From NCBI GenBank assembly GCA_947496375.1, contig CANMCY010000010.1, forward strand, positions 1 through 64,000: DNA of 64,000 nucleotides, in the 5' to 3' direction. Shown piece by piece: positions 1-64,000 of this stretch (position 1 is the stretch's first letter; the number at the start of each line of letters is the position of its first letter). This stretch comes from Flavobacteriales bacterium. Its GTDB lineage: Bacteria; Bacteroidota; Bacteroidia; NS11-12g; UBA955. The position numbers and the translations under genes are program-made. The notes under the pieces were generated by a model. It worked only from the letters and a program-made list of their open reading frames with translations, was not told the origin of the DNA and ran no database searches.

Positions 1-849
1 AAGCGCCTTCCCACCATCATGCCCCCATTAAACCTGCATGAAGCCCTGGAAACCACCAAAATTCATTCTGTAGCAGGAAAACTGGGCAACAGCGGCGGCC
101 TTGTGGCGCACAGACCCTTTCGCAGTCCGCACCATACCATCAGCGATGTAGCCCTGGTGGGCGGCGGAAACCACCCACAGCCCGGTGAAATCAGTCTGGC
201 CCACAACGGGGTACTGTTTTTGGATGAACTGCCCGAATTTAAACGCACCGTCCTGGAGGTAATGCGGCAACCCCTGGAAGAGCGCAAAGTAACCATCTCC
301 CGCGCCCGATGGACCGTAGATTACCCTTCCAGTTTTATGCTGGTGGCCAGTATGAACCCCTGCCCTTGTGGTTACTACAACCATCCTGAAAAAGACTGCG
401 TTTGCGGACCGGGTGTGGTAGACCGCTACCTGAGCCGCATCTCAGGTCCGCTGCTGGACAGAATCGACATCCACATTGAGGTTACTCCTGTGGGGTTTGA
501 TGAGCTTACCGCCCGAAACCGACAAACTGAAAAAAGCGCCGATATCAGGGCCCGCGTGCAGCAGGCGCGCGATATTCAGCAACAGCGATACAGCGAATGG
601 AATGGGGTTTACTGCAATGCCCAGCTTCCGGGCAATAAAGTTCATGACGTCTGTGGCATAGATGCAGCCGGTCAGCTTCTGCTGAAATCTGCCATGCAAA
701 AACTCAATCTCAGTGCCCGTGCCTATGACAGAATTTTGAAAGTAAGCCGCACCATTGCTGATCTGGCGGGTTCAGACAATATTAAAATTGAACACCTGGC
801 AGAGGCCATTCACTACCGCAGTCTGGACAGAGAAAACTGGGGCGGATAA
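1..849 (+). CDS. yifB: YifB/ComM family Mg-chelatase-like AAA+ ATPase (5' truncated by window edge)
   Basis: The frame is open from the first base, so only the C-terminal 282 residues are visible. Walker B (GVLFLDELPEF) lies near visible residue 70. It is followed by the family's Cys-rich segment (NPCPCGYY...DCVCGPG, about residues 119-138) and the C-terminal Mg_chelatase_C helical region ending RSLDRENWGG. The Walker A motif and N-terminal Lon-like domain lie outside the window. In naturally competent bacteria ComM acts as a hexameric helicase promoting branch migration during transformation; the role in Bacteroidota is less clear. The gene ends 127 bp before the next gene, which has its own repeat-bearing upstream region, so the two are probably separate transcripts. 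Confidence 0.9.
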   Translation, partial: KRLPTIMPPLNLHEALETTKIHSVAGKLGNSGGLVAHRPFRSPHHTISDVALVGGGNHPQPGEISLAHNGVLFLDELPEFKRTVLEVMRQPLEERKVTISRARWTVDYPSSFMLVASMNPCPCGYYNHPEKDCVCGPGVVDRYLSRISGPLLDRIDIHIEVTPVGFDELTARNRQTEKSADIRARVQQARDIQQQRYSEWNGVYCNAQLPGNKVHDVCGIDAAGQLLLKSAMQKLNLSARAYDRILKVSRTIADLAGSDNIKIEHLAEAIHYRSLDRENWGG

Positions 850-856
850 ACCCAAA

Positions 857-976
857 TACCTTGGTATTTTAAACTTTATATTTTATTTTTACCTTGGAAT
901 ATTAAACTAATACTTCATTTTTTACCTTGGAATATTAAAGTTATAATACTATTTTTGCCTTGTTATTTTAAATACA
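857..976. repeat. Four 33-bp-spaced iterons upstream of the DUF4143 ATPase
   Basis: Copies of T(A/G)CCTTG..AT.TTAAA begin at 857, 890, 923 and 956, an exact 33-bp period. The two central copies share CCTTGGAATATTAAA; the outer ones are diverged (CCTTGGTATTTTAAA and CCTTGTTATTTTAAA). The last copy ends just before the ATG at 977. Three helical turns place all copies on about the same DNA face. This suggests a protein-binding or autoregulatory site, but no function is proven. Confidence 0.8.
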
Positions 977-2266
977 ATGTACAGAAATGCGATAAATCAA
1001 CTGGAGAAATGGGCTTCCAAACCCAGACGAAAACCACTGATTATCAATGGTGCAAGACAAATTGGCAAAAGCTGGACAGTGCGACAGCTTGGCAAAACAA
1101 AATATGCCGGCAATTATGTAGAGATCAACTTTGAAAAAACACCGCAGTTGTCAGCGCTTTTTGAGCAAGACCTGAATGTAAGTCGCATCGTGCAAGAACT
1201 GGAGGTGTTGCTCAATGTTTCCATCAGCAACAAAACCCTGCTGTTCTTTGATGAAATACAGCAATGCCCCAAGGCCATTGTCGCTCTTCGCTATTTTTAT
1301 GAAGACCTACCCCAAATGCATGTAATTGCCGCCGGTTCTCTGTTGGAATTTCAGCTTAAAGAGATATCGTTTCCTGTAGGCCGGGTTGAGCTAATGGACA
1401 TGTTTCCAATGGACTTCGAGGAATTTTTAAGGGCCAGGAATAATGAGGCCTTACTAAAACACATAAGCAGCCCACAGAAAAACATTCCTCAGCTTATCGA
1501 GCAGAAGATCTACCAAGAATTACTCAATTACTTTTGGGTTGGGGGTATGCCGGCTTGTGTGTATGAATTTATCCGCAGTGAGAATTATCGTGAAGTAAGA
1601 AAAATACAACAGGATTTGCTGTTCACATTCCAACAGGATTTTTCTAGCTACAACCCTGTGGTAAATAAAGATTGCTTACTTGACATACTGGACAATGTTT
1701 CCCTTAATGTTGGGTCACAAATTATCTATACCAAGCTTAGCAATCGATTTACCCTTCCTACCATCAAAAAGGGATTTGAAGTGCTTAGCACCGCCAAACT
1801 GATATACAAAGTCAGCAATGTGTCGGTACAGGGCCTGCCATTTTCCAAAACAGGCAAACAATTCAAGGCGTTGTTTCTGGATATAGGATTACTGCTGTGC
1901 CGCAGCAATGTGGCGTGGGAAAACCTTTTTCACAATAAGGATATAAATTCCAATTTTTCCGGATCTTGGGCAGAACAATTTGTAGGTCAGCAATTGCTGT
2001 GCGGGGGCTATAATCCTCTGTATTTCTGGGCAAGAATGCAAAAAAACAGTAGCGCTGAGGTGGATTTTGTCATCGAAAAAAACGGTGATATAATACCGAT
2101 CGAAGTAAAATCCGGTCGCTCGGGTAAATTAAGAAGTATGCATCTCTTGCTAAAAGAAAACCAACACGTTAAAAAAGGCATTGTCATGGCTAAGGTGGCC
2201 CCGGGAAATGAAGGGGCGTTGCAGTTTATGCCAATTTATCATGCCGCTAACCTAGGGGCTGATTGA
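977..2266 (+). CDS. AAA_14/DUF4143 family ATPase
   Basis: 429 residues, the usual size for this widespread family. Walker A is GARQIGKS (25-32) and Walker B LLFFDE (88-93), followed by a GSLLEF sensor-like segment. The C-terminal DUF4143 half ends with a restriction-endonuclease-like pattern EVDFVIEKNG..IPIEVKSG (about 365-385), which keeps the E-D...E-x-K spacing of PD-(D/E)XK folds. The biological role of the family is not established. The start is the first ATG, placed directly after the iterons. Composition is more AT-rich than the flanks. The gene converges tail to tail with the methyltransferase (1-bp gap). Confidence 0.85.
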   Translation: MYRNAINQLEKWASKPRRKPLIINGARQIGKSWTVRQLGKTKYAGNYVEINFEKTPQLSALFEQDLNVSRIVQELEVLLNVSISNKTLLFFDEIQQCPKAIVALRYFYEDLPQMHVIAAGSLLEFQLKEISFPVGRVELMDMFPMDFEEFLRARNNEALLKHISSPQKNIPQLIEQKIYQELLNYFWVGGMPACVYEFIRSENYREVRKIQQDLLFTFQQDFSSYNPVVNKDCLLDILDNVSLNVGSQIIYTKLSNRFTLPTIKKGFEVLSTAKLIYKVSNVSVQGLPFSKTGKQFKALFLDIGLLLCRSNVAWENLFHNKDINSNFSGSWAEQFVGQQLLCGGYNPLYFWARMQKNSSAEVDFVIEKNGDIIPIEVKSGRSGKLRSMHLLLKENQHVKKGIVMAKVAPGNEGALQFMPIYHAANLGAD

Positions 2267-2267
2267 A

Positions 2268-3014
2268 CTACACATCACAAGCAACCCAGATATAGGGCGC
2301 AGTTGTTTTACCCTTCATCCCCAATAATTTGGCGATAACTTTTCCCGAAAACCAGGAGGCCTTAAAGAAAAGTTTGACCCATGCGGGCTGTGAAGCATAG
2401 TTTTCCAGCCATATACTGAAATTACCCCAGTAACCGCCCTGTACCTGCTTACCTCCCAGCCCTGCCAGCATGCGCTTCAACAATTCGGGATCCATGCAAG
2501 GGATAAAATGCTTGTCATAATTTTCCTTGTCAAACTTGCGCTGAAACCAGCCGTTAATACCGGTAAAATTGGGAAGTATCAGAAAAAGTCTGCCACCGGA
2601 TTTCACATATTTTACATGGGCCTTCAGAATGGCTTGTGTATCCTCAAAATGCTCAATCAGACCAATGGAAAAAACAAAATCAAAGGTTTGGTGCGCCGGC
2701 TCGGCTGCCAGAATATCGGCCTCTTTCCATTCCAATGCATCAGGAGCAAGGTGATTGGCACTCAGAAACCGGTGCAGCAATGATTCATCAATAAAATAAT
2801 CAACCAAAGAACACGGCAGACCCAAATCACGCTGTACGTGAATGGAAAAAGTACCGGGAAACCCGCCCAGTTCGCATGCATTCTGAAATGTCTTTCCGGT
2901 CAATACTTCTTGAAAAAGACGGGTAAAAACGTATTCGGTTCTTACGGGTTTTTCAAACTCCTCTATCTTGCTGTGCCAGTAATCTGACCAGAATTTGCGG
3001 GTGGTGAGTTCCAT
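2268..3014 (-). CDS. Class I SAM-dependent methyltransferase, substrate unknown
   Basis: 248 residues. A Rossmann-type motif I is seen as NACELGGFPGTFS (about 41-53), an acidic residue after the second strand (KEADILAAEP), and motif IV-like DFVFSIGLIEHFED, as in methyltransferase_11/25 proteins. The C-terminal part is rich in aromatic and basic residues (WFQRKF, KLFFKASWFSGKV) and may contact membrane or glycan, but this is only a guess. A strong hairpin terminator separates it from the S46 peptidase upstream on the same strand, so it probably has its own start or depends on read-through. The substrate cannot be inferred. Confidence 0.75.
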   Translation of the reverse strand: MELTTRKFWSDYWHSKIEEFEKPVRTEYVFTRLFQEVLTGKTFQNACELGGFPGTFSIHVQRDLGLPCSLVDYFIDESLLHRFLSANHLAPDALEWKEADILAAEPAHQTFDFVFSIGLIEHFEDTQAILKAHVKYVKSGGRLFLILPNFTGINGWFQRKFDKENYDKHFIPCMDPELLKRMLAGLGGKQVQGGYWGNFSIWLENYASQPAWVKLFFKASWFSGKVIAKLLGMKGKTTAPYIWVACDV

Positions 3015-3028
3015 GGGTGATGATGATG

Positions 3029-3055
3029 AAAAAAGCGGCGCCGTTCGGCGCCGCT
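3029..3055 (-). terminator. Rho-independent terminator of the S46 peptidase gene
   Basis: A 9-bp GC-rich stem (AGCGGCGCC paired with GGCGCCGCT) with a 4-nt loop is followed on the minus strand by six U residues. It lies 9 bp beyond the stop of the peptidase gene. Confidence 0.85.
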
Positions 3056-3063
3056 CTGAATGA

Positions 3064-5235
3064 TTATTTTACCAGGGTCATTTCATTAAGGAGGTGTCCT
3101 GCACCACCCAGTTTATCCATGATAAACAGAGTGAAACGGATGTCTACGCTGATGGTGCGCTGAACGGCAGGCATAAAACCAAAGTCGCTGGCAATGGCCT
3201 CCCAGTTTCCGTCGAACGCAGTGCCAATCAGCTCCCCATTTCCATTAATCACCGGACTGCCGCTGTTGCCGCCGGTAATGTCATTATCTGTGAGGAAGCA
3301 GGTGTGCAATTCTCCGTCTTTATCCGCATACATGCCATAGTCCTTTTTGCGGATCAAATCCAGCAGGGCAGGCGGTGCATCAAATTCAAAGTCTCCGGCC
3401 TTGTACTTCTCCAAATATCCCTTTGCGGTAGTGAATTCTTTGTATACAACACCATCTTTTGGATCGTAGTTCAACACCGTGCCATAGGTCATGCGCATGG
3501 TTCCATTGGCATCGGGAGCCATTACCTTCTCAGGATTCATTTCGCTCAAAGCTGCCAGGAATAACCGGTCAGCACGGGCCTTTTTTGCATTGATTTCGTC
3601 ATAAATGGGTTTCAGATCCCCGTTCAGTCTTCCATTATATCCGCTCACTATGGCAAAAATGGGATCTTTTGTTAACGCGCTAACCTTAGGGGCTTTCATA
3701 AACTTGGCAAGCTTGGCTTTGTCGGTGAATATGCTGCTTTTCCAGAGATATGCTGCAAGCTTATTGTAATCGCGCTTATGCTTGACTACCAAATTATTGA
3801 GACTCACCGGCAGATTGGCATGGTCTAAATCTTCATACAAACGACGTAATACAGCCGACAATACTTCTTTCTCAATGGGTGCATGAAATTCCTTGAACAT
3901 TTCATCCAGCATGCCCGACATTCTTTCAGCCGCCTTAATTCCCTCAGGTCCCATTTTCCCGTCTTTGGCATCGCGCAACAACGCAGATGACTGCAGGGCA
4001 AACGTCATGGGCTGGCTGTTGGCAATACCATCCTGCAAATACACCGGATATAACCCATATTGATTCAGCTTCTGATAAACTTCATCGTACAGCGATGTCA
4101 CCTCACCATACACATCCTGTTTATTATTGGCTTTCACCCATGCTTCAAATTCAAGTTCTACTTTTTTACGAGCCGCAAAAATCTCGGGCTTGCTGAGCTC
4201 TCCGGCCTCCCCGTTGAACTTATTCCAGTAGTTACCCAAACCTGCCAGTCTATCACTATACATCAGTCGGATGGTGGCATCCTGTTTCATGTATTTCTCA
4301 TACACATCCATGATGTCGCGGCGAACCTGCACACGCATGGGACGCTCTTTGCCACCCAGGTAGCGCACACCTTCACTGTAGGTGTAACGAGTGGTGCGGC
4401 CGGGATAGCCCATAATCATGGCAAAATCGCCGGTTGATGTACCCTTCAGACTCACCGGGAAAAACTTTTTGGGCTCGTAGGGCTTGTTGTTTTTGTTCAT
4501 GTCGGCGGGCTTGTTGTCGGTGCCGGAATAAATGCGGAACATGCTGAAATCGCATGTATGACGGGGCCAGCGCCAGTTATCGGTTTCCCCACCGAATTTA
4601 CCCACGTTTTCGGGTGGCGTGCCTACCAGGCGAATGTCGCGATATACCTCGTAATACATGGCAAGAAAGCGATTTCCTCCCCAAAAAGGCACCAATTCCA
4701 CCATGTAGTTTGCCTTATCATCGCCCAGGGATGCCTCCAGCTCTTTTTTAGTCCTGCTCACCGATTCCATTACGGCTTTATTGCGGTCGGCTTCCACCAT
4801 ATTAATGGGAATGATGGCAAGCACCTGCTCTGTAACATCCTCCACCTTGCGCAGCAATCCTATATTGAAATTGGCAGGGCGCTCCTCTTCTTTGGATTTG
4901 GCCCAGAAACCATTGCTCAGAATATTGTCCTGGGGGGTGCTAAGCTCCTGTATAGCGCCATAACCGCAATGGTGGTTAGTAAGAAACAAACCTTCGCGGC
5001 TAATGATTTCACCGGTACAAAACATACGGCCCTGCTTGCTCATGAGGCGTACAACAGCGTCTTTGAGTGAAGCATTGTTAATGCTGTAAATGTCTTCTGC
5101 GGTAAGTTTCAGGCCTTTTGCCTGCATGGGATCCTGCAGTTTTGCCACCATGGTCAGGGGCCACATGCCTTCATCGGCACGCAATCCCAAAGTGCTGAAC
5201 ACAGCAAGCAATAAAGAAAAGATGGTTTTTTTCAT
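3064..5235 (-). CDS. S46 family dipeptidyl-peptidase, DPP7-like
   Basis: 723 residues from the ATG at 5235, chosen because it yields a signal peptide (MKKTIFSLLLAVFSTLGLRA); the open frame extends further 5' without sense. Family landmarks: TNHHCGYG with catalytic His89, GGETDNWRWPRHTCDF containing the triad Asp, and TGGNSGSP with Ser658. In characterised Porphyromonas enzymes, Arg673 of DPP11 selects acidic P1 residues while DPP7 has Gly there. Counting 18 residues from Ser658 gives Gly676 (FDGNWE), so a hydrophobic-preferring DPP7-type specificity is inferred. It probably acts in the periplasm, releasing dipeptides from peptides for nutrition. Confidence 0.93.
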   Translation of the reverse strand: MKKTIFSLLLAVFSTLGLRADEGMWPLTMVAKLQDPMQAKGLKLTAEDIYSINNASLKDAVVRLMSKQGRMFCTGEIISREGLFLTNHHCGYGAIQELSTPQDNILSNGFWAKSKEEERPANFNIGLLRKVEDVTEQVLAIIPINMVEADRNKAVMESVSRTKKELEASLGDDKANYMVELVPFWGGNRFLAMYYEVYRDIRLVGTPPENVGKFGGETDNWRWPRHTCDFSMFRIYSGTDNKPADMNKNNKPYEPKKFFPVSLKGTSTGDFAMIMGYPGRTTRYTYSEGVRYLGGKERPMRVQVRRDIMDVYEKYMKQDATIRLMYSDRLAGLGNYWNKFNGEAGELSKPEIFAARKKVELEFEAWVKANNKQDVYGEVTSLYDEVYQKLNQYGLYPVYLQDGIANSQPMTFALQSSALLRDAKDGKMGPEGIKAAERMSGMLDEMFKEFHAPIEKEVLSAVLRRLYEDLDHANLPVSLNNLVVKHKRDYNKLAAYLWKSSIFTDKAKLAKFMKAPKVSALTKDPIFAIVSGYNGRLNGDLKPIYDEINAKKARADRLFLAALSEMNPEKVMAPDANGTMRMTYGTVLNYDPKDGVVYKEFTTAKGYLEKYKAGDFEFDAPPALLDLIRKKDYGMYADKDGELHTCFLTDNDITGGNSGSPVINGNGELIGTAFDGNWEAIASDFGFMPAVQRTISVDIRFTLFIMDKLGGAGHLLNEMTLVK

Positions 5236-5306
5236 AGGTTTAAAGGAAATGCAAAGATGCAAAATTTTAAGCAAAGCAGGAATTAGGAATTTTGAGATAT
5301 TTGTCG

Positions 5307-5314
5307 TATATTTG
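5307..5314 (+). promoter_or_regulatory. Candidate -7 element (TATATTTG) for the DUF2892 gene
   Basis: TATATTTG matches the Bacteroidota -7 consensus TAnnTTTG and lies 10 bp before the ATG at 5324. No TTTG at the usual distance was found upstream, so support is partial. Confidence 0.35.
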
Positions 5315-5323
5315 AAGGTATAC

Positions 5324-5536
5324 ATGATGAAAACAAACATCGGAAAAACAGACCGTTTGGTGCGCATTACCCTTTCACTGATTTTGTCGGTACTCTATTT
5401 TACCGGTACTGTTGGTGGAATCGTTGGGTTGGTTTTGTTGCTGATTGGCGGTGCACTGCTGGCTACCGCATTTCTTCAGTTTTGCGGCATTTACGCCCTG
5501 CTGGGTATTAGTACCTGCAAGTTACAAAAGCAATAA
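5324..5536 (+). CDS. Small DUF2892 (YgaP-like) inner-membrane protein
   Basis: 70 residues from the first of two consecutive ATGs (5324, 5327). The sequence has the DUF2892 pattern: N-terminal MKTNIGKTDRLVRI, then two hydrophobic segments (about 17-38 and 41-60) with a Gly-rich turn, and a C-terminal CGIYALLGISTCK. The same membrane domain is found fused to rhodaneses in YgaP. Alone it is a small membrane protein of unknown role. The two Cys near the C-terminus are typical. It is divergent from the S46 peptidase. Confidence 0.85.
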   Translation: MMKTNIGKTDRLVRITLSLILSVLYFTGTVGGIVGLVLLLIGGALLATAFLQFCGIYALLGISTCKLQKQ

Positions 5537-5742
5537 AAGTAAGGCTTTATCGAAGCGCTAATTATTTCCATTAAAAACCACATGTGAAGCGCTTCGCTGA
5601 TTAAGTTTAATGCGCTGTCATCAAGCTATCCAATCAGATTACACTGATGTTCATTCTGATTGAGTCAGGATTTGTCCTGAGTGCACAAACCGATACAGAA
5701 AATCTGCGGGTAGCTAGCTCAACTTCGTAATTCGCTGCTATT
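5537..5742. other. Intergenic gap downstream of both neighbours
   Basis: About 205 bp without a supportable gene. It holds an inverted repeat CGAAGCGCT (5551-5559) / AGCGCTTCG (5588-5596) with a 28-nt spacer. No U-tract makes it a clear terminator for the long minus-strand operon that ends at 5743. Confidence 0.5.
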
Positions 5743-7473
5743 TTAATAAACCCCATACACTCGCATGGAGGTTACCGTAATTCTGCCTCCTGTGCAGCCT
5801 CCGAGGCCGAGCACACCGGATAAAACAACGTTTCCTGCCGTTGTGCTGGCCCCGGAAACAGATACCTTGAACGGAAAAATCCAGCCCGTATTGCCGGTGC
5901 CCCCGCCGGTTACACTTCGCCGCGCCTGGGTTGTGGTGCTTGGACCACTGGGCAAGGCAATGGTTACCTCTCCATAATTGAATGACCCTCCATTGGCCCC
6001 AATTTCCATGTAACCCTCTGCTTCAGCAATGATGCGGCTATACGTATTGGCTGCAAGGGAATAGGTTTTGATGGTTCCGCTGCTGGTCCCGGTGCCACAA
6101 GGCGAATAATTGACGTTGATGTTGCTACTTTGAGATTCATCCGCATTCAACAATACCACAGTGCCTTTGGCGGCTGAAGTTGATGTTCCTGCATTTACCA
6201 GGGCAATCCATTTTGCCCCTTCCCAGTAATAAAAAAGATTATCATCTATGTTGAAAACAAGCAAACCGGCAGACGGGCTTTTAATTGCCTGCATCTGTAT
6301 CTTTGTCATTCTTGGAAACAACACCCCTTTTTGGGTTGAATTCACCTGAAATAACGCTGCAGTATCTACTTTGGATGTCCCAATTGCCACAGGCCCTTTT
6401 GGGTAATAACTTACCAAACTGTCCTGTTTCCAGTTGGCTGTGTCGCCATCAGCCACACTAAAGGTTACTGAATTCCCTTTGGTAATTTCCATGGTTCTGT
6501 CCATTTTGCTGGCAGTTACCACAAGTTGTTGAGAATCTGCATCTGTGATGGTTCCACCCCCATTGCTCAGGGCTATCTGATTGCCTTTTTTGGTCAGAAC
6601 CTGTAGCTCATTAAAAGCACTGCTATCCGGCAAGTGGATTATGCCCCCTCCCTGACTGAGGATAATTCTGCCCCCGTTTCGGTTGATGTTTTGCAGCTCG
6701 TTGGTAGCGCTGCTATCCGGAACTGTGATAATACCACCACCTTGATTCAGAATAATCCTTCCCCCGTTTCTGCTGATGCTTTGCAGCTCATTGGTAGAAC
6801 TGCTATCGGGTAAAAACAATGTTCCACCATTCAGGCTCAGCAACAAACGACCACCCACGCGGGTAAGTTTCTGAAGTTCGTTGGTCGATAAACTGTCTCC
6901 ATCCGACACAGAAAACGAAACAGGTTTGTAATTGCCCAGTTTCAGTTGTCTGTTATTGCCTATCACGGTCAGTTGCAGCGAGTCTGAACTGCTGCCTGAT
7001 GACAATGCATAGGGCACACTCCAAAACTGTGTTGTGCCCATGTCTGCATACACCGGTTTCCATCCCCAGCGCGGTATTGAAGGCATTACACATATCTTTA
7101 GGTTGAAAAAATACTTATCGCTGCCCCAGGGGATATCCACAATCTTTTTATACAGGCCCGTCAAAAATGTGCCCTGACCGACAATAACCGTAAACATGCC
7201 GTCAGCATTGCTGTTCACCTTATGCTCATCACGATACATTACTGTTCCGGTGGCTGTACTTTTCAATATGGTGGTCTGCACCAGTATGCTGCGTTTAGCC
7301 GCCAGGTTGCCGCTTCCATCTCGGGCCACTGCCTGATATACCATGCCGCTGGGTGCAATCTGAGCCATTACCCCGGTGAAACTAAACATAGCCATAAACA
7401 ATGAAGCCCATAATGAGACAAATGGCTTTCTGTTCAATAAAAATTCGTACAACATACCTGCCGTTATTTTCAT
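5743..7473 (-). CDS. Fiber-like secreted protein with four 30-residue repeats and a unique head domain (fiber A)
   Basis: 576 residues from the ATG at 7473, which overlaps the preceding stop as TAATG. Order: signal peptide (1-37); an N-terminal domain common in Bacteroidota secreted proteins (PSGMVYQAVARDGSGN...RDEHKVNSN, about 41-160); four tandem repeats of exactly 30 residues (198-317; pattern NELQ..xRxGGRxxLxxGGGxxxLPDSS); a GVLFPRMT...AGLLVF segment about residue 380 seen in tail-fiber-like proteins; and a C-terminal Gly/Ser/Thr-rich beta domain (about 430-576) with two Cys. It is last in the operon. The architecture suggests an elongated, perhaps trimeric, surface fiber. Function unknown. 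Confidence 0.8.
   Translation of the reverse strand: MKITAGMLYEFLLNRKPFVSLWASLFMAMFSFTGVMAQIAPSGMVYQAVARDGSGNLAAKRSILVQTTILKSTATGTVMYRDEHKVNSNADGMFTVIVGQGTFLTGLYKKIVDIPWGSDKYFFNLKICVMPSIPRWGWKPVYADMGTTQFWSVPYALSSGSSSDSLQLTVIGNNRQLKLGNYKPVSFSVSDGDSLSTNELQKLTRVGGRLLLSLNGGTLFLPDSSSTNELQSISRNGGRIILNQGGGIITVPDSSATNELQNINRNGGRIILSQGGGIIHLPDSSAFNELQVLTKKGNQIALSNGGGTITDADSQQLVVTASKMDRTMEITKGNSVTFSVADGDTANWKQDSLVSYYPKGPVAIGTSKVDTAALFQVNSTQKGVLFPRMTKIQMQAIKSPSAGLLVFNIDDNLFYYWEGAKWIALVNAGTSTSAAKGTVVLLNADESQSSNINVNYSPCGTGTSSGTIKTYSLAANTYSRIIAEAEGYMEIGANGGSFNYGEVTIALPSGPSTTTQARRSVTGGGTGNTGWIFPFKVSVSGASTTAGNVVLSGVLGLGGCTGGRITVTSMRVYGVY
6523..6882 (-). repeat. Four 90-bp coding repeats in fiber A
   Basis: Residues 198-317 form four consecutive 30-residue units, each starting NELQ (KLTR, SISR, NINR, VLTK) and containing GGR/GNQ, a GGG (NGG in unit 1) turn and, except in the last unit, LPDSS or VPDSS. 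The two central units are nearly identical, suggesting recent duplication or homogenisation. Confidence 0.9.
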
Positions 7474-7901
7474 TAGGGTGCTTCTTTGAATTCCAAAACA
7501 CTGATATACAAAACACCGCTGCCGGCGGCAATGGTAGTGGCAGCTGGTAGCCACATAGGTGTTTTTTGTTCCCAGATGATGTACTCCGGTGACCATGAGA
7601 CGCCAAAGCCATGACTCCACTGGTAACTAGCGTTCTGGGCCGAGAAACGCTGTGCCCTCACCATCAGCTTGTTTCCATTAATAACGATTGAATCTGATAT
7701 ATTTACCGGTGTTGTGCCTGCAGGACAATCAGCCACCGGCCTTGAATACACAAAACTCTCAATTTTCCACACCCTGCCGGTCGGAACCGTATCGGTCCTG
7801 CTGCTTACCAGCCGAGACTTCCCGAATTGAAGATTCTGGGCAATCAGTTTTTGACATATCAATGTCAAGAATAGTATGGTCAAGCACAATATTTTTTGCA
7901 T
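7473..7901 (-). CDS. Array paralog P1: small secreted protein of the QNLQFG...LEF family
   Basis: 142 residues. The signal peptide is probably cut after MQKILCLTILFLTLICQKLIAQ, leaving NLQFGKSRLVSSRTDTVP. Shared family blocks: VPTGRVWKIESFVYS, one Cys (ADCPAGT), NISDSIVINGNKLMVRAQRF, then WEQKTPMWLP and a C-terminal YISVLEFKEAP. Its loop between RAQRF and the PEY block is the longest of the set (SAQNASYQWSHGFGVSW). The stop overlaps the start of fiber A (TAATG), which suggests translational coupling. No T9SS sorting domain. Fold and role unknown; probably an all-beta domain. Confidence 0.85.
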   Translation of the reverse strand: MQKILCLTILFLTLICQKLIAQNLQFGKSRLVSSRTDTVPTGRVWKIESFVYSRPVADCPAGTTPVNISDSIVINGNKLMVRAQRFSAQNASYQWSHGFGVSWSPEYIIWEQKTPMWLPAATTIAAGSGVLYISVLEFKEAP

Positions 7902-7925
7902 ATTATTTGTTTATTCTCTGCTTTT

Positions 7926-8342
7926 TTATGGTGTTTCTTTAAATTCCAGTATGCTGATATACCTGACACCGGTTCCTGCGGCAAGGGTTGTACCGGAAGG
8001 CAGCCACATGGGTGTTTTTTGTTCCCAAAGAAAAAATTCCGGACCGTATGTATCCGATCTCCACGGATGCCAAAGACCTGCAAACCGCTGTGCACGCACC
8101 GCAGTATTAAAACCATTTAGCACAATAGAATCAGATAAATTGATGGATGTAGAACCTCCGGGACAATCGGCCAGTGTTCTGGAATAAACAAAACTCTCTA
8201 TCTTCCATATTTTTCCGGAAGGTACTGTATCCTGCTTACTTCCCACCAGCTTTGTAAGCCCAAATTGAAGGTTCTGAGCAGATAATATTCCGGCTTGACA
8301 ACCTATCAACATGAGCATTACAGACTTTAAATATTGATGCAT
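7926..8342 (-). CDS. Array paralog P2
   Basis: 138 residues from the ATG at 8342; the in-frame ATG at 8378 would overlap the upstream gene and add a polar stretch ahead of the signal peptide MHQYLKSVMLMLIGCQAGILSAQ. The mature start is NLQFGLTKLVGSKQDTVP. Conserved Cys is in ADCPGGST. The loop reads GLWHPWRSDTYG before PEFFLWEQ. It ends LEFKETP. The gap to P1 is 24 bp. Confidence 0.85.
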   Translation of the reverse strand: MHQYLKSVMLMLIGCQAGILSAQNLQFGLTKLVGSKQDTVPSGKIWKIESFVYSRTLADCPGGSTSINLSDSIVLNGFNTAVRAQRFAGLWHPWRSDTYGPEFFLWEQKTPMWLPSGTTLAAGTGVRYISILEFKETP

Positions 8343-8364
8343 TGGCCTTTTATGTTTTTGAATA

Positions 8365-8817
8365 CTAGGGTGTTTCACTAAATTCTAATACATTGATATA
8401 CAAAACACCCCTGCCCGCCGACAAGGTTGTTTTGGCAGGTAACCACATCGGGGTCTTTTGTTCCCAAATGATAAACTCAGGGGAGGAAGCGGAAGTGGCA
8501 TTTACATAATAATTAACGATGGTACCAACAAAGCGCTGAGCCCTAACAGGCATCTTATTGCCATTCAACACAATAGAGTCGGTAATATTGACTGGCGTGG
8601 TATTGGTAGGACAATCGGTAATGGCTTTGGAGAACATAAAGCTTTCAACCTTCCATACCTTACCTACAGGTACCGTATCTGTCTTACTATCTATCAGTTT
8701 AGACTTGCCAAACTGCAGGTTTTGAGCACCCACCTGATGAGTATAACCAATCGTGGCCAGGATGACGATTAATAAACAGCTATTTTTCACGGAATCTATA
8801 CATTTAAGGGGTTTCAT
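8365..8817 (-). CDS. Array paralog P3
   Basis: 150 residues from the ATG at 8817, which overlaps the end of P4 by 14 bp. A GTG nine codons later would give a cleaner signal peptide (VKNSCLLIVILATIGYTHQ) and cannot be excluded. Mature start NLQFGKSKLIDSKTDTVP; Cys in TDCPTNTT; loop VGTIVNYYVNATSASS, which lacks the Trp seen in most copies; end LEFSETP. First 40 mature residues are nearly identical to P4. Confidence 0.82.
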   Translation of the reverse strand: MKPLKCIDSVKNSCLLIVILATIGYTHQVGAQNLQFGKSKLIDSKTDTVPVGKVWKVESFMFSKAITDCPTNTTPVNITDSIVLNGNKMPVRAQRFVGTIVNYYVNATSASSPEFIIWEQKTPMWLPAKTTLSAGRGVLYINVLEFSETP

Positions 8818-9229
8818 TAAACTCCAATACATTGATATACAACACCCCACCTGCTGCCGACAACGTAGTTCCGGCAGGAATCCACATGGGCGTTTTTTGC
8901 TCCCAAATTACCAAATTGGGCGAAGTAGCTGCTACCCCTTGACTGCCCGCCTGATAGGTTACCGTCCCTGTAAATCGCTGTGCCCTTACCCCTATTTTGT
9001 TTCCATTCAGTATAATTGAATCTGTAATATTAATGGCGGTGCTACCGGTAGGACAATTTGCCGGAGGCAGCTTATATACAAAACTCTCTATCTTCCATAC
9101 CTTGCCGGAAGGCACTGTATCCCTTTTACTGTCTATCAGCTTAGACTTGCCAAACTGCAAATTTTGCGCATGCACCTTAACAACGCATACAGAAATAAAA
9201 AAAACAGCTATTAAACGTAACGTCTTCAT
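8804..9229 (-). CDS. Array paralog P4
   Basis: 141 residues with a clear signal peptide (MKTLRLIAVFFISVCVVKVHAQ). Mature start NLQFGKSKLIDSKRDTVP; Cys in ANCPTGST; loop TGTVTYQAGSQGVAAT followed by the unusual SPNLVIWEQ in place of PEF. Near the end AAGGVLYINVLEF replaces the common AGRGVLYIS. The end is LEFNETP. It sits 8 bp downstream of P5. Confidence 0.85.
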   Translation of the reverse strand: MKTLRLIAVFFISVCVVKVHAQNLQFGKSKLIDSKRDTVPSGKVWKIESFVYKLPPANCPTGSTAINITDSIILNGNKIGVRAQRFTGTVTYQAGSQGVAATSPNLVIWEQKTPMWIPAGTTLSAAGGVLYINVLEFNETP

Positions 9230-9237
9230 TTCTGGAA

Positions 9238-9648
9238 TTATGGTACCTCTTTAAACTCAATCACATTAATAAATTTCACGCCTCGGCCCGCCGACAGCGT
9301 GGCCCCTGCCGGTAGCCACATGGGCGTTGTTTGCTGCCAAAGTATGTATTGTGGTGAAATGGCTCCCCAAGAATTGGATGACGGTCCGTACATACGCTGT
9401 GTTCTCACGGCCATTCTGTGACCATTTAGTACGATAGAATCATCAATATTGACAACAGAATAGCTGCCGGGACAGTTGGCCATGGTATTGGAAAAAATAA
9501 ACCCTTCAACCTTCCAGGCCCTACCTGAAGGAACAGTATCCACCTTGCTGTCAATCAACTTGGATTTCCCATATTGGAGGTTTTGAGAATACAACCCCAT
9601 GGCAAAGACCATCATTAACAAACTGCAAAATATATGTTTTTTCATCAT
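9238..9648 (-). CDS. Array paralog P5
   Basis: 136 residues. Signal peptide MMKKHIFCSLLMMVFAMGLYSQ, then NLQYGKSKLIDSKVDTVP. With P6 it forms a distinct pair: NLQYGK instead of NLQFGK, KVDTVP instead of KTDTVP, RAWKVEGF instead of KVWKIESF, and a short loop (YGPSSNSWGAIS) before PQYILWQQ. Cys in ANCPGS. End IEFKEVP. The shared deviations suggest P5 and P6 arose by a recent duplication within the array. Confidence 0.85.
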   Translation of the reverse strand: MMKKHIFCSLLMMVFAMGLYSQNLQYGKSKLIDSKVDTVPSGRAWKVEGFIFSNTMANCPGSYSVVNIDDSIVLNGHRMAVRTQRMYGPSSNSWGAISPQYILWQQTTPMWLPAGATLSAGRGVKFINVIEFKEVP

Positions 9649-9663
9649 GCGTAAATTCTGTGA

Positions 9664-10068
9664 TTATGGCGACTCTTTAAATTCTATTATATTGATATAA
9701 CTCACACCACGGCCGGCTGCCAGCGTAGTGCCTGCAGGCAACCAAAGTGGTGTTTCCTGCTTCCATATTAAATATGTGGGAGCGGTAGAACCACGTGAAG
9801 TGTAAGTAGGTCCGAAAAATCGCTGGGCCCTCACCGCAAAATTATTTCCATTCAAGAGAATTGAATCAGTAATATTTACCTCGGTTGAACTGCTGGGACA
9901 GTTAGCTATGCTATTCGTAAAGACGAATCCCTCCAGCTTCCATGCTCTCCCTGTTGGAACCGTATCCACCTTACTGTCTATCAGCTTGGCCTTTCCATAC
10001 TGCAGATTTTGGGCAGATAATGCGGTTATTCCCAAAGTAGTTACGATAAATACAATTAGCATTCTCAT
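9664..10068 (-). CDS. Array paralog P6
   Basis: 134 residues. Signal peptide MRMLIVFIVTTLGITALSAQ, then NLQYGKAKLIDSKVDTVP. It pairs with P5 (see there) in RAWKLEGF and in the short loop, here FGPTYTSRGSTA before PTYLIWKQETPLWLP. Cys in ANCPSSST. End IEFKESP. The WKQ variant also appears in the outlying P14. Confidence 0.85.
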   Translation of the reverse strand: MRMLIVFIVTTLGITALSAQNLQYGKAKLIDSKVDTVPTGRAWKLEGFVFTNSIANCPSSSTEVNITDSILLNGNNFAVRAQRFFGPTYTSRGSTAPTYLIWKQETPLWLPAGTTLAAGRGVSYINIIEFKESP

Positions 10069-10082
10069 AGTTTACAACGCTT

Positions 10083-10532
10083 TTAAGGGGCCTCTTTAAA
10101 TTCCAGCACACTGATATATAGCACGCCCCTACCCGCAGACAACGTGGTACCTGCAGGTAGCCAAAGTGGTGTCTTTTGCTCCCATAATAAATACTCGGGA
10201 GCCAGGGATGTACCCCATCCCCTAAGGTCTTCTACCCCGGAAAAACGCTGTGCCCGCACCGCCATTTTGTTGCCGTTCAACACAATGGAATCTGTAATAT
10301 TCACCACAGATCCACCAGTTGGGCAATTTGCCAGACTTTTACTGTAGGTAAAATTTTCTATCTTCCATATTTTCCCAACCGGAACCGTGTCCGTCTTACT
10401 GTCGATGAGCTTGGTTCTTCCGAATTGCAGGTTTTGGGCAGATAAACGGGTGCCCATGCCTAGAACCAACAACATGATCATATACCTAAAAAAGAGCATA
10501 AAACGGTGTAGCTTCCCGATATATTCAACCAT
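10083..10532 (-). CDS. Array paralog P7
   Basis: 149 residues from the ATG at 10532, 7 bp after P8 ends. Other in-frame ATGs at 10550, 10538 and 10499 exist; 10499 would give a shorter signal peptide (MLFFRYMIMLLVLGMGTRLSAQ). Mature start NLQFGRTKLIDSKTDTVP; Cys in ANCPTGGS; loop SGVEDLRGWGTSLA before PEYLLWEQ; end LEFKEAP. A 44-bp stretch (10396-10439) is identical to P8. Confidence 0.82.
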   Translation of the reverse strand: MVEYIGKLHRFMLFFRYMIMLLVLGMGTRLSAQNLQFGRTKLIDSKTDTVPVGKIWKIENFTYSKSLANCPTGGSVVNITDSIVLNGNKMAVRAQRFSGVEDLRGWGTSLAPEYLLWEQKTPLWLPAGTTLSAGRGVLYISVLEFKEAP

Positions 10533-10539
10533 AAACATA

Positions 10540-10959
10540 TTATGGAACATCTTTAAACTCTAATATACTAATATACAACACACCTCGACCTGCCGCAAGC
10601 GTAGTCCCCGCAGGAAGCCACATGGGCGTTTTTTGCTCCCATACCAGAAACTCCGGTGAGGGTGATGTGTTCCAGTTACGCCAATCAACCAGCCCTGCAA
10701 AGCGCTGTGCCCGCACCGATAGCTTATTGCCATTCAGCACAATCGAGTCTGAAATGTTGACCGTTGCCCCACTGCCCGGACAGTCAGCCAGCGTCTTGGA
10801 ATATACGAAGCTCTCAATCTTCCATATTTTACCACTGGGTACGGTATCCGTTTTACTGTCGATGAGCTTGGTTCTTCCGAATTGCAGGTTTTGGGCCTGG
10901 ATAGTTCCATAGCTTAACAATAAAACCGGTAAAAAAAATGCCATTAGTCGCTCTTTCAT
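10540..10959 (-). CDS. Array paralog P8
   Basis: 139 residues from the ATG at 10959, chosen for its compact signal peptide (MKERLMAFFLPVLLLSYGTI); an in-frame ATG at 10995 would add 12 residues. Mature start NLQFGRTKLIDSKTDTVP, identical to P7 at protein level and over 44 bp of DNA. Cys in ADCPGSGA; loop AGLVDWRNWNTSPS before PEFLVWEQ; end LEFKDVP. Confidence 0.84.
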   Translation of the reverse strand: MKERLMAFFLPVLLLSYGTIQAQNLQFGRTKLIDSKTDTVPSGKIWKIESFVYSKTLADCPGSGATVNISDSIVLNGNKLSVRAQRFAGLVDWRNWNTSPSPEFLVWEQKTPMWLPAGTTLAAGRGVLYISILEFKDVP

Positions 10960-11007
10960 TCTGCAAACTAGGTTATTATTCGTAAATGTGCTCACTTAAA
11001 ATTGCTA

Positions 11008-11427
11008 TTACGGCACATCATTAAACTCCAATACACTAATATATAACACACCACGGCCCGCGGCCAAAGTGGTTCCTGAGGGCAGCCACATGGGCGTTTT
11101 CTGCTCCCAAAGAAAAAACTCCGGCGACCAGGCATACCCGTAGCGCCAGTTATCATGCAGACCAGAAAATCGCTGTACCCTCACAGCAAGTTTGTTCCCA
11201 TTGATGGCGATTGAATCGGAGATATTAACATTGGAGGCCCCGGTAGGACAATCCGGTGCAGTTTTTGAAAAAATAAAACTCTCTACCTTCCACACCTTAC
11301 CGGCAGGAACCGTATCGGTTTTACTTTCGATGAGCTTAGTTTTCCCAAATTGCAGGTTTTGCCCTTTCAAAGCCATCCCTGACAACATCAGCACCAAGAC
11401 TGTAATTAATCTTATTTTTGTATGCAT
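11008..11427 (-). CDS. Array paralog P9
   Basis: 139 residues. Signal peptide MHTKIRLITVLVLMLSGMALKGQ, then NLQFGKTKLIESKTDTVP. Cys in PDCPTGAS; loop SGLHDNWRYGYAWS before PEFFLWEQ; end LEFNDVP. It begins a subgroup (P9-P13) whose loops start SGL(H/Y/F). The gap to P8 is the longest within the array proper (48 bp with the chosen P8 start). Confidence 0.85.
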   Translation of the reverse strand: MHTKIRLITVLVLMLSGMALKGQNLQFGKTKLIESKTDTVPAGKVWKVESFIFSKTAPDCPTGASNVNISDSIAINGNKLAVRVQRFSGLHDNWRYGYAWSPEFFLWEQKTPMWLPSGTTLAAGRGVLYISVLEFNDVP

Positions 11428-11433
11428 AAAACT

Positions 11434-11883
11434 TTAAGGGGTTTCATTAAACTCCAGAACACTGAGGTAAAAAACACCGCGACCTGCCGCCAACGTAGAC
11501 CCCGCCGGCAACCACATGGGCAGCTTTTGTTCCCATACCAAAAATTCAGGAGCATGGGCAAAACGATAAGTTGTGTTTTCATACAACCCTGAAAAACGCT
11601 GCGCCCGCACCATCATTTTGGTTCCGTCCAGCGCAATAGAATCTGAAATATTGATGGAAACACCGCTTGTGGGACAGGTAACAATGCCTTGCTTATATAT
11701 GATGGTCTCTACCTTCCAAACCTTTCCTGTGGGTACAGTATCTGTTTTGCTTCCAATTAGTCTGGTTTTGCCAAACTGCAGATTCTGGGAATAGGCAGAA
11801 CCGACAAGAAATAAACCCGTCAACAACATTATCGCTTTGTATATTTTTTGCACAATGATTGTGTTTTGTTTGTTTTTAAACAT
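11434..11883 (-). CDS. Array paralog P10
   Basis: 149 residues with a long n-region before the hydrophobic stretch (signal ends LFLVGSAYSQ). The ATG overlaps the stop of P11 as TAATG. Mature start NLQFGKTRLIGSKTDTVP. It carries VETIIYKQGIVTCPTSG where most copies have VESFVYSK. Loop SGLYENTTYRFAHA before PEFLVWEQKLPMWLP; end LEFNETP. Confidence 0.85.
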   Translation of the reverse strand: MFKNKQNTIIVQKIYKAIMLLTGLFLVGSAYSQNLQFGKTRLIGSKTDTVPTGKVWKVETIIYKQGIVTCPTSGVSINISDSIALDGTKMMVRAQRFSGLYENTTYRFAHAPEFLVWEQKLPMWLPAGSTLAAGRGVFYLSVLEFNETP

Positions 11884-12323
11884 TAAGGTGATTCCTTAAA
11901 CTCCAGCACGCTAATATACATTACACCCCTGCCAGCAGCGATGGTAGTGCCGGTCGGAAGCCACATCGGGGTTTTTTGTTCCCACAGAAAAAACTCAGGA
12001 CCCCACGTATGATTGCTCCATGCCTGATGTAAACCCGAAAACCGCTGTGCCCTCACCATCAGATTTCTGCCGTTTAATATGATAGAATCCGAAATATTTA
12101 GGGATGTATTGGAGGTAGGACAAACGGCAATAGACTGCGAATACACAAAACTTTCTATCTTCCATACTTTGCCTGCCGGCACGGTATCGGTTTTGCTATC
12201 GATAAACTTGGTTTTACCAAACTGCAGGTTCTGTGCGACAAGATTTTGGCTTACAACCAACAATCCCATCAGCAGGGCGGATTTAAGCAATATCAGTATG
12301 CTATTTCTCATCGGTTTATTCAT
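11883..12323 (-). CDS. Array paralog P11
   Basis: 146 residues. The signal peptide begins MNKPMRNSILILLKSALL and ends VSQNLVAQ; mature start NLQFGKTKFIDSKTDTVP. Cys in AVCPTSNT; loop SGLHQAWSNHTWG before PEFFLWEQ; AGRGVMYISVLEF instead of GVLYIS; end FKESP. Its TAA stop shares one base with the ATG of P10. Confidence 0.85.
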   Translation of the reverse strand: MNKPMRNSILILLKSALLMGLLVVSQNLVAQNLQFGKTKFIDSKTDTVPAGKVWKIESFVYSQSIAVCPTSNTSLNISDSIILNGRNLMVRAQRFSGLHQAWSNHTWGPEFFLWEQKTPMWLPTGTTIAAGRGVMYISVLEFKESP

Positions 12324-12329
12324 TTTGCA

Positions 12330-12797
12330 TCAAGGGGTTTTCTTAAATTCCAACACACTGAGGTACATTACCCCTCGGCCCGCTGCCACCCTTGTTCCGG
12401 AGGGAAGCCACATGGGCAATTTTTGTTCCCATACGATAAATTCCGGAGAAAACGCTTGTGAACTCCAGCCCGGATGCAAACCCGAGAAACGCTGCGCCCT
12501 CACCATGGTCCCTTTACCGTCTAACATGATTGAATCGGAAATATTAATGTAATTGCTGCTGGTGGGGCAATGGGTAACTCCCTGCGAATACACAATGCTC
12601 TCCACCTTCCAGATCCTGCCAGTAGGTACCGTATCGGTTTTTGAATCCACCATGCGGGCATCCACAAATTCCAGGTTCTGAGCAATCAATCCACCGGCTG
12701 TCATGAATAACAAAAAACATATCAACCCCCTGATACTATTTTTAACAGAAGCTCTCTCACTCCATCTGCGCTGTAATATTGCTTTCATTGACGGCAT
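12330..12797 (-). CDS. Array paralog P12 (diverged N-terminus)
   Basis: 155 residues from the ATG at 12797; an ATG at 12788 or a GTG further in (VKNSIRGLICFLLFMTAGG) are alternatives, the latter resembling the possible P3 GTG start. Unlike its neighbours the mature protein begins NLEFVDARMVDSKTDTVP rather than NLQFGKTKL. Cys in THCPTSSN; loop SGLHPGWSSQAFS before PEFIVWEQKLPMWLP; end LEFKKTP, the only copy with Lys-Lys there. Confidence 0.83.
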   Translation of the reverse strand: MPSMKAILQRRWSERASVKNSIRGLICFLLFMTAGGLIAQNLEFVDARMVDSKTDTVPTGRIWKVESIVYSQGVTHCPTSSNYINISDSIMLDGKGTMVRAQRFSGLHPGWSSQAFSPEFIVWEQKLPMWLPSGTRVAAGRGVMYLSVLEFKKTP

Positions 12798-12802
12798 TTA
12801 CA

Positions 12803-13216
12803 TCAGGGCGCTTCATTAAATTCCAGGATGCTGATATACATTACTCCCCGGCCGGCGGCAAGGGTTGTACCGGCCGGCAGCCACAATGGTGTTTTCTGCT
12901 CCCAAAGAAAGAATTCCGGGGCCCATGCGTAATTATCCCAGGAGTTTTCAAACAACCCCGAAAAGCGCTGTGCCCTTACCATCATTTTATTTCCGTTAAA
13001 AACAATCGAATCCGAAATATTCAGCGTGGTTCCGCTGGTTGGGCAGTTAACGATGGCCTGAGAATACACAAAACCTTCCATTTTCCAGATCTTGCCTTTG
13101 GGCACGGTGTCGGTTTTGGTATCGATAAGCTTGGTCTTCCCAAATTGTAGATTCTGAGCACCCAGTCCGGAAACTGCTGAAATAAAAAACACCCAAACAA
13201 GTAGCTTCGTCGACAT
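12803..13216 (-). CDS. Array paralog P13
   Basis: 137 residues from the ATG at 13216, 13 bp after fiber B ends; an upstream in-frame ATG at 13321 lies inside fiber B and would bury the signal peptide (MSTKLLVWVFFISAVSGLG). Mature start NLQFGKTKLIDTKTDTVP; VPKGKIWKMEGF; Cys in VNCPTSGT; loop SGLFENSWDNYAWA before PEFFLWEQKTPLWLP; end LEFNEAP. Confidence 0.85.
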   Translation of the reverse strand: MSTKLLVWVFFISAVSGLGAQNLQFGKTKLIDTKTDTVPKGKIWKMEGFVYSQAIVNCPTSGTTLNISDSIVFNGNKMMVRAQRFSGLFENSWDNYAWAPEFFLWEQKTPLWLPAGTTLAAGRGVMYISILEFNEAP

Positions 13217-13229
13217 GATGCGAACGGGA

Positions 13230-14528
13230 TTAAAATCCTTGGGTAGTGTAAATGAGGGTGTTGCTGCTGCCCCCGCCACTGCCACTTCCCGAACTGAGGC
13301 GTATCCAGGCCGTACCTTCATAATAGTAGAAACCGCCGGTTTTATCCGTTTGGAAAACCAGCAAGCCCGTAGCCGGTTTGCTAATCAACAAACGCTGTGC
13401 CTCCGTCATTCGGGGAAACAAAACACCCTTGGTAGTAGAGTTCACCTGAAATGCTGCGGTAGAATCTACCGTTGAAGTTCCAATCCCCACGCTGCCTTTA
13501 TTGTAGTAGGTGGTGGTTTTGGCCTGCTTCCAGTGCGTTGTATCGCCATCTGCCACATCAAAACTCACCTTATTGCCCTTGCTGATGCGTATGGTGCGCT
13601 CCAGTTTATTGGTATCGATGGCCAGGGTCTGCGAATCCGCATCGGTAACGGTTCCACCTCCAATGCTCAGGGATATCTGATCTCCCTTTTTGGTCAATAC
13701 CTGTAACTCGTTCACAGCACTGCTGTCGGGCAAGTTGATTATGCCTCCTCCTTGGTTGAGAATAACTCTTCCTCCAATGCGGGTAATGCTTTGCAATTCG
13801 TTGGTGGAACTGCTGTCCGGAAGGGTGATTACCCCTCCGCCCATGCTCAAAGATATTCTGCCACCGGTTCTGATGATGCTCTGCAATTCATTCACAGCAC
13901 TGGAATCGGGAAGACTAACCATTCCGCCATTCAAACTCAGCAACAAGCGACCGCCGGTACGGGTAAGCTTTTGAATTTCATTGGTTGCAACACTGTCTCC
14001 ATCCGAAACTGAGAATAAAATGGGCTGATAACCGCCTAGCTTGAGCTGCCTGTTGTTGCCAATCACTTTCAACTGCAGTGAATCTGCACTGCTGCCCGAA
14101 GACAAGGCATAAGGAACGCTCCAGAACTGGGTAGTACCCATGTCTGTGTAGACAGGTTTCCAGCCCCAGCGAGGAATGGAAGGAGTAACGCATATTTTCA
14201 GGTTGAAGAAGTATTTGTCGCTGCCCCAGGGAATGTCCACAATCTTTTTGTAAAGACCTGCCAAGTAGGTTCCCTGACCCACAATAACCGTAAACATGGC
14301 GTCAGCATTGCTGTTCACCTTGTGTTCATCGCGATACATCACGGTTCCGGTGGCACTGCCCTTGTGAATGGTGGTTTGCACCAAGATGCTGCGCTTGGCA
14401 GCCAGATTGCCACTTCCATCCCGGGCTACCGCCTGGTAAATCATTCCGTTAGGCGATGTTGTCTGTGCCTTTACATTTTCGGCTCCCACAAGCCAAAAGA
14501 GCACAAAAAATGGTATTATTCTTTTCAT
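13230..14528 (-). CDS. Fiber-like secreted protein with four 30-residue repeats, headless (fiber B)
   Basis: 432 residues, a paralog of fiber A. Signal peptide (1-22, ...AENVKAQ); the same N-terminal domain (PNGMIYQAVARDGSGN, about 26-150); four 30-residue repeats (183-302); GVLFPRMTEAQ...TGLLVFQTD...YYYEGTAWIRL; then a short Gly/Ser tail SGSGSGGGSS ending LIYTTQGF. The large C-terminal domain of fiber A is missing; whether it was lost or never present cannot be told here. It lies between P14 and P13, so fibers and small paralogs are interleaved and probably co-expressed. Confidence 0.8.
   Translation of the reverse strand: MKRIIPFFVLFWLVGAENVKAQTTSPNGMIYQAVARDGSGNLAAKRSILVQTTIHKGSATGTVMYRDEHKVNSNADAMFTVIVGQGTYLAGLYKKIVDIPWGSDKYFFNLKICVTPSIPRWGWKPVYTDMGTTQFWSVPYALSSGSSADSLQLKVIGNNRQLKLGGYQPILFSVSDGDSVATNEIQKLTRTGGRLLLSLNGGMVSLPDSSAVNELQSIIRTGGRISLSMGGGVITLPDSSSTNELQSITRIGGRVILNQGGGIINLPDSSAVNELQVLTKKGDQISLSIGGGTVTDADSQTLAIDTNKLERTIRISKGNKVSFDVADGDTTHWKQAKTTTYYNKGSVGIGTSTVDSTAAFQVNSTTKGVLFPRMTEAQRLLISKPATGLLVFQTDKTGGFYYYEGTAWIRLSSGSGSGGGSSNTLIYTTQGF
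13623..13982 (-). repeat. Four 90-bp coding repeats in fiber B
   Basis: Residues 183-302 are four 30-residue units beginning NEIQKLTR, NELQSIIR, NELQSITR and NELQVLTK, in the same order and phase as in fiber A. The first and last units of the two fibers match each other better than they match their own internal units, so the four-unit array predates the duplication of the fiber gene. Confidence 0.9.
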
Positions 14529-14567
14529 TTTATTAGTGTTTTATTAGTATTTTATTGGTGTTTTTAA

Positions 14568-14951
14568 TTACGGTACCTCTTTAAATTCGATTATACTGAC
14601 ATATTTAACCCCCACATCCGCTTTCACAATGGTTCCTGAGGGCAGCCAAATCGGTAAATCCTGTTTCCAAAAAAAGTGATCAATGTTGCCAGCGTCAATG
14701 CGGTGCGCCCTTACCACAAAAGCATCCCCATTTACAATGATTTTATCGTCCTCACCCCACGAAAGATTGGGATAAGTGCAAAGATTGCGGCTAAACAGAA
14801 AACTCTCTATTTTCCATACCCGGCCCGTAGGAACCGTATCGGCAGTAGAAGAAACCAGCTTGGCTTTGCTAAACTGAAGATTTTGAGCATTGGATTCGGA
14901 AACCATGCAGCCGATCATCAAAACCATGAATATTCTTAGGATGTTACTCAT
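14568..14951 (-). CDS. Array paralog P14 (short, most diverged)
   Basis: 127 residues, signal peptide MSNILRIFMVLMIGCMVSES. Mature start NLQFSKAKLVSSTADTVP. It keeps VPTGRVWKIESFLFSR, VRAHR, WKQDLPIWLPSGT and the LEF-type end (IIEFKEVP). The Cys-Pro motif is altered (CTYPNL), NISDSI is replaced by WGEDDKI, and the loop is nearly absent (IDAGNIDHFFWKQ). It lies apart from the other 13, on the promoter-proximal side of fiber B, and could represent the unelaborated ancestral form. Confidence 0.8.
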   Translation of the reverse strand: MSNILRIFMVLMIGCMVSESNAQNLQFSKAKLVSSTADTVPTGRVWKIESFLFSRNLCTYPNLSWGEDDKIIVNGDAFVVRAHRIDAGNIDHFFWKQDLPIWLPSGTIVKADVGVKYVSIIEFKEVP

Positions 14952-14962
14952 TTCTGCCGGGA

Positions 14963-15478
14963 TTATGATTTCAGCTTAATCACAGAAAAAACTCGGTTCA
15001 ACCCCTCTGCTCCGGTAACCTTCACAAAATAATTACCCTCGGCATGCGCTGCAATCGATATACTTATTCGCTGAATGTCAGACAACTCCACATTCATACT
15101 TTTGATAAAGCGACCCGTATTGTCATAGATTTCCACCCCGGTAATTCCTGAACCCTCGAGCCAGTATTGGCCAAAACCCGGGTTGGGATACAGGCGCAAA
15201 TCCGATACCTCAGGCACTTCTATGCAGTTTTCCCTGAAATTGCCGGCGGCATTATACAGTTCTGATTGTCCGTAGATATGGCCACCCTGAACCATGATGC
15301 ATCGGGTACGGCTGTCTTGACACACGATGGCACCACCTGAATTGGCGCTTGTACTATCGGATATGGCAAATGAAGCAAAACCGCCAAACACCAGTGTCTG
15401 GGCATTAACAGCCGAGAACATTGAAAACAGCAGCCCGATGAGAATGATGTTATTTCGCACGGTAATGAATTTGTACAT
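14963..15478 (-). CDS. Secreted protein with T9SS type A sorting domain
   Basis: 171 residues from the ATG at 15478, overlapping the upstream lipoprotein gene by 29 bp. Signal peptide (MYKFITVRNNIILIGLLFSM...NAQ), a short central region with three Cys (VCQDSRTRC, ENC) and a C-terminal Por-secretion domain: LRLYPNPGFGQYWLEG, VEIYDNTGRFI, GNYFVKVTG, VFSVIKLKS. The domain should direct export through the type IX system and surface attachment. It is the only product in this operon with a recognisable T9SS signal. The central part matches no family I know. Confidence 0.8.
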   Translation of the reverse strand: MYKFITVRNNIILIGLLFSMFSAVNAQTLVFGGFASFAISDSTSANSGGAIVCQDSRTRCIMVQGGHIYGQSELYNAAGNFRENCIEVPEVSDLRLYPNPGFGQYWLEGSGITGVEIYDNTGRFIKSMNVELSDIQRISISIAAHAEGNYFVKVTGAEGLNRVFSVIKLKS

Positions 15479-15866
15479 TGGGATTTCCTGAACCATTGTC
15501 TATTAGCCGCAATACCAGATTGCCTTCCGACAGAGCTTCTACGTTGTAGGTAAACTTTCCGGTTCCGCCAATGGTGATGGTTTCAGTGATTTTATTGGCT
15601 CCTTCGTCGAACTGATACGTACCCCCCATGCCATCAGAATCTACAAAAGTATTGTCGGATTTGTAGGTTATGTTGAAAGCAAGCTCCTCTTCAGATAAGG
15701 TATACAGGGTATCGCTGACATACATTTTTTCCAGTTGCCATGTCTTGGAACCGTCTGACCTGAGCATTTCCGCCCTCGTTAAGTCAGTGGATTTACCATC
15801 CTTGTTACAAGCGGCAAAAACGCCGGAACCAAGCAAACAAATTAGCAGTAAGTAGCTGTATTTCAT
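15450..15866 (-). CDS. Lipocalin-like lipoprotein, first gene of the array operon
   Basis: 138 residues. Lipobox at GVFAAC (lipid-modified Cys about residue 20), then a beta-rich body with SKTWQLEKMYVSD, TYKSDNTF, GGTYQFDEGANKITETITIGG and LVLRLID, as in Bacteroidota lipocalin-like lipoproteins. The ligand is unknown. The start ATG lies 13 bp after a well-formed -33/-7 promoter, so it probably heads a transcript of about 10 kb running to 5743. It overlaps the next gene, supporting co-transcription. Confidence 0.75.
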   Translation of the reverse strand: MKYSYLLLICLLGSGVFAACNKDGKSTDLTRAEMLRSDGSKTWQLEKMYVSDTLYTLSEEELAFNITYKSDNTFVDSDGMGGTYQFDEGANKITETITIGGTGKFTYNVEALSEGNLVLRLIDNGSGNPNVQIHYRAK

Positions 15867-15879
15867 GGTGAATAAACCA

Positions 15880-15908
15880 CAAATATATACAACGGGTTAA
15901 AAAAACAA
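15880..15908 (-). promoter_or_regulatory. Bacteroidota-type promoter of the 5.7-15.9 kb operon
   Basis: On the minus strand TTG (15908-15906), an 18-nt spacer and TATATTTG (15887-15880) match the -33/-7 consensus (TTG/TTTG, about 19-20 nt, TAnnTTTG). No other gap in the operon is long enough for an obvious internal promoter. Confidence 0.75.
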
Positions 15909-15997
15909 GTTATTAAAATGTTGTGTATTCAAATCATAAGGTAATGCGCCAACGGTGCCAACCTCGCCGAGCTACACCACGCGATATTTCCGCAACC

Positions 15998-16687
15998 TCA
16001 ACCCCTGGGTTTCAGCGGCCTGATTTCCAGGTTCACCGGATGATAATTGGCCGGACTTTCCAGCGCAAACACTATCTGTGAGGCCACATCCTCAGGCATC
16101 AGCATATTGTCGTGGGGCTTGATGTTTTCACTATGCCTGAAAAAATCGGTTTTTACACTGCCCGGGTACACACAGGTTACTTTCACGCCAAAATCGCGAA
16201 CCTCTTTATACAACGCATCGCTGAAACCACGCACTGCAAACTTGGTGGCGCAATACCCTGATACCTGCTGATAACCCTCCAGTCCGGCAATGCTCGCAAT
16301 GTTCACAATATGCCCCGAATCTTGCTTTTTCATGCCCGGCAGTACCCGACGGGTAAAATAAAAGATACCGCTCACGTTGGTATTGAACATCTCCTGCCAC
16401 TGGGCCGTGCTCAACTCCTCACAAAGCCCAAAATACCCCAGCCCTGCATTGTTGATTAAAATATCCACCGCATTGTGTTGTTGCAGTATGCCATCCATCA
16501 CCGCATCTACCTGCTGTTGATTTCCTACATCCGCGTGCAAACAATGGTAATTTTCATGTTGGATACTGCAGCCGCTTCGGCATATTCCATATACGATGGC
16601 GCCTTTTTCCAGCAACATTTTCACACACTCCAGCCCAATGCCCTTATTGGCCCCGGTAATCACCGCTATTTTATTTTTCAATTCCAT
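15998..16687 (-). CDS. Short-chain dehydrogenase/reductase
   Basis: 229 residues, classical SDR. Cofactor motif TGANKGIG near the N-terminus, NNAG in the middle, and active-site Ser/Tyr/Lys in QVSGYCATK; a PGSVKTDF segment follows. The substrate cannot be read from sequence. It overlaps mnmH by 17 bp on the same strand, so the two are probably co-transcribed, with no obvious shared pathway. Confidence 0.9.
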   Translation of the reverse strand: MELKNKIAVITGANKGIGLECVKMLLEKGAIVYGICRSGCSIQHENYHCLHADVGNQQQVDAVMDGILQQHNAVDILINNAGLGYFGLCEELSTAQWQEMFNTNVSGIFYFTRRVLPGMKKQDSGHIVNIASIAGLEGYQQVSGYCATKFAVRGFSDALYKEVRDFGVKVTCVYPGSVKTDFFRHSENIKPHDNMLMPEDVASQIVFALESPANYHPVNLEIRPLKPRG

Positions 16688-17693
16688 ATTCTTTAAGTTT
16701 ATCTATTAACAATCCAACACTTTTTTCGGTTTGATTCCAGTCCCACTCCATGGGGTCGGGCCTGTAGCCATTCTCCTCCACGAAATAACGATACGATTTG
16801 TCGTAATACCCCATCAAAACCTGCACCCAATCCGATTTTCTGCCTTCCAGAATGGCCTCTTTGGCCTGCTTGCAGAGCAATCCCCCCAGCCGTTTACTCA
16901 GTTTTTCGGTTTTATCTGCAAGAATCTGTGCATCAAAATTTGCGTATTCCTTTACCAGTCGATCGAGGCGCTGGGCCTGCGGCACCACAATATCCAGCAC
17001 CGGGCTCTGCAACATGCTCTGCCAGAATTCATCCGGCATCACACAGGCGCCAATTTTACGGCTTTCGCTTTCCATGAGGATGGTGCTGCCATCGGGGAAT
17101 GAAGTCACGGCCTTATGCAAAAGATTTTCAAACATTTCCACTGTTGGCTGCGCCGGCATGCCCAGACTCCCCAAAACGCTGCCCCGGTGAGATGCCAGGG
17201 CCTCCAGATCCACCACAGCAAATCCTTTTTGGACCAGCAACTGCAAAATTTCGGTTTTCCCCACACCGGTCATGCCGCCCAGCAGAAAAAACTTTCGGGG
17301 TTCAGCCAGCGCTCTCTGCACAAAATGGCGATATGCCTTATACCCTCCCGAAATCAAACCCACAGGCTGTCCGCCCCATTCCAGCAAGGTAGCGGAAATG
17401 TGACTTCTGAGCCCTCCGCGCCAGCAATAAAAAACAGGTTCGGGACCCACTGCCTTGAACGCCTCATAGAGTTCATGAAAGCGTGGCCCAATCAGCTTAA
17501 AACCCAGTGCCACTGCAGCATCTCTGCCCTGTTGTTTGTATGTGGTTCCTACCAGCACCCGTTCATCATTGCGCAATAGCGGAATGTTAATGGCACCGGG
17601 AATATGCCCACGCTCAAATTCACCTTCACTGCGCACATCAATGAGGGTTTTGCCATCCCATGGATACTGTGCGGCTTTTACAACGGATGGCAT
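16671..17693 (-). CDS. mnmH: tRNA 2-selenouridine synthase
   Basis: 340 residues. An N-terminal rhodanese domain has the active-site loop FYCWRGGLRS (Cys90). A P-loop domain follows with GGMTGVGKT (139-147). This fusion is diagnostic of MnmH/SelU, which replaces sulfur by selenium (through a geranylated intermediate) at the wobble uridine of certain tRNAs, using selenophosphate. selD is not in the window. It is the first gene of a two-gene unit with the SDR and diverges from ssrA. Confidence 0.93.
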   Translation of the reverse strand: MPSVVKAAQYPWDGKTLIDVRSEGEFERGHIPGAINIPLLRNDERVLVGTTYKQQGRDAAVALGFKLIGPRFHELYEAFKAVGPEPVFYCWRGGLRSHISATLLEWGGQPVGLISGGYKAYRHFVQRALAEPRKFFLLGGMTGVGKTEILQLLVQKGFAVVDLEALASHRGSVLGSLGMPAQPTVEMFENLLHKAVTSFPDGSTILMESESRKIGACVMPDEFWQSMLQSPVLDIVVPQAQRLDRLVKEYANFDAQILADKTEKLSKRLGGLLCKQAKEAILEGRKSDWVQVLMGYYDKSYRYFVEENGYRPDPMEWDWNQTEKSVGLLIDKLKEYGIEK

Positions 17694-17782
17694 ACTGCAA
17701 AGATGTGGTGTATTGGGTGGGCTTGCAAACGGAAATTGGCCTTAGTCTAAATAAAAAAAGGAACTAAAACCTCCCCAAACCC

Positions 17783-17813
17783 TTGACTTTTCTCCAAAAT
17801 TATTGTAAATTTG
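17783..17813 (+). promoter_or_regulatory. Promoter of ssrA
   Basis: TTG (17783-17785), 20-nt spacer, TAAATTTG (17806-17813). The expected start falls a few bases before the mature tmRNA 5' end at 17828, fitting 5' processing by RNase P. Confidence 0.8.
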
Positions 17814-17827
17814 GGGTTACGTTCTTT

Positions 17828-18197
17828 GGGGCTGACCGGACTTGACAGGATGATTGGTTGCGGTGTAAGCATGTAGTGCTTTGGATGTAGGCACTTAAAT
17901 CTCAATGTTCAAAACCATAAGAGGCGAAAATAACTACGCCCTCGCTGCCTAATTCGGAGTAATTAGCATTGCGTGTTGCTCCCGTCGCTTTTGTCTGTGT
18001 AACTGACGAAACGGAGCAATCGACGAACACAGGTATGGTCACTCACACCGGCCAGGTGAGCCATTAACACGCCGGATAAGGATGGAGTAAGGTTATTTCT
18101 GTACCCGCCCCATCCCGACAACAAACAGAAATAAACATGTAGAAAGCGCCAGTAGTCGCATCTCTGGACGAGGGTTCGATTCCCTCCAGCTCCACCA
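17828..18197 (+). ncRNA. ssrA: tmRNA (one-piece), tag GENNYALAA
   Basis: The 5' end GGGGCTGACCGGAC pairs with the 3' end CAGCTCC-A-CCA in a 7-bp acceptor stem; the T-arm GGGTTCGATTCCC precedes the 3' end, and CCA is encoded. The tag frame runs 17923-17952: resume codon GGC, then GAA AAT AAC TAC GCC CTC GCT GCC TAA, giving GENNYALAA, the tag typical of Bacteroidota. The region between tag and 3' end contains the expected pseudoknot-forming repeats. With SmpB it rescues stalled ribosomes and marks products for proteolysis. Confidence 0.97.
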
Positions 18198-18207
18198 CCT
18201 TTGAATG

Positions 18208-18243
18208 AAAAACCCCGTGGATATTGATTCCCGGGGTTTTTTG
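18208..18243 (+). terminator. ssrA terminator
   Basis: AAAACCCCG and CGGGGTTTT pair around a 14-nt loop and are followed by a T-rich run, 10 bp after the tmRNA 3' end. Confidence 0.85.
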
Positions 18244-18245
18244 TT

Positions 18246-18612
18246 TTTTGTGTTGTCGGAAATGATGTTTGTCATGCTTCAACAAGCTCAGCATGACAAC
18301 CGCTTCAGGCCTTGTCACCGGATTTCACCCCCAACATCTTAGAAAACTGTGATTATGTAGGCGCACAGACAGTGGATAGGCCGAACAAATGGAAGTGAAA
18401 CAATAAAATCATTTGACCGATAAAACAATTGTTTATGACCGATTTATCGTTTATCGTTCATTTATTGTTGCTATTTCATTCATGTTTGAGTGTTTTTGAA
18501 CCATATTAGACATTATTTTGACCGATATATTAAACACTACAATCAATAGCGAGGAAACGCATTTTTATTGAACAATTCAAATTCGCAGTAGGTGAAAATT
18601 TTAAGGTGAGCG
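18246..18612. other. Gene-free AT-rich interval with three TGACCGAT motifs
   Basis: No supportable gene. TGACCGAT occurs at 18414, 18436 and 18519, and a short palindrome AAACAATTGTTT at 18423-18434 lies between the first two. These could be operator remnants of a lost gene; there is no downstream reading frame to regulate. Confidence 0.4.
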
Positions 18613-18660
18613 TGCCCTGAACATAGCGCAGGGTTTAAACCCTGCGCTATGTTCAGGGCA
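18613..18660. repeat. Orphan 48-bp perfect palindrome, REP-like, core GGGTTTAAACCC
   Basis: A perfect 24+24-bp inverted repeat with no loop, centred on TTTAAA. Its core is the same as that of the two palindromes around the RAYT transposase at 41 kb, but its outer arms differ. There is no transposase nearby. Confidence 0.85.
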
Positions 18661-18666
18661 ACACAG

Positions 18667-18912
18667 GAACAGGAATGGCTCCCTGCGGTCGCCGGACCTT
18701 AGAGGGTGGGCTTAACAAAGCCAAAAAAGCCGCGCTACGCTCGTTTTTTTATGCGCCTTCAGTCTGCCTGTGCAAGCACGGCATCCTTTAGAACAGGAAT
18801 GGCTCCCTCCGGTCGCCGGACCTTAGGGGGGGCTTAACAAAGCCAAAAAACCACGCTCCGCTCGTTTTTTTTTATGCGCCTTCAGTCTGCCTGTGCAAGC
18901 ACGGCATCCTTT
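18667..18912. repeat. Tandem duplication of a ~123-bp non-coding unit
   Basis: Copy 1 is 18667-18789 and copy 2 is 18791-18912, differing at only a handful of positions. Each begins GAACAGGAATGGCTCCCT and ends CACGGCATCCTTT. Each contains ACAAAGCCAAAAA, the inverse of the tRNA-fMet trailer sequence beside it. In copy 2 the TTTATGCGCC tract also pairs with GGCGCATAAA at 18914-18923. Confidence 0.85.
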
Positions 18913-18920
18913 CGGCGCAT

Positions 18921-18945
18921 AAAAAAACCCACCTTTTCAGGTGGG
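18921..18945 (-). terminator. Terminator of the tRNA operon
   Basis: On the minus strand CCCACC-TGAAAA-GGTGGG followed by seven U residues, 13 bp after the tRNA-fMet 3' end. Confidence 0.85.
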
Positions 18946-18958
18946 CTTTTTGGCTTTG

Positions 18959-19030
<72 letters not shown>

Positions 19031-19104
19031 ATGTACCGTTTAAGTTATTAATTGGGGTCTAAAACCAACTCTTGATTCTAAACTCTCAACTCATAACTCT
19101 GTCG

Positions 19105-19176
19105 TAGCCCGTAGGGGAATCGAACCCCTCTTTCATCCGTGAAAGGGACGTGTCCTAACCGATAGACGAACGGGCC
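19105..19176 (-). tRNA. tRNA-Glu (TTC)
   Basis: 72 nt, CCA not encoded. Acceptor GGCCCGT/ACGGGCT with a G1-U72 wobble, anticodon loop CTTTCAC, T-arm GGGGTTCGATTCCCC. It lies 74 bp before tRNA-fMet on the same strand and is probably co-transcribed. Confidence 0.93.
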
Positions 19177-19211
19177 AAATACTAAAGAACGCTTTCTCCC
19201 AAAAGGGGCTG

Positions 19212-19242
19212 CAAAATTAATGTAAAAAATTGAAACAGACAA
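19212..19242 (-). promoter_or_regulatory. Promoter of the tRNA-Glu/tRNA-fMet operon
   Basis: On the minus strand TTG (19242-19240), 20-nt spacer, TAATTTTG (19219-19212), a full match to TAnnTTTG. It lies between the rsfS stop and the tRNA-Glu 5' end. Confidence 0.8.
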
Positions 19243-19247
19243 CCCTT

Positions 19248-19622
19248 TTACACAGGATCTTCAAATTTTCTTACTTCCGCATCCCCCCAAAGGTCCTCAA
19301 TTCCGTAGAAACGCCGCTTCTCCTCCAGAAATACATGAATTACCACATTCACATAATCCAGCAGTACCCACTCTGCATGCTCACCACCCTCCCTGTGCAA
19401 GGGTTTTTCTCCCGTAGCAAGGCGTATCTCCTCCTCTACACCATCGGCAATCGCAGATACCTGCCTGTCACTGTTACCATGGCAAATCACCATCATGTCG
19501 GCAAATGCCCCCTTTAGCTTGCGTAAATCCAAGGTCACAATTTCATGTGCCTTTTTATCCTGCATACCCTTCACCGCCACCATGGCCAGTGCTTCTGTTT
19601 CGTTTCCTGTTTTTTTTGCCAT
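19248..19622 (-). CDS. rsfS: Ribosome silencing factor RsfS
   Basis: 124 residues, the normal length for RsfS/YbeB/Iojap. Diagnostic stretches are DMMVICHGNSDRQVSAIADGVEE and EWVLLDYVNVVIHVF..R.FY.IEDLW. The protein binds uL14 on the large ribosomal subunit and blocks 30S joining when nutrients are scarce. It is divergent from birA with a short shared upstream region; the N-terminus MAKKTGNETEAL fits a cytosolic protein. Confidence 0.95.
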   Translation of the reverse strand: MAKKTGNETEALAMVAVKGMQDKKAHEIVTLDLRKLKGAFADMMVICHGNSDRQVSAIADGVEEEIRLATGEKPLHREGGEHAEWVLLDYVNVVIHVFLEEKRRFYGIEDLWGDAEVRKFEDPV

Positions 19623-19696
19623 CCTTTGGCTTTTCTTTGTGCAAAGAACGCAAATAATTGGAAGAATTTTCTTTTATAGACCAAGTTGGTAAAATA

Positions 19697-20440
19697 ATGC
19701 TGTTTTACACCCCCTCCTGCGGAAGCACCCAGGACCTGGTTCCCCTCTGCGCCCGGCAAGCTGGAGGCAAACATCCTGCTGCGCTCCTTACCTTTCACCA
19801 AACGCAGGGCCGCGGGCAACAAAACCGCCCGTGGGAAGCCGAACCGGGAAAAAATCTGGCCATGTCGGTATGGCTTCCGCTAAAAAACCCCAAACCTGAG
19901 TTCTTTCCCTTGCTGAATATGGGACTGACCGTCGCCTGTTTAAAAGCACTCAATCAACACCCATCAGACATTCAAATAAAATGGCCCAACGATTTGCGCC
20001 ACAACGGAGCCAAACTGGCCGGTCTGCTGATGGAAGTGCAGGGAGATACCCAATCTGGCAAGGCACTGTGCATGGGTATCGGCGTAAACGCCAACCAAAC
20101 GAACTTTGAAAACCTGCCCCAACCCGCTACTTCTCTCCTAAACATCTCCGGTCAAACCCATAATCTGATGGACCTTGCCCGCAGCATCCTTAATCATCTG
20201 CAAAACGCCTTCACCGCATGGGAAAAACAACCCGATGATGTCATGTTTATGCAAGATTACAATAATTTAACAGAAGGCAAAAACGGGCTCTGGGAAGCTG
20301 AAACCCAAACCGGACAAATTATTACAGGTGAAATACTTGGAGTTGACCCGCAAGGTCGTTTACTTTTTCACTCCGACAACCGGGTTCAGGCATTTCACCA
20401 TGGCATGATTCGGCTGAAAAGAAATTTATCAAACAAATAA
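19697..20440 (+). CDS. birA: Biotin-[acetyl-CoA-carboxylase] ligase
   Basis: 247 residues from the ATG at 19697, which aligns the family start just before the STQ segment (FYTPSCGSTQDL); an ATG at 19658 would add 13 residues. Catalytic features: QTQGRGQQNR (the GRGRRGR biotin/AMP loop), KNLAMSVWLP and IKWPNDLRHNGAKLAG. There is no N-terminal DNA-binding domain, so it is a monofunctional ligase rather than a repressor. A likely substrate is the biotin carrier protein encoded at 46528-47019. Confidence 0.92.
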   Translation: MLFYTPSCGSTQDLVPLCARQAGGKHPAALLTFHQTQGRGQQNRPWEAEPGKNLAMSVWLPLKNPKPEFFPLLNMGLTVACLKALNQHPSDIQIKWPNDLRHNGAKLAGLLMEVQGDTQSGKALCMGIGVNANQTNFENLPQPATSLLNISGQTHNLMDLARSILNHLQNAFTAWEKQPDDVMFMQDYNNLTEGKNGLWEAETQTGQIITGEILGVDPQGRLLFHSDNRVQAFHHGMIRLKRNLSNK

Positions 20441-20443
20441 ACA

Positions 20444-20451
20444 TATCTTTG
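20444..20451 (+). promoter_or_regulatory. Candidate -7 element for DUF1800/DUF1501 genes
   Basis: TATCTTTG matches TAnnTTTG 35 bp before the ATG at 20487. A -33 TTG at the proper distance is not evident. Confidence 0.4.
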
Positions 20452-20486
20452 TTTTTGTCGTCTAATTAAAAGTTAACCATGCTGCC

Positions 20487-22142
20487 ATGGATCGCAAAGA
20501 ATTTTTAACGTTTAAAAAACCGGCTGCACCCACCGAATTTAAAAAAGTGGAACGCCGCACCACCACAGGTTTAGCCACCTACTCGGGCACTTTCGGAAAA
20601 AAAGAAGCCATGCACCTGCTCCGTCGTACCCTGTTTGGGGTTAAGGTTCAGGACATGAAGGATTTTTCTGCCAAAACCATGGCTGCTGCTGTAGATACCC
20701 TGCTCAATACCACCACAGCAGTGCCCAACGAACCGCTGAACTATTACGGAAAAACCACTGCCGATCCCAATGTTCCCTACGGAACCACCTGGGTAAATTC
20801 CCCCATAGATTTTAATTTCAATTTTCAGCGCACCATGTCGCTGAAAGCATGGTGGTGGGAAATGTCCGCCAAACAGCCATCTACCATCATGGAAAAAATG
20901 GTGATGTTCTGGCACAACCTAATCCCCATTTCAGCCATTGACCAGGTGGACCCCAGAATGTCCTACATCTACCTGAAAACCCTGCGACAGCATGCCATGG
21001 GTAATTTCAAAACCCTGGTGAGGGCACTTTCCATCGATCCTGCCATGCTGGTTTACCTCAACGGACGGTACAATACCAAAAGAGCCCCGGATGAAAACTA
21101 CGCACGTGAACTTTTTGAATTGTTTACCCTGGGTAAAGGCCCCGACAGCAAATACACCGAAGACGATGTGAAAGCAGCAGCCCGCGTGCTTACCGGCTGG
21201 AATATCAATTTTTTAACCACCCCCCCGGTTGCTACCTTCAATGTAAACAACCACGATACCACCAACAAGCAATTCTCTGCCTTTTTTAACAACGCGGTTA
21301 TCACAGGCCGCAGTTCGGCAAGCGCCGGTACCGACGAACTGGATGATTTGCTGAATATGGTTTTTGCCCAAAAAGAAGTGGCCAAATTCATTTGTCGCAA
21401 ACTCTATAAATACTTCGTTTACTACGACATAACCGCCGATGTGGAAACCAATGTGATAGCACCACTGGCAGACCACTTCCGCAACAACAATTACGAAATC
21501 AAACCGCTGCTGGAGAAACTGCTCAAAAGCGAGCACTTCTTCGATCCGCTGAATATGGCCTGTGTAATCAAAGACCCCACATCGCATATTGCCGGCTTCT
21601 GCCGTCAGTTGGAACTTGCATATCCCACCGATGCTGAATCTCTGTATAACATCACCGGTTATGGCCGTGCTTTTGGGCAGGCGGTTATGCAGGATATTCT
21701 GGATCCGCCCAGTGTTTCCGGCTGGCCGGCATGGCATCAGTCGCCCCAATACCTGCGCAGCTGGATTAGCAGCGATTCTCTTCCCAAACGCAATCAATTT
21801 ACCGATCTGATGCTGTTTATCGGATACAAACGGGGTGGATATACCTTCATTGCAGACGTTTTTAAGGTTACCAAACAATTTTCAAATCCCGGCGATGCCG
21901 ATACCCTGATCGATGACGCTGTCGCGTTTTTATCGCCACTGGAACTCAGCACCACACAAATGGCAACCCTGCGCAACAACCTGCTTCCCGGGGGTATACC
22001 CGCCTACAACTGGACAGATGAATGGACCCAGGCCAACGACCCCGGTCATGCCAACCATACCACTGCCCTGGCCTCAGCCAAATTAAAGCTGCAATTGCTA
22101 TATAAATCCATCATGAACCTGTCTGAATATCAGCTATCATAA
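20487..22142 (+). CDS. DUF1800 family protein
   Basis: 551 residues. Family landmarks: EAMHLLRRTLFG near the N-terminus, KMVMFWHNLIP, NENYARELFELFTLG (here DENYARELFELFTLGKG), AARVLTGW and DILDPPSVSGWPAW. No conventional signal peptide is visible, as in many Bacteroidota members. These proteins are almost always encoded next to a DUF1501 protein, as here (9-bp gap), so the pair probably works together; biochemical activity is unknown. Confidence 0.92.
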   Translation: MDRKEFLTFKKPAAPTEFKKVERRTTTGLATYSGTFGKKEAMHLLRRTLFGVKVQDMKDFSAKTMAAAVDTLLNTTTAVPNEPLNYYGKTTADPNVPYGTTWVNSPIDFNFNFQRTMSLKAWWWEMSAKQPSTIMEKMVMFWHNLIPISAIDQVDPRMSYIYLKTLRQHAMGNFKTLVRALSIDPAMLVYLNGRYNTKRAPDENYARELFELFTLGKGPDSKYTEDDVKAAARVLTGWNINFLTTPPVATFNVNNHDTTNKQFSAFFNNAVITGRSSASAGTDELDDLLNMVFAQKEVAKFICRKLYKYFVYYDITADVETNVIAPLADHFRNNNYEIKPLLEKLLKSEHFFDPLNMACVIKDPTSHIAGFCRQLELAYPTDAESLYNITGYGRAFGQAVMQDILDPPSVSGWPAWHQSPQYLRSWISSDSLPKRNQFTDLMLFIGYKRGGYTFIADVFKVTKQFSNPGDADTLIDDAVAFLSPLELSTTQMATLRNNLLPGGIPAYNWTDEWTQANDPGHANHTTALASAKLKLQLLYKSIMNLSEYQLS

Positions 22143-22151
22143 TCCATCCCC

Positions 22152-23735
22152 ATGAAACGCAGATTATTTCTAAAAGCCGCCGCCGCAGGATCCGTTTTAC
22201 CGGTTTCCCTGAATGGGATGTCAGTACGCGCCTACGCAAACTCACCCCTCATGCACCTGCTGGGTAGAAGGACCGGCAGCAATGATAACGTACTGATATT
22301 AATTCAATTAAATGGTGGAAACGATGGTTTGAATACCGTTATTCCCCTGGATCAGTATACCAACCTGACCAAAGCCCGCAGCAATGTGATTATTCAGGAC
22401 ACCAAGGTGCTGAAGCTGAACGGGGTAAATGGAACAGGCCTGCACCCTGCCATGACGGGTTTGCAAGGACTATACAACAATGGGTTGGTTAACATCATTC
22501 AGGATGTGGGCTACCCAAACCCTAATTTTTCACACTTCCGTTCTACGGACATCTGGATGAGCGGCAGCGACACCAGCGAAAGCTGGACCACAGGATGGAT
22601 GGGCCGTTATTTGGATTCACAGTTTCCCGGTTTTCCGGACGGTTACCCCAATACCGGCGCCCCTGATCCCCCCGCCATTCAGATTGGTTCCATGGTTTCA
22701 CTGGCAACCATGGGTGCATCCGTGAATATGGGCATGGCCATCACCGACCCCAGCAATTTCTACACTTTGGTGAACGGCACCACAGACCCCGTCCCCAATA
22801 CCCCTGCAGGCCGCGAACTGGAGTTTCTGCGTATTATGGCAAACCAGACCAATCAGTATGCCACTTCCATCAAAAATGCAGCGGGTAAAGCCACTACCCT
22901 CAGCACCAAATACCCCACCGGCAACAACCTGGCAGACCAGCTTAAAATCGTGGCCCGCCTTGTAAAAGGCGGACTTAAAACCCAGGTTTACATGGTCAGT
23001 ATCGGAGGTTTTGATACGCACAGCCAGCAGGTGGATAATTCCGACCACAGCGTAGGTTCCCATGCCACACTGCTCAAAAATGTAAGCGATGCCATCACGG
23101 CCTTCCAGGATGATCTGACCCTGATGGGCATACAGGATCGTGTGGCAGGTATGACATTCTCCGAATTTGGCCGCCGCATCATGAGCAACGGCAGCGTAGG
23201 CACCGACCACGGTGCCGCCGCCCCCATGATCGCTTTTGGAACCGGTGTACAGCGCGGTGTAATCGGTCGCAACCCCGTGATTCCTGATACCGTTACCGTT
23301 AATGATAACGTGCCCATGCAATACGATTTCAGACAGGTTTATGCCAGTGCCCTGCAGGATTGGTTCGGGCTGAGCAAAACAGAAGTGAAAGCAGCCATGG
23401 GTGGCAAAGACTTCAATACACTTCCCGTATTCAAGGCAAACCCGGCTGGCATAGAGGACTTTGCCGATCTGGTTAGCCGCCTGCATTTGCATGATGTTTA
23501 CCCCAACCCCGTGATCGGTGAAGCTACCTTTACCTTCTTTACCGATGGCGGCAACGTGGAATTATGCCTGTTCGATCCGCTGGGGAACCGCATTCGCACC
23601 ATGGCCTCCGGCAAACATGGAATGGGTGAGCATGAAGTACGACTGGATGTGCGCGGATTGCGCCCGGGGAACTACTTCTATCAGCTATCACAGGGAAATA
23701 GAAAATTGACCAAAGTACTGGTGGTGGCCAACTAA
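22152..23735 (+). CDS. DUF1501 family protein with T9SS sorting domain
   Basis: 527 residues. The N-terminus MKRRLFLKAAAAGSVLPVS is Tat-like (twin Arg followed by FLK). The DUF1501 core, related to sulfatase/alkaline-phosphatase folds, shows VLILIQLNGGNDGLNTVIP, FSHFRSTDIW, IGGFDTHSQQ, TFSEFGRRIMSNGSVGTDHGAAAPM. The last about 75 residues are a Por sorting domain (DVYPNPVIGEATFTF, LFDPLGNRI, LRPGNYFYQLS, KLTKVLVV). Tat plus T9SS export implies folding in the cytoplasm, perhaps with a metal, before surface display. It is paired with the DUF1800 gene. Confidence 0.92.
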   Translation: MKRRLFLKAAAAGSVLPVSLNGMSVRAYANSPLMHLLGRRTGSNDNVLILIQLNGGNDGLNTVIPLDQYTNLTKARSNVIIQDTKVLKLNGVNGTGLHPAMTGLQGLYNNGLVNIIQDVGYPNPNFSHFRSTDIWMSGSDTSESWTTGWMGRYLDSQFPGFPDGYPNTGAPDPPAIQIGSMVSLATMGASVNMGMAITDPSNFYTLVNGTTDPVPNTPAGRELEFLRIMANQTNQYATSIKNAAGKATTLSTKYPTGNNLADQLKIVARLVKGGLKTQVYMVSIGGFDTHSQQVDNSDHSVGSHATLLKNVSDAITAFQDDLTLMGIQDRVAGMTFSEFGRRIMSNGSVGTDHGAAAPMIAFGTGVQRGVIGRNPVIPDTVTVNDNVPMQYDFRQVYASALQDWFGLSKTEVKAAMGGKDFNTLPVFKANPAGIEDFADLVSRLHLHDVYPNPVIGEATFTFFTDGGNVELCLFDPLGNRIRTMASGKHGMGEHEVRLDVRGLRPGNYFYQLSQGNRKLTKVLVVAN

Positions 23736-23788
23736 ACCCACCCGCTTTGGGCGAAGCCGGCCGAAAGGCCTGAATAAATCAATCAGGA

Positions 23789-24097
23789 TTATTCAATCAC
23801 TTCCAGCAAACTGCGGTATGCCAGCACGCGTTCGCCATACTTCTCGCGGGTTTTGGCTTGCAGGGCCGGGGCATGGGTATCGCGGTAGCGCTCATAATCT
23901 TCCATGCTTTGTGCTGTATACTGAACGGCAATATTGACGCCTTCATCATCGGTGGCTTGCGTAAGTAACCGCATCATTTTAACCCCAACAAAACAACCGG
24001 TGGACATCACCTCCGGCAAATGCTCATTTTGCATCCATTCCAGCCACTCTGCTTCCATATCTGAGGAAATGTGGCAGGTGACATTGTAAACAATCAT
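23789..24097 (-). CDS. DUF4286 family protein
   Basis: 102 residues. MIVYNVTCHISSDMEAEWLEWM is the typical N-terminus; HLPEV and the YERYRD stretch complete the ferredoxin-like small domain. The function is unknown; the fold resembles antibiotic-biosynthesis-monooxygenase-like dimers. Its ATG overlaps the stop of purS by one base (TAATG), implying coupling. Confidence 0.85.
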   Translation of the reverse strand: MIVYNVTCHISSDMEAEWLEWMQNEHLPEVMSTGCFVGVKMMRLLTQATDDEGVNIAVQYTAQSMEDYERYRDTHAPALQAKTREKYGERVLAYRSLLEVIE

Positions 24098-24348
24098 TAC
24101 AATGCTTTTACGCGAATGTGGTAGCTCTCCATAATGAGGTTGGCAAGCAGTTTCTTGCAGGCAGTTTCTGCTGCGTTATGGGCTGCCGCTTCATCAGCAG
24201 CTTCGAGCTCCAGGGTAATGAATTTACCCACACGAACCTCACTTACCTGAGGCAATCCGATGGATGCCATGCTGTGTGTTACCGCCTTTCCCTGAGGATC
24301 CAACAATCCCTTCTTGGGCATGATTTCGATTTCTGCGAAGAATTTCAC
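24097..24348 (-). CDS. purS: Phosphoribosylformylglycinamidine synthase subunit PurS
   Basis: 83 residues, the usual length. MKFFAEIEIMPKKGLLDPQGKAVTHSM..IGLPQVSEVRVGKFITLEL is the PurS signature, ending NLIMESYHIRVKAL. PurS dimers bridge PurL and PurQ in the FGAM synthase complex of de novo purine synthesis. purL and purQ are not adjacent here, which is unusual compared with the purSQL order of many bacteria. Confidence 0.93.
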   Translation of the reverse strand: MKFFAEIEIMPKKGLLDPQGKAVTHSMASIGLPQVSEVRVGKFITLELEAADEAAAHNAAETACKKLLANLIMESYHIRVKAL

Positions 24349-24449
24349 AAGGCAAAGTTACCCATATTTAACCAAACGCCATTCTGCCTTTTACACAGAA
24401 TCTGCACATCGGATGGCAGTGCGGTCTTGAAGCACCGGAGATACAATTT

Positions 24450-25406
24450 TCAAATCTTCACCCTGTAACGCGTTTTATTCATGCTACCCATACTTTCGAA
24501 ATACTGCATTTTCAGGCCCTTTTTCAAGTCTCTGCTGGCAGTAGCCGAAGAAATACTTTTAAATACATTCATGTAATCCTTGCGGCTAAAATCACTGAAA
24601 CCCAGGGTAATAAAGTGTTCCAGTCGGTCATTATCGCTCATAATTCTGCCATTGAAGGCAAGCAGGTCTTGCAGCGATTGATCAATCACCTCTAGCATAT
24701 ATTCAATAAACGGGGTCGATTTTCCGGTTTTGTCGCTCAGTGCCAGCGATCTGTAATATGCGTCCTGCGTTTTTCTGACCAAGGTTTCGAAAGGTAAATA
24801 TTCAAAAATAGGATAGCTGTCTACCAGGATTAAGGTTTGCCATAGCCTTCCCATTCTTCCATTTCCATCGATAAACGGATGGATAAATTCCAGTTCATAG
24901 TGAAAAACACAGCTCTTAATGAGTGCAGGTTCCTCAGAATCATTCAAGTAGGCAAACAGGTCTTTCATCAAATGGGGAACATTTTCATGCGGCGGTGCAA
25001 TATGCTCAACCTTGGTACCTTTCACGATGCCCACCCCTTTATTTCGATATTTTCCGGCATGCTCTACAAGACCTGTCATAAGTATTGCATGGGCTTTCAG
25101 GAAGCTTTTTTTCGATGTATAGCGATATGTATGAAGCTGCTCGTAAACCTGTATCGCGTTTAAAACCTCAAGCACATCTTTGCGTGGGCCAACTACTCTT
25201 TTGTTTTCAATCAATGCTGTAATTTGTTCCTCGGTCAGCGTATTGCCTTCAATCTGTAGCGAGGAATGGATGGTTTTGATTCGGCTCTTTTTGAGCAACT
25301 CCGGCGATTTCCTGTATAAATGCGTTGCATTGACCATGCCTATCTTCTCCGAAATGGAACTGATGAAATCCATTATCCGCGGGGTAATATCATAGGGCGG
25401 TTTCAT
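24450..25406 (-). CDS. Fic family protein (predicted AMPylator)
   Basis: 318 residues. The complete Fic motif HPFIDGNGRMGR is at 176-187. An N-terminal inhibitory helix motif SLQIEG (49-54, [S/T]xxxE[G/N]) is present, as in class II Fic proteins, so the enzyme is predicted to be auto-inhibited by its own Glu53. The C-terminal about 80 residues look like a winged-helix segment (DYMNVFKSISSATASRDLKKGL). Upstream direct repeats may be an operator. The target is unknown. Confidence 0.93.
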   Translation of the reverse strand: MKPPYDITPRIMDFISSISEKIGMVNATHLYRKSPELLKKSRIKTIHSSLQIEGNTLTEEQITALIENKRVVGPRKDVLEVLNAIQVYEQLHTYRYTSKKSFLKAHAILMTGLVEHAGKYRNKGVGIVKGTKVEHIAPPHENVPHLMKDLFAYLNDSEEPALIKSCVFHYELEFIHPFIDGNGRMGRLWQTLILVDSYPIFEYLPFETLVRKTQDAYYRSLALSDKTGKSTPFIEYMLEVIDQSLQDLLAFNGRIMSDNDRLEHFITLGFSDFSRKDYMNVFKSISSATASRDLKKGLKMQYFESMGSMNKTRYRVKI

Positions 25407-25437
25407 TTGATAGTATCATTTGATAGCATCAAAGATA
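25403..25437 (-). promoter_or_regulatory. Fic gene -7 element and 13-bp direct repeats
   Basis: TATCTTTG (minus strand, 25437-25430) matches the -7 consensus. Between it and the start codon TCATTTGATAG (as read on the plus strand) occurs twice, at 25403 and 25416, a 13-bp period that includes the ATG. An operator or translational control site is plausible. Confidence 0.45.
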
Positions 25438-25528
25438 ATATTTTTTAACCATGGTACTGATTTTAACACCAAGTTGTTGCGAAAAATGACTTTGCCATGT
25501 GCACATTCCGTGGTTACTTTGAACATTG

Positions 25529-26152
25529 ATGCGCAAAACCATTGGTATATTGCTGAGTGTATGTCTTTTTTGGGCGTGCAACAGCCCTTCCGAAGATCAA
25601 TCAAAAGGTAAAGATTCCTCCCAAACAGCCAAGCCGGCGGATACCGTCAACACCCAACAGCCGGAGGTAGTTCAGGCAGACGAACATACACTCACCGACA
25701 AAATAGCACTGCAGAGTATGCACCTGCTGGGCAAGGAAGTGCAGTGCAGATACGCGGAAACTCCTGAGCGACTTAAAGAACTGCTGCCCGGTATCATGCA
25801 GGCCATCAGCGATAGCAAGGCCGTTATTACAGGCAGCTACCACATTGTTTTGACCGAAACCCCTGATGCATCCAAACCAACCCGCATTTTTATCGGCATA
25901 CCCATTCAAAAACCGCTAAAAGCCAATGGCATGAATCTATACACCATCCCTGCGGGAAAATACCTGCGCCGGCAGTGTGCGGCCGAGCCGGGCAAATCTC
26001 TGTCGGTTCATCAGGGAATGATGACCATGTCCAATGGCAAGCTGAAACAAAAAGCAGGATTACCCATTATAGAAAAATACGCCGAAACCCGCAATGATGA
26101 AATGACCAGCGTAATTAGCAAAGCCACGTTTTATTATACGTTAACCCAATAA
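25529..26152 (+). CDS. Lipoprotein with GyrI-like effector-binding domain
   Basis: 207 residues from the ATG at 25529. The lipobox is LFWAC (Cys at about 17), then a Ser/Lys/Gln-rich linker of about 40 residues and a domain resembling AraC-type effector-binding (GyrI-like) folds: GSYHIVLTET, RIFIGIPIQKP, LYTIPAGKYLRR, YYTLTQ. Such domains bind small molecules in regulators; as a lipoprotein it would do so in the periplasm or at the outer membrane. The assignment is by pattern only. Confidence 0.65.
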   Translation: MRKTIGILLSVCLFWACNSPSEDQSKGKDSSQTAKPADTVNTQQPEVVQADEHTLTDKIALQSMHLLGKEVQCRYAETPERLKELLPGIMQAISDSKAVITGSYHIVLTETPDASKPTRIFIGIPIQKPLKANGMNLYTIPAGKYLRRQCAAEPGKSLSVHQGMMTMSNGKLKQKAGLPIIEKYAETRNDEMTSVISKATFYYTLTQ

Positions 26153-26162
26153 CAGCTGCTGG

Positions 26163-26194
26163 TTTGTAATTTTCCTCCTTTTTCACTATATTTG
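26163..26194 (+). promoter_or_regulatory. Promoter of the kelch-xseA-xseB-ldcA-gtrA operon
   Basis: TTTG (26163-26166), 20-nt spacer, TATATTTG (26187-26194), a full consensus match, 8 bp before the kelch ATG. Confidence 0.8.
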
Positions 26195-26202
26195 ATAGTT
26201 AT

Positions 26203-27399
26203 ATGTTCAGGTTCATATTAGCGCTACTTTTGATGGTCTGTGTAAGGCCTTCAGCCGCTCAAATCGCTTGGACGCCAAAAGCTAACTTTCCGCTCACAGG
26301 TCGTGTAGCGGCCGCACAGTTTACCCTCGACGGTTTTGCATACATTGTTGGAGGAATAGATCCTACGGGTTACCGACGCGATGTATGGATGTACAATCCA
26401 AATATAGACAGCTGGATGCAAAAAAATCCTTTTCCGGGAACAGAAAGGGCTGAATCTGCAGCCTTTGTCATTGACGGTTTTGCCTATGTAGGTGGAGGAG
26501 TAACCCTTGGAAGTCATTTTCGTGATTTTTACCGGTATAATCCAAAAACGGATGCATGGACCCGTATTGCAGATTTACCGATTGACTGGAGGGCTGCAAA
26601 CGCATTTACAATAGACTCGCTGGGATATGTTATGGGCGGAATGGCAGGTGATGGCAGTGCAAACAAGCATTTCTATGCGTACAACCCACGCAGTAATGCT
26701 TGGCAGCGTAAAAAAGATTTTCCGGGAACACCCCGATTCTATCCTTTCATGGTCAACATGAATAAGAAAGGCTATGTAATGGGAGGATTTATAAGGGGTG
26801 CGCATTTTAATGACTTTTATGCATATGACCCTTCAACAGATAGCTGGAATTCCCTGCCATATTTCGGCGGTGTTCCTAGGGTTTCTCCTGCAGGTTTTGT
26901 GATTGGCAATACAATCTTTGTAGGCAATGGGCGTAACAATGGCATCCACTTTCAAGATTGGTGGATATACCAAAATCAAACAAACACCTGGAAACAAATA
27001 ATAAATTATCCTGAGGATTTCTCCTATGGCACAATCGGATTTTCCATTGGTAACAAAGGATATTGTGGCCTGGGTCAGAGCAGCAAAGTTGGATTGCGTT
27101 ATTCAAACAGTTTATTTTCATTTACCGACACCGGTTTGGTGAATTCTGACCCCATTCCCGAACTAGAATCCTATCATGTTTTCGGTACGCGGGATATCGT
27201 TTTTAAAAATGTTTCCGAAACGGTTAAATATTCTCTGATTGATGCTACAGGAAGGTACGTTATAAAAAACAAAATCATTACTCAGGACAAGATTGAAACA
27301 ATGCCCATAATTAGTACTGCTATTTACAATGTGAGTATTGAGCATCGCGGTCGTCGTTTTTCCTATAAACTTTTTTACCCACCCGACATCACACTATGA
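26203..27399 (+). CDS. Secreted kelch-repeat protein
   Basis: 398 residues with a signal peptide (MFRFILALLLMVCVRPSAAQ). About six kelch units follow, each with a GG turn and a YNP..D.W strand (GFAYIVGGIDP..RRDVWMYNPNIDSW, GFAYVGGG...FYRYNPKTDAW, GYVMGGM...FYAYNPRSNAW), predicting a beta-propeller over about 25-310. The tail (YHVFGTRDIVFKN...YSLIDATGRYV...FSYKLFYP) is a weak Por-like sorting domain. The stop overlaps the xseA start (ATGA), so a surface protein is coupled to a DNA-repair gene. Confidence 0.88.
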   Translation: MFRFILALLLMVCVRPSAAQIAWTPKANFPLTGRVAAAQFTLDGFAYIVGGIDPTGYRRDVWMYNPNIDSWMQKNPFPGTERAESAAFVIDGFAYVGGGVTLGSHFRDFYRYNPKTDAWTRIADLPIDWRAANAFTIDSLGYVMGGMAGDGSANKHFYAYNPRSNAWQRKKDFPGTPRFYPFMVNMNKKGYVMGGFIRGAHFNDFYAYDPSTDSWNSLPYFGGVPRVSPAGFVIGNTIFVGNGRNNGIHFQDWWIYQNQTNTWKQIINYPEDFSYGTIGFSIGNKGYCGLGQSSKVGLRYSNSLFSFTDTGLVNSDPIPELESYHVFGTRDIVFKNVSETVKYSLIDATGRYVIKNKIITQDKIETMPIISTAIYNVSIEHRGRRFSYKLFYPPDITL

Positions 27400-28595
27400 A
27401 ACCCTGGATGAACCTTTCCGACCTGATGGGAGGCGTTCGCAGGGCCCTGGAAGCGGGTTTTAACGGACACACCTTCCGCATAATCGCAGAAACTACCGAC
27501 GTAAAGATTTATCACAACCGGCAATATGTTTTTCTTAACCTGATTGAAAAACAGGGCACCGAAATTGCTGCAGCCGCAGGTGCCGTAATCTGGCGCGATC
27601 ATTTTCACCTGATTAAAGAATTTGAAAATATCACGGGCATTGCCTTCGAACAAAACCTGCAGGTGGTGCTGGAGGTGGAAATTCAGTTCCATGAGCGTTA
27701 TGGCCTACGGCTAAATATTGTTGACATTGACACTGCCTACACATTAGGCAAAATGGAACAGGAACGGGAAAAAGTACTCCGCAAGCTGGCCTTCGAAGTA
27801 CCGCACCTGGTTTGGCTGGAGGATGGTGATTACATTTCGGCCAACCAATTGCTGAATAAATCACTCGTGATGCAACGTGTAGCCCTAATTGCCGCTCCAG
27901 GCAGCGACGGCCGCAGGGATTTTCTGAAGGAATTGCAAGACAACACCTGGAACATTGCATACGAAGTGGAAGAATTCCCGGCCTCTGTGCAGGGACAAAA
28001 TGCCGCAGGGGAGCTGCTGAGACAGCTTAAAACCATCATTTCCAGGGCCGCTGAATTTGACGTAATCGCCATGGTGCGAGGCGGGGGCAGCAATACCGAC
28101 CTCACCGCTTTTGACGATTATGAGCTTGCCAAGACTATCGCCGATTGTCCCAAACCCCTACTCACCGGCATCGGCCATGACCGCAATATCAGCGTGGCTG
28201 ACGTAGTGGGCCACACCATGCTGAAAACCCCCACTCGTTGCGCTGCTGCCATTACCGAACACAATATCGCTTTTCTGGGTTGGCTTCAGGATAGCCAAAG
28301 CCGCGTAGCCAATGCGGCTAACCGCTTTTTTGAACACGGAAAACAACAGGCAAACGATGCCGCACGCCGACTGAAAACCGCCGCTTCCTGGTTGCTGGAA
28401 TCAGAAAAAAACAAACTTTTGCAGGCAGAAAAATACCTGGATATGCTGCAACCGGCCAAAACCCTTGAAATGGGATATGCACTTATTTCGAAAAATGGTC
28501 ACATTGTAACCTCACACAAAGAAGTTTTAGAAAACGATAACATAGAAATTCGCTTTTCAGACGGATATTCGCATGCTTTGATTACCCCCAAATGA
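27396..28595 (+). CDS. xseA: Exodeoxyribonuclease VII large subunit
   Basis: 399 residues. N-terminal OB domain (NLSDLMGGVRRALEAGF...VYIHNR-type region, VFLNLIEKQG), then the catalytic region with IAAPGSDGRRDFLKEL, DVIAMVRGGGSNTDLTAFDDYELAKTIADCPKPLLTGIGHDRNISVADVVGHTMLKTPT, and a C-terminal coiled-coil segment. Shorter than the 456-residue E. coli protein, mainly in the coiled coil. With XseB it degrades single-stranded DNA. Overlaps both neighbours by 4 bp. Confidence 0.94.
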   Translation: MKPWMNLSDLMGGVRRALEAGFNGHTFRIIAETTDVKIYHNRQYVFLNLIEKQGTEIAAAAGAVIWRDHFHLIKEFENITGIAFEQNLQVVLEVEIQFHERYGLRLNIVDIDTAYTLGKMEQEREKVLRKLAFEVPHLVWLEDGDYISANQLLNKSLVMQRVALIAAPGSDGRRDFLKELQDNTWNIAYEVEEFPASVQGQNAAGELLRQLKTIISRAAEFDVIAMVRGGGSNTDLTAFDDYELAKTIADCPKPLLTGIGHDRNISVADVVGHTMLKTPTRCAAAITEHNIAFLGWLQDSQSRVANAANRFFEHGKQQANDAARRLKTAASWLLESEKNKLLQAEKYLDMLQPAKTLEMGYALISKNGHIVTSHKEVLENDNIEIRFSDGYSHALITPK

Positions 28596-28783
28596 CAACT
28601 AACGATACTTTTTCTTACGAAGCGGCTAAAAAGCGGCTTGAAATCATCATGAAAGACCTGGAAAGCGGCAAAGTCGGTATTGATGATTTGGAGGCAACCC
28701 TAAATGAGGCCAAGGAGCTGATTCAGAAATCATTGAAAAAACTCACGGAAACCGAGAAAATCATCAAAAATTGGGAAGCTTAA
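28592..28783 (+). CDS. xseB: Exodeoxyribonuclease VII small subunit
   Basis: 63 residues. FSYEAAKKRLEIIMKDLESGKVGIDDLEATLNEAKELI is the characteristic two-helix hairpin of XseB. ATGA overlap with xseA fits stoichiometric co-translation; several small subunits bind each large subunit. Confidence 0.94.
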   Translation: MTTNDTFSYEAAKKRLEIIMKDLESGKVGIDDLEATLNEAKELIQKSLKKLTETEKIIKNWEA

Positions 28784-29667
28784 CCCCACTAAAACCCGGT
28801 GACAACGTTGCGCTTATTGCACCTGCCAGGGCAGTAAGCAAAAAAGAAATGCATGCATTTGCTGCTTGGTGCAGCAAACACAAACTGATTTTGCAGCAGG
28901 GAAAGCACCTCTATGGTCGTCATCATCAGTTCTCCGGCACTGCAGAGGAACGTGCCGCAGATTTGCGCGAAGCATGGCAAAACCCAGAAATTAAAGCCAT
29001 CTTTTGCGCACGTGGTGGATACGGATGTGTTCAATTACTCGATTTACTTGCCGATCTTGACTGGACTGCAACCCCAAAATGGCTGGTGGGTTTTAGCGAC
29101 ATTACCACCCTGCACCTGCATCTCAACAAACTGGGGATTCCTACCCTACATGGACCCATGGCCATCCATTGGGGTATTCAACACGAATTCACCGAGGAAA
29201 ACATCACGCGTGTGGAGAATGCATTATTCAAGCTTGAAGTGGATATCGACAATGCCCAATCTTTAGCGGATTACCAAATAAGCTTTAAAGGCCGACTGTT
29301 GGGCGGAAACCTGAGTCTGCTGTATGCCGCTCTGGGAACCCCGGAACAACCCGACACCGAAAACGCAGTTTTGTTTCTGGAAGACCTGGATGAATACCTG
29401 TACCATATAGACCGAATGATGATGGCATTGAAACGGGCCGGGTTGCTGAAAAACCTGTCGGGCATGATTGTTGGAGGCATGACCGACATGAAAGACAATG
29501 CAATTCCCTTTGGTTTGACGGCAAAAAAAATCATCCAGAACCACACGGCCGGATATGATTATCCCGTAGTTTTTAACTTTCCTGCCGGGCATACGCCAAA
29601 AAATGCTTGTTTAATCATGGGTGCTGAATGTACTTTTGAAAACGGAAAACTTAGCCAGCAGCTGTAA
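28771..29667 (+). CDS. ldcA: LD-carboxypeptidase, S66 family
   Basis: 298 residues from a TTG start at 28771 overlapping xseB by 13 bp; the first residues MGSLTPLKPGDNVALIAPA fit the family start. Catalytic triad by motif: Ser109 in GFSD, Glu204 in LFLEDLDEYLYHIDR, His274 in PAGHTPKN. It trims the terminal D-Ala from muropeptide tetrapeptides during peptidoglycan recycling. No signal peptide, so it is cytoplasmic. Confidence 0.92.
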   Translation: MGSLTPLKPGDNVALIAPARAVSKKEMHAFAAWCSKHKLILQQGKHLYGRHHQFSGTAEERAADLREAWQNPEIKAIFCARGGYGCVQLLDLLADLDWTATPKWLVGFSDITTLHLHLNKLGIPTLHGPMAIHWGIQHEFTEENITRVENALFKLEVDIDNAQSLADYQISFKGRLLGGNLSLLYAALGTPEQPDTENAVLFLEDLDEYLYHIDRMMMALKRAGLLKNLSGMIVGGMTDMKDNAIPFGLTAKKIIQNHTAGYDYPVVFNFPAGHTPKNACLIMGAECTFENGKLSQQL

Positions 29668-29670
29668 CCC

Positions 29671-30168
29671 ATGATATCCCGCGAAACCTATATTGAACTC
29701 ACCAAATTCGGCATCGTGGGTGTACTTTGTTTTGGGCTGGACCTCAACATTTACTATGGATTAACCACACTGCCATGGATACCCACGTTCATTGCTAAAT
29801 CCATCAGTGTGGTATCATCTACCCTGTTTAACTACTACCTCAACAAATCCTGGACATGGGGCCAAAACAACCGCGATGCTAAACGATTTACACGCTACGT
29901 GGCCCTTTATAGCATCAGCGGTTTGCTGAATGTACTTTCCAACGAGCTTTTCCTGCAGTGGTTGCCTGACAATGAATTTCAGATGCTGATCATGCATACC
30001 GAACTGGCCATTCAAAAGCCGTTTTTCACCATCAAACTAGACAAATTCATCGCTGTCATTGGCGCCACACTGGTAGGCATGATGGTGAATTTTATCGGTC
30101 AAAAATGGTGGGTCTTCAAAGAGTCCGAAAAACCTTCCTTCCCCGAAGATTCAGGAGAAATTCACTGA
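29671..30168 (+). CDS. GtrA family membrane protein
   Basis: 165 residues with four hydrophobic segments: KFGIVGVLCFGLDLNIYYGL, FIAKSISVVSSTLFNYYLN followed by the family's KSWTWG, YVALYSISGLLNVLSNELF, and FIAVIGATLVGMMVNFIGQ followed by KWWVF. GtrA proteins are thought to flip undecaprenyl-linked sugars. Only 3 bp after ldcA, so last gene of the kelch operon. Confidence 0.9.
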   Translation: MISRETYIELTKFGIVGVLCFGLDLNIYYGLTTLPWIPTFIAKSISVVSSTLFNYYLNKSWTWGQNNRDAKRFTRYVALYSISGLLNVLSNELFLQWLPDNEFQMLIMHTELAIQKPFFTIKLDKFIAVIGATLVGMMVNFIGQKWWVFKESEKPSFPEDSGEIH

Positions 30169-30218
30169 ACACCTTTTCCCGGCTCGATATTGGTATCAAA
30201 TTTGTCTTTCCATTATCC

Positions 30219-30986
30219 ATGAACATACGTCATTTCATCATCGCCATTGCCGCTGTTTGCATTTTACCGGCCTGCGATACCCTGAGTCAGCTGCCGGTGC
30301 AGGTGAATCTTCCCGCCGCAGAGAATGTTATACCCTCTCAGGCCGAAACCGCCTCAGGCCTCAAAGAAGCCCTGGTGAATGGCGTAAGCAAAGGCACCAT
30401 AACCCTTAGTAAACCCGGTTCGTTTTTTCAAAATGTAGCCAGAAAAATCCTCTTACCCCAGGAAGTGCGCGAAATCGAGGGTAAAATCAGGAATAACGCC
30501 GTGCTGAATGCTGCCATTGGCGGACAACTTGACAAAGCGGTGAAAGCCATGAACGATGGCGCCGAAAATGCCATGGGCAAAGCCATGCCCATTTTCAAAG
30601 ACGCCATCATGAATATGTCATTTTCCGACGCCATGGGAATACTTCGCGGTGGTAACGGGGCAGCCACCCAATACTTAAAAAACACCACTTCTACTGCTCT
30701 TCAACAGGCATTTAAACCCGTAATTCAGCAGGCATTGAATGATGTCAAAATCACAGAATACTGGAACCCGATTATTCGTGAAATCAACAAGCCCCTCAAC
30801 AAAACACTGCTAGGTATCAAACAAGACATCAATCCCGACCTGAACGCTTACGTGACCGAAAAAGCCACCATCGCCCTGTTTCAGGAAATTGAAACACAAG
30901 AAAACGCCATTCGCTCCAACCCGGTAGAAAGAACCACCGCCCTACTGAAAAAGGTGTTTAACTACGCTGACAATCAAAAAAAGTGA
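30219..30986 (+). CDS. DUF4197 lipoprotein
   Basis: 255 residues from the ATG at 30219. Lipobox ILPAC (Cys about 18). The rest matches DUF4197: TASGLKEALVNGVSKGT, a long helical middle rich in Ala/Met, FSDAMGILRGGNGAATQYLKN, NPDLNAYVTEKATIALFQEI and a final NPVERTTALLKKVFNY. Function unknown; conserved in Proteobacteria and Bacteroidota as an envelope protein. Confidence 0.9.
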   Translation: MNIRHFIIAIAAVCILPACDTLSQLPVQVNLPAAENVIPSQAETASGLKEALVNGVSKGTITLSKPGSFFQNVARKILLPQEVREIEGKIRNNAVLNAAIGGQLDKAVKAMNDGAENAMGKAMPIFKDAIMNMSFSDAMGILRGGNGAATQYLKNTTSTALQQAFKPVIQQALNDVKITEYWNPIIREINKPLNKTLLGIKQDINPDLNAYVTEKATIALFQEIETQENAIRSNPVERTTALLKKVFNYADNQKK

Positions 30987-31032
30987 TTCTCTCTCCACCT
31001 AATTACTACTGTTTTTTACGTATTTTTACCTC

Positions 31033-33672
31033 GTGAGAGGCCTTGTCTTCCCGGTTTTATTTTTCCTTTTGTGCCCTGCTCTTAAGGCACAGGATAAGGC
31101 GCTTTCCCGATACATCAGCTACACGGCCACATCGGTATCTTTTTCTACAGCCATTGCCGTTTTTGAACAAAAAACAGGCCTGCCTTTTCAATATGATGCG
31201 GCATTGTCACCACCTGCCGATAAAAAATTTAGTTTTAGCTATCAACAGGTGCGTGCATCCCATGCATTGCAGGATTTTCTGGCATTGGCCGGTTTGCGGT
31301 ATGAGGTACACAACGGACAGGTATTTTTAATGAAACGCCTACCGCAGAAGCCGGAAAATGGATTTCGGGTTTCGGGAAGAATCCTGTCGGCAGGTAACGG
31401 CGAATTTGTGAGTGCTGCAGCCGTTGGCACACAGCAAAAACCCTTCATGACCACCACCTCAGAGGCCGGATTTTTTAGCTTGCTGTTGCCCCCGGGTATG
31501 CATATTCTGCAAATAACCTACCCCGGGTACCGCCCGATTTCTGACACCCTGCTCATAGACCGAGATTACAGTCTGCAGTATGAAATGGTAAAGGAAAATA
31601 TAGCAATGGATGTGATTCACATTCAGGCGCTCAAAGGCAAGGGATTGCAATCAGTAATTCAGGGGCAGACAGACCAACACGAAATGAACCGCATACGCCT
31701 GAGCTGGATGCCGCAATTGCTGGGAGAGCCCGATGTGGTGCGCACCCTGAGCATGTTGCCCGGTGTGGTGGGTGGCAGTGAGGGCATGCTTGGAATGTAT
31801 GTGCGCGGCGGCGCCGCAGACCAGAATCTGGTGCTGCTGGATGATGTACCCGTATTCAACAGCTACCATCTTTTTGGGGTGTTTTCTGTTTTCAATGATG
31901 ATGCTCTGCGCTCTGCAAAACTTCTGAAAGGCAGCTTTCCCTCACGCTATGGTGGTCGCCTCAGCAGCGTAATTGCGGTACAAAGCAAAGAGGGAAATCG
32001 TGAAAAAATAAGCGGCATTGCCAATGTCGGGTTGCTTTCCGCACGGGTTTTTCTGGAAGGCCCTATCTGGAAAGACCGCACCACATTCACACTGTCCATG
32101 CGCCGCAGCTACATTGATTTTTTGGCCGGACAAGCCGCTACATTTCTCAACCTCAGCGACAGCATTAACCCCAGCAATCTCTATTATTTCTGGGATATAA
32201 ACACCCGCATTACCCACCGATTTAGCAATAAGAGCCGCTTGAGCGCGGGCATATACGCCGGTCAGGATATTGGTGGCCTGAATGAATCTTCGAAAAACGA
32301 ACAGTCCGATATCAGCACCAGTGAACGGAAAAAACAATTAACCGGCTGGGGAAATAGGGTGGCAGGCATTAAATGGAATTATCAGGCCAGAACCGGGCTT
32401 GAATGGGTTGCCAGAGCCCATATTACACGTTACGGTTACGAATATAGACGGGAGTTTTCGTTTACCAGGGCAAGTAAATTTAATCCGCAAACCGATGTGG
32501 ACGATTTCACTCGCTATGAGCTGGACAATGGCATACAGGATATGGAAGCGGCGTGGGAAATGCGAATGCGCATTAAACCCGGCTGGGTATGGGAGCAAGG
32601 CATTGGGGTGGCCAATCACCGGTTTATACCCGGCAACCGCAAACTATATAGCCGCATCAACAATACCGAAAGTGAACTGGTCTTCAACGATGCCCGCCTG
32701 GACGTGCCTGAGTACTTCACCTACACTGAGTTTCAATACAATGGAAACCGGCGTTGGTCGGGTTCTGCCGGTCTGCGCTTGGGCAGTTATAAACTGCCGG
32801 ACCCCTATTTATTTGTAATGCCGGAGCCCAGACTAAACCTCAGGTATCGGCTGGGAAACAACCGCTTTCTGCATGCCTCAGCCACCCGCAACCGCCAGTT
32901 TTTCCACCTGCTAACCAATTTATCGCTGGGATTGCCCGGCGATATATGGGTACCCAGCAATCGCCAGTTTCAACCCGGAAAGGCCGACCAGCTGAGTTTG
33001 GGGTACGCCCGAAGCAAAACCACCTGGTCATTCAGTTCAGAGGTGTTTTACCGCAGTTTTAGCCACATACTGGAGTATAAAGACAATGCCGGATACGTAA
33101 CATCCGGAAAAAACTGGGAAGATGCCGTTACCGCCGGGAACGGAGAGGCCTACGGGCTGGAAATACTGCTGGAAAAAACCACCGGAAAACTCAATGGGTG
33201 GGTGGCCTATACCCTAATGCGCAATAACCGATGGTTCAAAGACCTGAACCAGGGTCATGTGTTCCCCGCCCGGTATGACCGCAGACACAACCTATATGCT
33301 GCCGGTGTTTACCACTGGAAACCCCACATTGACATCAATGCTGCTTGGACCTACAACAGCGGTTTTGCCTATACTTTACCGGTCGCTGTCTATACCTCTC
33401 CCACACCCAATGACCCTTACCGCGATATTTTTATTTACGGAAGCCGCAATAACGCCCGTGCAGCCGACAATCACCGCCTTGATATCAGCATCACCATGGA
33501 AAAACAACGCAAGGGTTACATCAGGCACTGGACCCTCGGCGTATTCAATGTTTACAACCGCTTTAACCCTTTTTACATAACGCCGGGTTTTGATAAACTT
33601 GGCAACCGCAAACTGTATCAGGTGAGCATGCTGCCGTTGTTGCCCAACATCAGCTATAAAATTACGTTTTGA
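31033..33672 (+). CDS. TonB-dependent receptor with STN and carboxypeptidase-regulatory-like domains
   Basis: 879 residues from a GTG start. Signal peptide (...LCPALKAQ); an STN-like domain (about 25-105); a carboxypeptidase-regulatory-like beta-sandwich (FRVSGRILSAGNGEFVSAA, about 111-195); the plug (LGEPDVVRTLSMLPGVVGG..MYVRGGAADQNLVLLDDVPVFN, about 235-345); then a C-terminal 22-strand-type barrel ending YKITF. An STN domain suggests coupling to an anti-sigma regulator, but no FecR/sigma pair is next to it. It overlaps the DUF4249 lipoprotein start, the common partner of such receptors; substrate unknown. Confidence 0.92.
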   Translation: MRGLVFPVLFFLLCPALKAQDKALSRYISYTATSVSFSTAIAVFEQKTGLPFQYDAALSPPADKKFSFSYQQVRASHALQDFLALAGLRYEVHNGQVFLMKRLPQKPENGFRVSGRILSAGNGEFVSAAAVGTQQKPFMTTTSEAGFFSLLLPPGMHILQITYPGYRPISDTLLIDRDYSLQYEMVKENIAMDVIHIQALKGKGLQSVIQGQTDQHEMNRIRLSWMPQLLGEPDVVRTLSMLPGVVGGSEGMLGMYVRGGAADQNLVLLDDVPVFNSYHLFGVFSVFNDDALRSAKLLKGSFPSRYGGRLSSVIAVQSKEGNREKISGIANVGLLSARVFLEGPIWKDRTTFTLSMRRSYIDFLAGQAATFLNLSDSINPSNLYYFWDINTRITHRFSNKSRLSAGIYAGQDIGGLNESSKNEQSDISTSERKKQLTGWGNRVAGIKWNYQARTGLEWVARAHITRYGYEYRREFSFTRASKFNPQTDVDDFTRYELDNGIQDMEAAWEMRMRIKPGWVWEQGIGVANHRFIPGNRKLYSRINNTESELVFNDARLDVPEYFTYTEFQYNGNRRWSGSAGLRLGSYKLPDPYLFVMPEPRLNLRYRLGNNRFLHASATRNRQFFHLLTNLSLGLPGDIWVPSNRQFQPGKADQLSLGYARSKTTWSFSSEVFYRSFSHILEYKDNAGYVTSGKNWEDAVTAGNGEAYGLEILLEKTTGKLNGWVAYTLMRNNRWFKDLNQGHVFPARYDRRHNLYAAGVYHWKPHIDINAAWTYNSGFAYTLPVAVYTSPTPNDPYRDIFIYGSRNNARAADNHRLDISITMEKQRKGYIRHWTLGVFNVYNRFNPFYITPGFDKLGNRKLYQVSMLPLLPNISYKITF

Positions 33673-34577
33673 GAATTTCTGTCATCTATATAGCCCTCTG
33701 TTTCATACTTGGATCCTGTATCAAGGAAATACCCTACAATAGGTCAGCACAAACCACAGCCAGCCATGCCGTACACTGCTTCATTACCCCGGATAGTATT
33801 ATTATCAGCGACTGCCGGCTTACCGCCCCCTTTGGCAGCAAAGATGCACCCGTAGCAGGGGCTGATTTCAGCATCCGTTATCCATCCGGTCAAATCATGG
33901 ACTCAAGCTTATACAGCGGCAATGGCTTGCATATTTTCAAAACCAACACGCTGCAATCGGGAGATTCCTTCATTTTCCGAGGTAATATACGTGGTCAGCA
34001 ATCATTTGAAATCCACAGCGCCATACCCAATGCCATTTCCATTCTGCAACTGGACACCAGCCGGCAAATCATACCCGGAATCGGACGTGCTTTTTCTGTG
34101 GCCGTAAGATTCAGTGACAACCCCGTAAACAATAACTTCTACCGCTGTTTCCTGTACAAAACTTCTTTCCGTTATGTATATGATTATACAGGCACTTTAT
34201 CAGATAGCTTTTTGAAGAAAGAAATCATTGCTTTGTTTTCCAATGAATTTCCGGTGGCTGAAAACGATTTTAATAACTACACCTCCCGTGAAGTGTTGTT
34301 TTCTGATGCCTCATTTAACGGGGTAAACAATAACATGGTATTTTATACATCAGATCCTCTTGTGAAAAACAAGCAGGAAAGGCCTGTAGGTATTGAATTT
34401 CATTTAGAAAACATTGACAAAAACCTCTTTAATTTTTACAATACCCGCAACGCCCATATATGGCAGCAACAGAGCATCAGCCAGCTGCCCGGCAGCATTA
34501 TTGGCAATATTCCGGGAATGTATGGGGTGATGGGTGGATATACAAAAGATTTTAACGTTGTAAATTTAAAAAGATAG
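33669..34577 (+). CDS. DUF4249 lipoprotein, partner of the TonB receptor
   Basis: 302 residues from a TTG start that overlaps the receptor stop (TTGA). Lipobox ILGSC (Cys at 17). DUF4249 pattern: HCFITPDSIIISDCRLTAPFGS, PVAGADFSIRYPSG, LQSGDSFIFRG, and a C-terminal GSIIGNIPGMYGVMGGY. These lipoproteins usually follow outer-membrane receptors of this type and may act as extracellular lids or ligand binders, analogous in position to SusD. Confidence 0.85.
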   Translation: MRISVIYIALCFILGSCIKEIPYNRSAQTTASHAVHCFITPDSIIISDCRLTAPFGSKDAPVAGADFSIRYPSGQIMDSSLYSGNGLHIFKTNTLQSGDSFIFRGNIRGQQSFEIHSAIPNAISILQLDTSRQIIPGIGRAFSVAVRFSDNPVNNNFYRCFLYKTSFRYVYDYTGTLSDSFLKKEIIALFSNEFPVAENDFNNYTSREVLFSDASFNGVNNNMVFYTSDPLVKNKQERPVGIEFHLENIDKNLFNFYNTRNAHIWQQQSISQLPGSIIGNIPGMYGVMGGYTKDFNVVNLKR

Positions 34578-34644
34578 GGGTTGGGGTTATTGCTTTGCGA
34601 TTTTTGGTACAGTTGTTGATATCATCTTGGTAAATTACAAAACC

Positions 34645-35058
34645 ATGAAAAAAATATTTACGCTCGGATTCGCTGCCATGGCCGCCACTGCCATGCTGGT
34701 AGCTGGTATTAAGCAAAACGACACCATCAAGTGGAACAAAACCACCCATGACTTTGGTACAGTTAAAATGGGGCCTCCTGCAGACGTGACTTTCACTTTC
34801 ACCAACAATGGCAAGGCACCTGTGGTTATTACTGCCGCTCAGCCCAGCTGTGGATGCACCACCCCTACCTACACCAAAACTCCCGTAATGCCCGGCAAAA
34901 CCGGTGAAGTAAAGGCAAGCTATGGTACTGAAGGCCGCCCCGGTTTCTTCCAGAAATCTGTGAAAGTTACTTTCGACAACGGCGCCACCACCGATCTTAC
35001 CATCACCGGAACCGTTTCTACAGAAAGCCCCGCCGGCAACGGAACCCAGCTCAAATAA
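34645..35058 (+). CDS. DUF1573 protein, copy 1
   Basis: 137 residues from the ATG at 34645 (a TTG at 34627 is less likely). Signal peptide MKKIFTLGFAAMAATAMLVAG, then the Ig-like DUF1573 domain: HDFGTVKMGPPADVTFTFTNNGKAPVVI, PSCGCTTPTYTKTPVMPGKTG, GFFQKSVKVTF. The CGCT motif is invariant in the family. Probably periplasmic or surface associated; role unknown. Confidence 0.92.
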   Translation: MKKIFTLGFAAMAATAMLVAGIKQNDTIKWNKTTHDFGTVKMGPPADVTFTFTNNGKAPVVITAAQPSCGCTTPTYTKTPVMPGKTGEVKASYGTEGRPGFFQKSVKVTFDNGATTDLTITGTVSTESPAGNGTQLK

Positions 35059-35079
35059 TTCATATAGTATAGAAGCGTT

Positions 35080-35508
35080 ATGAAAAAGTTCCTTTTCTCA
35101 CTCTTGTTTGCCGCCGCTTTCAGCAGCGCGGTTGCCCAGGATCAGCCCGCGGCAACCCCTGCAAGCAATGCCAAGGTAAAGTTTGAAACCATTTCACACA
35201 ATTTCGGCAGTGTTATTGAAGGCCAGATTGCCAAGTATGATTTCAAATTCACCAACACAGGCACCGAGCCGCTGATATTGAGCAATGTGCAGGCCAGCTG
35301 CGGTTGCACCTCACCCAAGTGGCCCCGCGAGCCCATCGCACCCGGTGCTTCGGCTGTGGTAACTGCTGAGTACAACAGTTCGGGCCGCCCCGGCAACTTT
35401 ACCAAAAACATTTTTGTGTATAGCAACGGCGGTGATGTAACCCTTACCATTACCGGTATTGTGGTGAAAGAACCAGAAAAACCCAAATCGGTTATTATTG
35501 GAAATTAA
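35080..35508 (+). CDS. DUF1573 protein, copy 2
   Basis: 142 residues. Signal peptide MKKFLFSLLFAAAFSSAVAQ, a short Ala/Pro/Gln-rich linker, then HNFGSVIEGQIAKYDFKFTNTGTEPLIL, ASCGCTSPKWPREPIAPGASA, RPGNFTKNIFVYSNGG. It lies 21 bp after copy 1 and probably arose by tandem duplication. A terminator follows it. Confidence 0.92.
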   Translation: MKKFLFSLLFAAAFSSAVAQDQPAATPASNAKVKFETISHNFGSVIEGQIAKYDFKFTNTGTEPLILSNVQASCGCTSPKWPREPIAPGASAVVTAEYNSSGRPGNFTKNIFVYSNGGDVTLTITGIVVKEPEKPKSVIIGN

Positions 35509-35515
35509 ATATTTT

Positions 35516-35542
35516 AAAGGCCGGTTTATCCGGCCTTTTTTT
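35516..35542 (+). terminator. Terminator after DUF1573 copy 2
   Basis: AAAGGCCGG...CCGGCCTTT stem with a 5-nt loop and seven T residues. It lies between copies 2 and 3, so copy 3 may be expressed separately or at a lower level. Confidence 0.85.
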
Positions 35543-35547
35543 ATACC

Positions 35548-35952
35548 ATGAAAAATGCTGTTTTACTCATGCTGCTATTGTGTTTTGGCTACACAGCCCA
35601 GGCACAGGAATCAGGCATACAAACGCTACAAGGCGATACCATACACTTCGGCACCTGCAACATGGGCGATACCATTGAGGCCGTTTTCAGGTTTCGCATT
35701 GAAGGCAGCGAAAAACTCATGATTCGGCAGGTGCACCCCGGCTGCCAGTGTACCGTGCCCCTATACCCCAAAGACAGCATGGCACCCGGTACCATCGATT
35801 CCATTGTGCTGGCATTGCACACAAGAAACCTGCATCCCGGGCCGGTTGAAAAATATGCCATCGTCATCAACACCGGGCCCGAAAAGATATTTTACATCTA
35901 CGGAGAAATCCTGGAAAACAAGGGTGTTGCGCCACGGCGTCGGAGGCTTTAG
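35548..35952 (+). CDS. DUF1573-like protein, copy 3 (diverged)
   Basis: 134 residues. Signal peptide MKNAVLLMLLLCFGYTAQAQ; domain with IHFGTCNMGDTIEAVFRFRIEGSEKLMI and HPGCQCTVPLYPKDSMAPG, so the usual CGCT is CQCT here. The C-terminal tail GVAPRRRRL is basic and unlike copies 1 and 2. The start is 6 bp after the terminator's T-run. Confidence 0.85.
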   Translation: MKNAVLLMLLLCFGYTAQAQESGIQTLQGDTIHFGTCNMGDTIEAVFRFRIEGSEKLMIRQVHPGCQCTVPLYPKDSMAPGTIDSIVLALHTRNLHPGPVEKYAIVINTGPEKIFYIYGEILENKGVAPRRRRL

Positions 35953-35972
35953 ATACGCGCGTTGGTGGGTCT

Positions 35973-36845
35973 TTACATATGGCGGGTTAAAAACACATCG
36001 CTAAACAGGCCCATGCTGCCGCCGGTATGCAAAAACACACCCTTGCCATCGGGTTTCAAATCACGCAACGCCCACAGGGCCTTGCCCGTATAGACGGGAT
36101 CAAACAAAATGCCCGTTTGTGCTATCGCATATTTCACAAAATCCATCAATGGTTCCGTGGTTTTGGCATAGCCACCAAAGGCATAGCCATCCAGCACTTC
36201 CACCACATCCGCAAAACCCGCATCCTGTATCAGCCGGCGCTGTTCTTCGGAATTGTTCAAAACCGCCACCGCCAACACACGCGTGTGATACCCACATGCT
36301 TTTATGCCTGTGGCAAGTCCTATGGCCGTAGTGGCCGTAGCCGATGCATGCAAGATATAATCGGGAGCAAATGGCAAACCCTGCACCACACGCGCCACAC
36401 CGGGCCATGCCGCCGGGCCTGCGCCCCCTTCATCAATAAAATAGGCCGTTGCATCCTGCCCAAAATGACTTTCAAACAAACCCCTTTTATTGCGGTAATC
36501 CTCCCTAGAAACAGGTATCAGCTGCATGCCAAACAGCCGCGCCGCGGCGAGGTAATGATTGTGGATGGGCTCATCTGCCCGTAAAAATGCGGTGGTCTTA
36601 AACCCTCTGATGGCCCCGACTGCGGCGGTTGCCAGCAGGTGGTTGCTGTAGGCACCGCCAAACGTAACCAGGTGTTGCTTGCCTTCCTGTGCAGCCAACA
36701 GTAAGTGATGTTGCAGCTTGCGCCATTTGTTGCCGCTCACCAGCGGATGAATCAGGTCGTCTCGCTGAATATGCACATCCCCCTCAATACACGCTATTTT
36801 CAGAGGTTGCAGGGGTGCATGCAATTTCTCAAATTCCGCACTCAC
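35973..36845 (-). CDS. PLP-dependent D-cysteine desulfhydrase / ACC deaminase-like enzyme
   Basis: 290 residues, fold-type II PLP enzyme. PLP lysine is Lys40 in VSGNKWRKL; the substrate loop is TFGGAYSNHLLATA; near the C-terminus FLHTGGSMGLF. The family includes D-cysteine desulfhydrase and 1-aminocyclopropane-1-carboxylate deaminase, which cannot be separated safely by eye. It starts 4 bp inside the M1 aminopeptidase stop region (36842), so the two are co-transcribed. Confidence 0.87.
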   Translation of the reverse strand: MSAEFEKLHAPLQPLKIACIEGDVHIQRDDLIHPLVSGNKWRKLQHHLLLAAQEGKQHLVTFGGAYSNHLLATAAVGAIRGFKTTAFLRADEPIHNHYLAAARLFGMQLIPVSREDYRNKRGLFESHFGQDATAYFIDEGGAGPAAWPGVARVVQGLPFAPDYILHASATATTAIGLATGIKACGYHTRVLAVAVLNNSEEQRRLIQDAGFADVVEVLDGYAFGGYAKTTEPLMDFVKYAIAQTGILFDPVYTGKALWALRDLKPDGKGVFLHTGGSMGLFSDVFLTRHM

Positions 36846-38695
36846 TTGGGATTTGCATTAGCAATGATTTCTTCGATGCTGCCTGAAGCCACGGCGTGGT
36901 AACCTTTACGGGCTTCGCTGAAAATCTGCTCCGCCAATGCCTTGCCCTTGGCGGTTTTCACGAGGTTCTTGTAAATGGGCAGCAAAAATTTCCTTCTCCC
37001 CACCGATTTCAGGAATACCGCCATATCGGGGTAAGCGGTTTCATACCCATTTTTCACCGAAAGGGTGTACCAGTCGCAGGCAATTTCGGCATTGCCAATG
37101 CCGGTAAATGTAAAGGCCTTATCCAGCGCCGCCATCTCCTCCACAGACAACGCAGGCAACCCCCGCAGCAAATGCAGCCAGTGGTGGGTGCTGTAGTCTT
37201 TGGTATGAATATCCGCGGGGTTGCGGCTTTTTGTATAGGTTACAATATCCGTTTCCACGCGTTGCAGTTCCTTGCTCTTCACCACAGGTGCATCCTTGGG
37301 CAATCCGGTGCCGTAGATCCACGCATTCAGGTCTATCTGCCCGGGATGCTTATTGAGCAGTTTTTCGTTTAGATAGGCGATAAAACGCGTGGTGTTCATG
37401 GTCTGGAAGGCATGCGTTTTGAAATAGTCATTCAAAAAGGCATCCCAGGCGGGGCGTCCCACCACTTCCTCAATGCGGCGCAGAAAAAAGCGGCCTTTTT
37501 CGTAGGCAATGTCGGTAACACCATCGTCGGGGTTGCGGCCATCGAGGTTCAGAAACAGCTTGGTTTCGTCAGGGGTGGTTTGCATGAAATCATCGAGGGT
37601 GTGCTGCAGTTCCCCACGGCCAATCTCTGCCAGCATTTCGGCATAATCACGGCCGTAAATTTTTTCCATGATGCGCTGCTCGAAATACACGGTAAAGCCC
37701 TCATTCAGCCAGAAGTCGCTCCAGGTTTCGTTCGTAACCAGGTTGCCGCTCCAGCTATGCGCCAGTTCGTGCGCTACCAGACTCACCAGGCTGCGGTCGC
37801 CGGCAATGATGGTGGGTGTGGCAAAGGTGAGCACCGGATTTTCCATGCCGCCAAACGGAAAGCTCGGGGGCAATACCAGTACATCATAGCGGCCCCAGGC
37901 ATAGGGCCCGTAGAGCGCTTCGGCGCTGTCTATCATGCTTTGCATGTCGGCCAGTTCCCACACCGATTTCTTCAGCATACCCGGCTCGGCATACACGCCA
38001 CTGTTGCGCCCCAGCGTGGTAAACTCCACATCGCCCACCGCCAGCGCCATCAGGTAGCTTGGAATGGGTTTGGTCTGTTTAAATGTGTATTTGCCTTCAG
38101 CGTTTTTGCTGGTGGGGTTTTCGGCACTCATCATGGCCATTAGGTGGGGCGGCACTTCGATGCTGGCATCGTAGGTAAAGCGCACAGCCGGGCAATCCTG
38201 CAGGGGAATCCAGGTGCGGGCCAGAATGGCCTGGCTTTGCGAGAATAAAAACGGGTTCTTTTTGTCGTGGGTTTGTTCGGGCGACAGCCATTGCAGGGCT
38301 TCCGATTCTGGGGTGGTGTGGTAGGCCACAGACACTTCCCTGGTATTTTTTTCTATGGGAATGATGAGGGCTGCGCCAAGTACGGTGTCATCCGGGCCAA
38401 TTTCAAACGAAACTTCTTTGATTTTCCCATTCGCATCGGTCACAGCCACATGATCCACCTTCAGGGTTTTATGGTCCAGGATAATGTGCGAGGCCCCGGC
38501 TGTATTCTCAATTTGCAGGGTAGCGGAGCCCCAGAGTTCTTTTTTGCTGAAATCCACCTTCAGGTGTAAGCTTAGGTGCTTCAGTTTCACCTCTGCATAA
38601 TTGGAAAAGCTATGGTTTTTAACGGTCATTTTCTTGGGTTTAGGGGTGGTGCAGGCCAGCAGGCAAAGCACGGAAAGCGACAACAGAAATTTCAC
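36842..38695 (-). CDS. M1 family aminopeptidase lipoprotein (LTA4H-like)
   Basis: 617 residues. Lipobox LCLLAC (Cys15), so predicted membrane anchored. N-terminal saddle domain, then GGMEN (substrate amino-terminus binding) and the zinc motif HELAHSWSGNLVTNETWSDFWLNEGFTVY (about 305-333). The C-terminal armadillo-like domain resembles leukotriene A4 hydrolase. It probably cleaves N-terminal residues from peptides in the periplasm, complementing the S46 dipeptidase. The upstream gene-free region (38696-38879) is AT-rich. Confidence 0.93.
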   Translation of the reverse strand: MKFLLSLSVLCLLACTTPKPKKMTVKNHSFSNYAEVKLKHLSLHLKVDFSKKELWGSATLQIENTAGASHIILDHKTLKVDHVAVTDANGKIKEVSFEIGPDDTVLGAALIIPIEKNTREVSVAYHTTPESEALQWLSPEQTHDKKNPFLFSQSQAILARTWIPLQDCPAVRFTYDASIEVPPHLMAMMSAENPTSKNAEGKYTFKQTKPIPSYLMALAVGDVEFTTLGRNSGVYAEPGMLKKSVWELADMQSMIDSAEALYGPYAWGRYDVLVLPPSFPFGGMENPVLTFATPTIIAGDRSLVSLVAHELAHSWSGNLVTNETWSDFWLNEGFTVYFEQRIMEKIYGRDYAEMLAEIGRGELQHTLDDFMQTTPDETKLFLNLDGRNPDDGVTDIAYEKGRFFLRRIEEVVGRPAWDAFLNDYFKTHAFQTMNTTRFIAYLNEKLLNKHPGQIDLNAWIYGTGLPKDAPVVKSKELQRVETDIVTYTKSRNPADIHTKDYSTHHWLHLLRGLPALSVEEMAALDKAFTFTGIGNAEIACDWYTLSVKNGYETAYPDMAVFLKSVGRRKFLLPIYKNLVKTAKGKALAEQIFSEARKGYHAVASGSIEEIIANANPK

Positions 38696-38879
38696 CCTAC
38701 AAATGTGGGGAAGGAATGGGGAAATAAAAAGTTTTGGTATTTTGGTTTTGTTTGTTATTTTTGTACGATTTTATGCTACTTTTAAAACTCGCTGCATAAT
38801 TGAACAATAAATTAAGTTATCAGCAAATAAGTGAAAATAATCTAGTTACCAACAATATAAAAACATATAAAGAAACCAG

Positions 38880-40175
38880 ATGAACATATATAAAGAGTGG
38901 GGGTTTTATGAAAGTCCATTTAACACAAGTGCACTTCAATCTAATGAAAATGGCATGTCTCTTCTTGTGGGTCGAGACACAGAAATAGGACAAATATTAA
39001 GAAGACTGTTTACACCAACAGCTTCAGTTACTATTGAAGGATTAAATGGTGTAGGAAAAACAAGTTTAGTTAATGTTTCACTGTTTAAGGCTTATCAAAA
39101 TTTTTTTGATGAAGAGACTACATCTTTATTTATTCCTTGTGGTAAAACATTTCAAATCACAGCTGAAACAACTGTAGATGAGTTTGTGTCAAATCTTTAT
39201 TTAGAAATAGCTCAAACACTAATAAGACGTTCAGAAGAACTAAAAAATCTTGGATTCAATCTGCCTAGCAACTCAATAAGTATTGATAAATGGCTAAACT
39301 CCACACATGTAACTACTTGGCAAGCCACATTAGGCCCAATGGGTGGAGGAAAAAATATTGAGACCAATACAACTAATGGATTTACAGAGAGTGGATTTAA
39401 AGTTCAAATCGACAATTGGTTAAAAGAAATCTTCCCAAACGAAGAAAATGGGGCTGTCGTTTGTATAATAGATAATCTGGAGCTTTTAGAGACTTCTGAA
39501 CAGGCAAAAAGACAATTGGAAAGGCTACGAGATGAAATTTTCAATTTAACAGGCATAAGATGGGTTATGTGTGGTTCATTAGGTATAGTAAAAAGTGTCG
39601 CATCAACCCCACGACTCGAAGGATATCTTCACAATCCAATTGAAATATCCTCAGTAAAACGTCAATTTATTAAGAACTTATTTGAAAAAAGAATAAAATA
39701 TTTTTCAACTGATACTAATCAAACTGGATATTTGCCATTAACAATTGATGATATTGATTTTCTTTATGAAGTTTTAAATGAAAATTTAAGAAACACAATC
39801 CATTACTGCGACCAATATTGTTTGTATTTTGTCGATAAAGGTATAACAGCGAAAACAAATAGTGATAAATCCAAATTCTTTTTGAGTTGGTTGCAAGGAG
39901 AGGCTGACTCAATAATGTCTTCAGTTGAAGGTCAACTTCGTCCTAGGGCTTTAAAACTATTTAATGACATAATTACTCATGGTGGTATTTTCTCTCCAAG
40001 CGATTTTGAAAAGTTTGAATTCAACAGTGTTGCTGCCTTAAGACCTCAAGTTTTAGAATTAGAGCGAGTAGCACTGCTTTCTAGCACAATAGATGAATCA
40101 GATAATAGAAGAAAAACAATTCAGGTGACCCCAAAAGGTTGGCTTACTAGCTTTGCTTTAAGACAGAAGAAATAA
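38880..40175 (+). CDS. AAA/ORC-like ATPase in AT-rich accessory stretch
   Basis: 431 residues. N-terminus MNIYKEWGFYESPF leads into LLVGRDTEIGQILRRLF and Walker A GLNGVGKTS (about 54-62); Walker B is VVCIIDNLEL (about 195-205); GIRWVMCGSLGIV is sensor-like. The C-terminal region (RPRALKLFNDIITHGGIFSPSDFEKF...LERVALLSS...QVTPKGW) looks like a winged helix. The architecture resembles Orc1/Cdc6-STAND type ATPases often found in mobile or defence loci. Strong AT bias in codon choice compared with the M1 gene upstream suggests transfer. No partner is recognisable next to it. Confidence 0.7.
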   Translation: MNIYKEWGFYESPFNTSALQSNENGMSLLVGRDTEIGQILRRLFTPTASVTIEGLNGVGKTSLVNVSLFKAYQNFFDEETTSLFIPCGKTFQITAETTVDEFVSNLYLEIAQTLIRRSEELKNLGFNLPSNSISIDKWLNSTHVTTWQATLGPMGGGKNIETNTTNGFTESGFKVQIDNWLKEIFPNEENGAVVCIIDNLELLETSEQAKRQLERLRDEIFNLTGIRWVMCGSLGIVKSVASTPRLEGYLHNPIEISSVKRQFIKNLFEKRIKYFSTDTNQTGYLPLTIDDIDFLYEVLNENLRNTIHYCDQYCLYFVDKGITAKTNSDKSKFFLSWLQGEADSIMSSVEGQLRPRALKLFNDIITHGGIFSPSDFEKFEFNSVAALRPQVLELERVALLSSTIDESDNRRKTIQVTPKGWLTSFALRQKK

Positions 40176-40297
40176 AATTGTTTCATAATTAAAATATCCT
40201 CCTAATTTAGTTGGAAATGTTATTTTAAGCACTTTTAGAAAAGTTTTTTATCTGTATATTAAAAGCTATATATTTTTTAAGTTTTAATAAATATAAA

Positions 40298-40906
40298 ATG
40301 AATATAATCTGGATTAACACCGAAAATGGAGAAGATAAGATTATTGCCATAAGCAATGAAAAGATTCTTAAGGCAAATCCCAAAACAGAGAAGATTGAAC
40401 TATGTATAACTGATATTAAAAATGATATCGTCAACAAGGATGTATTTGGCATTCCCTTATCTTACATCAAATCAATACAACTGCAGGAAAACAAAAAATA
40501 TATACAGGTATTCTACGGTCAGGATTCCGAAGAATATTTAAGAATTAATGATGATGCAAAAAGAAAAGAGATATTTGAATATTTCAAAGACAATATATCT
40601 TCAACAGAATACAGAATTGAAGCCTTTAACAATACAAAGTCGGCGAAAAAACCTTTGATTGCAATAGTTATTGTTATTGTCCTATTTATATGGACATTGT
40701 CTGTGGCATCTGGGGTAGAATCAGGCAAAGAATATGAAGTACTAGGAAATAAAAGATCCATAGCATCTTTTGTTCTGGCTATAGCACAATTCGGAACAAT
40801 AAAAATAACCCTTGCTTTTTTATTACTGCTCGGATTAACTACCCGTAAATTTATGAGAAATATTCATAACAATACCAATATTTATATTATTGAAATTATT
40901 AGATAG
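40298..40906 (+). CDS. Unrecognised membrane protein
   Basis: 202 residues. The N-terminal 120 residues are a soluble, Lys/Ile-rich domain with alternating strands (IIWINTENGEDKIIAISNEKILKANP, IQLQENKKYIQVFYG). Two hydrophobic segments follow (PLIAIVIVIVLFIWTLSVASG about 125-145; IKITLAFLLLLGLT about 168-181). I recognise no family. AT-rich like the ATPase upstream, but with a 122-bp gap, so co-transcription is uncertain. Confidence 0.6.
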   Translation: MNIIWINTENGEDKIIAISNEKILKANPKTEKIELCITDIKNDIVNKDVFGIPLSYIKSIQLQENKKYIQVFYGQDSEEYLRINDDAKRKEIFEYFKDNISSTEYRIEAFNNTKSAKKPLIAIVIVIVLFIWTLSVASGVESGKEYEVLGNKRSIASFVLAIAQFGTIKITLAFLLLLGLTTRKFMRNIHNNTNIYIIEIIR

Positions 40907-40910
40907 CCCC

Positions 40911-40954
40911 CCTTGCCCATAGGGTGGGGTTTAAACCCCACCCTATGGGCAAGG
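40911..40954. repeat. Left REP-like palindrome of the RAYT unit
   Basis: Perfect 22+22-bp inverted repeat centred on TTTAAA, beginning 36 bp before the transposase ATG. It shares a 22-bp central core (centre GGGGTTTAAACCCC) with the right palindrome; the outer arms (CCTTGCCCATA...) differ. Confidence 0.9.
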
Positions 40955-40989
40955 ACAAGACCACCACCATTTCAACAAGCATTCTCATC

Positions 40990-41451
40990 ATGTCTAAATC
41001 GTATTATACAATCTGGATTCACGCCATTTGGTCCACCAAATACCGGTTGCCATTGATACAACCGCATTTTGAAGATAAAATTCATGATTTTATAAGAGAA
41101 CAATTGCGTCAAATGGGTTGTCCGGTTAGGATTATCAACGGCATGCCCGACCATGTTCATTGCCTGTTTTTGTTAAATCCACAAAAAACTATAGTTGAGG
41201 TAATCAAACATATCAAAGGCAGCAGCGCTCATTTTGTGAACGAACAAGAACTAATGGATATAAAATTTGCCTGGCAGACGGGCTATGCGGCATTTTCTGT
41301 TTCGGCATCGGGAGTTGAACCGGTATTCCAATACATTAAAAACCAAAAAACCCATCATCAAAAGAATAATTTCCAGGAGGAATATGATGAGTTTATTAAA
41401 TTATACAATGCCGAGAAGCATCAACCCTCGCCCCCATCGGGTGGGGTTTAA
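40990..41451 (+). CDS. RAYT/IS200-IS605-like Y1 transposase
   Basis: 153 residues from the ATG at 40990; the frame is open further upstream through the left palindrome but that part encodes no family sequence. HUH motif in MPDHVHCLF (His55, His57); catalytic Tyr115 in VFQYIKNQKTHH, as in the Y1_Tnp family. Length fits an intact enzyme. The stop codon TAA (41449-41451) lies in the TTTAAA centre of the right palindrome. No tnpB or accessory gene is present. Domesticated REP-associated transposases cut palindromic single-stranded DNA. Confidence 0.9.
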   Translation: MSKSYYTIWIHAIWSTKYRLPLIQPHFEDKIHDFIREQLRQMGCPVRIINGMPDHVHCLFLLNPQKTIVEVIKHIKGSSAHFVNEQELMDIKFAWQTGYAAFSVSASGVEPVFQYIKNQKTHHQKNNFQEEYDEFIKLYNAEKHQPSPPSGGV

Positions 41452-41464
41452 ACCCCACCCGATG
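41435..41464. repeat. Right REP-like palindrome of the RAYT unit
   Basis: Perfect 15+15-bp inverted repeat centred on TTTAAA, with the same 22-bp core as the left copy and a different flank (CATC/GATG). It contains the transposase stop codon. Confidence 0.9.
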
Positions 41465-41553
41465 AGGACGATGAGGCATCGAAGCCCCACAATTACAACA
41501 AATTTTTATTCATTTAATATCTATTCCTTATTTTCACAAAAAAATAGGACTAT

Positions 41554-42387
41554 ATGCGCAAATACCTTTACAATGAAAAACTCCTACTCATCATTATTTT
41601 ATTGAATGTAGGCGTCATTTATTTTCACACCTTCGATCTATTTAAACCCTATTATCTGCTTCTCGACTATCTGGATGTATTATTTACAGGAATATTTTTA
41701 TGCGAAATATCCGTCAAAATATATGACCAGAAAGGGAAAAATAAATTGAAATATTATCTAAAAGATGCGTGGAATAAAATAGACTTTTTCTCTGTGCTGC
41801 TGGCATTGCCCAGCGTTGGGGTATTGTTTTCACACCACTTCGAATATTTTGCCGGATTTACTGCCTTGCGAACACTCAGGGTTTTTAAATTCCTAAGAAT
41901 TATTGAATATATCCCCAATGGAAAAAGAATTAGCAAACAGGTATTCAAAGCCCTAAAATCCATTTCATTTATCATTTTTGCCTTTGTGGTTTATTCCACC
42001 ATCATTTCTATTATTTCTGTAAGCTTATTTAAAAATGTGGCACCCAAATATTTTCACGATGCTTTCGATGCATTTTTTACCATTTTTAAAATATTTAGCG
42101 GCGATGGATTCTCTGACGTAGTAGCTGAAATTTCGAACAATTGTTCGGGGCCTTTTTTATATTTTACCAAATTCTATTTTGTATTTATTGTTTTCACCGG
42201 TAGCATACTGGGACTGTCTCTCATCAATTCTATTTTCATTGATCAAATGACCCAAATGGAAGAACAAATTGAAGAAAAAGAGCGCATGGCCATAGAAGAT
42301 GTAAGAAGCGAAATAAAAACACTGCAGGAGCAGAACAGACAACTGATGGAGCAGGTGAAAATACTGGTGAATAAAAAGGAAATGTAA
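41554..42387 (+). CDS. Voltage-gated-type ion channel (single 6-TM subunit)
   Basis: 277 residues. Six hydrophobic segments; S4-like helix with basic residues every third position (Arg106, Arg109, Lys112, Arg115 in TALRTLRVFKFLRII). The pore loop reads FKIFSGDGFSD (about 178-188), neither the potassium TVGYG nor the NaChBac-type LESW filter. A C-terminal heptad-rich segment (about 228-275, MEEQIEEKERMAIEDV...) should form the four-helix coiled coil of bacterial tetrameric channels. Ion selectivity cannot be assigned; cations are likely given the Asp. Confidence 0.85.
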   Translation: MRKYLYNEKLLLIIILLNVGVIYFHTFDLFKPYYLLLDYLDVLFTGIFLCEISVKIYDQKGKNKLKYYLKDAWNKIDFFSVLLALPSVGVLFSHHFEYFAGFTALRTLRVFKFLRIIEYIPNGKRISKQVFKALKSISFIIFAFVVYSTIISIISVSLFKNVAPKYFHDAFDAFFTIFKIFSGDGFSDVVAEISNNCSGPFLYFTKFYFVFIVFTGSILGLSLINSIFIDQMTQMEEQIEEKERMAIEDVRSEIKTLQEQNRQLMEQVKILVNKKEM

Positions 42388-42527
42388 TATCTCACTCCGG
42401 TTGTCGGCGTTCGCCGCCCATTGCAGCATAGGATTTTCCCGATACCTAAAACAGAATTCCGCTTCTCTATACTGCGCCACAACAAACAAAGGTGAATTTT
42501 GTAGTTACCATTTCACGCACTACCTCC

Positions 42528-44765
42528 ATGCACCGTTCCCTGGCGTTTCTTTCTATATTCAGTATCTCCGGCCTGTTTGCACAACCTGCAGTACAGGACT
42601 CCCTGCATATCCGGGATCAAGAAGAAGTGACCATTCTGGGTGACCGGGCCCATGCACTGCCGGGTTCGGGCCAATACATCGGCCAAAAGAAACTGGAAAA
42701 CCTGAACCAGCCCAACATCAACAATGTGCTGAGAACCGTCCCCGGAGTGAACATCAGAGACGAAGAGGGCTTTGGACTGAGGCCCAACATCGGGCTCAGA
42801 GGTACCCCTGTGAACCGCAGTTCCAAAATAACACTGATGGAAGACGGCATCCTCATATCGCCGGCTCCTTACGCAGACCCCTCGGCCTATTATTTTCCCA
42901 CCTTTGCCCGCATGCAGGGCGTGGAAATCCTGAAAGGCAGCAGCCAGATCAATTGCGGCCCTTACACCATCGGCGGCGCAGTAAATCTGCTCTCTACCGC
43001 CATTCCATACTCATTTGCAGGAAACGCACAACTCTCCTACGGTAGCTTCAATTCCAACCAACAAAGAATCTGGGTGGGTGACAGCAGAAAAAACTTTGAT
43101 TATGTTTTTGAGTTTAACCGGCTTGGCAGCAGCGGATTTAAAGAATTAGACAACGGCGGTAACACCGGGTTTGATAGGCGCGACATCATGGGAAAACTCC
43201 GCTGGCATACCGCCACCGGCGCCAAAGTACCGCAGGCCCTAACCCTCAAACTGGTCAACAGTTCAGAACTGGGAAATGAAACCTACCTGGGATTAACGTA
43301 CAGTGATTACCAAAATAACCCCATAAGAAGATATGCCGGCACCCAAAAAGATGTGTTGGATATGAACCACCAGCATGCCTCTTTACACCATACCCTTTCG
43401 CCGGCAAAAGGAATTGTAATCAATACCACCGGCTATTATTCAAAAACCTTCAGAGACTGGGCCCGGGCAAACACATTCGGCGGGCAAAGCATCAACAGTA
43501 TTCTCAACGATCCGGGCACCCTGAAAGCGGCCTACGATATTATGACAGGCCAGGCAGACGGAGCCATTGATTTCCAAAGTGCCGCCAGAAGTTACGTGTC
43601 TCAGGGCCTGCAGATAAACGCGGTTTACAATTTCAAAACCGGCACCATCTCCCATAAAGTGAATATTGGCGCCCGCCAACATGCCGACCAGGCAGACCGA
43701 TATGCTACCAAATCCTTGTATAACATGGCTCAAGGGCGCATGATTCTTACTTCTGAAGGCACAAAAGGCAATCAGGAAAATCAGATTAGAAACGCAAACG
43801 CATTGGCCATGTTTGTGCGTTACGACATTACCATTAATGGATTAAAAATTAGCCCCGGAATCCGTTATGAAAAAATAAACCTGGATTTTAGAAACTACGG
43901 AAATGCAGACAATGCACGGCTCGGCACTGCCCTCAAAACCGCATCCAATGATTTTACGGTATTACTGCCTGGTATAGGATTTAATTACAACATCAATAAA
44001 GCGGCAAGCTTGTTCGGTGGCCTGCATAAAGGATTCTCTCCCCCGGGAATGCCATCAGTAACCTCTACCACCGGCCAGGCCGCGGTGGAATCGTCCTTGA
44101 ACTACGAAGCGGGCTTCAGATACGAAACCGAGGGTGTAAACCTACAAACGGCGGCTTTCCTGAACAATTACGGAAATATTTTAGGTTCTGACAATATTTC
44201 AGGAGGCGGTGCAGGCACAGGCGATATGTTCAATGCCGGTAAGGCAAAAATTCAAGGGGTAGAGCTGAGTGTAAGTTATGACCTCCTGCATTGCCCGGCT
44301 GCCAAAAACACCACAAAAATGCCCGTAACCCTTGCCTACACCTACACTTCGGCCACATTTCAGGATTCCTTTATTAACGGTGGCGGTGACTGGGGCAGCG
44401 GCCCGATTAAAAATGGTGATGCCATCCCTTTTATCACCCCTCACCTGATTACCGCCAGTGTGGGAATTGAAACCAAAAACTTTAATGCCACACTCATCGG
44501 CAGATATACCGGCGATACCCGCGTGAAACCGGGTCAGGATGGTGAAGTTACCCCATCAGAAAACGTAAACATGACCGGTGTTAATACCATTAAAGGATTT
44601 GTAATAATTGACTTCTCTGCAAATGCCAGAATCAATAAAAATTTTACCGCTTTTTGCCTGGTCAATAACATCACAAACAACCAAGCCATTGTATCAAACC
44701 TTCCTCAGGGCTTCAGACCCAATATGCCCCTGAGTTTCAATATGGGTGTTAAGGTAAATTTTTAA
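42528..44765 (+). CDS. TonB-dependent receptor, FecA-like
   Basis: 745 residues from the ATG at 42528, which gives a proper signal peptide (MHRSLAFLSIFSISGLFAQ); a GTG at 42492 is less likely. Plug: NVLRTVPGVNIRDEEGFGLRPNIGLRGT, MEDGILISPAPYADPSAYYFP, VEILKGSSQINCGPYTIGGAVN, a pattern of the FecA/COG4772 group of ferric-chelate receptors. Barrel to the C-terminal MGVKVNF. No carboxypeptidase-like N-terminal domain and no adjacent lipoprotein or sigma regulator. The ligand is inferred only from family resemblance. Confidence 0.9.
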   Translation: MHRSLAFLSIFSISGLFAQPAVQDSLHIRDQEEVTILGDRAHALPGSGQYIGQKKLENLNQPNINNVLRTVPGVNIRDEEGFGLRPNIGLRGTPVNRSSKITLMEDGILISPAPYADPSAYYFPTFARMQGVEILKGSSQINCGPYTIGGAVNLLSTAIPYSFAGNAQLSYGSFNSNQQRIWVGDSRKNFDYVFEFNRLGSSGFKELDNGGNTGFDRRDIMGKLRWHTATGAKVPQALTLKLVNSSELGNETYLGLTYSDYQNNPIRRYAGTQKDVLDMNHQHASLHHTLSPAKGIVINTTGYYSKTFRDWARANTFGGQSINSILNDPGTLKAAYDIMTGQADGAIDFQSAARSYVSQGLQINAVYNFKTGTISHKVNIGARQHADQADRYATKSLYNMAQGRMILTSEGTKGNQENQIRNANALAMFVRYDITINGLKISPGIRYEKINLDFRNYGNADNARLGTALKTASNDFTVLLPGIGFNYNINKAASLFGGLHKGFSPPGMPSVTSTTGQAAVESSLNYEAGFRYETEGVNLQTAAFLNNYGNILGSDNISGGGAGTGDMFNAGKAKIQGVELSVSYDLLHCPAAKNTTKMPVTLAYTYTSATFQDSFINGGGDWGSGPIKNGDAIPFITPHLITASVGIETKNFNATLIGRYTGDTRVKPGQDGEVTPSENVNMTGVNTIKGFVIIDFSANARINKNFTAFCLVNNITNNQAIVSNLPQGFRPNMPLSFNMGVKVNF

Positions 44766-44883
44766 CCGCACAACACCCCCGGCATTAATTGCTGTAACCG
44801 AGCAAAAATAACAACCTTAGCGCTTTATACGTATTGTTTGTTTTTTTACACGTATATACTCCATAGACCTGACCAATTAACGC

Positions 44884-46365
44884 TTAGTCCCATGCGTAGA
44901 ATGGCTTTGCTACCGATTTCCATTCTGCCTCACTGCTGATGATATACATGCGCATACCGGCAAAGGTGCCCCCACGTCCCAGGGCATACATCCAGCCGGG
45001 CAAAGCATACTGCCTGGGCTGATAGATGGCCTTCAGTTTTAACCCGGGATGCGGCAAATCCGTGAGGTAATAGATACTGTCATATTCGTTAAAGCCAAAA
45101 TGATCTGGGGATGTGATATGGGTAAAATCTACGTTGGGGTGTTTGGCTGCGTAATACAACCCAATTTCATTGCCATACAGCAAGATTCTGCTTTGCCGGG
45201 GAACCTGATTTTCCAGAAACTGCAAACAGGCCCGGGGATCGCGCTCAGGGCGCTGAATGATGCCCAGCGCATGCCGGCTCGCAAAAGGAAATAGCATCAT
45301 GGCCAAAACCGGCAAATAATACCATTTTCTAAGGTTGGGAAACGACCAGCCCTTTTCAACTATATGCTGTGCCACAATCCATAAACCCACCGCATACATG
45401 GGTAAAAAATAGCGGTAATAGGGACCCAGATACAGCATCCAAACCGTTCCGGCAAACAACCAAACTGCAGCGGGCAAGGCCCTTGAACGATGATTTCGCC
45501 ATTGTTTAACTGCAAGCCAGGTAACCCACAGGTGCAGCAAGGGCAACCATGGCTGCTCTTTATAAACAGGATAAAACCGCCCGATGAAATACGCATAAAT
45601 GCGCTCAAATACGTTGCCACCGGCACTGTGTTCCATGCTATGCTGAAACAGTTGCGCATACAGTTCCGCAAACCGAAAATCGATGAAGACAAAAAAGCAT
45701 AGTGGCAGCAACAATGCACCTGCCGCAAACTTTAACGTTTCACGGTAGCTCTTATCTTCCCATACCATCCACAGGCCCATCACCGCCACCATGGGCCAGG
45801 CCTTCAGGTGGGTGAGCAGTAGCGCACCGCATACCAAACCCATCCACAGGCGGGAATATCCTTTGTTTGTGGCACTGCGGGTATATAGCCAAAAGAAAAT
45901 GCTGATGAGGGCCACTTCAAGCACCTCACTGCGCACAGAACGACTGATTTCAAATACCGCCTTGTCAAACAGAAAATACAGGCAAATCAGGGCTGCCCAT
46001 CGAACATCGAGTTTTAAGTGTTTATGAAATGAATGAAAAACCAGCGCAATGCCGGCCACATGAATCAATAGAAACGGCAGCCGCACCCAAAACACCTCGC
46101 AGGGAAAAATGCTGAGGGTGAGGCGATGCAACATCATAATGCCCGGCGGATAACTAAGAAAAATCTCTTCTGTACCCGGGGTAGGCCATGCCTTGCTTAC
46201 ATAATGGCCCGTGCGTTTCCATACTACCGCGGGCTCCAGGCATGCCGCTTCGTCCAGCCAAGGAACAGGAATTACATCCAGGTTGATGAGCCCCAAAATC
46301 AGGTAAACCAGCAAAATGCCATAAAATACTTTTTCTGCTATTTGCCTGTTTGCCATGGTCTGCAT
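44884..46365 (-). CDS. ArnT/PMT-like membrane glycosyltransferase (GT39/GT83 type)
   Basis: 493 residues with about 10-12 hydrophobic segments. The first periplasmic loop carries an acidic pair (WLDEAACLEP), equivalent to the DE motif of dolichyl/polyprenyl-phosphate-dependent transferases; FLSYPPGIMMLHRL follows. The C-terminal soluble part is about 100 residues. It probably transfers a sugar from a polyprenyl carrier on the periplasmic side. The start could also be the ATG at 46356. It stands alone; no glycan cluster is around it. Confidence 0.8.
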   Translation of the reverse strand: MQTMANRQIAEKVFYGILLVYLILGLINLDVIPVPWLDEAACLEPAVVWKRTGHYVSKAWPTPGTEEIFLSYPPGIMMLHRLTLSIFPCEVFWVRLPFLLIHVAGIALVFHSFHKHLKLDVRWAALICLYFLFDKAVFEISRSVRSEVLEVALISIFFWLYTRSATNKGYSRLWMGLVCGALLLTHLKAWPMVAVMGLWMVWEDKSYRETLKFAAGALLLPLCFFVFIDFRFAELYAQLFQHSMEHSAGGNVFERIYAYFIGRFYPVYKEQPWLPLLHLWVTWLAVKQWRNHRSRALPAAVWLFAGTVWMLYLGPYYRYFLPMYAVGLWIVAQHIVEKGWSFPNLRKWYYLPVLAMMLFPFASRHALGIIQRPERDPRACLQFLENQVPRQSRILLYGNEIGLYYAAKHPNVDFTHITSPDHFGFNEYDSIYYLTDLPHPGLKLKAIYQPRQYALPGWMYALGRGGTFAGMRMYIISSEAEWKSVAKPFYAWD

Positions 46366-46527
46366 TCAGTCCGCAAAGTAAAGAGGTTGGTTTGTTTATT
46401 GGTTGAATTGTTTATTGGGAAAGTTCAGATCTACTCGCCACACTGGTTTGTAAATCACAAACCTAAAAACGGTCAACCTTATTCAGGCACGGACAAACTG
46501 TAGACTATCAACTGTAAACTGTCAACT

Positions 46528-47019
46528 TTACTCAAATTCCACCAGCGTCTGGTTCTTTTCTACCGCCTGACCTTTGTCTACTGCAATGCGGGCTACTTTG
46601 CCATCCCCCGCCGCCTTGATGATGTTCTCCATTTTCATGGCCTCCAGTACCAGCAGCTTATCACCTTTTTTCACTTCCTGTCCGGCTTCCACCAGCACAT
46701 TCAGCACCAGACCGGGCATGGGGGCTTTTACGTGAGAAACCTTAGCCACCGCCATTTTATCCAGACCCATGGAATGCAAAAGATCATCCAGTGGCTCTTT
46801 CAAAGTCACCGAAACATGCTTGCCATCGAGCGATAGTGTAAGGGTTTTTTCTGCCTTATTGATGTCAAGTAAGCGCGCTGTAAACACACGATTTGCCACA
46901 TGCAGCACCAATCGACCGTCGGGCAATAACGAGATGCCCGCCTCCGGGTCTGACTGAGGTTTCCAATCACCGTCCAGCAGCTCAAGTACCGTTTCCTGTC
47001 CCTGTATAATGGCTTTCAT
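46528..47019 (-). CDS. Biotin carboxyl carrier (acyl-CoA carboxylase-type) protein
   Basis: 163 residues. The C-terminal biotinyl domain has VLEAMKMENII with Lys129 as the attachment site and PMPGLVLNVLVEAGQEVKKGD before it. The N-terminal 90 residues hold a BT-like beta segment (PDGRLVLHVANRVFTARLLDI). It resembles the carrier of propionyl/methylmalonyl-CoA carboxylases more than AccB. The carboxylase and transferase subunits are not adjacent. It lies 2 bp after the prenyl synthase gene. Confidence 0.88.
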   Translation of the reverse strand: MKAIIQGQETVLELLDGDWKPQSDPEAGISLLPDGRLVLHVANRVFTARLLDINKAEKTLTLSLDGKHVSVTLKEPLDDLLHSMGLDKMAVAKVSHVKAPMPGLVLNVLVEAGQEVKKGDKLLVLEAMKMENIIKAAGDGKVARIAVDKGQAVEKNQTLVEFE

Positions 47020-47021
47020 GT

Positions 47022-47999
47022 TTAGCTTTCCCTTTCAATCACAAAAGTAACCAGATTTCGCAAATGTTCGCGGTTGGGTGTGGGAGCTGCTACCCGGTCG
47101 AGTATTTCAAAGGCCTCATCCCTCAATGCCAGCATGCGTTCACGGGCGTAATCCAGTCCACCATACCGGCTTATAAAAGCCACCACTTCACGAATTTTCT
47201 GTTTATCCGGGGTTTTACTTCTAATCAGTTTTTTAATGCCTCTCACCTCACTCCCTGTTGCTTTTGTAAAAGCGTAAATCAGGGGCAGGGTAAGTTTTTT
47301 CTCCTTAATATCAATGCCTGCGGGTTTTCCGGATTTGTTGTCGCCAAAATCGAACAAATCATCGCGAATCTGAAAAGCCAGACCTATGAGCTCACCAAAA
47401 CGACGCATTCCCTCCACGGTCTGCTCACTCTGTCCTGCAGAGGCCGCACCAATCGAGCAGCAAGAGGCAATGAGACTGGCTGTTTTCTTCCGGATGATTT
47501 CAAAATACACATCCTCCGTCACATCCATAAACCGCGACCGCTCCAGCTGTAACAACTCACCCTCACTCATTTCACGCACCGCATTCGATACAATTTCCAG
47601 CAAATCATAATCCTTATGCTCCACAGACAACAAAAGACCTTTAGATAAAAGAAAGTCACCCACCAGCACGGCTATCTTGTTTTTCCATAGTGCGTTGATG
47701 CTAAAAAAACCCCGGCGTTCGTAACTGTCGTCCACCACATCATCGTGCACCAGCGTAGCCGTATGCAACAATTCCACCAGTGCGGCACCCCTGTAGGTTC
47801 TGTCTGCGATTTCACCAAAAAGTGAAGCACTGTATAATACAAACATGGGCCTCACCTGCTTGCCCTTCCGCCTCACAATGTAATTCATGATGGTATCCAG
47901 CAGCGGAACAGAGGTTTTCATGCTGCCCCGGAATTGCTTTTCAAACAGCTCCAGCTCAGCAGAAATAGGCTCCTTAAGCGATGATACCGTGATGCCCAT
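47022..47999 (-). CDS. Long-chain polyprenyl diphosphate synthase
   Basis: 325 residues from the ATG at 47999; upstream ATGs at 48035 and 48155 would overlap or approach the divergent gene at 48063. GKQVRP, first Asp-rich motif HDDVVDD (86-91) and second QIRDDLFDFGD mark a trans-isoprenyl synthase of the octaprenyl/heptaprenyl type, probably supplying the menaquinone side chain. Product length is not readable with confidence. Co-transcribed with the biotin carrier gene. Confidence 0.92.
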   Translation of the reverse strand: MGITVSSLKEPISAELELFEKQFRGSMKTSVPLLDTIMNYIVRRKGKQVRPMFVLYSASLFGEIADRTYRGAALVELLHTATLVHDDVVDDSYERRGFFSINALWKNKIAVLVGDFLLSKGLLLSVEHKDYDLLEIVSNAVREMSEGELLQLERSRFMDVTEDVYFEIIRKKTASLIASCCSIGAASAGQSEQTVEGMRRFGELIGLAFQIRDDLFDFGDNKSGKPAGIDIKEKKLTLPLIYAFTKATGSEVRGIKKLIRSKTPDKQKIREVVAFISRYGGLDYARERMLALRDEAFEILDRVAAPTPNREHLRNLVTFVIERES

Positions 48000-48062
48000 A
48001 ATTTGCAGGGCAAAGCTACTATTTTTAAACCGCATTGCCCCCAAAGACAGTAATTTTGTGGC

Positions 48063-48605
48063 ATGAAAACCCTTATGGCAGTTGTGGCCTTGCTGGGAAC
48101 AATGAAATATTGCACCAAACCCAAAGTATATACTATGCCCGAACAGCACACCCACCGCGAAAAGCTAAGCTCTTCCATCAACGAGGATTTGGCATCAACA
48201 GATTCCCTGCAGAAAGCACTGGCCGAAAAGTTTGTACAAAGCATCGCAACCGAATACAATTCCTACCACCCTGATAGCGCGTCTATGGCAGAACTCAAAC
48301 TCCGGTGGAACGACTCCCTGACGGTAAAAGTCATTGGCGGAAACTGGTGCAGCGACACGCGACAACAGCTACCCCAACTCTGCAATGTATTGGATGCAAT
48401 TGGCGCAAATGCTGAAAGTTTTGGATATTACAAGGTAAACAAAGATAAAAAAGCGCTAAGCAATGATTTTGCGGCTAAACATGAGGTAAATCGGGTACCA
48501 ACGGCGTTCATCTTCAAAGACGGTAAACTGTTGGGGGAAATCGTGGAAACCCCAAAAAAATCCTGGGAAAACCACCTGCTGGAAATCCTAAAATCCAGTT
48601 ATTGA
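48063..48605 (+). CDS. Thioredoxin-like protein, single Cys (WCSD motif)
   Basis: 180 residues. A short hydrophobic N-terminus (MKTLMAVVALLGTMKYC) may be a signal or lipoprotein signal with a poor lipobox. The thioredoxin fold shows VKVIGGNWCSDTRQQLPQL and cis-Pro VNRVPTAFIFKDGKLLGEI. The active site is WCSD rather than CxxC, so it is monothiol and unlikely to be a classical disulfide oxidoreductase. It is divergent from the prenyl synthase. Confidence 0.8.
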   Translation: MKTLMAVVALLGTMKYCTKPKVYTMPEQHTHREKLSSSINEDLASTDSLQKALAEKFVQSIATEYNSYHPDSASMAELKLRWNDSLTVKVIGGNWCSDTRQQLPQLCNVLDAIGANAESFGYYKVNKDKKALSNDFAAKHEVNRVPTAFIFKDGKLLGEIVETPKKSWENHLLEILKSSY

Positions 48606-49207
48606 CCGTTTGACGACATATACAAAACACTGACTACAGCAACCGTTCCGACAGCTGCACCAAAAGAACTCCAGGCCGCTACCCGTCTGCGTTTGGAAGC
48701 ACCATCCAAATATCCCGCTTTGTAAATTTCGCTTTTTGATTGATTGTATAGATAATCCTTCCACACACCACTGGGTTTTACCTTCACCACAGAAAAGTAA
48801 ATGCATGCCGGCAACGTTACAAACGGAAAAACCAACAGGGTTACCCCGGTAAGTCTTTCCGTATTGGGTTGATAATTTTGATACCCGTCGGTAAATCCTT
48901 TTTTATAAGCGGTTTGGTAATCCTCTTTTATCGTATCAGAAGATTCTTTAACGCTTTTCACGGCTTCAATTGTGTCAATCCGGCCATCCGCATAATGAAT
49001 ACTCCGTATTTCATGCTTTGAATAAGAATAATATTGCTTGTCCAGGGTATCGCCAAATTTCAGGTATTCAACCCTTGCCAAATAAATCTTGGTAACCGTA
49101 CAAACCACACGATCATTGTTTCTCAGGAGCAGGGTGTCCTGTGAAACCGCAGGATGCATGGCAGCGAGTATAGCGGTAATCAGCGAAATTTTAATTAAAA
49201 ACCTCAT
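48599..49207 (-). CDS. Secreted protein of unknown function with one membrane segment
   Basis: 202 residues. Signal peptide (MRFLIKISLITAILAAMHPAVSQ). A small N-terminal beta domain (DTLLLRNNDRVVCTVTKIYLARVEYLKFG, YYSYSKHEIRSIHYADGR) is common in uncharacterised Bacteroidota proteins; the middle is polar, then hydrophobic TGVTLLVFPFVTLPACIYFSVV and a C-terminal SSFGAAVGTVAVVSVLYM. Overlaps the upstream gene by 4 bp (ATGA). Confidence 0.65.
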   Translation of the reverse strand: MRFLIKISLITAILAAMHPAVSQDTLLLRNNDRVVCTVTKIYLARVEYLKFGDTLDKQYYSYSKHEIRSIHYADGRIDTIEAVKSVKESSDTIKEDYQTAYKKGFTDGYQNYQPNTERLTGVTLLVFPFVTLPACIYFSVVKVKPSGVWKDYLYNQSKSEIYKAGYLDGASKRRRVAAWSSFGAAVGTVAVVSVLYMSSNGQ

Positions 49208-49734
49208 TGCCGCAAAAATAGGGATGGAACCCGTTTTTTATCAATCACCTCACCCTGCAGTAACCCCCTGAAAAAATCTTCGCCCGCCCGGGCTTTTCGG
49301 GTAAACAGTAACAGAAAATATATGCAATATCCAATCAGGGAGAACAGTATGGCACTAAAACCAATCAGAATGCCGGAATCAACCACATCCATGCCTAGGG
49401 CTGCGCGGGTCCAGAAAAACAAACCCGCCAATACAATCAACACATACAATATATAGATGCGGATGTGCCTGAATGCTCCCATCCTCAGTTTCACATAGGT
49501 TTCTTCTTCCACACCCAGTATATCACCCTCCACAAATCCCGGAAGGCGGGTGTTTTTGATGTTTTCGAGCACAAATTCATTTTCATTCACCAATCCATAA
49601 AAGAATTTGGTTAGAGCGTCCTTTTTTCGGTAATCCGCATCACTTAAATAGGTTTGCTGAAGAATAAAATCCGATAACACAGCACGATTGACATCGGTTT
49701 TGAGCCAAATGGTTTTGAATGGATATAAAAACAT
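49204..49734 (-). CDS. Unrecognised two-TM membrane protein
   Basis: 176 residues from the ATG at 49734 (another at 49749). The N-terminal 100 residues are soluble (FLYPFKTIWLKTDVNRAVLSDFI...EEETYVKLRMG), followed by two membrane helices (IYILYVLIVLAGLFFW and SGILIGFSAILFSLIGYCIYF). I recognise no family, though the topology recalls small Bacteroidota proteins with an N-terminal PH-like domain. Translationally coupled to the downstream unknown gene. Confidence 0.6.
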   Translation of the reverse strand: MFLYPFKTIWLKTDVNRAVLSDFILQQTYLSDADYRKKDALTKFFYGLVNENEFVLENIKNTRLPGFVEGDILGVEEETYVKLRMGAFRHIRIYILYVLIVLAGLFFWTRAALGMDVVDSGILIGFSAILFSLIGYCIYFLLLFTRKARAGEDFFRGLLQGEVIDKKRVPSLFLRQ

Positions 49735-49753
49735 ACCGCTTTGTAACAATTTT

Positions 49754-50515
49754 TTAAGACATTGAGACCTGAAGGGTGTTTATTTTATTTAACACTCCTC
49801 CGATTTCCCTAAGATTTTCTGGGTTTTCAAAGGCCGCATTGCCCACCACCACAATATCCGCACCGGCATTCCATGCCGCTTCCGCTCCCGCAGCATCCCG
49901 AATGCCACCGCCCACAAACAGCATTCCGTCAAATACCTGCCGAACTGCACCTATCATTTCAGGTGATATACGTTTTGAGGCACCACTGCCTGCATCCAAA
50001 TACATCACCTGCATGCCCAGCATCGCACCCGCCAATACGGTGGTAGCCGCAATTTCCGGCTTGTCCGCCGGTATAGGCATGGTCTGGCTGATATAATGCG
50101 CTGCCGTCATTTTACCGCCTTCCACCAGCAGATAACCCGTAGGAATGGCCTCAAGTCCGCTGCGATACACAAACGGAGCAGCCGCAACCTGTTTAGAGAT
50201 CAAATATTCAGGATTGCGTCCGGATATTAAAGACATGAACAAAATAGCATCGGCATTGGAAACCACCTGAATTTCATTGCCGGGAAATAACACCACCTTA
50301 TCGGCTCCCCGATGCTTCAATTCTTCTACACATCGATAGGTATTGCCCTCGGTGAGTAAACTGCCACCCACCAGAAACAAGTCCACACCCTGCCGCAAGG
50401 CATGCTGGGCGACAGTGTCACGCAGGGATGCATCGTCATCCGGATCAAATAAAACCACCAGCGCCTTCTTGCCCGCTGATCGCTGCTCTCTTAGCCAGGT
50501 ATGTACGTTTCCCAC
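49754..50515 (-). CDS. Geranylgeranylglyceryl phosphate synthase-like protein (GGGPS/PcrB family)
   Basis: 253 residues, TIM-barrel prenyltransferase. Motifs: VVLFDPDDDAS (phosphate/metal side), LFLVGGSLLTEGN, VLFPGNEIQVV, YLDAGSGASKRISPEMI, FVGGGIRDAAGAEAAWNAGADIVVVGNAAFE. In archaea it makes the first ether bond of membrane lipids from glycerol-1-phosphate; group II homologs exist in Bacteroidota, with unclear physiological use. It is near, but not in an operon with, the prenyl synthase. Confidence 0.9.
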   Translation of the reverse strand: MGNVHTWLREQRSAGKKALVVLFDPDDDASLRDTVAQHALRQGVDLFLVGGSLLTEGNTYRCVEELKHRGADKVVLFPGNEIQVVSNADAILFMSLISGRNPEYLISKQVAAAPFVYRSGLEAIPTGYLLVEGGKMTAAHYISQTMPIPADKPEIAATTVLAGAMLGMQVMYLDAGSGASKRISPEMIGAVRQVFDGMLFVGGGIRDAAGAEAAWNAGADIVVVGNAAFENPENLREIGGVLNKINTLQVSMS

Positions 50516-50880
50516 TTATTGCAAAGAAACACAGAAAATATGACAACCGATGATTTCAATACACAAAAGTGAATTTCGTCATGTTTTACTTTTTTATTCA
50601 ACATTTTTGTTGTAACTTAGGGGTGTGTTAAACACCCATTTTGGGGTTTTGTTTATTAACCTTTATCCCATAAGGGTTTAAGAATTTCACCCAAGCCTAA
50701 ACCCAACATTCACGGGCCATACAAGCTTTTTCAACACGCTCAGGCCCAAATAAATTATGGCTTTCGGCCAAACCTGTGGAAAAGCCAATTGGGAAATGCC
50801 CTTACACATAAAATACATTTGAACTCCCGACCGTTTTAACAAACACGTCGGTAATCACAACCCCCTCTAAAAACAAAAAT
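50516..50880 (+). promoter_or_regulatory. Long leader region of nrdJ with hairpins
   Basis: 365 bp without a gene. Two hairpins are visible: 50659-50677 (8-bp stem with one G-U, CCC loop) and 50759-50786 (GGCTTT...AAAGCC with inner pairing). TAACTTAG near 50620 is one base off the -7 consensus. I see no clear NrdR box or canonical cobalamin riboswitch. An untranslated leader with RNA control is possible. Confidence 0.4.
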
Positions 50881-53800
50881 ATGACGCAAGAAACTACCGT
50901 AAACACCAAAGGCCTCGAATTCAGGAGGCAAAACACCGTTGAGGGTGTAAGTCCCTTCGACCAATTCACCTACGACCACCGCACCTCGGTCATTAAAAAG
51001 CCCGATGGCAGTGTGGTATTCGAATTAAAAAACGTAGAAGTTCCGGCGGGGTGGAGTCAGGTAGCAACGGATATTCTTGCGCAAAAGTATTTCCGCAAAG
51101 CCGGAGTGCCTCAGCCCGATGGCAGTCTTGGCAGCGAAACCAGTGTGAAACAGGTGGTTCACCGCTTGGCCAACTGCTGGAGACAGTGGGGTGAAAAATA
51201 CAACTATTTTGCCTCTACCTCCGATGCACAGGTTTTCTATGAAGAGCTGGTGTACTCCATGCTCAACCAGGAATCTGCACCCAACAGCCCCCAGTGGTTC
51301 AACACCGGCCTGTACAGCAGCTACGCTATTGCCGGAAAGCCACAAGGTCACTACTATGTAGATCCCGAAACCGAAAAGCTCATGAAGAGCACTTCGGCAT
51401 ACGAACGCCCCCAGCCCCACGCCTGTTTTATCCTTTCTGTAGATGATGATTTGGTAAACGAAGGCGGTATCATGGATCTGTGGGTGCGTGAAGCCCGTAT
51501 CTTCAAATACGGTTCCGGTGTGGGTACCAACTTTAGCCGCATCCGCGGTGCCGGTGAAAAACTCTCCGGTGGCGGTACCAGCAGCGGTCTGCTCAGCTTC
51601 CTCAAAATTGGTGACCGCGCCGCAGGTGCCATCAAAAGCGGTGGTACCACCCGCCGTGCCGCTAAAATGGTGTGTCTGGACCTTGACCACCCCGAAGCCA
51701 TGGAGTTCATCCAGTGGAAAAAAGACGAAGAACGCAAAGTATCTGCCCTGATTGACGCCGGCTACAGCAACGACTACGAAGGCGATGCTTATGCTACGGT
51801 TTCCGGACAGAACAGCAACAACTCCATCCGCATACCCAACCGCTTCTTCGAAAAACTGAAAAACAACGAAGACTGGGAATTTACCGCCCGCAGCAACGGT
51901 AAGGTAATGAAAACCATGCCCTCAACCCAGGTTTGGGATGCCATCGGCTCTGCCGCTTGGGCCTGCGCTGATCCCGGTGTGCAGTATGACGATACCATCA
52001 ACGAATGGCATACCTGCCCCGAAGGAGGCCGCATCAACGCCAGTAACCCCTGCAGCGAATACATGTTCCTGGACAATACCGCCTGCAACCTGGCTTCGCT
52101 TAACCTGCGTAAATTCTTCAATGAAGACAGCCGCGAGTTTAACGTTAACTCTTTTGAATACGCCGCCCGACTGTGGACTACCGTACTGGAAATCTCCGTA
52201 CTCATGGCACAGTTCCCCAGCAAGGAAGTGGCACAGCTTAGCTACGACTACCGTACACTGGGTCTGGGTTACGCCAACCTCGGCAGCATGCTGATGTGTG
52301 CCGGCATTCCTTATGACAGTAAAGAAGCCACCGCCATCTGCAGTGCTATCACGGCCATCCTCACTGGCGTTTCCTACGCTACCAGCGCTGAAATGGCTGC
52401 TGTAAAAGGTCCTTTCCGTATGTACGAGAAAAACAAGAAGCACATGCTTCGCGTTATCCGTAACCATCGCTACGCGGCCTACAACACACCCCTGGCCTTC
52501 GAAAACCTGGGCATCAAACCGGTGTGCATCGATGAAAAGTTCTGCCCCGATTACCTGCTGAAGTCTGCTTGCAGCGCTTGGGACAAAGCCCTGCAGTGGG
52601 GTGAAAAATATGGCTTCCGCAATGCGCAGGCCACCGTTATCGCGCCCACAGGCACCATCGGTCTGCTCATGGATTGCGATACCACCGGTATCGAGCCCGA
52701 TTTTGCCCTGGTGAAATACAAAAAACTCTCCGGTGGCGGTTACTTCAAAATCGTAAACAACACCGTTCCCATTGCCCTCAAAAACCTGGGATACAGCCCC
52801 GAGGAGGTGGATGCCATCGTGAACTATGCCAAAGGTTACCAGACCTTCGTAGGCGCCCCCGGCATCAACCACGAAACCCTGAAAGCCAAAGGTTTCAACG
52901 ATGCAGACCTGCAAAAGCTGGAAGCAGAAGCCCCCATGGCATTCGAAATCGGGTTCGTGTTCAACAAATACTCACTCGGTGAAGATACCCTGCAGCGCAT
53001 CGGTTTCACCCCCGAACAATACGACAACCCCCGCTTCAACATGCTGGAAGCCCTGGGCTTCACCCGCGATGAAATCCGTGCCTGCAACGATTACGTAACC
53101 GGTACCATGACCATCGAAGGTGCACCCCACCTGAAGGATGAGCACTACGATGTGTTTGACTGCGCCAACAAGTGCGGAAACATCGGACAGCGCTATATTC
53201 ATCCGTTTGCACACATTCGCATGATGTCTGCTGCACAGCCCTTTATCTCAGGCGCTATCAGCAAAACCATCAACCTGCCTAACGAAGCCAACGAGCAAGA
53301 CATTAAAGATTGCTACGAACTGAGCTGGCAGCTGGGTCTGAAAGCGAACGCCCTTTACCGCGACGGTTGCAAACTGAGCCAGCCCCTCAGCAACAAGTCT
53401 GAAACCAGCGAAAGCGAAGACAAGGAAAAAGCAGAAGCATCCTCTGATGCAGTACCAGCGGCCGAAACCAAGGTTATCCGCTATGCCGAAGAGCTGACCC
53501 CTGAAATCGTACTGGAAGCCGCTAAGCGCATCCTGAACGAGAGTCCCGATACCAAGTTCAAACGTCAGCTCTCCAATATCGTGGAGAAGAAGCGTCTGCC
53601 CAACAAACGTAAGGGCTTTACCCAAAAGGGTAAGGTTGGCGGACAAACCATCTTCGTGCGCACCGGCGACTACGACGACGGAACCTTGGGTGAAATCTTC
53701 ATCGACATGCACAAGGAAGGTGCCAGCTTCCGCTCACTGATGAACTGTTTCAGCATTGCCATCTCCGTGGGTCTGCAGTATGGTGTGCCTTTGGAAGAGT

Positions 53801-54204
53801 TTGTAGACAAGTTTGCCTTCACCCGCTTCGAACCCAGTGGCATGGTAGAAGGTCACCCCAACATCAAAAACTCAACCTCTATTGTTGACTATATCTTCCG
53901 CCTGCTTGGCTATGAATACCTGGGCCGAGAAGACCTGGTGCAGGTGAAACCCAGCGCATACACCAGCAACGATGCTGCCGAAGCACCGGTTGTCAGTGAG
54001 TTTGTACCCATGTTCACCCCCGAGCCCATGCCCACTGAAAGTGCGGCCATGCTGGAAACCGGCGGAGGCGTGAAAAACATGCAGGATCACCTGCGTGAGG
54101 TACAGAGCGATGCACCCGCCTGCAACGTATGCGGTCACATCACCGTGCGCAGCGGCACATGCTACAAATGCCTTAACTGCGGCAACAGTCTGGGCTGCAG
54201 CTAA
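50881..54204 (+). CDS. nrdJ: Adenosylcobalamin-dependent (class II) ribonucleotide reductase
   Basis: 1107 residues. N-terminal region with [29 protein letters not shown]; catalytic loop [21 protein letters not shown] with Cys391 in the NPCSE motif as the predicted thiyl-radical residue; [33 protein letters not shown]; and a C-terminal TSCPD-like region ([35 protein letters not shown]). It ends with Cys-rich CNVCG...[13 protein letters not shown], probably the swinging dithiol/zinc part. Oxygen-independent dNTP synthesis that needs B12. Strong GC-rich codon usage suggests high expression. Confidence 0.96.
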
Positions 54205-54225
54205 GCGAATTAATTAGAACCAATA

Positions 54226-54264
54226 GAAAAGGGAAGCTGAATGGCTTCCCTTTTTTTGTGGGGT
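54226..54264 (+). terminator. nrdJ terminator, also left 39-bp direct repeat
   Basis: GGGAAGC...GCTTCCC stem with TGAATG loop and a seven-T run, 22 bp after the nrdJ stop. The whole 39-bp segment recurs identically at 55032-55070. Confidence 0.9.
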
Positions 54265-54342
54265 GATAAAACTTGCAATGGTTGTCTAAGATACCATTCA
54301 CTCAGCAGCTAGAATCATATTGGGATTTTATTCTATTTTTTG

Positions 54343-54372
54343 TTGCACTTTAGTATAACTTTATTAACTTTG
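54343..54372 (+). promoter_or_regulatory. Promoter of the higBA module
   Basis: TTG (54343-54345), 19-nt spacer, TAACTTTG (54365-54372). The start point would fall at about 54377-54380, on or next to the ATG at 54377, leaving almost no leader. Confidence 0.65.
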
Positions 54373-54376
54373 TAAT

Positions 54377-54724
54377 ATGGAAAACAAAAAGTAGTATCGA
54401 AAGATCGTTTTTTACAAAAATCACTTTCAAGACTTCTTTTCAAAACAGAACAAAAAAGTAAAAGCAAAAATTATATGGACATTTGAACTAATTGAAGATT
54501 TACCCAGAATTCCTGAGACATACTTGAAACATATTGAAAACACAGAGGGTCTTTATGAAATCAGGGTTCAGCAAGCCAGCAATATTTACAGAATATTTTG
54601 TTTTTTTGATCAAGGGAATTGGGTAGTAATTATGAATGGATTTCAAAAGAAAACACAAAAAACACCGAAAAAAGAAATAGAAATAGCGCTCAAGATTAAG
54701 GAGGAATACAACAATGAAAAATAA
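54377..54724 (+). pseudogene. HigB/RelE-type (Gp49-like, DUF891) toxin with in-frame amber codon 6
   Basis: Reading from the ATG at 54377 gives MENKK, a TAG stop at 54392-54394, then an uninterrupted family sequence: YRKIVFYKNHFQDFFSKQNKK, LIEDLPRIPETYLKHIENTEGLYEIRVQQASNIYRIFCFF, NGFQKKTQKTPKKEI. Everything after the TAG matches the full toxin, but no ATG, GTG or TTG lies before codon 50 (TTG at 54524), which would remove half the fold. Either a recent nonsense change or a non-standard start. The antitoxin overlaps its 3' end. Confidence 0.8.
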
Positions 54725-55013
54725 AAATTTGCTGACACTGGAAGAATTGAAAGAATTGAATTACGGTAAACGGGGCACCTCAATGCGAGAAGAGCTGGAG
54801 GCTGGCTATGATGCCTTTAAGATTGGAGCGCTAATCCATGATACCCGCATAGAATTGGGAATGACACAGGAAGAGTTGGCCAATAAGGTGGGCACAACAA
54901 AATCTTATATTTCCAAAATTGAAAATAACATCAAAGAGGCACGGCTATCAACCATTCAAAAAATCATTGAACTTGGTTTCGGCGGACGCCTGGAACTGAA
55001 TATCAAACTTTGA
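54714..55013 (+). CDS. HigA-type XRE-family antitoxin
   Basis: 99 residues. A helix-turn-helix is seen in IELGMTQEELANKVGTTKSYISKIENNIKEARLSTIQKI (about 47-86), preceded by a 40-residue N-terminal region. It overlaps the toxin frame by 11 bp in the usual toxin-first HigBA order. It probably neutralises the toxin and represses the promoter. It is intact, consistent with loss of the toxin being tolerated while loss of the antitoxin is not. Confidence 0.9.
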   Translation: MKNKNLLTLEELKELNYGKRGTSMREELEAGYDAFKIGALIHDTRIELGMTQEELANKVGTTKSYISKIENNIKEARLSTIQKIIELGFGGRLELNIKL

Positions 55014-55031
55014 TATAACCTTTAAAACGTC

Positions 55032-55070
55032 GAAAAGGGAAGCTGAATGGCTTCCCTTTTTTTGTGGGGT
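55032..55070 (+). terminator. Second copy of the nrdJ-type terminator (right 39-bp direct repeat)
   Basis: Base-for-base identical to 54226-54264, placed 18 bp after the antitoxin stop. It serves as the module's terminator and marks its right boundary. Confidence 0.9.
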
Positions 55071-55222
55071 TGTCATACGGTAGGCGTCCCCACCGACCGG
55101 CCCGCTTGTATAATACTTGAATCACTGAGACAGAAAAGAGGTTGGTGGAAACGCTAACCATACGAAGAAAATACAATTTGCTTTTTTAAGGCTGCATCCA
55201 TGAAAATTCGTTTCTTGCATTG

Positions 55223-55230
55223 TATGTTTG
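55223..55230 (+). promoter_or_regulatory. Candidate -7 element of the MazG/helicase operon
   Basis: TATGTTTG matches TAnnTTTG, 45 bp before the MazG-like ATG. No well-spaced -33 element was found. Confidence 0.35.
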
Positions 55231-55275
55231 TGATACTTACCTCATCATCAATTGAGCGTATAATTGTATCAACCC

Positions 55276-55596
55276 ATGAAAGAAATAATTGAAAAACTGA
55301 TTGAATTCAGAAACGACAGAGATTGGGAACAATTTCATAATCCCAAAGATCTTGCCTTAGCCATCAATGTTGAAGCAGGGGAATTGCTAGAATTATTTCT
55401 TTGGAAAAATCCATCTGAAGCCAATGTAGATAAAGTAAAAGAGGAACTAGCTGATGTTTTTGCGTTTGCCTTTTTGTTAGCAGAAAAGTACAACTTTGAT
55501 GTAAAAGAAATTGTGCTGGAAAAAATCAATAAAAACGGTGAGAAATATCCGGTAGAGAAAGCCAAAGGTACTGCTAAAAAGTATAATGAACTATAA
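55276..55596 (+). CDS. MazG-like nucleotide pyrophosphohydrolase
   Basis: 106 residues from the ATG at 55276. Pattern of the MazG/dCTPase superfamily: FRNDRDWEQFHNPKDLALAINVEAGELLELFLW with acidic EAGE, then EELADVFAFAFLLAEKY. It should hydrolyse a nucleoside triphosphate to the monophosphate and pyrophosphate; the N-terminal WEQFHNPKDLA stretch is like the dCTP pyrophosphatase type. It overlaps the next gene by 11 bp. AT-rich like its partner. Confidence 0.88.
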   Translation: MKEIIEKLIEFRNDRDWEQFHNPKDLALAINVEAGELLELFLWKNPSEANVDKVKEELADVFAFAFLLAEKYNFDVKEIVLEKINKNGEKYPVEKAKGTAKKYNEL

Positions 55597-57793
55597 CCAA
55601 GATTTTGAAATAAATAAAATTGAATTCAATAATTATGGATTGAGTTCTATTCAATCACATTATTTTGTAAGTGATAACTGGCCTGTAGTTTATATTTTAA
55701 ATGATAATGGTATAAGTCAAGCTTATGTTGGTGAAACCATTGATACTAATTCTCGAATTTTCACACATTTGCAAACACCAAGCAAAAGTCATTTACAAGA
55801 AGCTCACTTAATTTCGAGCAGAAAATTCAACAAATCGGTGACCCTAGATATTGAATCCAATTTAATAAAATATTTACATGCCGATGGAAAATATAAATTA
55901 TTAAATGGCAATTTAGGTTTGGTAAATCACTCCTATTATCAAAGAGATGAGTTTTATTGGGATATGTTTAAAAATATATGGAATGGTCTTATAACTAAAG
56001 GAATTGCCCAACATAGTTTAGAACATATTTCAAATAGCGACTTGTTTAAGTATTCACCTTATAAGACATTATCTACCGACCAAAGAAAGAATTTGATGTT
56101 AATAATTGACGCACTTCTATCTGAAAATAAAAAATCAATATTGGTAGAAGGGGGCGCAGGCACAGGTAAAACCATACTTGCTATTTTTCTTTTTAAGTTA
56201 ATGTTAACTTCTGATGAGGATTTTAATTATAGAGAATTCGGTGAATACGAAAAAGAATTTGTAGATAAGGTAAAACAATTAAAGATAAAGTTTCCCAATC
56301 CTAAAATGGGTTTGGTGATAGCAATGGGTTCTTTTCGAAAAACTATTAAAAAAGTTTTTCGAAACATTAATGGCTTAAATTCTAATCTTGTTATTGGCCC
56401 TTCAGATTTGGAATATGAATCATATGATATTCTTTTTGTGGATGAATCTCATCGTTTGAGAAAAAGAGTTAATCTTGGCCCGTACTTCGCCATTTATGAC
56501 AGGGTTTGTAATGCCCTAAAACTAGACAAACTAAACACTTCAGAATTAGCTTGGACTCAATTAAGGTCAAATAAAGTATTATATTTTTACGATGCTAAAC
56601 AGTCTATAAAACCTTCTGATGTTGATGCTGTTGATTTTGAAAACTTAAAAAATGCATCTAACTCTATAAATGTAAAATTACATTCACAGTTCAGAGTAAA
56701 AGGAGGCAATGGATTTGTTGATTTTGTAAATAATTTATTAGACAATAGTTTTAAGAATAAAGAATTCAAATACAACGACACCAATTATGACTTGCTTCTA
56801 TTTGAGAATTTTTCTGATTTCGTTAATGAACTTAGAGAAAAGAACGAAAAACATCAACTTTCAAGATTCATAGCAGGTTATGCCTGGCCATGGATAAGTC
56901 AGAATGATCCTAATGCATATGATATTGAAATAGAAGATATAAAACTAAAATGGAATTCAACTGCAATTGATTACATCAATTCTGATATTGATGCACAAGA
57001 AGTAGGTTGTATTCATACCACTCAAGGTTACGACCTCAATTATGCGGGAATAATTTTTGGTCCAGAAATTATATACAATCCAATATCAAAAGAAATTGAG
57101 ATAGTAAAGGAAAATTATAAAGATAGAAATGGTACTGCAACAATAAGAGATAACGCAGTTCTTAAAGACTACATAATAAATATTTATAAAATTATTATGC
57201 TCAGAGGCATACTAGGTTGCTATATTTATGTGTGTGACGAAAATTTGCGAAATTATTTTAAAGAGCATATCTATTTATTTAAGGAAAACCAGAATCCAAT
57301 TGTCGAGATTGCTGAGTCAAAAGAAATTCAGTTGATTCCATTTGAAAATAGTGTTCCGCTATATTCCTTAAAAGTTGCTGCAGGTGAATTTAAATTCAAT
57401 GACAGTATCCCTGAAGAAAAATTCATTGTAGTTCCTGATGGCGTAAAAATTACACAAGACCATTTTGCGTGTAAAATAATTGGTAACTCTATGAACAAAA
57501 TAGTACAAGATGGTCAAATAGCTTTGTTTAAAAGGCATACTGGTGGCAGTAGAAATGGCTTAATGGTCATTGCTGAATATTACGACCATCAAGATTTAGA
57601 TTATGGTTCTTGTTATACATTCAAGGAATATTACAGTCAGAAAACTGGTAACGAGGAAAGTTGGCAACATGAAAAAATAATTCTTAAACCAAAGTCATTT
57701 GACGCTTCATATCAAGATATTGTAATTGACCAAAATGCAATTAATGAAAAGACTTTTAGTGTAATAGGAATATTTGACAGAGTAATTGAATAA
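55586..57793 (+). CDS. GIY-YIG nuclease - DUF2075 helicase - S24-like fusion protein
   Basis: 735 residues in three parts. N-terminal GIY-YIG-like nuclease (about 30-100): VYIL (35-38), YVGE (47-50), Arg57, candidate catalytic Glu90. A DUF2075 SF1-type helicase core follows (about 160-560): Walker A EGGAGTGKT (188-196), Walker B ILFVDESHR (282-290), LYFYDAKQS, a conserved IHTTQGYDLNYAGIIFGPE motif. The C-terminal 130 residues resemble a LexA/S24 fold with IGNSM (Ser635); the expected catalytic Lys is not evident, so it may only sense or bind. The combination suggests DNA defence. AT-rich and translationally coupled to MazG. Confidence 0.82.
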   Translation: MNYNQDFEINKIEFNNYGLSSIQSHYFVSDNWPVVYILNDNGISQAYVGETIDTNSRIFTHLQTPSKSHLQEAHLISSRKFNKSVTLDIESNLIKYLHADGKYKLLNGNLGLVNHSYYQRDEFYWDMFKNIWNGLITKGIAQHSLEHISNSDLFKYSPYKTLSTDQRKNLMLIIDALLSENKKSILVEGGAGTGKTILAIFLFKLMLTSDEDFNYREFGEYEKEFVDKVKQLKIKFPNPKMGLVIAMGSFRKTIKKVFRNINGLNSNLVIGPSDLEYESYDILFVDESHRLRKRVNLGPYFAIYDRVCNALKLDKLNTSELAWTQLRSNKVLYFYDAKQSIKPSDVDAVDFENLKNASNSINVKLHSQFRVKGGNGFVDFVNNLLDNSFKNKEFKYNDTNYDLLLFENFSDFVNELREKNEKHQLSRFIAGYAWPWISQNDPNAYDIEIEDIKLKWNSTAIDYINSDIDAQEVGCIHTTQGYDLNYAGIIFGPEIIYNPISKEIEIVKENYKDRNGTATIRDNAVLKDYIINIYKIIMLRGILGCYIYVCDENLRNYFKEHIYLFKENQNPIVEIAESKEIQLIPFENSVPLYSLKVAAGEFKFNDSIPEEKFIVVPDGVKITQDHFACKIIGNSMNKIVQDGQIALFKRHTGGSRNGLMVIAEYYDHQDLDYGSCYTFKEYYSQKTGNEESWQHEKIILKPKSFDASYQDIVIDQNAINEKTFSVIGIFDRVIE

Positions 57794-57895
57794 AACATAT
57801 TTCAGCCCATGCGGTAGTCACAAACTTTTAAACAGCAGTTGAAGGAGAGAGCTTACACACAAAACAATATATGAATCGCAGATTATATAGATTAA

Positions 57896-58312
57896 ATGAC
57901 GACACTGATGGAATATAAACATGCCGATATTACACAGAAGATTATTGGGGCCTCTTTTGAGGTACACAAATTTTTAGGCAATGGTTTTCAAGAGGTAATT
58001 TATCAGAGGGCGTTGGCTTATGAAATGCGAACGGCAGGACTAGAATTTGCCCGGGAAATAGAACAGGAAATATTTTATAAAGAATTGCAAGAGCCCATTG
58101 GCACAAGGCGCGCCGATTTCGTGGTAGAGGGTAAAGTACTGGTTGAAATTAAAGCCGTCATCCAACTGGAGGATGTACACATGGCGCAGGCACTGAATTA
58201 TTTAAAAGCATACAAGCTAGAAGTAGGTTTACTCATCAATTTTGGCTCAAAAAGCATGGAGTTTAAACGACTCATTCTAACCCAACAATCAGCGAAATCC
58301 AACCATCCCTAA
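57896..58312 (+). CDS. GxxExxY family protein
   Basis: 138 residues. The naming motif is GFQEVIY (G-x-x-E-x-x-Y, about 31-37), followed by LEFAREIEQEIFYK and RRADFVVEGKVLVEIKA, a PD-(D/E)XK-like arrangement of Asp, Glu and Lys, suggesting a nuclease-like fold. Function unknown. An alternative start is the ATG at 57908. Codon usage is closer to the host average than the helicase gene upstream. Confidence 0.87.
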   Translation: MTTLMEYKHADITQKIIGASFEVHKFLGNGFQEVIYQRALAYEMRTAGLEFAREIEQEIFYKELQEPIGTRRADFVVEGKVLVEIKAVIQLEDVHMAQALNYLKAYKLEVGLLINFGSKSMEFKRLILTQQSAKSNHP

Positions 58313-58389
58313 AATCTGCGATTCAGACAAGGGAATAGTCCACGCTTACCACCAACAATAATATTTAGCCAGATCGCTAACTACAAAGC

Positions 58390-58437
58390 TCAATCCAAAT
58401 TCACGCCCATAGTAAAGGTTAAAACTCCTTTCCCGAT
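58390..58437 (-). pseudogene. 3'-end fragment of an OmpP1/FadL-like gene
   Basis: On the minus strand this encodes GKGVLTFTMGVNLD and a stop, matching the C-terminal beta-strand of the porin gene at 58949 (FLTFTLGVNLD). The last 21 bp are identical to 58948-58968. The rest of the copy is missing; the fragment joins directly to the DUF1016 remnant. Confidence 0.8.
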
Positions 58438-58770
58438 ATGCAAGGTTTTTCTCCCAGAAACCTCAAGTATATGCGAAAATTTGCCGAGGCCTGGCCTCAA
58501 ATAGCATTAGTGCAACGCAGCGTTGCACTAATTCCGTGGAGAAGCAATATTACCCTTCTGGACAAACTAAAAGACCCTGAATTAAGACTTTGGTATGCAC
58601 AAAAGACTATCGAGAACGGGTTTGGAAAGGATATGCTGGTATTTCAAATTGAATCTCAACTGCATCTAAGGCAAGGTTCAGCAGTGCAAAATTTTGAAAA
58701 ATCACTCCCTCCCTCCGAATCAGATTTTGCCAATCAAATATTTAAAGACCCTTATGTATTCGATGTTTAA
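58438..58770 (+). pseudogene. DUF1016 (YhcG-type PDDEXK nuclease) fragment
   Basis: 110 residues: GFSPRNLKYMRKFAEAWP, ALVQRSVALIPWRSNITLLDKLKDPELRLWYAQKTIENG, ending NQIFKDPYVFDV. This is the middle of a DUF1016 protein. The N-terminal about 90-100 residues and the C-terminal nuclease domain, which normally continues after FKDPYVFDFL, are absent. It begins at the junction with the porin fragment. A 27-bp inverted repeat (58506-58532, ATTAGTGCAACG arms) lies inside. Probably non-functional. Confidence 0.82.
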
Positions 58771-58948
58771 GCTATCCCCCCCCAAGTTGCCGCTCATGCC
58801 ACGGCATTAGTGATTGCTGAGTACGTCAACCACACGGCCTAAAAAGAAACGCTCCTTTCGGAGCGTCGGTCCGGGGATGCTATCTCCGGAGATGTTAAGA
58901 GTTCAAATATACAGTATTTTTAAAACTTAACTACGTTCCCATATCCCC

Positions 58949-60523
58949 TCAATCCAAATTCACGCCCAGCGTGAATGTCAAAAACACCCGGTTGCGTTTG
59001 TAGGTGAGCTCCTGGTCTTCAGAAGCAAAAGGCGAACCCGGCTCAGTTATCTGGTAGGGCGTGTAATACCCCGCCGCCGATTGGGAGCTTAAGGCAACAT
59101 CAAAATAATAGTCCTTGTCGCGCAATCCGAAGCCGCAGGAGAGCACCGTATTGGCTTTCTTAAGGGTGGCGTCCAAACCGACCACATTGTTGCTGTAGGG
59201 CGATGGCAATACACCAAAACCACCACGCACCCGGTAGGCCTGATCCTTGTTCTCCGGATTGGGGAAATTCATCTCTGCCCCAACACGCACATTGGTTACA
59301 TTGCGGTAATTGCGGCGTATGGCGCTGTTCTCTGCGTTAAACGTAAACACATCATCGGCCTGCAGCCGCGCCGAACCATAGTTGTAAAATTCTAAATCGG
59401 CATTGATGAGCATGAACTTCTGTATCACAAACCCGATACCCGCATTGAAGCGAGAAGGCGTGGTAATCTTGTATTTGTAGGTATTCAGCGGGTCGTTGAA
59501 CTGCGCCGTCCATTCGCCTGCCGCCCCGGGATCGGCCTTGGGCGCTATGGAATAGCCATATTCGCTGTTCAAGGTATACGTTCTGGGGGTATGCACGGAT
59601 GCCGCCAGGCGCAGCTGCTCTGTGGGGCGAACGATAATTCCCACACGGGCACCCCAGGCCCCGCCCCTATCAGTAAATTTGTATTGGTAATCCAGCGATG
59701 CCAAATCCTGTGTACGCAGGTCAGAGGGATTAACAGGCCTCTTGTCACGCTCCAGCATGCTCAAATCCTCACTGTATCGAAGGGATGAATATAACAAACC
59801 CAATCCCAGCATCACCTTGTTGGAAAAATTGAGCCCCACCGTGCCCTGATATTCATAAATGGCGCCCTTGCTCACAATTTCGCCGGTTTGGTCGTTGTTG
59901 CGCACGCTGTCTTTGTAGGCGGAGGTATATTGGCCCGTTCCACCGCGGTCATAATCCAAAACCCAGGCATCATAAGCCATGCGAGACAAAGACCCCTCAG
60001 AAAGCATCCCTGGATTGCCCTCGCGGTTAGCAACTTCAGCAAAAAAATCGGTTACCGACGATTTACGGTTGTTGCCCTGAAAGGCCATGCTGCCGCCAAA
60101 AGTAGCCAGTCGGTTAATATGGAACCCATAGCACACTGCACTCAGACCCCGGGTTTTGGGTTTTCCTGAGGCATCATATTTTACGTTGGCCTTAATGTAG
60201 TGGATGGAAGGGAGATTGAAGTTGAGCCGTGCTTCACGGAGATTCTCTCCCAGGTAATCGGCCTTGTATATGGTATTCTGAAACTGTGCACCCAGGTTAA
60301 ATTCACTGCGCCTAAAGGCAGCAATACCGGCCGGGTTGGTCATCACCGCAGAGGCATCGGCGCCAATGGCCGAAAAAGATCCTGCCATGCCCATGGTGCG
60401 TGCTGTGCCACCGGAACCAATAGTGCTGTAACGTAAGGCATCAAACTCGTTTTGGGCCGATACGGAAAAAACAACCCCAAAGCACAGGGGAAATAAGCAA
60501 AAAGACCACTTCATGCGCTGCAA
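58949..60523 (-). CDS. OmpP1/FadL/TodX family outer-membrane transport protein
   Basis: 524 residues. Signal peptide (...CFGVVFSVSAQ); the N-terminal region NEFDALRYSTIGSGGTARTMGMAGSFSAIGADASAVMTNPAGIAAFRRSEF is the FadL-family hatch/first strands, followed by a 14-strand-type barrel ending FLTFTLGVNLD. Probable channel for hydrophobic compounds. The start may also be the ATG at 60514. It lies 9 bp after the low-complexity lipoprotein gene and is probably co-transcribed with it. Confidence 0.9.
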   Translation of the reverse strand: MQRMKWSFCLFPLCFGVVFSVSAQNEFDALRYSTIGSGGTARTMGMAGSFSAIGADASAVMTNPAGIAAFRRSEFNLGAQFQNTIYKADYLGENLREARLNFNLPSIHYIKANVKYDASGKPKTRGLSAVCYGFHINRLATFGGSMAFQGNNRKSSVTDFFAEVANREGNPGMLSEGSLSRMAYDAWVLDYDRGGTGQYTSAYKDSVRNNDQTGEIVSKGAIYEYQGTVGLNFSNKVMLGLGLLYSSLRYSEDLSMLERDKRPVNPSDLRTQDLASLDYQYKFTDRGGAWGARVGIIVRPTEQLRLAASVHTPRTYTLNSEYGYSIAPKADPGAAGEWTAQFNDPLNTYKYKITTPSRFNAGIGFVIQKFMLINADLEFYNYGSARLQADDVFTFNAENSAIRRNYRNVTNVRVGAEMNFPNPENKDQAYRVRGGFGVLPSPYSNNVVGLDATLKKANTVLSCGFGLRDKDYYFDVALSSQSAAGYYTPYQITEPGSPFASEDQELTYKRNRVFLTFTLGVNLD

Positions 60524-60532
60524 AAAACCGAA

Positions 60533-61444
60533 TTAACGCCTGCGACCTGAAGTACCCTGAACCGCGTTGGATGAGCGGCTGCTACCACTGTTAAAAGAAC
60601 CCTGCTGGGTATTGCCGGAGGGCGTCCAGCTGGAACTTCTGGAACTGCCGGAACTACTGCTATTACTGCTGCCGGATGAAGTGCTGCCACTGCTCCATGA
60701 AGAACTTCTGCCTGAAGTGGAAGATGGGGTGCCACTCTGGTATGAATTGCGACGCACACCGCTGTTGGTGAACCCTGAAGAACCTGAGGCCGGCTTGGGA
60801 TTGTTCACAAATCCACCACCCGAAGGACGGTTATTTACCGGCGTGCTGTTGTTGCTCCATCCGCTGTTATTATTCCAGCCATTATTCCAGCCACTATGGT
60901 TGTTCCATCCATTGTTATTCCAGCCGTTGCCGGACCAGCCACCACCCCAGTACATATTGGGGTTATACATCTGGTTGTAATACATCCAGTAGGGGTCATT
61001 ATACATGTTCCACGACATATTGCCCATCATGTAAGGGTTGTTCCAGCTGTTTCCCATCATCCAGGGATTCCCCCAAGTGCTGCCCATCATCATGGGGTTA
61101 TATCCCATATAGGGATTAAAACCCCAAGGGGTCATGGGCGCAAAACCATAGCGGAAACCACGGCAGGACTGTGTCATCATGGCGGGCCTGTGAACGGGCT
61201 GCATTCGGCCGTCTCCAAAGTGGCGCAGACGCTCTGAATAGGTCTGACCGTAACTGCCGGCACGCTGTGCAGACGGCTGGTTGTACGTACTCACTGAAAC
61301 ACCCTCGGCATAATACCCGCGGCCTTTTAGGTCAGAGGCCGTAAAATAGGCATCGTCGTAATTGCCGGCCTGCGAAACCGTCTTGAGACCGGAGCAGGAA
61401 GCCAATACCAGCATGGCAGTGAGAATCGGAAACGTGATTTTCAT
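60533..61444 (-). CDS. Low-complexity Met/Asn/Trp/Gly- and Ser-rich lipoprotein
   Basis: 303 residues from the ATG at 61444. Lipobox LASC (Cys about 17). Residues about 90-165 are Met/Asn/Trp/Tyr/Pro rich (NPYMGYNPMMMG, NPWMMGNSW); about 165-200 are Gly/Asn/Trp repeats (GWNNNGWNNHSGWNNGW); about 220-300 are Ser/Gly/Thr rich, ending SGRRR. No catalytic domain is visible. Probably an unstructured surface or envelope protein; the Met-rich part could bind metals, but this is speculative. Confidence 0.75.
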   Translation of the reverse strand: MKITFPILTAMLVLASCSGLKTVSQAGNYDDAYFTASDLKGRGYYAEGVSVSTYNQPSAQRAGSYGQTYSERLRHFGDGRMQPVHRPAMMTQSCRGFRYGFAPMTPWGFNPYMGYNPMMMGSTWGNPWMMGNSWNNPYMMGNMSWNMYNDPYWMYYNQMYNPNMYWGGGWSGNGWNNNGWNNHSGWNNGWNNNSGWSNNSTPVNNRPSGGGFVNNPKPASGSSGFTNSGVRRNSYQSGTPSSTSGRSSSWSSGSTSSGSSNSSSSGSSRSSSWTPSGNTQQGSFNSGSSRSSNAVQGTSGRRR

Positions 61445-61500
61445 TTTGGGGTTTAACATGGTTTGTCGCTATTTTGTTTAAGCACTTACCCTAAAGGTAG

Positions 61501-61508
61501 TAACTTTG
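61501..61508 (+). promoter_or_regulatory. Candidate -7 element of proS
   Basis: TAACTTTG matches TAnnTTTG 42 bp before the proS ATG. The nearest TTTTG ends at 61476, 24 nt away, longer than usual. Confidence 0.4.
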
Positions 61509-61549
61509 CATTATCAAATATACAAAATTTATTCCATATTCCCCCAAAA

Positions 61550-63028
61550 ATGGCTTTTGAAAAGGTAAAAAGAGAAGAAAATTACAGCGAGTGGTACAAC
61601 AACCTGGTTAAAAACGCTGATTTGGCCGAACACAGCGCCGTGAAGGGCTGTATGGTGATAAAACCCTATGGCTTTGCCATTTGGGAAAAAATGCAGCAGC
61701 AGCTCGATAAAATGTTCAAGGAAACAGGACACCAAAATGCCTATTTTCCGCTGTTTGTGCCCAAAAGTCTGTTTGAGAAAGAAGAAAAAAATGCGGAGGG
61801 CTTTGCCAAGGAATGCGCAGTAGTTACGCATTACCGCTTAAAAGCCGATCCCTCCAAGCCGGGTCGCCTGATGGCAGACCCTGATTCTAAGCTGGAAGAG
61901 GAACTGGTGGTGCGCCCCACCAGCGAAGCCATCATCTGGAATACCTATAAAAACTGGATTCAGAGCTACCGCGACCTACCCATTCTCATCAATCAGTGGG
62001 CCAATGTGGTGCGCTGGGAAATGCGTACCCGTTTGTTTCTGCGCACCGCAGAATTCCTTTGGCAGGAAGGCCACACCGCCCACGCCACCAAGGAAGAGGC
62101 ACTGGAAGAAACCCGCAAAATGCTGGATGTGTATGCAGAATTTGCCGAAGAGCACATGGCCGTTCCCGTCATCAAAGGAGTAAAATCGGAAAACGAACGC
62201 TTTGCCGGTGCGGACGACACATATTGTATTGAAGGAATGATGCAGGACGGAAAAGCCCTGCAAATGGGCACCAGCCACTTCCTGGGACAAAACTTCGCCA
62301 AGGCATTTGATGTGAAGTTCCAGGACAAAAACAGCAAACTAGACTATGTATGGGCCACCAGCTGGGGGGTATCAACCCGCCTGATGGGCGCTCTCATCAT
62401 GGTACACAGCGACGATGAAGGCCTGGTGCTGCCACCAAAACTGGCCCCTATCCACGTGGTGATAGTGCCTGTTTACAGAACCGAAGAAGAATTGAGTGCC
62501 ATTACCGACAAGGTTTCCGGCATCAAAAAAGAACTGGAAAAAGCCGGCCTGACCGTGAAATTCGACAACCGCGATACCCACAAACCGGGTTTCAAATTTG
62601 CCGAATGGGAGCTAAAGGGCGTTCCGGTGCGTATTGCTATTGGTCCGCGCGACCTGCAGAACAACGCCGCAGAAGTGGCCCGCCGCGATACCAAAACCAA
62701 AGAAACCATTGGTCTGGATGCGTTGGTAAGCCACGTAACTTCTCTGATGGACGAAATACAGCAAAACCTCTTCAACAGGGCACTGGAACTGCGTTCCGGC
62801 AAAACCTGGAAGGCAGATACCTGGGAGGAATTTGTGGACATCGTGGAGAACCGCAATGGATTTGCCCTGGCCCACTGGGACGGAACCGGCGAAACCGAAG
62901 AAAAAATTAAGGACATGACCAAGGCCACCATTCGATGCATTCCCTTGGATGCAATTGAAGAGGCAGGTACTTGCATACTGAGTGGCAAGCCCAGCCACAA
63001 GCGCGTGGTATTTGCAAAAGCTTATTGA
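61550..63028 (+). CDS. proS: Prolyl-tRNA synthetase (archaeal/eukaryote-like, ProS3)
   Basis: 492 residues from the ATG at 61550. It is the short type without the bacterial editing insertion. Class II motifs: [27 protein letters not shown], motif 3-like [19 protein letters not shown], plus [14 protein letters not shown] and [17 protein letters not shown]-terminal anticodon-binding domain ([14 protein letters not shown]..) and the zinc-like C-terminal extension ending KRVVFAKAY. It charges tRNA-Pro. The upstream stretch to 61463 is open but non-coding in character. Confidence 0.95.
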
Positions 63029-63567
63029 TGAGGTCTTTCGGCATCATGGCGCTTTTCGTCCACCATGCCTACAAAGAAAAAACCGAGTTGTTTGCCAGTT
63101 TCAGGCAGGCCTGTTTGCTTTTTCATAAAATCTGAGCCCGCACCATTTCCTGTGGTCCAGTAGCCGGCCGCATGGGGGTGTGCGGTGAGGGTTAAATATA
63201 TGTTCTGCACCGCCATGGCGGTAGCCGCCAGCTCTTCCCACTCGGGTACTTTTTCCGAAGGCACAAAGCCAATGGAAATGATATGGGATATTTTAGAAGG
63301 AAATGTCCTGATTTTGGCCAGTTTTCCTTCATTAAACTGCTCAACGGGGGTGTGCTCCATATAATATCGCTCCATGGTCTGACACAGTACGTTTTTTTCT
63401 TCGCCCGAAAACACGCGGAACTTCCAAGGAAGTGTCAGCTTGTGGCTGGGCGCCCAGCGCGCGTTTTCCAGCACCCTTTGGATTACTTCCTCAGGAACGG
63501 TCAATCCGTTGAATTCTTTTACAAAGTGGCTCCGACGGGCGCGTATGATGTCGTCTATGGTGTTCAT
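63022..63567 (-). CDS. Nitroreductase family protein
   Basis: 181 residues. FMN-binding pattern: [12 protein letters not shown] near the N-terminus, [22 protein letters not shown], and a C-terminal [19 protein letters not shown]. This short variant resembles YdjA-like members. The substrate is unknown. It overlaps the proS stop by 7 bp, converging with it, and lies 9 bp after the EamA transporter. Confidence 0.88.
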
Positions 63568-63576
63568 TTGGATGTT

Positions 63577-64000
63577 TTACAATAATGTGTTTTTGCGTTG
63601 ACGATATTCCAAAAAAGTTTGCAAAAAAACCGAAACCAATATCATGGCGGCACCCAGATAAAATTGCCTGTTTAATGCGGCATGTTCCTTAAATATCAAT
63701 GCCCCCAGCACGATTCCATAAATCGGTTCCAGGTTCACTGAAAGGTTGGCTGTGAAGGCCGATATTTCTTTCAGAGCAAAGGTTCCCAAGTAAAACGTAA
63801 GGTTGGTACACACCAGCGATAATAGCAGCACCCAAAGCAAATCGTAGTTGCCGGTTTCAGGACTGTAATCAGGGATCCACACGGCAGAAGCATCAGCCAT
63901 TAAAGGGAACAGCACGCTTAGCATTAACGCACCCGCCAGCATTTCAATGGCCGATATGCTTAGGGATGATGCCCTATCTATGTTTCTTTTGTTTAAAGTG
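63577..64000 (-). CDS. EamA/DMT family transporter (N-terminal part beyond window)
   Basis: The frame stays open to the window edge, so the visible 140 residues are the C-terminal half: LNKRNIDRASSLSISAIEMLAGALMLSVLFP, then LLWVLLLSLVCTNLTFYLGTFALKEISAFTANLSVNLEPIYGIVLGALIFKE and a last helix YLGAAMILVSVFLQTFLEYR. The LEPIYG...E pattern is typical of the second EamA repeat. The substrate is unknown. Confidence 0.88.
   Translation of the reverse strand, partial: TLNKRNIDRASSLSISAIEMLAGALMLSVLFPLMADASAVWIPDYSPETGNYDLLWVLLLSLVCTNLTFYLGTFALKEISAFTANLSVNLEPIYGIVLGALIFKEHAALNRQFYLGAAMILVSVFLQTFLEYRQRKNTLL

Follow-up and report, generated by a model that had tools for sequence, protein, structure and literature searches.

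Among the described systems closest to the fibers analyzed here are the MAT (mosaic adhesive trimer) fibers of Bdellovibrio, secreted proteins in which a conserved N-terminal domain is combined with swapped C-terminal tips, including a TNF-like lectin and S74 (PMC10769870); two members of this family have a fiber that is 75% identical and tips that are different (PMC10769870). The conserved N-terminal domain, about 130 residues following the signal peptide, is represented by the model NF053851. One body with exchanged C-terminal tips is also what is found in the DNA studied here, a stretch of 64,000 nucleotides (the window) from the contig CANMCY010000010.1 of a Flavobacteriales bacterium: its two fibers, A and B, share their body (74% identity over 405 residues) and differ in their tips, and sister fibers carry S74, Lcl_C and collagen. 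Unlike MAT fibers, whose tips are fused, the present locus has one fiber with a C-terminal tail and an array of separate small proteins (P), and the MAT_N model is matched here only in part, with a score under its cutoff.

In T-even phages of the S16 type (gp37/gp38) the tip adhesin is a protein of its own, whose gene immediately follows that of the fiber. The present system is similar in that a candidate tip gene lies directly downstream of a fiber (P13, which starts 13 bp past the fiber B stop), and in that a broadly comparable Gly-rich module is present on some of the permuted P proteins, although the Gly-rich recognition domain gave no Pfam match in any window P scanned. The P system differs from gp37/gp38 in being cellular and not viral and in having many paralogous tips for one fiber, and no sequence relation was found.

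In the Bacillus exosporium, the TNF-like protein ExsF binds a collagen-like fiber protein through a linear peptide of the latter (PMC11952670, PDB 9h3d). The pairing of ExsF/BxpB with BclA or F-Anchor resembles the arrangement proposed below, in which a linear terminal fiber peptide would likewise dock on a small jelly roll; however, the exosporium peptide is N-terminal and its jelly roll forms the base, whereas the peptide considered here lies at the C-terminus and the jelly roll would form the tip. A relation in sequence was not found, and the NCBIfam matches of fibers A and B with E up to 1 do not include the exosporium leader TIGR03720. Legionella Lcl and streptococcal Scl have in common with the present systems the collagen-like stalks seen in several fibers at array heads (L031, L083, L084), and Lcl_C ends occur on sister fibers of this genome; to our knowledge neither Lcl nor Scl has separate tip proteins.

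The P array

An earlier note had described fourteen paralogous secreted proteins beside two fiber genes, and all fourteen open reading frames (P1 to P14) are indeed present on the minus strand, where the whole set of this genome sits at one locus. Between the genes of fibers A and B, thirteen follow one another head to tail, namely P1 (7473-7901), P2 (7926-8342), P3 (8365-8817), P4 (8804-9229), P5 (9238-9648), P6 (9664-10068), P7 (10083-10550), P8 (10540-10959), P9 (11008-11427), P10 (11434-11883), P11 (11883-12323), P12 (12330-12797) and P13 (12803-13216), the first P gene downstream of fiber B; P14 (14568-14951), the most diverged paralog (42-47% identity), lies beyond fiber B and is transcribed ahead of it. 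Because several machine-listed starts were too early, the methionines of the signal peptides were taken as P starts. The gaps, said to range from small overlaps to about 48 bp, measure -14 to +48 bp, and the shared blocks are confirmed by the P1-P14 alignment, which has 29 invariant columns and a mean column identity of 58%.

As judged by sequence comparison, P is an undescribed protein family: the window P proteins scanned fall into no Pfam, NCBIfam or PHROG family, no relative was found among PDB sequences, and 85 diverse members have no consistent Pfam family. Searches for a phage or plasmid origin of P gave no match. That the locus is a prophage or tailocin remnant with multiplied fiber genes appears very improbable; Gly-rich, collar and S74 domains do resemble phage tail modules, but 50,697 phage records together with viral contigs contain no P relative, no phage structural gene was recognized among the neighbouring open reading frames, and every P in the window has a signal peptide. 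Recent duplication or gene conversion among the window P genes was also rejected, as their synonymous differences are saturated (pS 0.74-0.76 in both the variable and the conserved regions).

Fibers A and B differ at their C-termini

Fiber A (5743-7473, minus strand) comprises a signal peptide, a MAT-like N-domain, a repeat stalk, a VGIG..PRMT-type module and a fused C-terminal tip. Its N-domain (6970-7356) matches NF053851 (Bdello_MAT_N) with E=5.4e-7 and 29.5 bits, below the curated cutoff of 60, and other fibers at array heads reach up to 54.9 bits; the corresponding domain of fiber B (14070-14456, minus strand) gives no match to this model. The fused tip (about 5743-6180; AF2 pLDDT 78) is predicted to adopt a TNF-like lectin fold, with Z 9.7 to BC2L-C. 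Short fibers of another family have tips 67-70% identical to it, and no relatives of this tip were found in the viral contigs searched.

Fiber B (13230-14528, minus strand), as seen by comparison of its open reading frame with fiber A, has the same body and no fused tip. Its body is followed by a Gly/Ser linker, SSGSGSGGGSS (13263-13295), and by the candidate docking tail NTLIYTTQGF with its stop codon (13230-13262), a motif conserved at the heads of P arrays and associated with P genes genome-wide. The idea that the two fibers are paired in the same role is not supported, since the candidate docking tail is on fiber B only. Eight further MAT-like fibers of this genome have S74, Lcl_C or other sequences at their ends, and the tail was not found on any of these eight. 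The earlier note had overlooked that the difference between A and B is precisely C-terminal and that fiber B ends in a conserved peptide.

The tail motif accompanies P genes

Among 395 genomes of the class, the strict pattern TL[IV]YxxxGF-stop in open reading frames of at least 60 residues occurs directly upstream of P genes in nine of nine cases, and the four remaining strict matches lie in frames that are open for only 15-41 codons; at the level of genomes the association of tail and P has a Fisher p of about 1e-9. A P-rich genus has exactly one tail gene in 6/6 genomes, each with 25-41 P genes, compared with 0/10 for other genomes of the same family. The tail was not found in a few P-bearing genomes, and a narrower pattern, applied phylum-wide, found this genome only, among 395. 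The pairing is found in a number of unrelated Bacteroidia families, where a genome has up to about 40 candidate tip genes, and a P gene lies directly downstream of a fiber gene at loci other than that of fiber B and P13. The check proposed in the earlier note, whether P homologs in unrelated genomes adjoin fiber genes, has a positive outcome.

Several kinds of fiber body carry the tail: a MAT N-domain only (L022, L028), collagen-like (L031, L083), beta-repeat (the window, L088, L094) and the VGIG/PRMT module (L078-L091). Variants of the motif are SLVHTVKGF (L084) and WLVYTTAGF (L122), and the fiber at L092 ends divergently in NNYIFSKGW. G/S/N-rich linkers comparable to that of fiber B precede many of the other tails. 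In another genus a tip of the fiber A type (67-70% identity) is mounted on a kind of body that at another site of the same genome terminates in the tail. At the level of sequence, this case and the comparison of fiber B with fiber A show the tail and the fused tip to be alternatives on one body. Covariation of P with two deviant tails was examined, and the systems are too few for any statement. Natural fusions of P and tail, which could be folded as a single chain, were sought and none was found.

If P were instead independent secreted proteins (soluble lectins, matrix components or decoys), the tail would serve as a signal for sorting or anchoring, with linkage reflecting co-transcription only. 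This reading gains from solitary P genes that lie away from any fiber and from the fact that signal peptides are the only export features of P; P genes that stand alone or in small arrays and have no adjacent tail fiber are found at L079, L080, L093, L095, L096, L098 and L109. It is nevertheless unlikely, as the tail is confined to array heads and missing from the genome's other fibers, and what it replaces is a fused tip and not an anchor.

Fold, permutation and conservation of P

The mature part of P8, the member chosen for folding, is confidently predicted to be an eight-strand jelly roll (pLDDT 90.3, pTM 0.82) whose strands span E2-11 to E105-116 of 117 residues, with no extension past the first or last strand. 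The closest folds are nucleoplasmin-type jelly rolls (best VIA Z 7.1), and the best Foldseek match (E 0.025) is not significant. A TNF-like peptide receptor would call for a jelly roll, and P is predicted to be one, but its best match is to nucleoplasmin cores. No enzyme family is matched by the predicted fold, a check that the earlier note had also called for, and an enzyme fold was rejected.

The P8 model bears on the possibility that P proteins co-assemble into a heteropolymeric filament with the fiber B tail doing no more than priming the first subunit. Tandem paralogs that share a fold, together with a single priming protein per genome, would fit such a filament, and a collagen-like anchor primes F-ENA filaments (PMC11952670). 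As modeled, however, mature P begins and ends at its first and last strands and would lack a hook for strand exchange at either terminus; the terminal extension that complements a neighbour in donor-strand pili (chaperone-usher, type V) was not found in the P8 model. P also contains no copy of the tail, and arrays with one or few P exist (L031, L094, L028), so that a filament seems rather unlikely.

Sequence variability of P is concentrated at residues 32-86. Circular permutants have the two halves of P swapped, and rotation restores one collinear HMM domain with a summed score (e.g. from 31+33 to 66 bits). The variable CD loop is where their chain opens, and Gly_rich_2, collagen or collar-like modules follow; phage-like Gly-rich or collagen modules stand at the position at which ordinary P varies, and PF21722 occurs only on such permuted relatives. 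The permutants at L022 and L122 have a tail fiber next door. Permutation provides an independent clue to which side of P would dock and which would be displayed.

Orthologous P genes have dN/dS of 0.05-0.24, low even in the variable region, and this purifying selection implies a stable repertoire and not fast antigenic variation. Diversifying selection was not seen, and rapid diversification is not supported. The low values in the variable region also speak against a recognition arms race.

P might also act as dedicated assembly or trimerization chaperones of the fiber C-terminus, comparable to phage tail-fiber assembly proteins and absent from the final fiber. In phages a fiber gene is often followed immediately by a chaperone gene, and P is strictly linked to the fiber end. 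This role is quite improbable, because 13-40 different chaperones per fiber are implausible, the permutants bear adhesive modules and every P ortholog is individually conserved.

A proposed fiber with separate tips

We consider it probable, with some reservation, that the tail is a docking peptide and that the P proteins are separate, alternative tips, so that one dock would serve many tips. Fiber B would be a MAT-like surface fiber in which the flexible linker and NTLIYTTQGF take the place of a fused recognition tip, while on fiber A this body retains its fused TNF-like lectin tip. Once exported by Sec, any one P would dock on the C-terminal peptide of fiber B and become the fiber tip. The docking body would consist of the conserved P strands B, C, G and I with their surrounding loops, and the middle of P (CD loop, strands D-F and EF loop), variable in sequence and length, would be displayed and probably bind a ligand, probably a glycan. 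One or several P types may be present per cell and would have crossed the outer membrane. The earlier suggestion of a surface structure with interchangeable tips is largely supported, and becomes more specific, through the tail motif, the way in which tail and fused tip replace each other, and the circular permutants; its surface display and binding we still infer. Counting against the proposal are P genes that lack a neighbouring tail fiber, the few P-bearing genomes in which the tail was not found, the deviating end at L092, the low dN/dS even where P varies, the lack of a T9SS sorting domain on the P proteins and fibers scanned, and the MAT_N model, which fiber B does not match and fiber A matches below the cutoff.

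To the broader proposition we give about an even chance: that these systems form an undescribed class of surface adhesin with a universal plug, in which one type of docking-peptide fiber, on unrelated bodies, serves a genome-encoded set of as many as about 40 jelly-roll tips that can be exchanged for one another, a number of them circularly permuted to mount whole phage-like adhesin modules on this plug. A literature search, covering few subscription journals, found no paper describing such arrays. If docking is confirmed, this would be a natural plug-and-socket display on bacterial fibers, with one 10-residue peptide for many tips; it would explain why some Bacteroidia that build one fiber have up to about 40 recognition modules, give a function to the unclassified P family and provide a compact peptide/tip pair.

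Upstream genes

The putative operon begins with a gene for a lipoprotein (15450-15866, minus strand), as previously proposed; its signal peptide ends in a lipobox-like GVFAAC, judged by eye, and it has a weak lipocalin-like match (Lipocalin_4, E=0.011, below cutoff). The claim that one good promoter precedes it holds in part: the Bacteroidota-type candidate TTG-N18-TATATTTG (15880-15908, minus strand), just ahead of this first gene, is the sole TTG-N18-TAnnTTTG match in the window, but 1.6 chance matches are expected, so that a promoter for the operon at this site is plausible but weak. Between the lipoprotein gene and P14 lies the gene for a small secreted protein (14963-15496, minus strand) in which a type A T9SS C-terminal sorting domain was confirmed (TIGR04183, E=1.7e-8, cutoff passed). 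Among the eight window proteins scanned (two fibers, four P and the two upstream genes), this domain is found on no other, and its single carrier is a possible surface anchor partner.

The P array and its fibers

Fourteen paralogous genes for small secreted proteins (P1–P14) had been claimed in the earlier note on one strand; they are real, ORFs bear out both the (minus) strand and the position, and intergenic distances of -14 to +48 bp agree with the small overlaps and gaps of up to ~48 bp described there. The paralogs are confined to this one locus, with no further copy elsewhere in the same genome. Every P has an N-terminal signal peptide followed by Q-N-L-[QE]-[FY]; P8 is 42–66% identical to the other paralogs, and alignment of all 14 contains 29 invariant columns. 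The order of transcription is lipoprotein, T9SS-sorted protein, P14, fiber B, P13 to P1, fiber A; among the proteins scanned, a T9SS signal was present on none but the small protein upstream.

The key feature, overlooked in the earlier note, is how the two fibers end. Over 405 residues fibers A and B share 74% identity and then diverge at the same point, past which fiber A has a C-terminal tip of ~145 residues and fiber B ends in SSGSGSGGGSS-NTLIYTTQGF, the conserved peptide NTLIYTTQGF (tail) being a candidate docking peptide. The closest folds to the predicted fiber A tip (four input sequences; pLDDT 78, pTM 0.75) are TNF-like lectins, the BC2L-C N-domain (Z 9.7, rmsd 3.0, 123 residues) and Photorhabdus PLTL (Z 9.6); other jelly rolls reach about Z 8, and PDB 9h3d (ExsF/F-Anchor, Z 8.2) is among the matches. 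Assignment of the modeled tip to the TNF-like lectin fold class is good, as a class from which the ligand cannot be read.

The N-domain resembling that of mosaic adhesive trimer (MAT) fibers occurs in 10 copies in this genome, and none of the eight other MAT-like fibers has the tail (0/8), their ends being an S74 chaperone domain, Lcl_C or other. Among these eight genes (L152–L159) five have Lcl_C ends (three over the Pfam cutoff, two slightly under), one an S74 chaperone end, one sub-threshold collagen repeats, and one no assigned end.

A fused tip like that of fiber A (67–70% identity) is also found in a P-rich genus of another family, carried by a short VGIG/PRMT-type fiber body, a type that ends in the tail elsewhere in the same genomes. 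Thus in two distant lineages fused tip and tail alternate on like bodies, which is the strongest argument for the tail marking the site where a tip belongs. Within a P array of that genus, a 453-aa fiber-like protein (L085 10139-11500), whose tip is Gly_rich_2 over its full length (E=2e-23), is a counterpart of fiber A with another fused tip.

Linkage of the tail to P genes

When loci were scanned with P-family HMMs, a fiber N-domain HMM and the C-terminal motif (2704 ORFs; 46 loci, a few being the same contig twice), each of the 14 ORFs with the tail motif at its end lay directly upstream of P genes. The tail-bearing bodies are diverse (MAT-like N-domain only, collagen-like stalk, beta-repeat stalk, or small VGIG..PRMT module); the tail itself retains the pattern TL[IV]Y[TL]xxGF, and a G/S/N-rich linker often precedes it. 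Relaxed tails occur twice, SLVHTVKGF before a P array (L084) and WLVYTTAGF before an array of permuted P (L122). A class-wide search of 395 genomes with degenerate DNA, from which Phe-for-Leu matches and those lacking a real stop were discarded, left 13 matches; nine terminate real ORFs, every one immediately upstream of P, and the other four lie in frames of just 15–41 open codons. All genomes of the P-rich genus have exactly one tail gene each.

Distribution and evolution of P

The HMM search suggested in the earlier note found that P arrays preceded by tail-ended fibers recur in other loci. Of 395 genomes from the class, 24 have P relatives, and of 108 in the window's own order only 2 (public samples, many genomes incomplete), so that the distribution of P is patchy; the contigs bearing these relatives belong to several families. 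Arrays reach ~20 genes, with 25–41 P genes per genome in one genus. Solitary P genes with no tail fiber nearby also exist; they may act in trans with the genome's single tail fiber and are otherwise unexplained.

Between species of the P-rich genus, reciprocal best hits pair 11–18 genes per array pair, dN/dS of orthologs is 0.05–0.16 in the conserved part and 0.08–0.24 in the variable part, and synonymous sites of the window paralogs are saturated. From this it follows that P genes are old and maintained one by one, with no visible diversifying selection; antigenic variation fits P less well than does a stable repertoire of specificities.

Two other genes recur at these loci. A divergent gene (MDDLI[ED]I[IV]HQLS; L078 4592-6070, L085 2595-4025), possibly regulatory, immediately precedes the large P arrays of the P-rich genus and is conserved there. 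A secreted protein with a conserved motif of the GE..QGF.QP type, in some cases with a T9SS-like end, recurs near fiber genes (L022 5908-6702, L028 10817-12817, L029 1441-2235, L030 7002-7490, L031 8376-8903, and L157, just downstream of the fiber) and is a candidate anchor or export partner.

Fold and circular permutation of P

Structure prediction, also suggested earlier, was performed on P8 as a single chain. The mature model (84 homologs; pLDDT 90.3, pTM 0.82) has eight strands in jelly-roll order, and Foldseek returned no significant match to a known fold; the best VIA match, nucleoplasmin cores at Z 7.1, falls in the score range where the tool warns of mere common arrangement. Conservation is concentrated in strands B and C, the BC loop, W-L-P-[AS]-G and the last strand; differences in both sequence and length fall on the CD loop, strands D–F and the EF loop, the EF region having 0–33 residues. 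The CD and EF loops are Ser/Gly-rich with few aliphatic and Lys/Arg residues, and in window members are also rich in Trp/Tyr/His.

In several relatives (L118, L121, L122, L123) the halves of P occur in reversed order, as D-to-I strands, linker, B + C and a large module; judged by eye, L022 959-1726 is laid out likewise. Permuted P as encoded gives two half-domain matches and, when rotated in silico, a single collinear match of about the summed score (9/9 tested). The appended modules are PF21722 Gly_rich_2, collagen repeats and, in a match below threshold, a phage collar. The permutation opens P in its variable region and mounts an adhesive-type module there. We infer that display falls to the variable side and docking to the conserved side. 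Permutants could easily have arisen by fusion of gene halves inside an array.

Proposed mechanism and known systems

The evidence, all of it sequence and single-chain models, shows the genes, their linkage, the alternation of tail and tip, the fold class, the permutation and purifying selection. In the mechanism proposed beyond this, the tail would insert into or along the P jelly roll, perhaps as an extra strand; fused tips start with a similar-looking LLYADE strand. The fiber trimer would be capped by a single P or a P trimer, and P would bind a ligand, probably a surface glycan.

In T-even phages the tip proteins are separate from the fiber. To our knowledge, no bacterial fiber that pairs a docking tail with a tandem tip library has been described, and none came up in the literature searched; as far as we can tell, the P family and its plan of one dock and many tips are undescribed. 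Mosaic fibers with fused tips are already known as MAT (PMC10769870), which the fiber body of the present system resembles. In Bacillus ExsF/F-Anchor a small TNF-like jelly roll docks a linear peptide of the fiber (PMC11952670), a likeness to the docking proposed for P from genes and single-chain prediction.

Other features of the window

A 735-aa ORF at 55586-57793, in a 31% GC stretch, resembles a GIY-YIG/helicase protein with an S24-like end and looks imported, perhaps defence related. An ORF like an IS200/REP-type transposase lies at 40924-41451 in a 34% GC stretch, and a tmRNA gene with tag GENNYALAA at 17828-18197.

Follow-up and report, generated by a model that had tools for sequence, protein, structure and literature searches.

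A tandem array of 14 small proteins of one family, each built on a conserved scaffold with a variable segment, lies among fibre genes in an aquatic Flavobacteriales bacterium, and here as in related loci a fibre gene directly before such proteins ends in a conserved C-terminal tail. We partly infer that these S proteins would dock on tipless MAT-like fibres and supply them with alternative binding tips, a reading to which we give an even chance. The stretch of DNA analysed, here called the window, comprises 64,000 nt (assembly GCA_947496375.1, contig CANMCY010000010.1, positions 1-64,000, forward strand). The S genes are 14 minus-strand ORFs between 7473 and 14951 which align end to end and hence form one family, and a genome search has found these 14 copies alone in the bacterium's own genome. 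Each S protein consists of a signal peptide, judged by eye, and one mature domain of 105-121 residues beginning with QNL. With the gene starts adopted here, the genes are separated by gaps of 5-54 bases or overlap by up to 14 bases, except that a 1348-base stretch with big1 separates P14 from the others. In the order of transcription, a small T9SS-sorted protein is followed by P14, big1, the other 13 S genes, and big2 (Table 1). A small protein carrying the T9SS sorting domain of type A lies directly before the fibre cluster in four loci (window 14963-15478, L037:8322-8912, L042:7038-7538, and L088:6592-7113), and it is a possible anchor. Elsewhere in the window, two stretches of low G+C content (38001-42000 and 54001-58000; 0.31-0.39 against about 0.47) contain, as judged by eye, one ATPase-like and one helicase-like gene along with a short transposase-like ORF, and they look like acquired islands.

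Table 1. Features of the S protein cluster in the window, and loci with and without a tailed fibre gene
Feature	Coordinates or loci	Strand	Basis
Small T9SS-sorted protein (type A sorting domain), next gene upstream of the cluster	14963..15478	-	
S protein P14, upstream of fibre gene big1; loop of ~4 residues at 14685-14696	14568..14951	-	
big1, MAT-like fibre without a tip domain; has a signal peptide, a MAT_N-like domain (14088-14456), and a repeat shaft	13230..14528	-	
big1 C-terminal tail NTLIYTTQGF, abutting the stop codon	13233..13262	-	
S protein, loop 12920-12961	12803..13219	-	family alignment
S protein, loop 12447-12485	12330..12797	-	family alignment
S protein, loop 12000-12038	11883..12323	-	family alignment
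S protein, loop 11551-11592	11434..11883	-	family alignment
S protein, loop 11125-11166	11008..11427	-	family alignment
S protein modelled by AlphaFold2, loop 10657-10698; in-frame start possible up to 10995	10540..10953	-	
S protein, loop 10200-10241	10083..10550	-	family alignment
S protein, loop 9781-9816	9664..10068	-	family alignment
S protein, loop 9355-9390	9238..9648	-	family alignment
S protein, loop 8921-8971	8804..9229	-	family alignment
S protein, loop 8482-8529; in-frame start possible up to 8850	8365..8805	-	
S protein, loop 8043-8081	7926..8378	-	family alignment
S protein, loop 7590-7643	7473..7901	-	family alignment
big2, sister fibre; own C-terminal domain of ~140 residues (about 5746-6170) in place of the tail	5743..7476	-	
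Loci with a tailed gene	window, L030, L035, L037, L042, L081, L082, L083, L084, L085, L087, L088, L096, L097, L175/L194		
Six short or divergent S runs without a tailed gene	L032, L086, L087 minus, L091, L094, L099		

The preliminary description of this DNA had reported a fixed scaffold with a variable segment between the VRAQRF and PEF motifs, and this is borne out by the alignment. Over 13 copies, with P14 left out of the calculation of identity, pN, and pS, the mean pairwise identity is 0.65 in the N flank, 0.22 in the loop, and 0.72 in the C flank, a contrast far above chance, and the corresponding pN values are 0.21, 0.57, and 0.16. The three loops that had been quoted as examples are genuine (8043-8081, 11551-11592, and 8482-8529), and P14 does nearly lack the loop, as had been stated. 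On the other hand, the segment from VRAQRF to PEF is 12-18 residues long in the 13 copies instead of the 9-17 given, and the flanks, described as almost invariant, are conserved but less strictly so, the 14-copy alignment having 29 invariant columns. A second, milder variable stretch is found in the turn after a conserved Cys-Pro (mean identity 0.48, pN 0.38).

Synonymous divergence among the window copies is near saturation, with a pS of 0.72-0.82 in every segment and a flank pS of 0.59 even in the closest pair. As a result, dN/dS between these copies is unreadable. The age of the copies also means that the conservation of the flanks is attributed to purifying selection and not to recent gene conversion. 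At the same time, near-saturated synonymous sites do not fit recent retrohoming, as would occur in the target of a diversity-generating retroelement. A comparison of separation in gene order with sequence distance among the window copies gave no clear signal.

The loop might simply be unconstrained, a floppy turn in redundant paralogs with no role in recognition. In line with this, the signal peptides diverge as much as the loop (identity 0.16; pN 0.60 versus 0.57), and the loop is predicted to be flexible. However, Trp accounts for 15 of 145 loop residues (10.3%), compared with 39 of 1339 in the flanks, 2 of 345 in the signal peptides, and a Trp content of 1.6% in ten further proteins of the window. 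Trp, Tyr, Phe, and His together make up 37 of 145 loop residues (25.5%) versus 139 of 1339 flank residues (10.4%). The excess of loop Trp over base composition has a binomial p of ~6e-8, a value that is too small, as related copies share some aromatic positions; the enrichment is not explained by random drift. Loop distance between copies also tracks C-flank distance (rho 0.50, p 0.0025), while no clear correlation is seen with N-flank distance (rho 0.13, p 0.19), and in relatives the middle of the protein is under purifying selection (see below). We consider an unconstrained loop quite unlikely.

The AlphaFold2 model of one window copy (10540-10953; 30 sequences, mean pLDDT 88) is an eight-strand jelly roll with strands at residues 3-11, 22-31, 45-53, 56-66, 81-86, 91-93, 98-101, and 105-115. 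The loop lies between strands 4 and 5 (56-66 and 81-86) and has a pLDDT of ~56, whereas most of the scaffold reaches 90-98; it is predicted to be a flexible, inter-strand part of an otherwise confident jelly roll. Jelly-roll strand order would place the loop 67-80 at one end of the sandwich, together with the turn 32-44, within which the second variable stretch lies. A relative with a long middle (L036) gives a weak model (mean pLDDT 66.7) in which the outer strands are confident and low-confidence inserts at 44-69 and 95-130 occupy the same two inter-strand segments that vary in the window copies.

Comparison of the S model with PDB and BFVD by Foldseek has given nothing at E <= 0.001, and therefore no fold family is named beyond the jelly roll. 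The best VIA-align match extends over 88 residues (rmsd 3.5) with a Z of 6.7. The nucleoplasmin core, the TNF-like GITRL, and the cupins resemble the model in the overall eight-strand arrangement but, at an identity of 8% and a Z below 8, in that common arrangement alone. None of the 14 S proteins has a Pfam match better than E 0.1, and there was no match for the two proteins scanned against NCBIfam or for the one scanned against PHROGs. A PDB profile match to Tako8 (E 6e-4), which we take to be a designed propeller, was judged to be due to chance. A phage origin was rejected after searches of viral contigs and phage records found no relative.

The S family is sparsely distributed. Whole-genome searches have found it in 1 of 7 genomes of the genus (the bacterium's own alone), in 4 of 70 genomes of the family at a lax threshold, which includes one false and one doubtful match, in 2 of 108 of the order, in 20 of 395 of the class, and in 1 of 395 genomes of a phylum sample, again its own alone. 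One match (genome G027) was discarded because it falls inside an apparent isoleucyl-tRNA synthetase gene, which we assigned by recognition. Thirteen S loci found in genome contigs are all metagenome-assembled by title. Long S arrays occur in six genomes of a single genus within the class. In four genomes (loci L036, L038, L039, and L040), a single long S protein with a highly conserved middle is encoded beside a RecQ-type helicase-like gene.

The long arrays, which belong to another bacterial family than the window's species, include two groups of orthologous clusters, L081/L082/L083/L096 and L084/L085. Each pair of genomes shares 14-18 reciprocal best pairs, and their gene order is collinear (rho +1 or -1). 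Orthologs, which come from different species, agree at 76-87% of positions in the variable middle, and paralogs at 16-17% (measured for the paralogs of L081, L083, and L084); one L081 pair that runs off its contig, with an unaligned end, was kept and lowers the identities slightly, and eight ORFs with no recognised mature start were left out. Pooled dN/dS is 0.055-0.17 in the middle and 0.03-0.13 in the flanks where measurable. By gene, none of 75 measurable values among 116 ortholog comparisons exceeds 1 (maximum 0.42), the remainder being saturated (40) or lacking synonymous change (1), and the comparisons among L081/L082/L083/L096 are mutually non-independent. The middle of the relatives' S proteins thus evolves somewhat faster than the scaffold, yet each version is kept; single codons in the middles could be under positive selection.

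These comparisons bear on the earlier proposal of binding-site diversification, as in recognition or immune-evasion proteins. The part of it that stands is the fixed frame with an exposed, variable loop of low pLDDT and with an excess of Trp. Immune or phage evasion through continuing diversification of exposed loops could draw on the loop pN, which exceeds the flank pN by a factor of 2.6 to 3.5, and on the enriched aromatic residues. Against this explanation stand the conserved and collinear middles of the relatives, the lack of any measurable ortholog dN/dS above 1, and the age of the window copies, and we regard it as the most improbable of the explanations considered. The S arrays are best read from these comparisons as a fixed repertoire and not as ongoing immune evasion.

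The bacterium's own genome encodes 10 MAT-like fibres. All 10 fibre N-terminal domains tested match NF053851 (Bdello_MAT_N) with E values of 9e-4 to 1.5e-12, covering approximately the first half of the model, and score below its 60-bit cut-off (19.1 and 26.1 bits for the window domains, 34-48 for the eight others). As all matches are below the cut-off, the fibres are described as MAT-like and are not filed as MAT. In the window's family, fibres related to those of Bdellovibrio are common (26 of 69 genomes). The shafts of big1 and big2 are identical at 302 of 420 residues (72%); after this shared shaft big2 runs on into its own domain, and big1 stops at its tail. Among eight fibre ends scanned, including that of big2, one has an S74 domain and four have matches to Lcl_C, two of the latter above the cut-off. 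The eight further fibre genes of the genome (L131-L138) have several Lcl_C-like ends and one S74 end. Collagen-like repeats in the L087 shaft suggest, by sequence, a trimer.

Of 1744 stop-to-stop ORFs no shorter than 100 aa, 17 have the strict pattern L[IV][YH][TL]xxGF at the C-terminus. All 17 directly precede an S gene, in 15 distinct loci and two duplicates (L089 and L090), an association weakened by kinship because L081/L082/L083/L096 and L084/L085 are orthologous clusters. The tail varies to LVHTVKGF in L088 and LVYTTAGF in L175/L194, and L091 has a distant variant only. By comparison, the tail is absent, even under a looser pattern, from all 44 MAT_N ORFs of 43 stretches with no S genes, of which ~39 have a true end (four run off the stretch and one is a fragment). 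This control covers the eight other fibres of the own genome and leaves out the window's two places, the S-bearing G019 contig, and a G035 fragment. Within S-bearing loci, the six MAT_N ORFs with no S gene behind them likewise lack the tail. Counted from the side of the S genes, 16 of 38 runs lie behind a tailed gene, with the window's 13-gene run counted behind big1 and two of the 16 being duplicates. The other 22 comprise three at contig ends, three parts of the L081/L082 clusters, 10 singletons, and six short or divergent runs (Table 1). In the six genomes with long arrays, the tailed gene is short and is not recognised as MAT_N.

In several relatives the S domain is circularly permuted, so that its C-part precedes its N-part, and a Gly-rich domain or a repeat fibre comes next (L030, L065, two in L066, L067, L071, and L174/L175). 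Such a domain opens larger Gly-rich or fibre proteins, for example L030:911-1723 and L067:1285-3099 and also in L066, L071, and L175; a neighbouring gene of L081 carries the Pfam domain Gly_rich_2. The permutation implies that the natural ends of the S domain are likely close together, with the free end near the variable side, and the Gly-rich domains of the permuted S proteins of L175/L194 are attached near the variable-loop end. In L175/L194, a fibre with no MAT_N match and with the variant tail precedes four permuted S domains, and therefore the tail goes with the scaffold rather than with the loop.

The S proteins might instead be secreted binders, each with a fixed specificity of its own (glycan capture, for example), and simply be co-expressed with the fibre, whose tail would have another role such as sorting or anchoring. 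This is consistent with the S singletons that are conserved between species with no fibre nearby (L036, L038, L039, and L040), with the T9SS-sorted protein beside the fibre, which indicates that surface traffic is involved, and with the fact that Foldseek and VIA-align return generic jelly rolls only. However, none of the 44 related fibre ORFs from the window's bacterial family has the tail, which is therefore no general sorting signal of such fibres. In L194 the tail also stands directly before S genes although the fibre is otherwise dissimilar. We consider mere co-expression unlikely, while giving it appreciable weight.

The S proteins could also be structural subunits of a pilus or filament with varying surface loops, the fibre gene encoding a base or adaptor. 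A tandem layout would suit the joint expression of such subunits, and the model has a generic likeness to the jelly roll of a Bacillus endospore appendage (7a02; Z 4.5, rmsd 4.0, 81 residues), a score that many other structures equal. A single Cys is present in every one of the 14 mature S proteins, at residue 38 (36 in P14) within the second variable turn; such a lone Cys in a secreted protein suggests intermolecular linkage. A filament is very unlikely, though, given that only one to two S genes lie behind the tailed fibre in L030, L037, L042, and L097 and that the middles reach 100 residues or more in relatives.

In the preferred reading of S proteins as docking tips, the conserved scaffold would serve as the docking module and the loop end would meet the target. 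The big1 tail LIYTTQGF would bind the scaffold, and the S proteins, encoded apart from the fibre, would form its tips, either as alternatives or in mixtures. The loops may differ in the surface ligand that they bind, for instance a glycan or protein on prey, particles, or host cells. Against this reading, P14, which adjoins big1, has almost no loop, 22 of the 38 S runs lack a tailed gene before them, the tailed gene of the long-array genomes is short and goes unrecognised as MAT_N, and the ortholog comparisons were made in another bacterial family. A fuller version, to which we give somewhat less than an even chance, is a split-tip fibre: the tipless MAT-like shaft with a universal C-terminal dock (LIYTTxGF) would take any of a dozen or more jelly-roll tips, a single shaft gene would thereby display a complete set of binding specificities fixed in evolution, and Gly-rich adhesins would join through fusion to a permuted scaffold. 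If right, this would be a simple modular way for a bacterium to equip one fibre type with many adhesive specificities. The undescribed S family would also gain a testable role with a short, readily checked peptide dock, and the C-terminal tail would become a marker for such systems in environmental Bacteroidota.

A literature search has found no paper on these S arrays, the one relevant match being a paper on Bdellovibrio MAT fibres (PMC10769870). By sequence, MAT fibres are the nearest relatives of the fibre described here. The two share a related N-terminal domain (NF053851, below the cut-off), a long repeat shaft, and a constant base with a diversified end, and an S74 end is present in a sister fibre of the own genome. 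The tips of MAT fibres are covalent C-terminal domains, and no separate tip genes are described in the passages of that paper considered here. In contrast, the fibre before the array is tipless and has a conserved tail, and the tip-like domains are separate tandem genes. A second parallel is the T2-type phage adhesin gp38, which is a separately encoded tip at the end of the trimeric gp37 fibre, with a constant scaffold and hypervariable loops (PMC12892980). The likeness lies in a separately encoded protein at the fibre end, as proposed here, in the pairing of a constant scaffold with variable loops, and in the Gly-rich domains of the permuted S relatives. However, gp38 is a phage protein, whereas the S array is bacterial and places many paralogs behind a single fibre, and gp38 is a polyglycine lattice, whereas the S scaffold is a predicted jelly roll with no Gly-rich lattice by sequence. 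The S proteins are not gp38 members, and no sequence relation is claimed; by analogy, they would work like gp38, with many tips per shaft.
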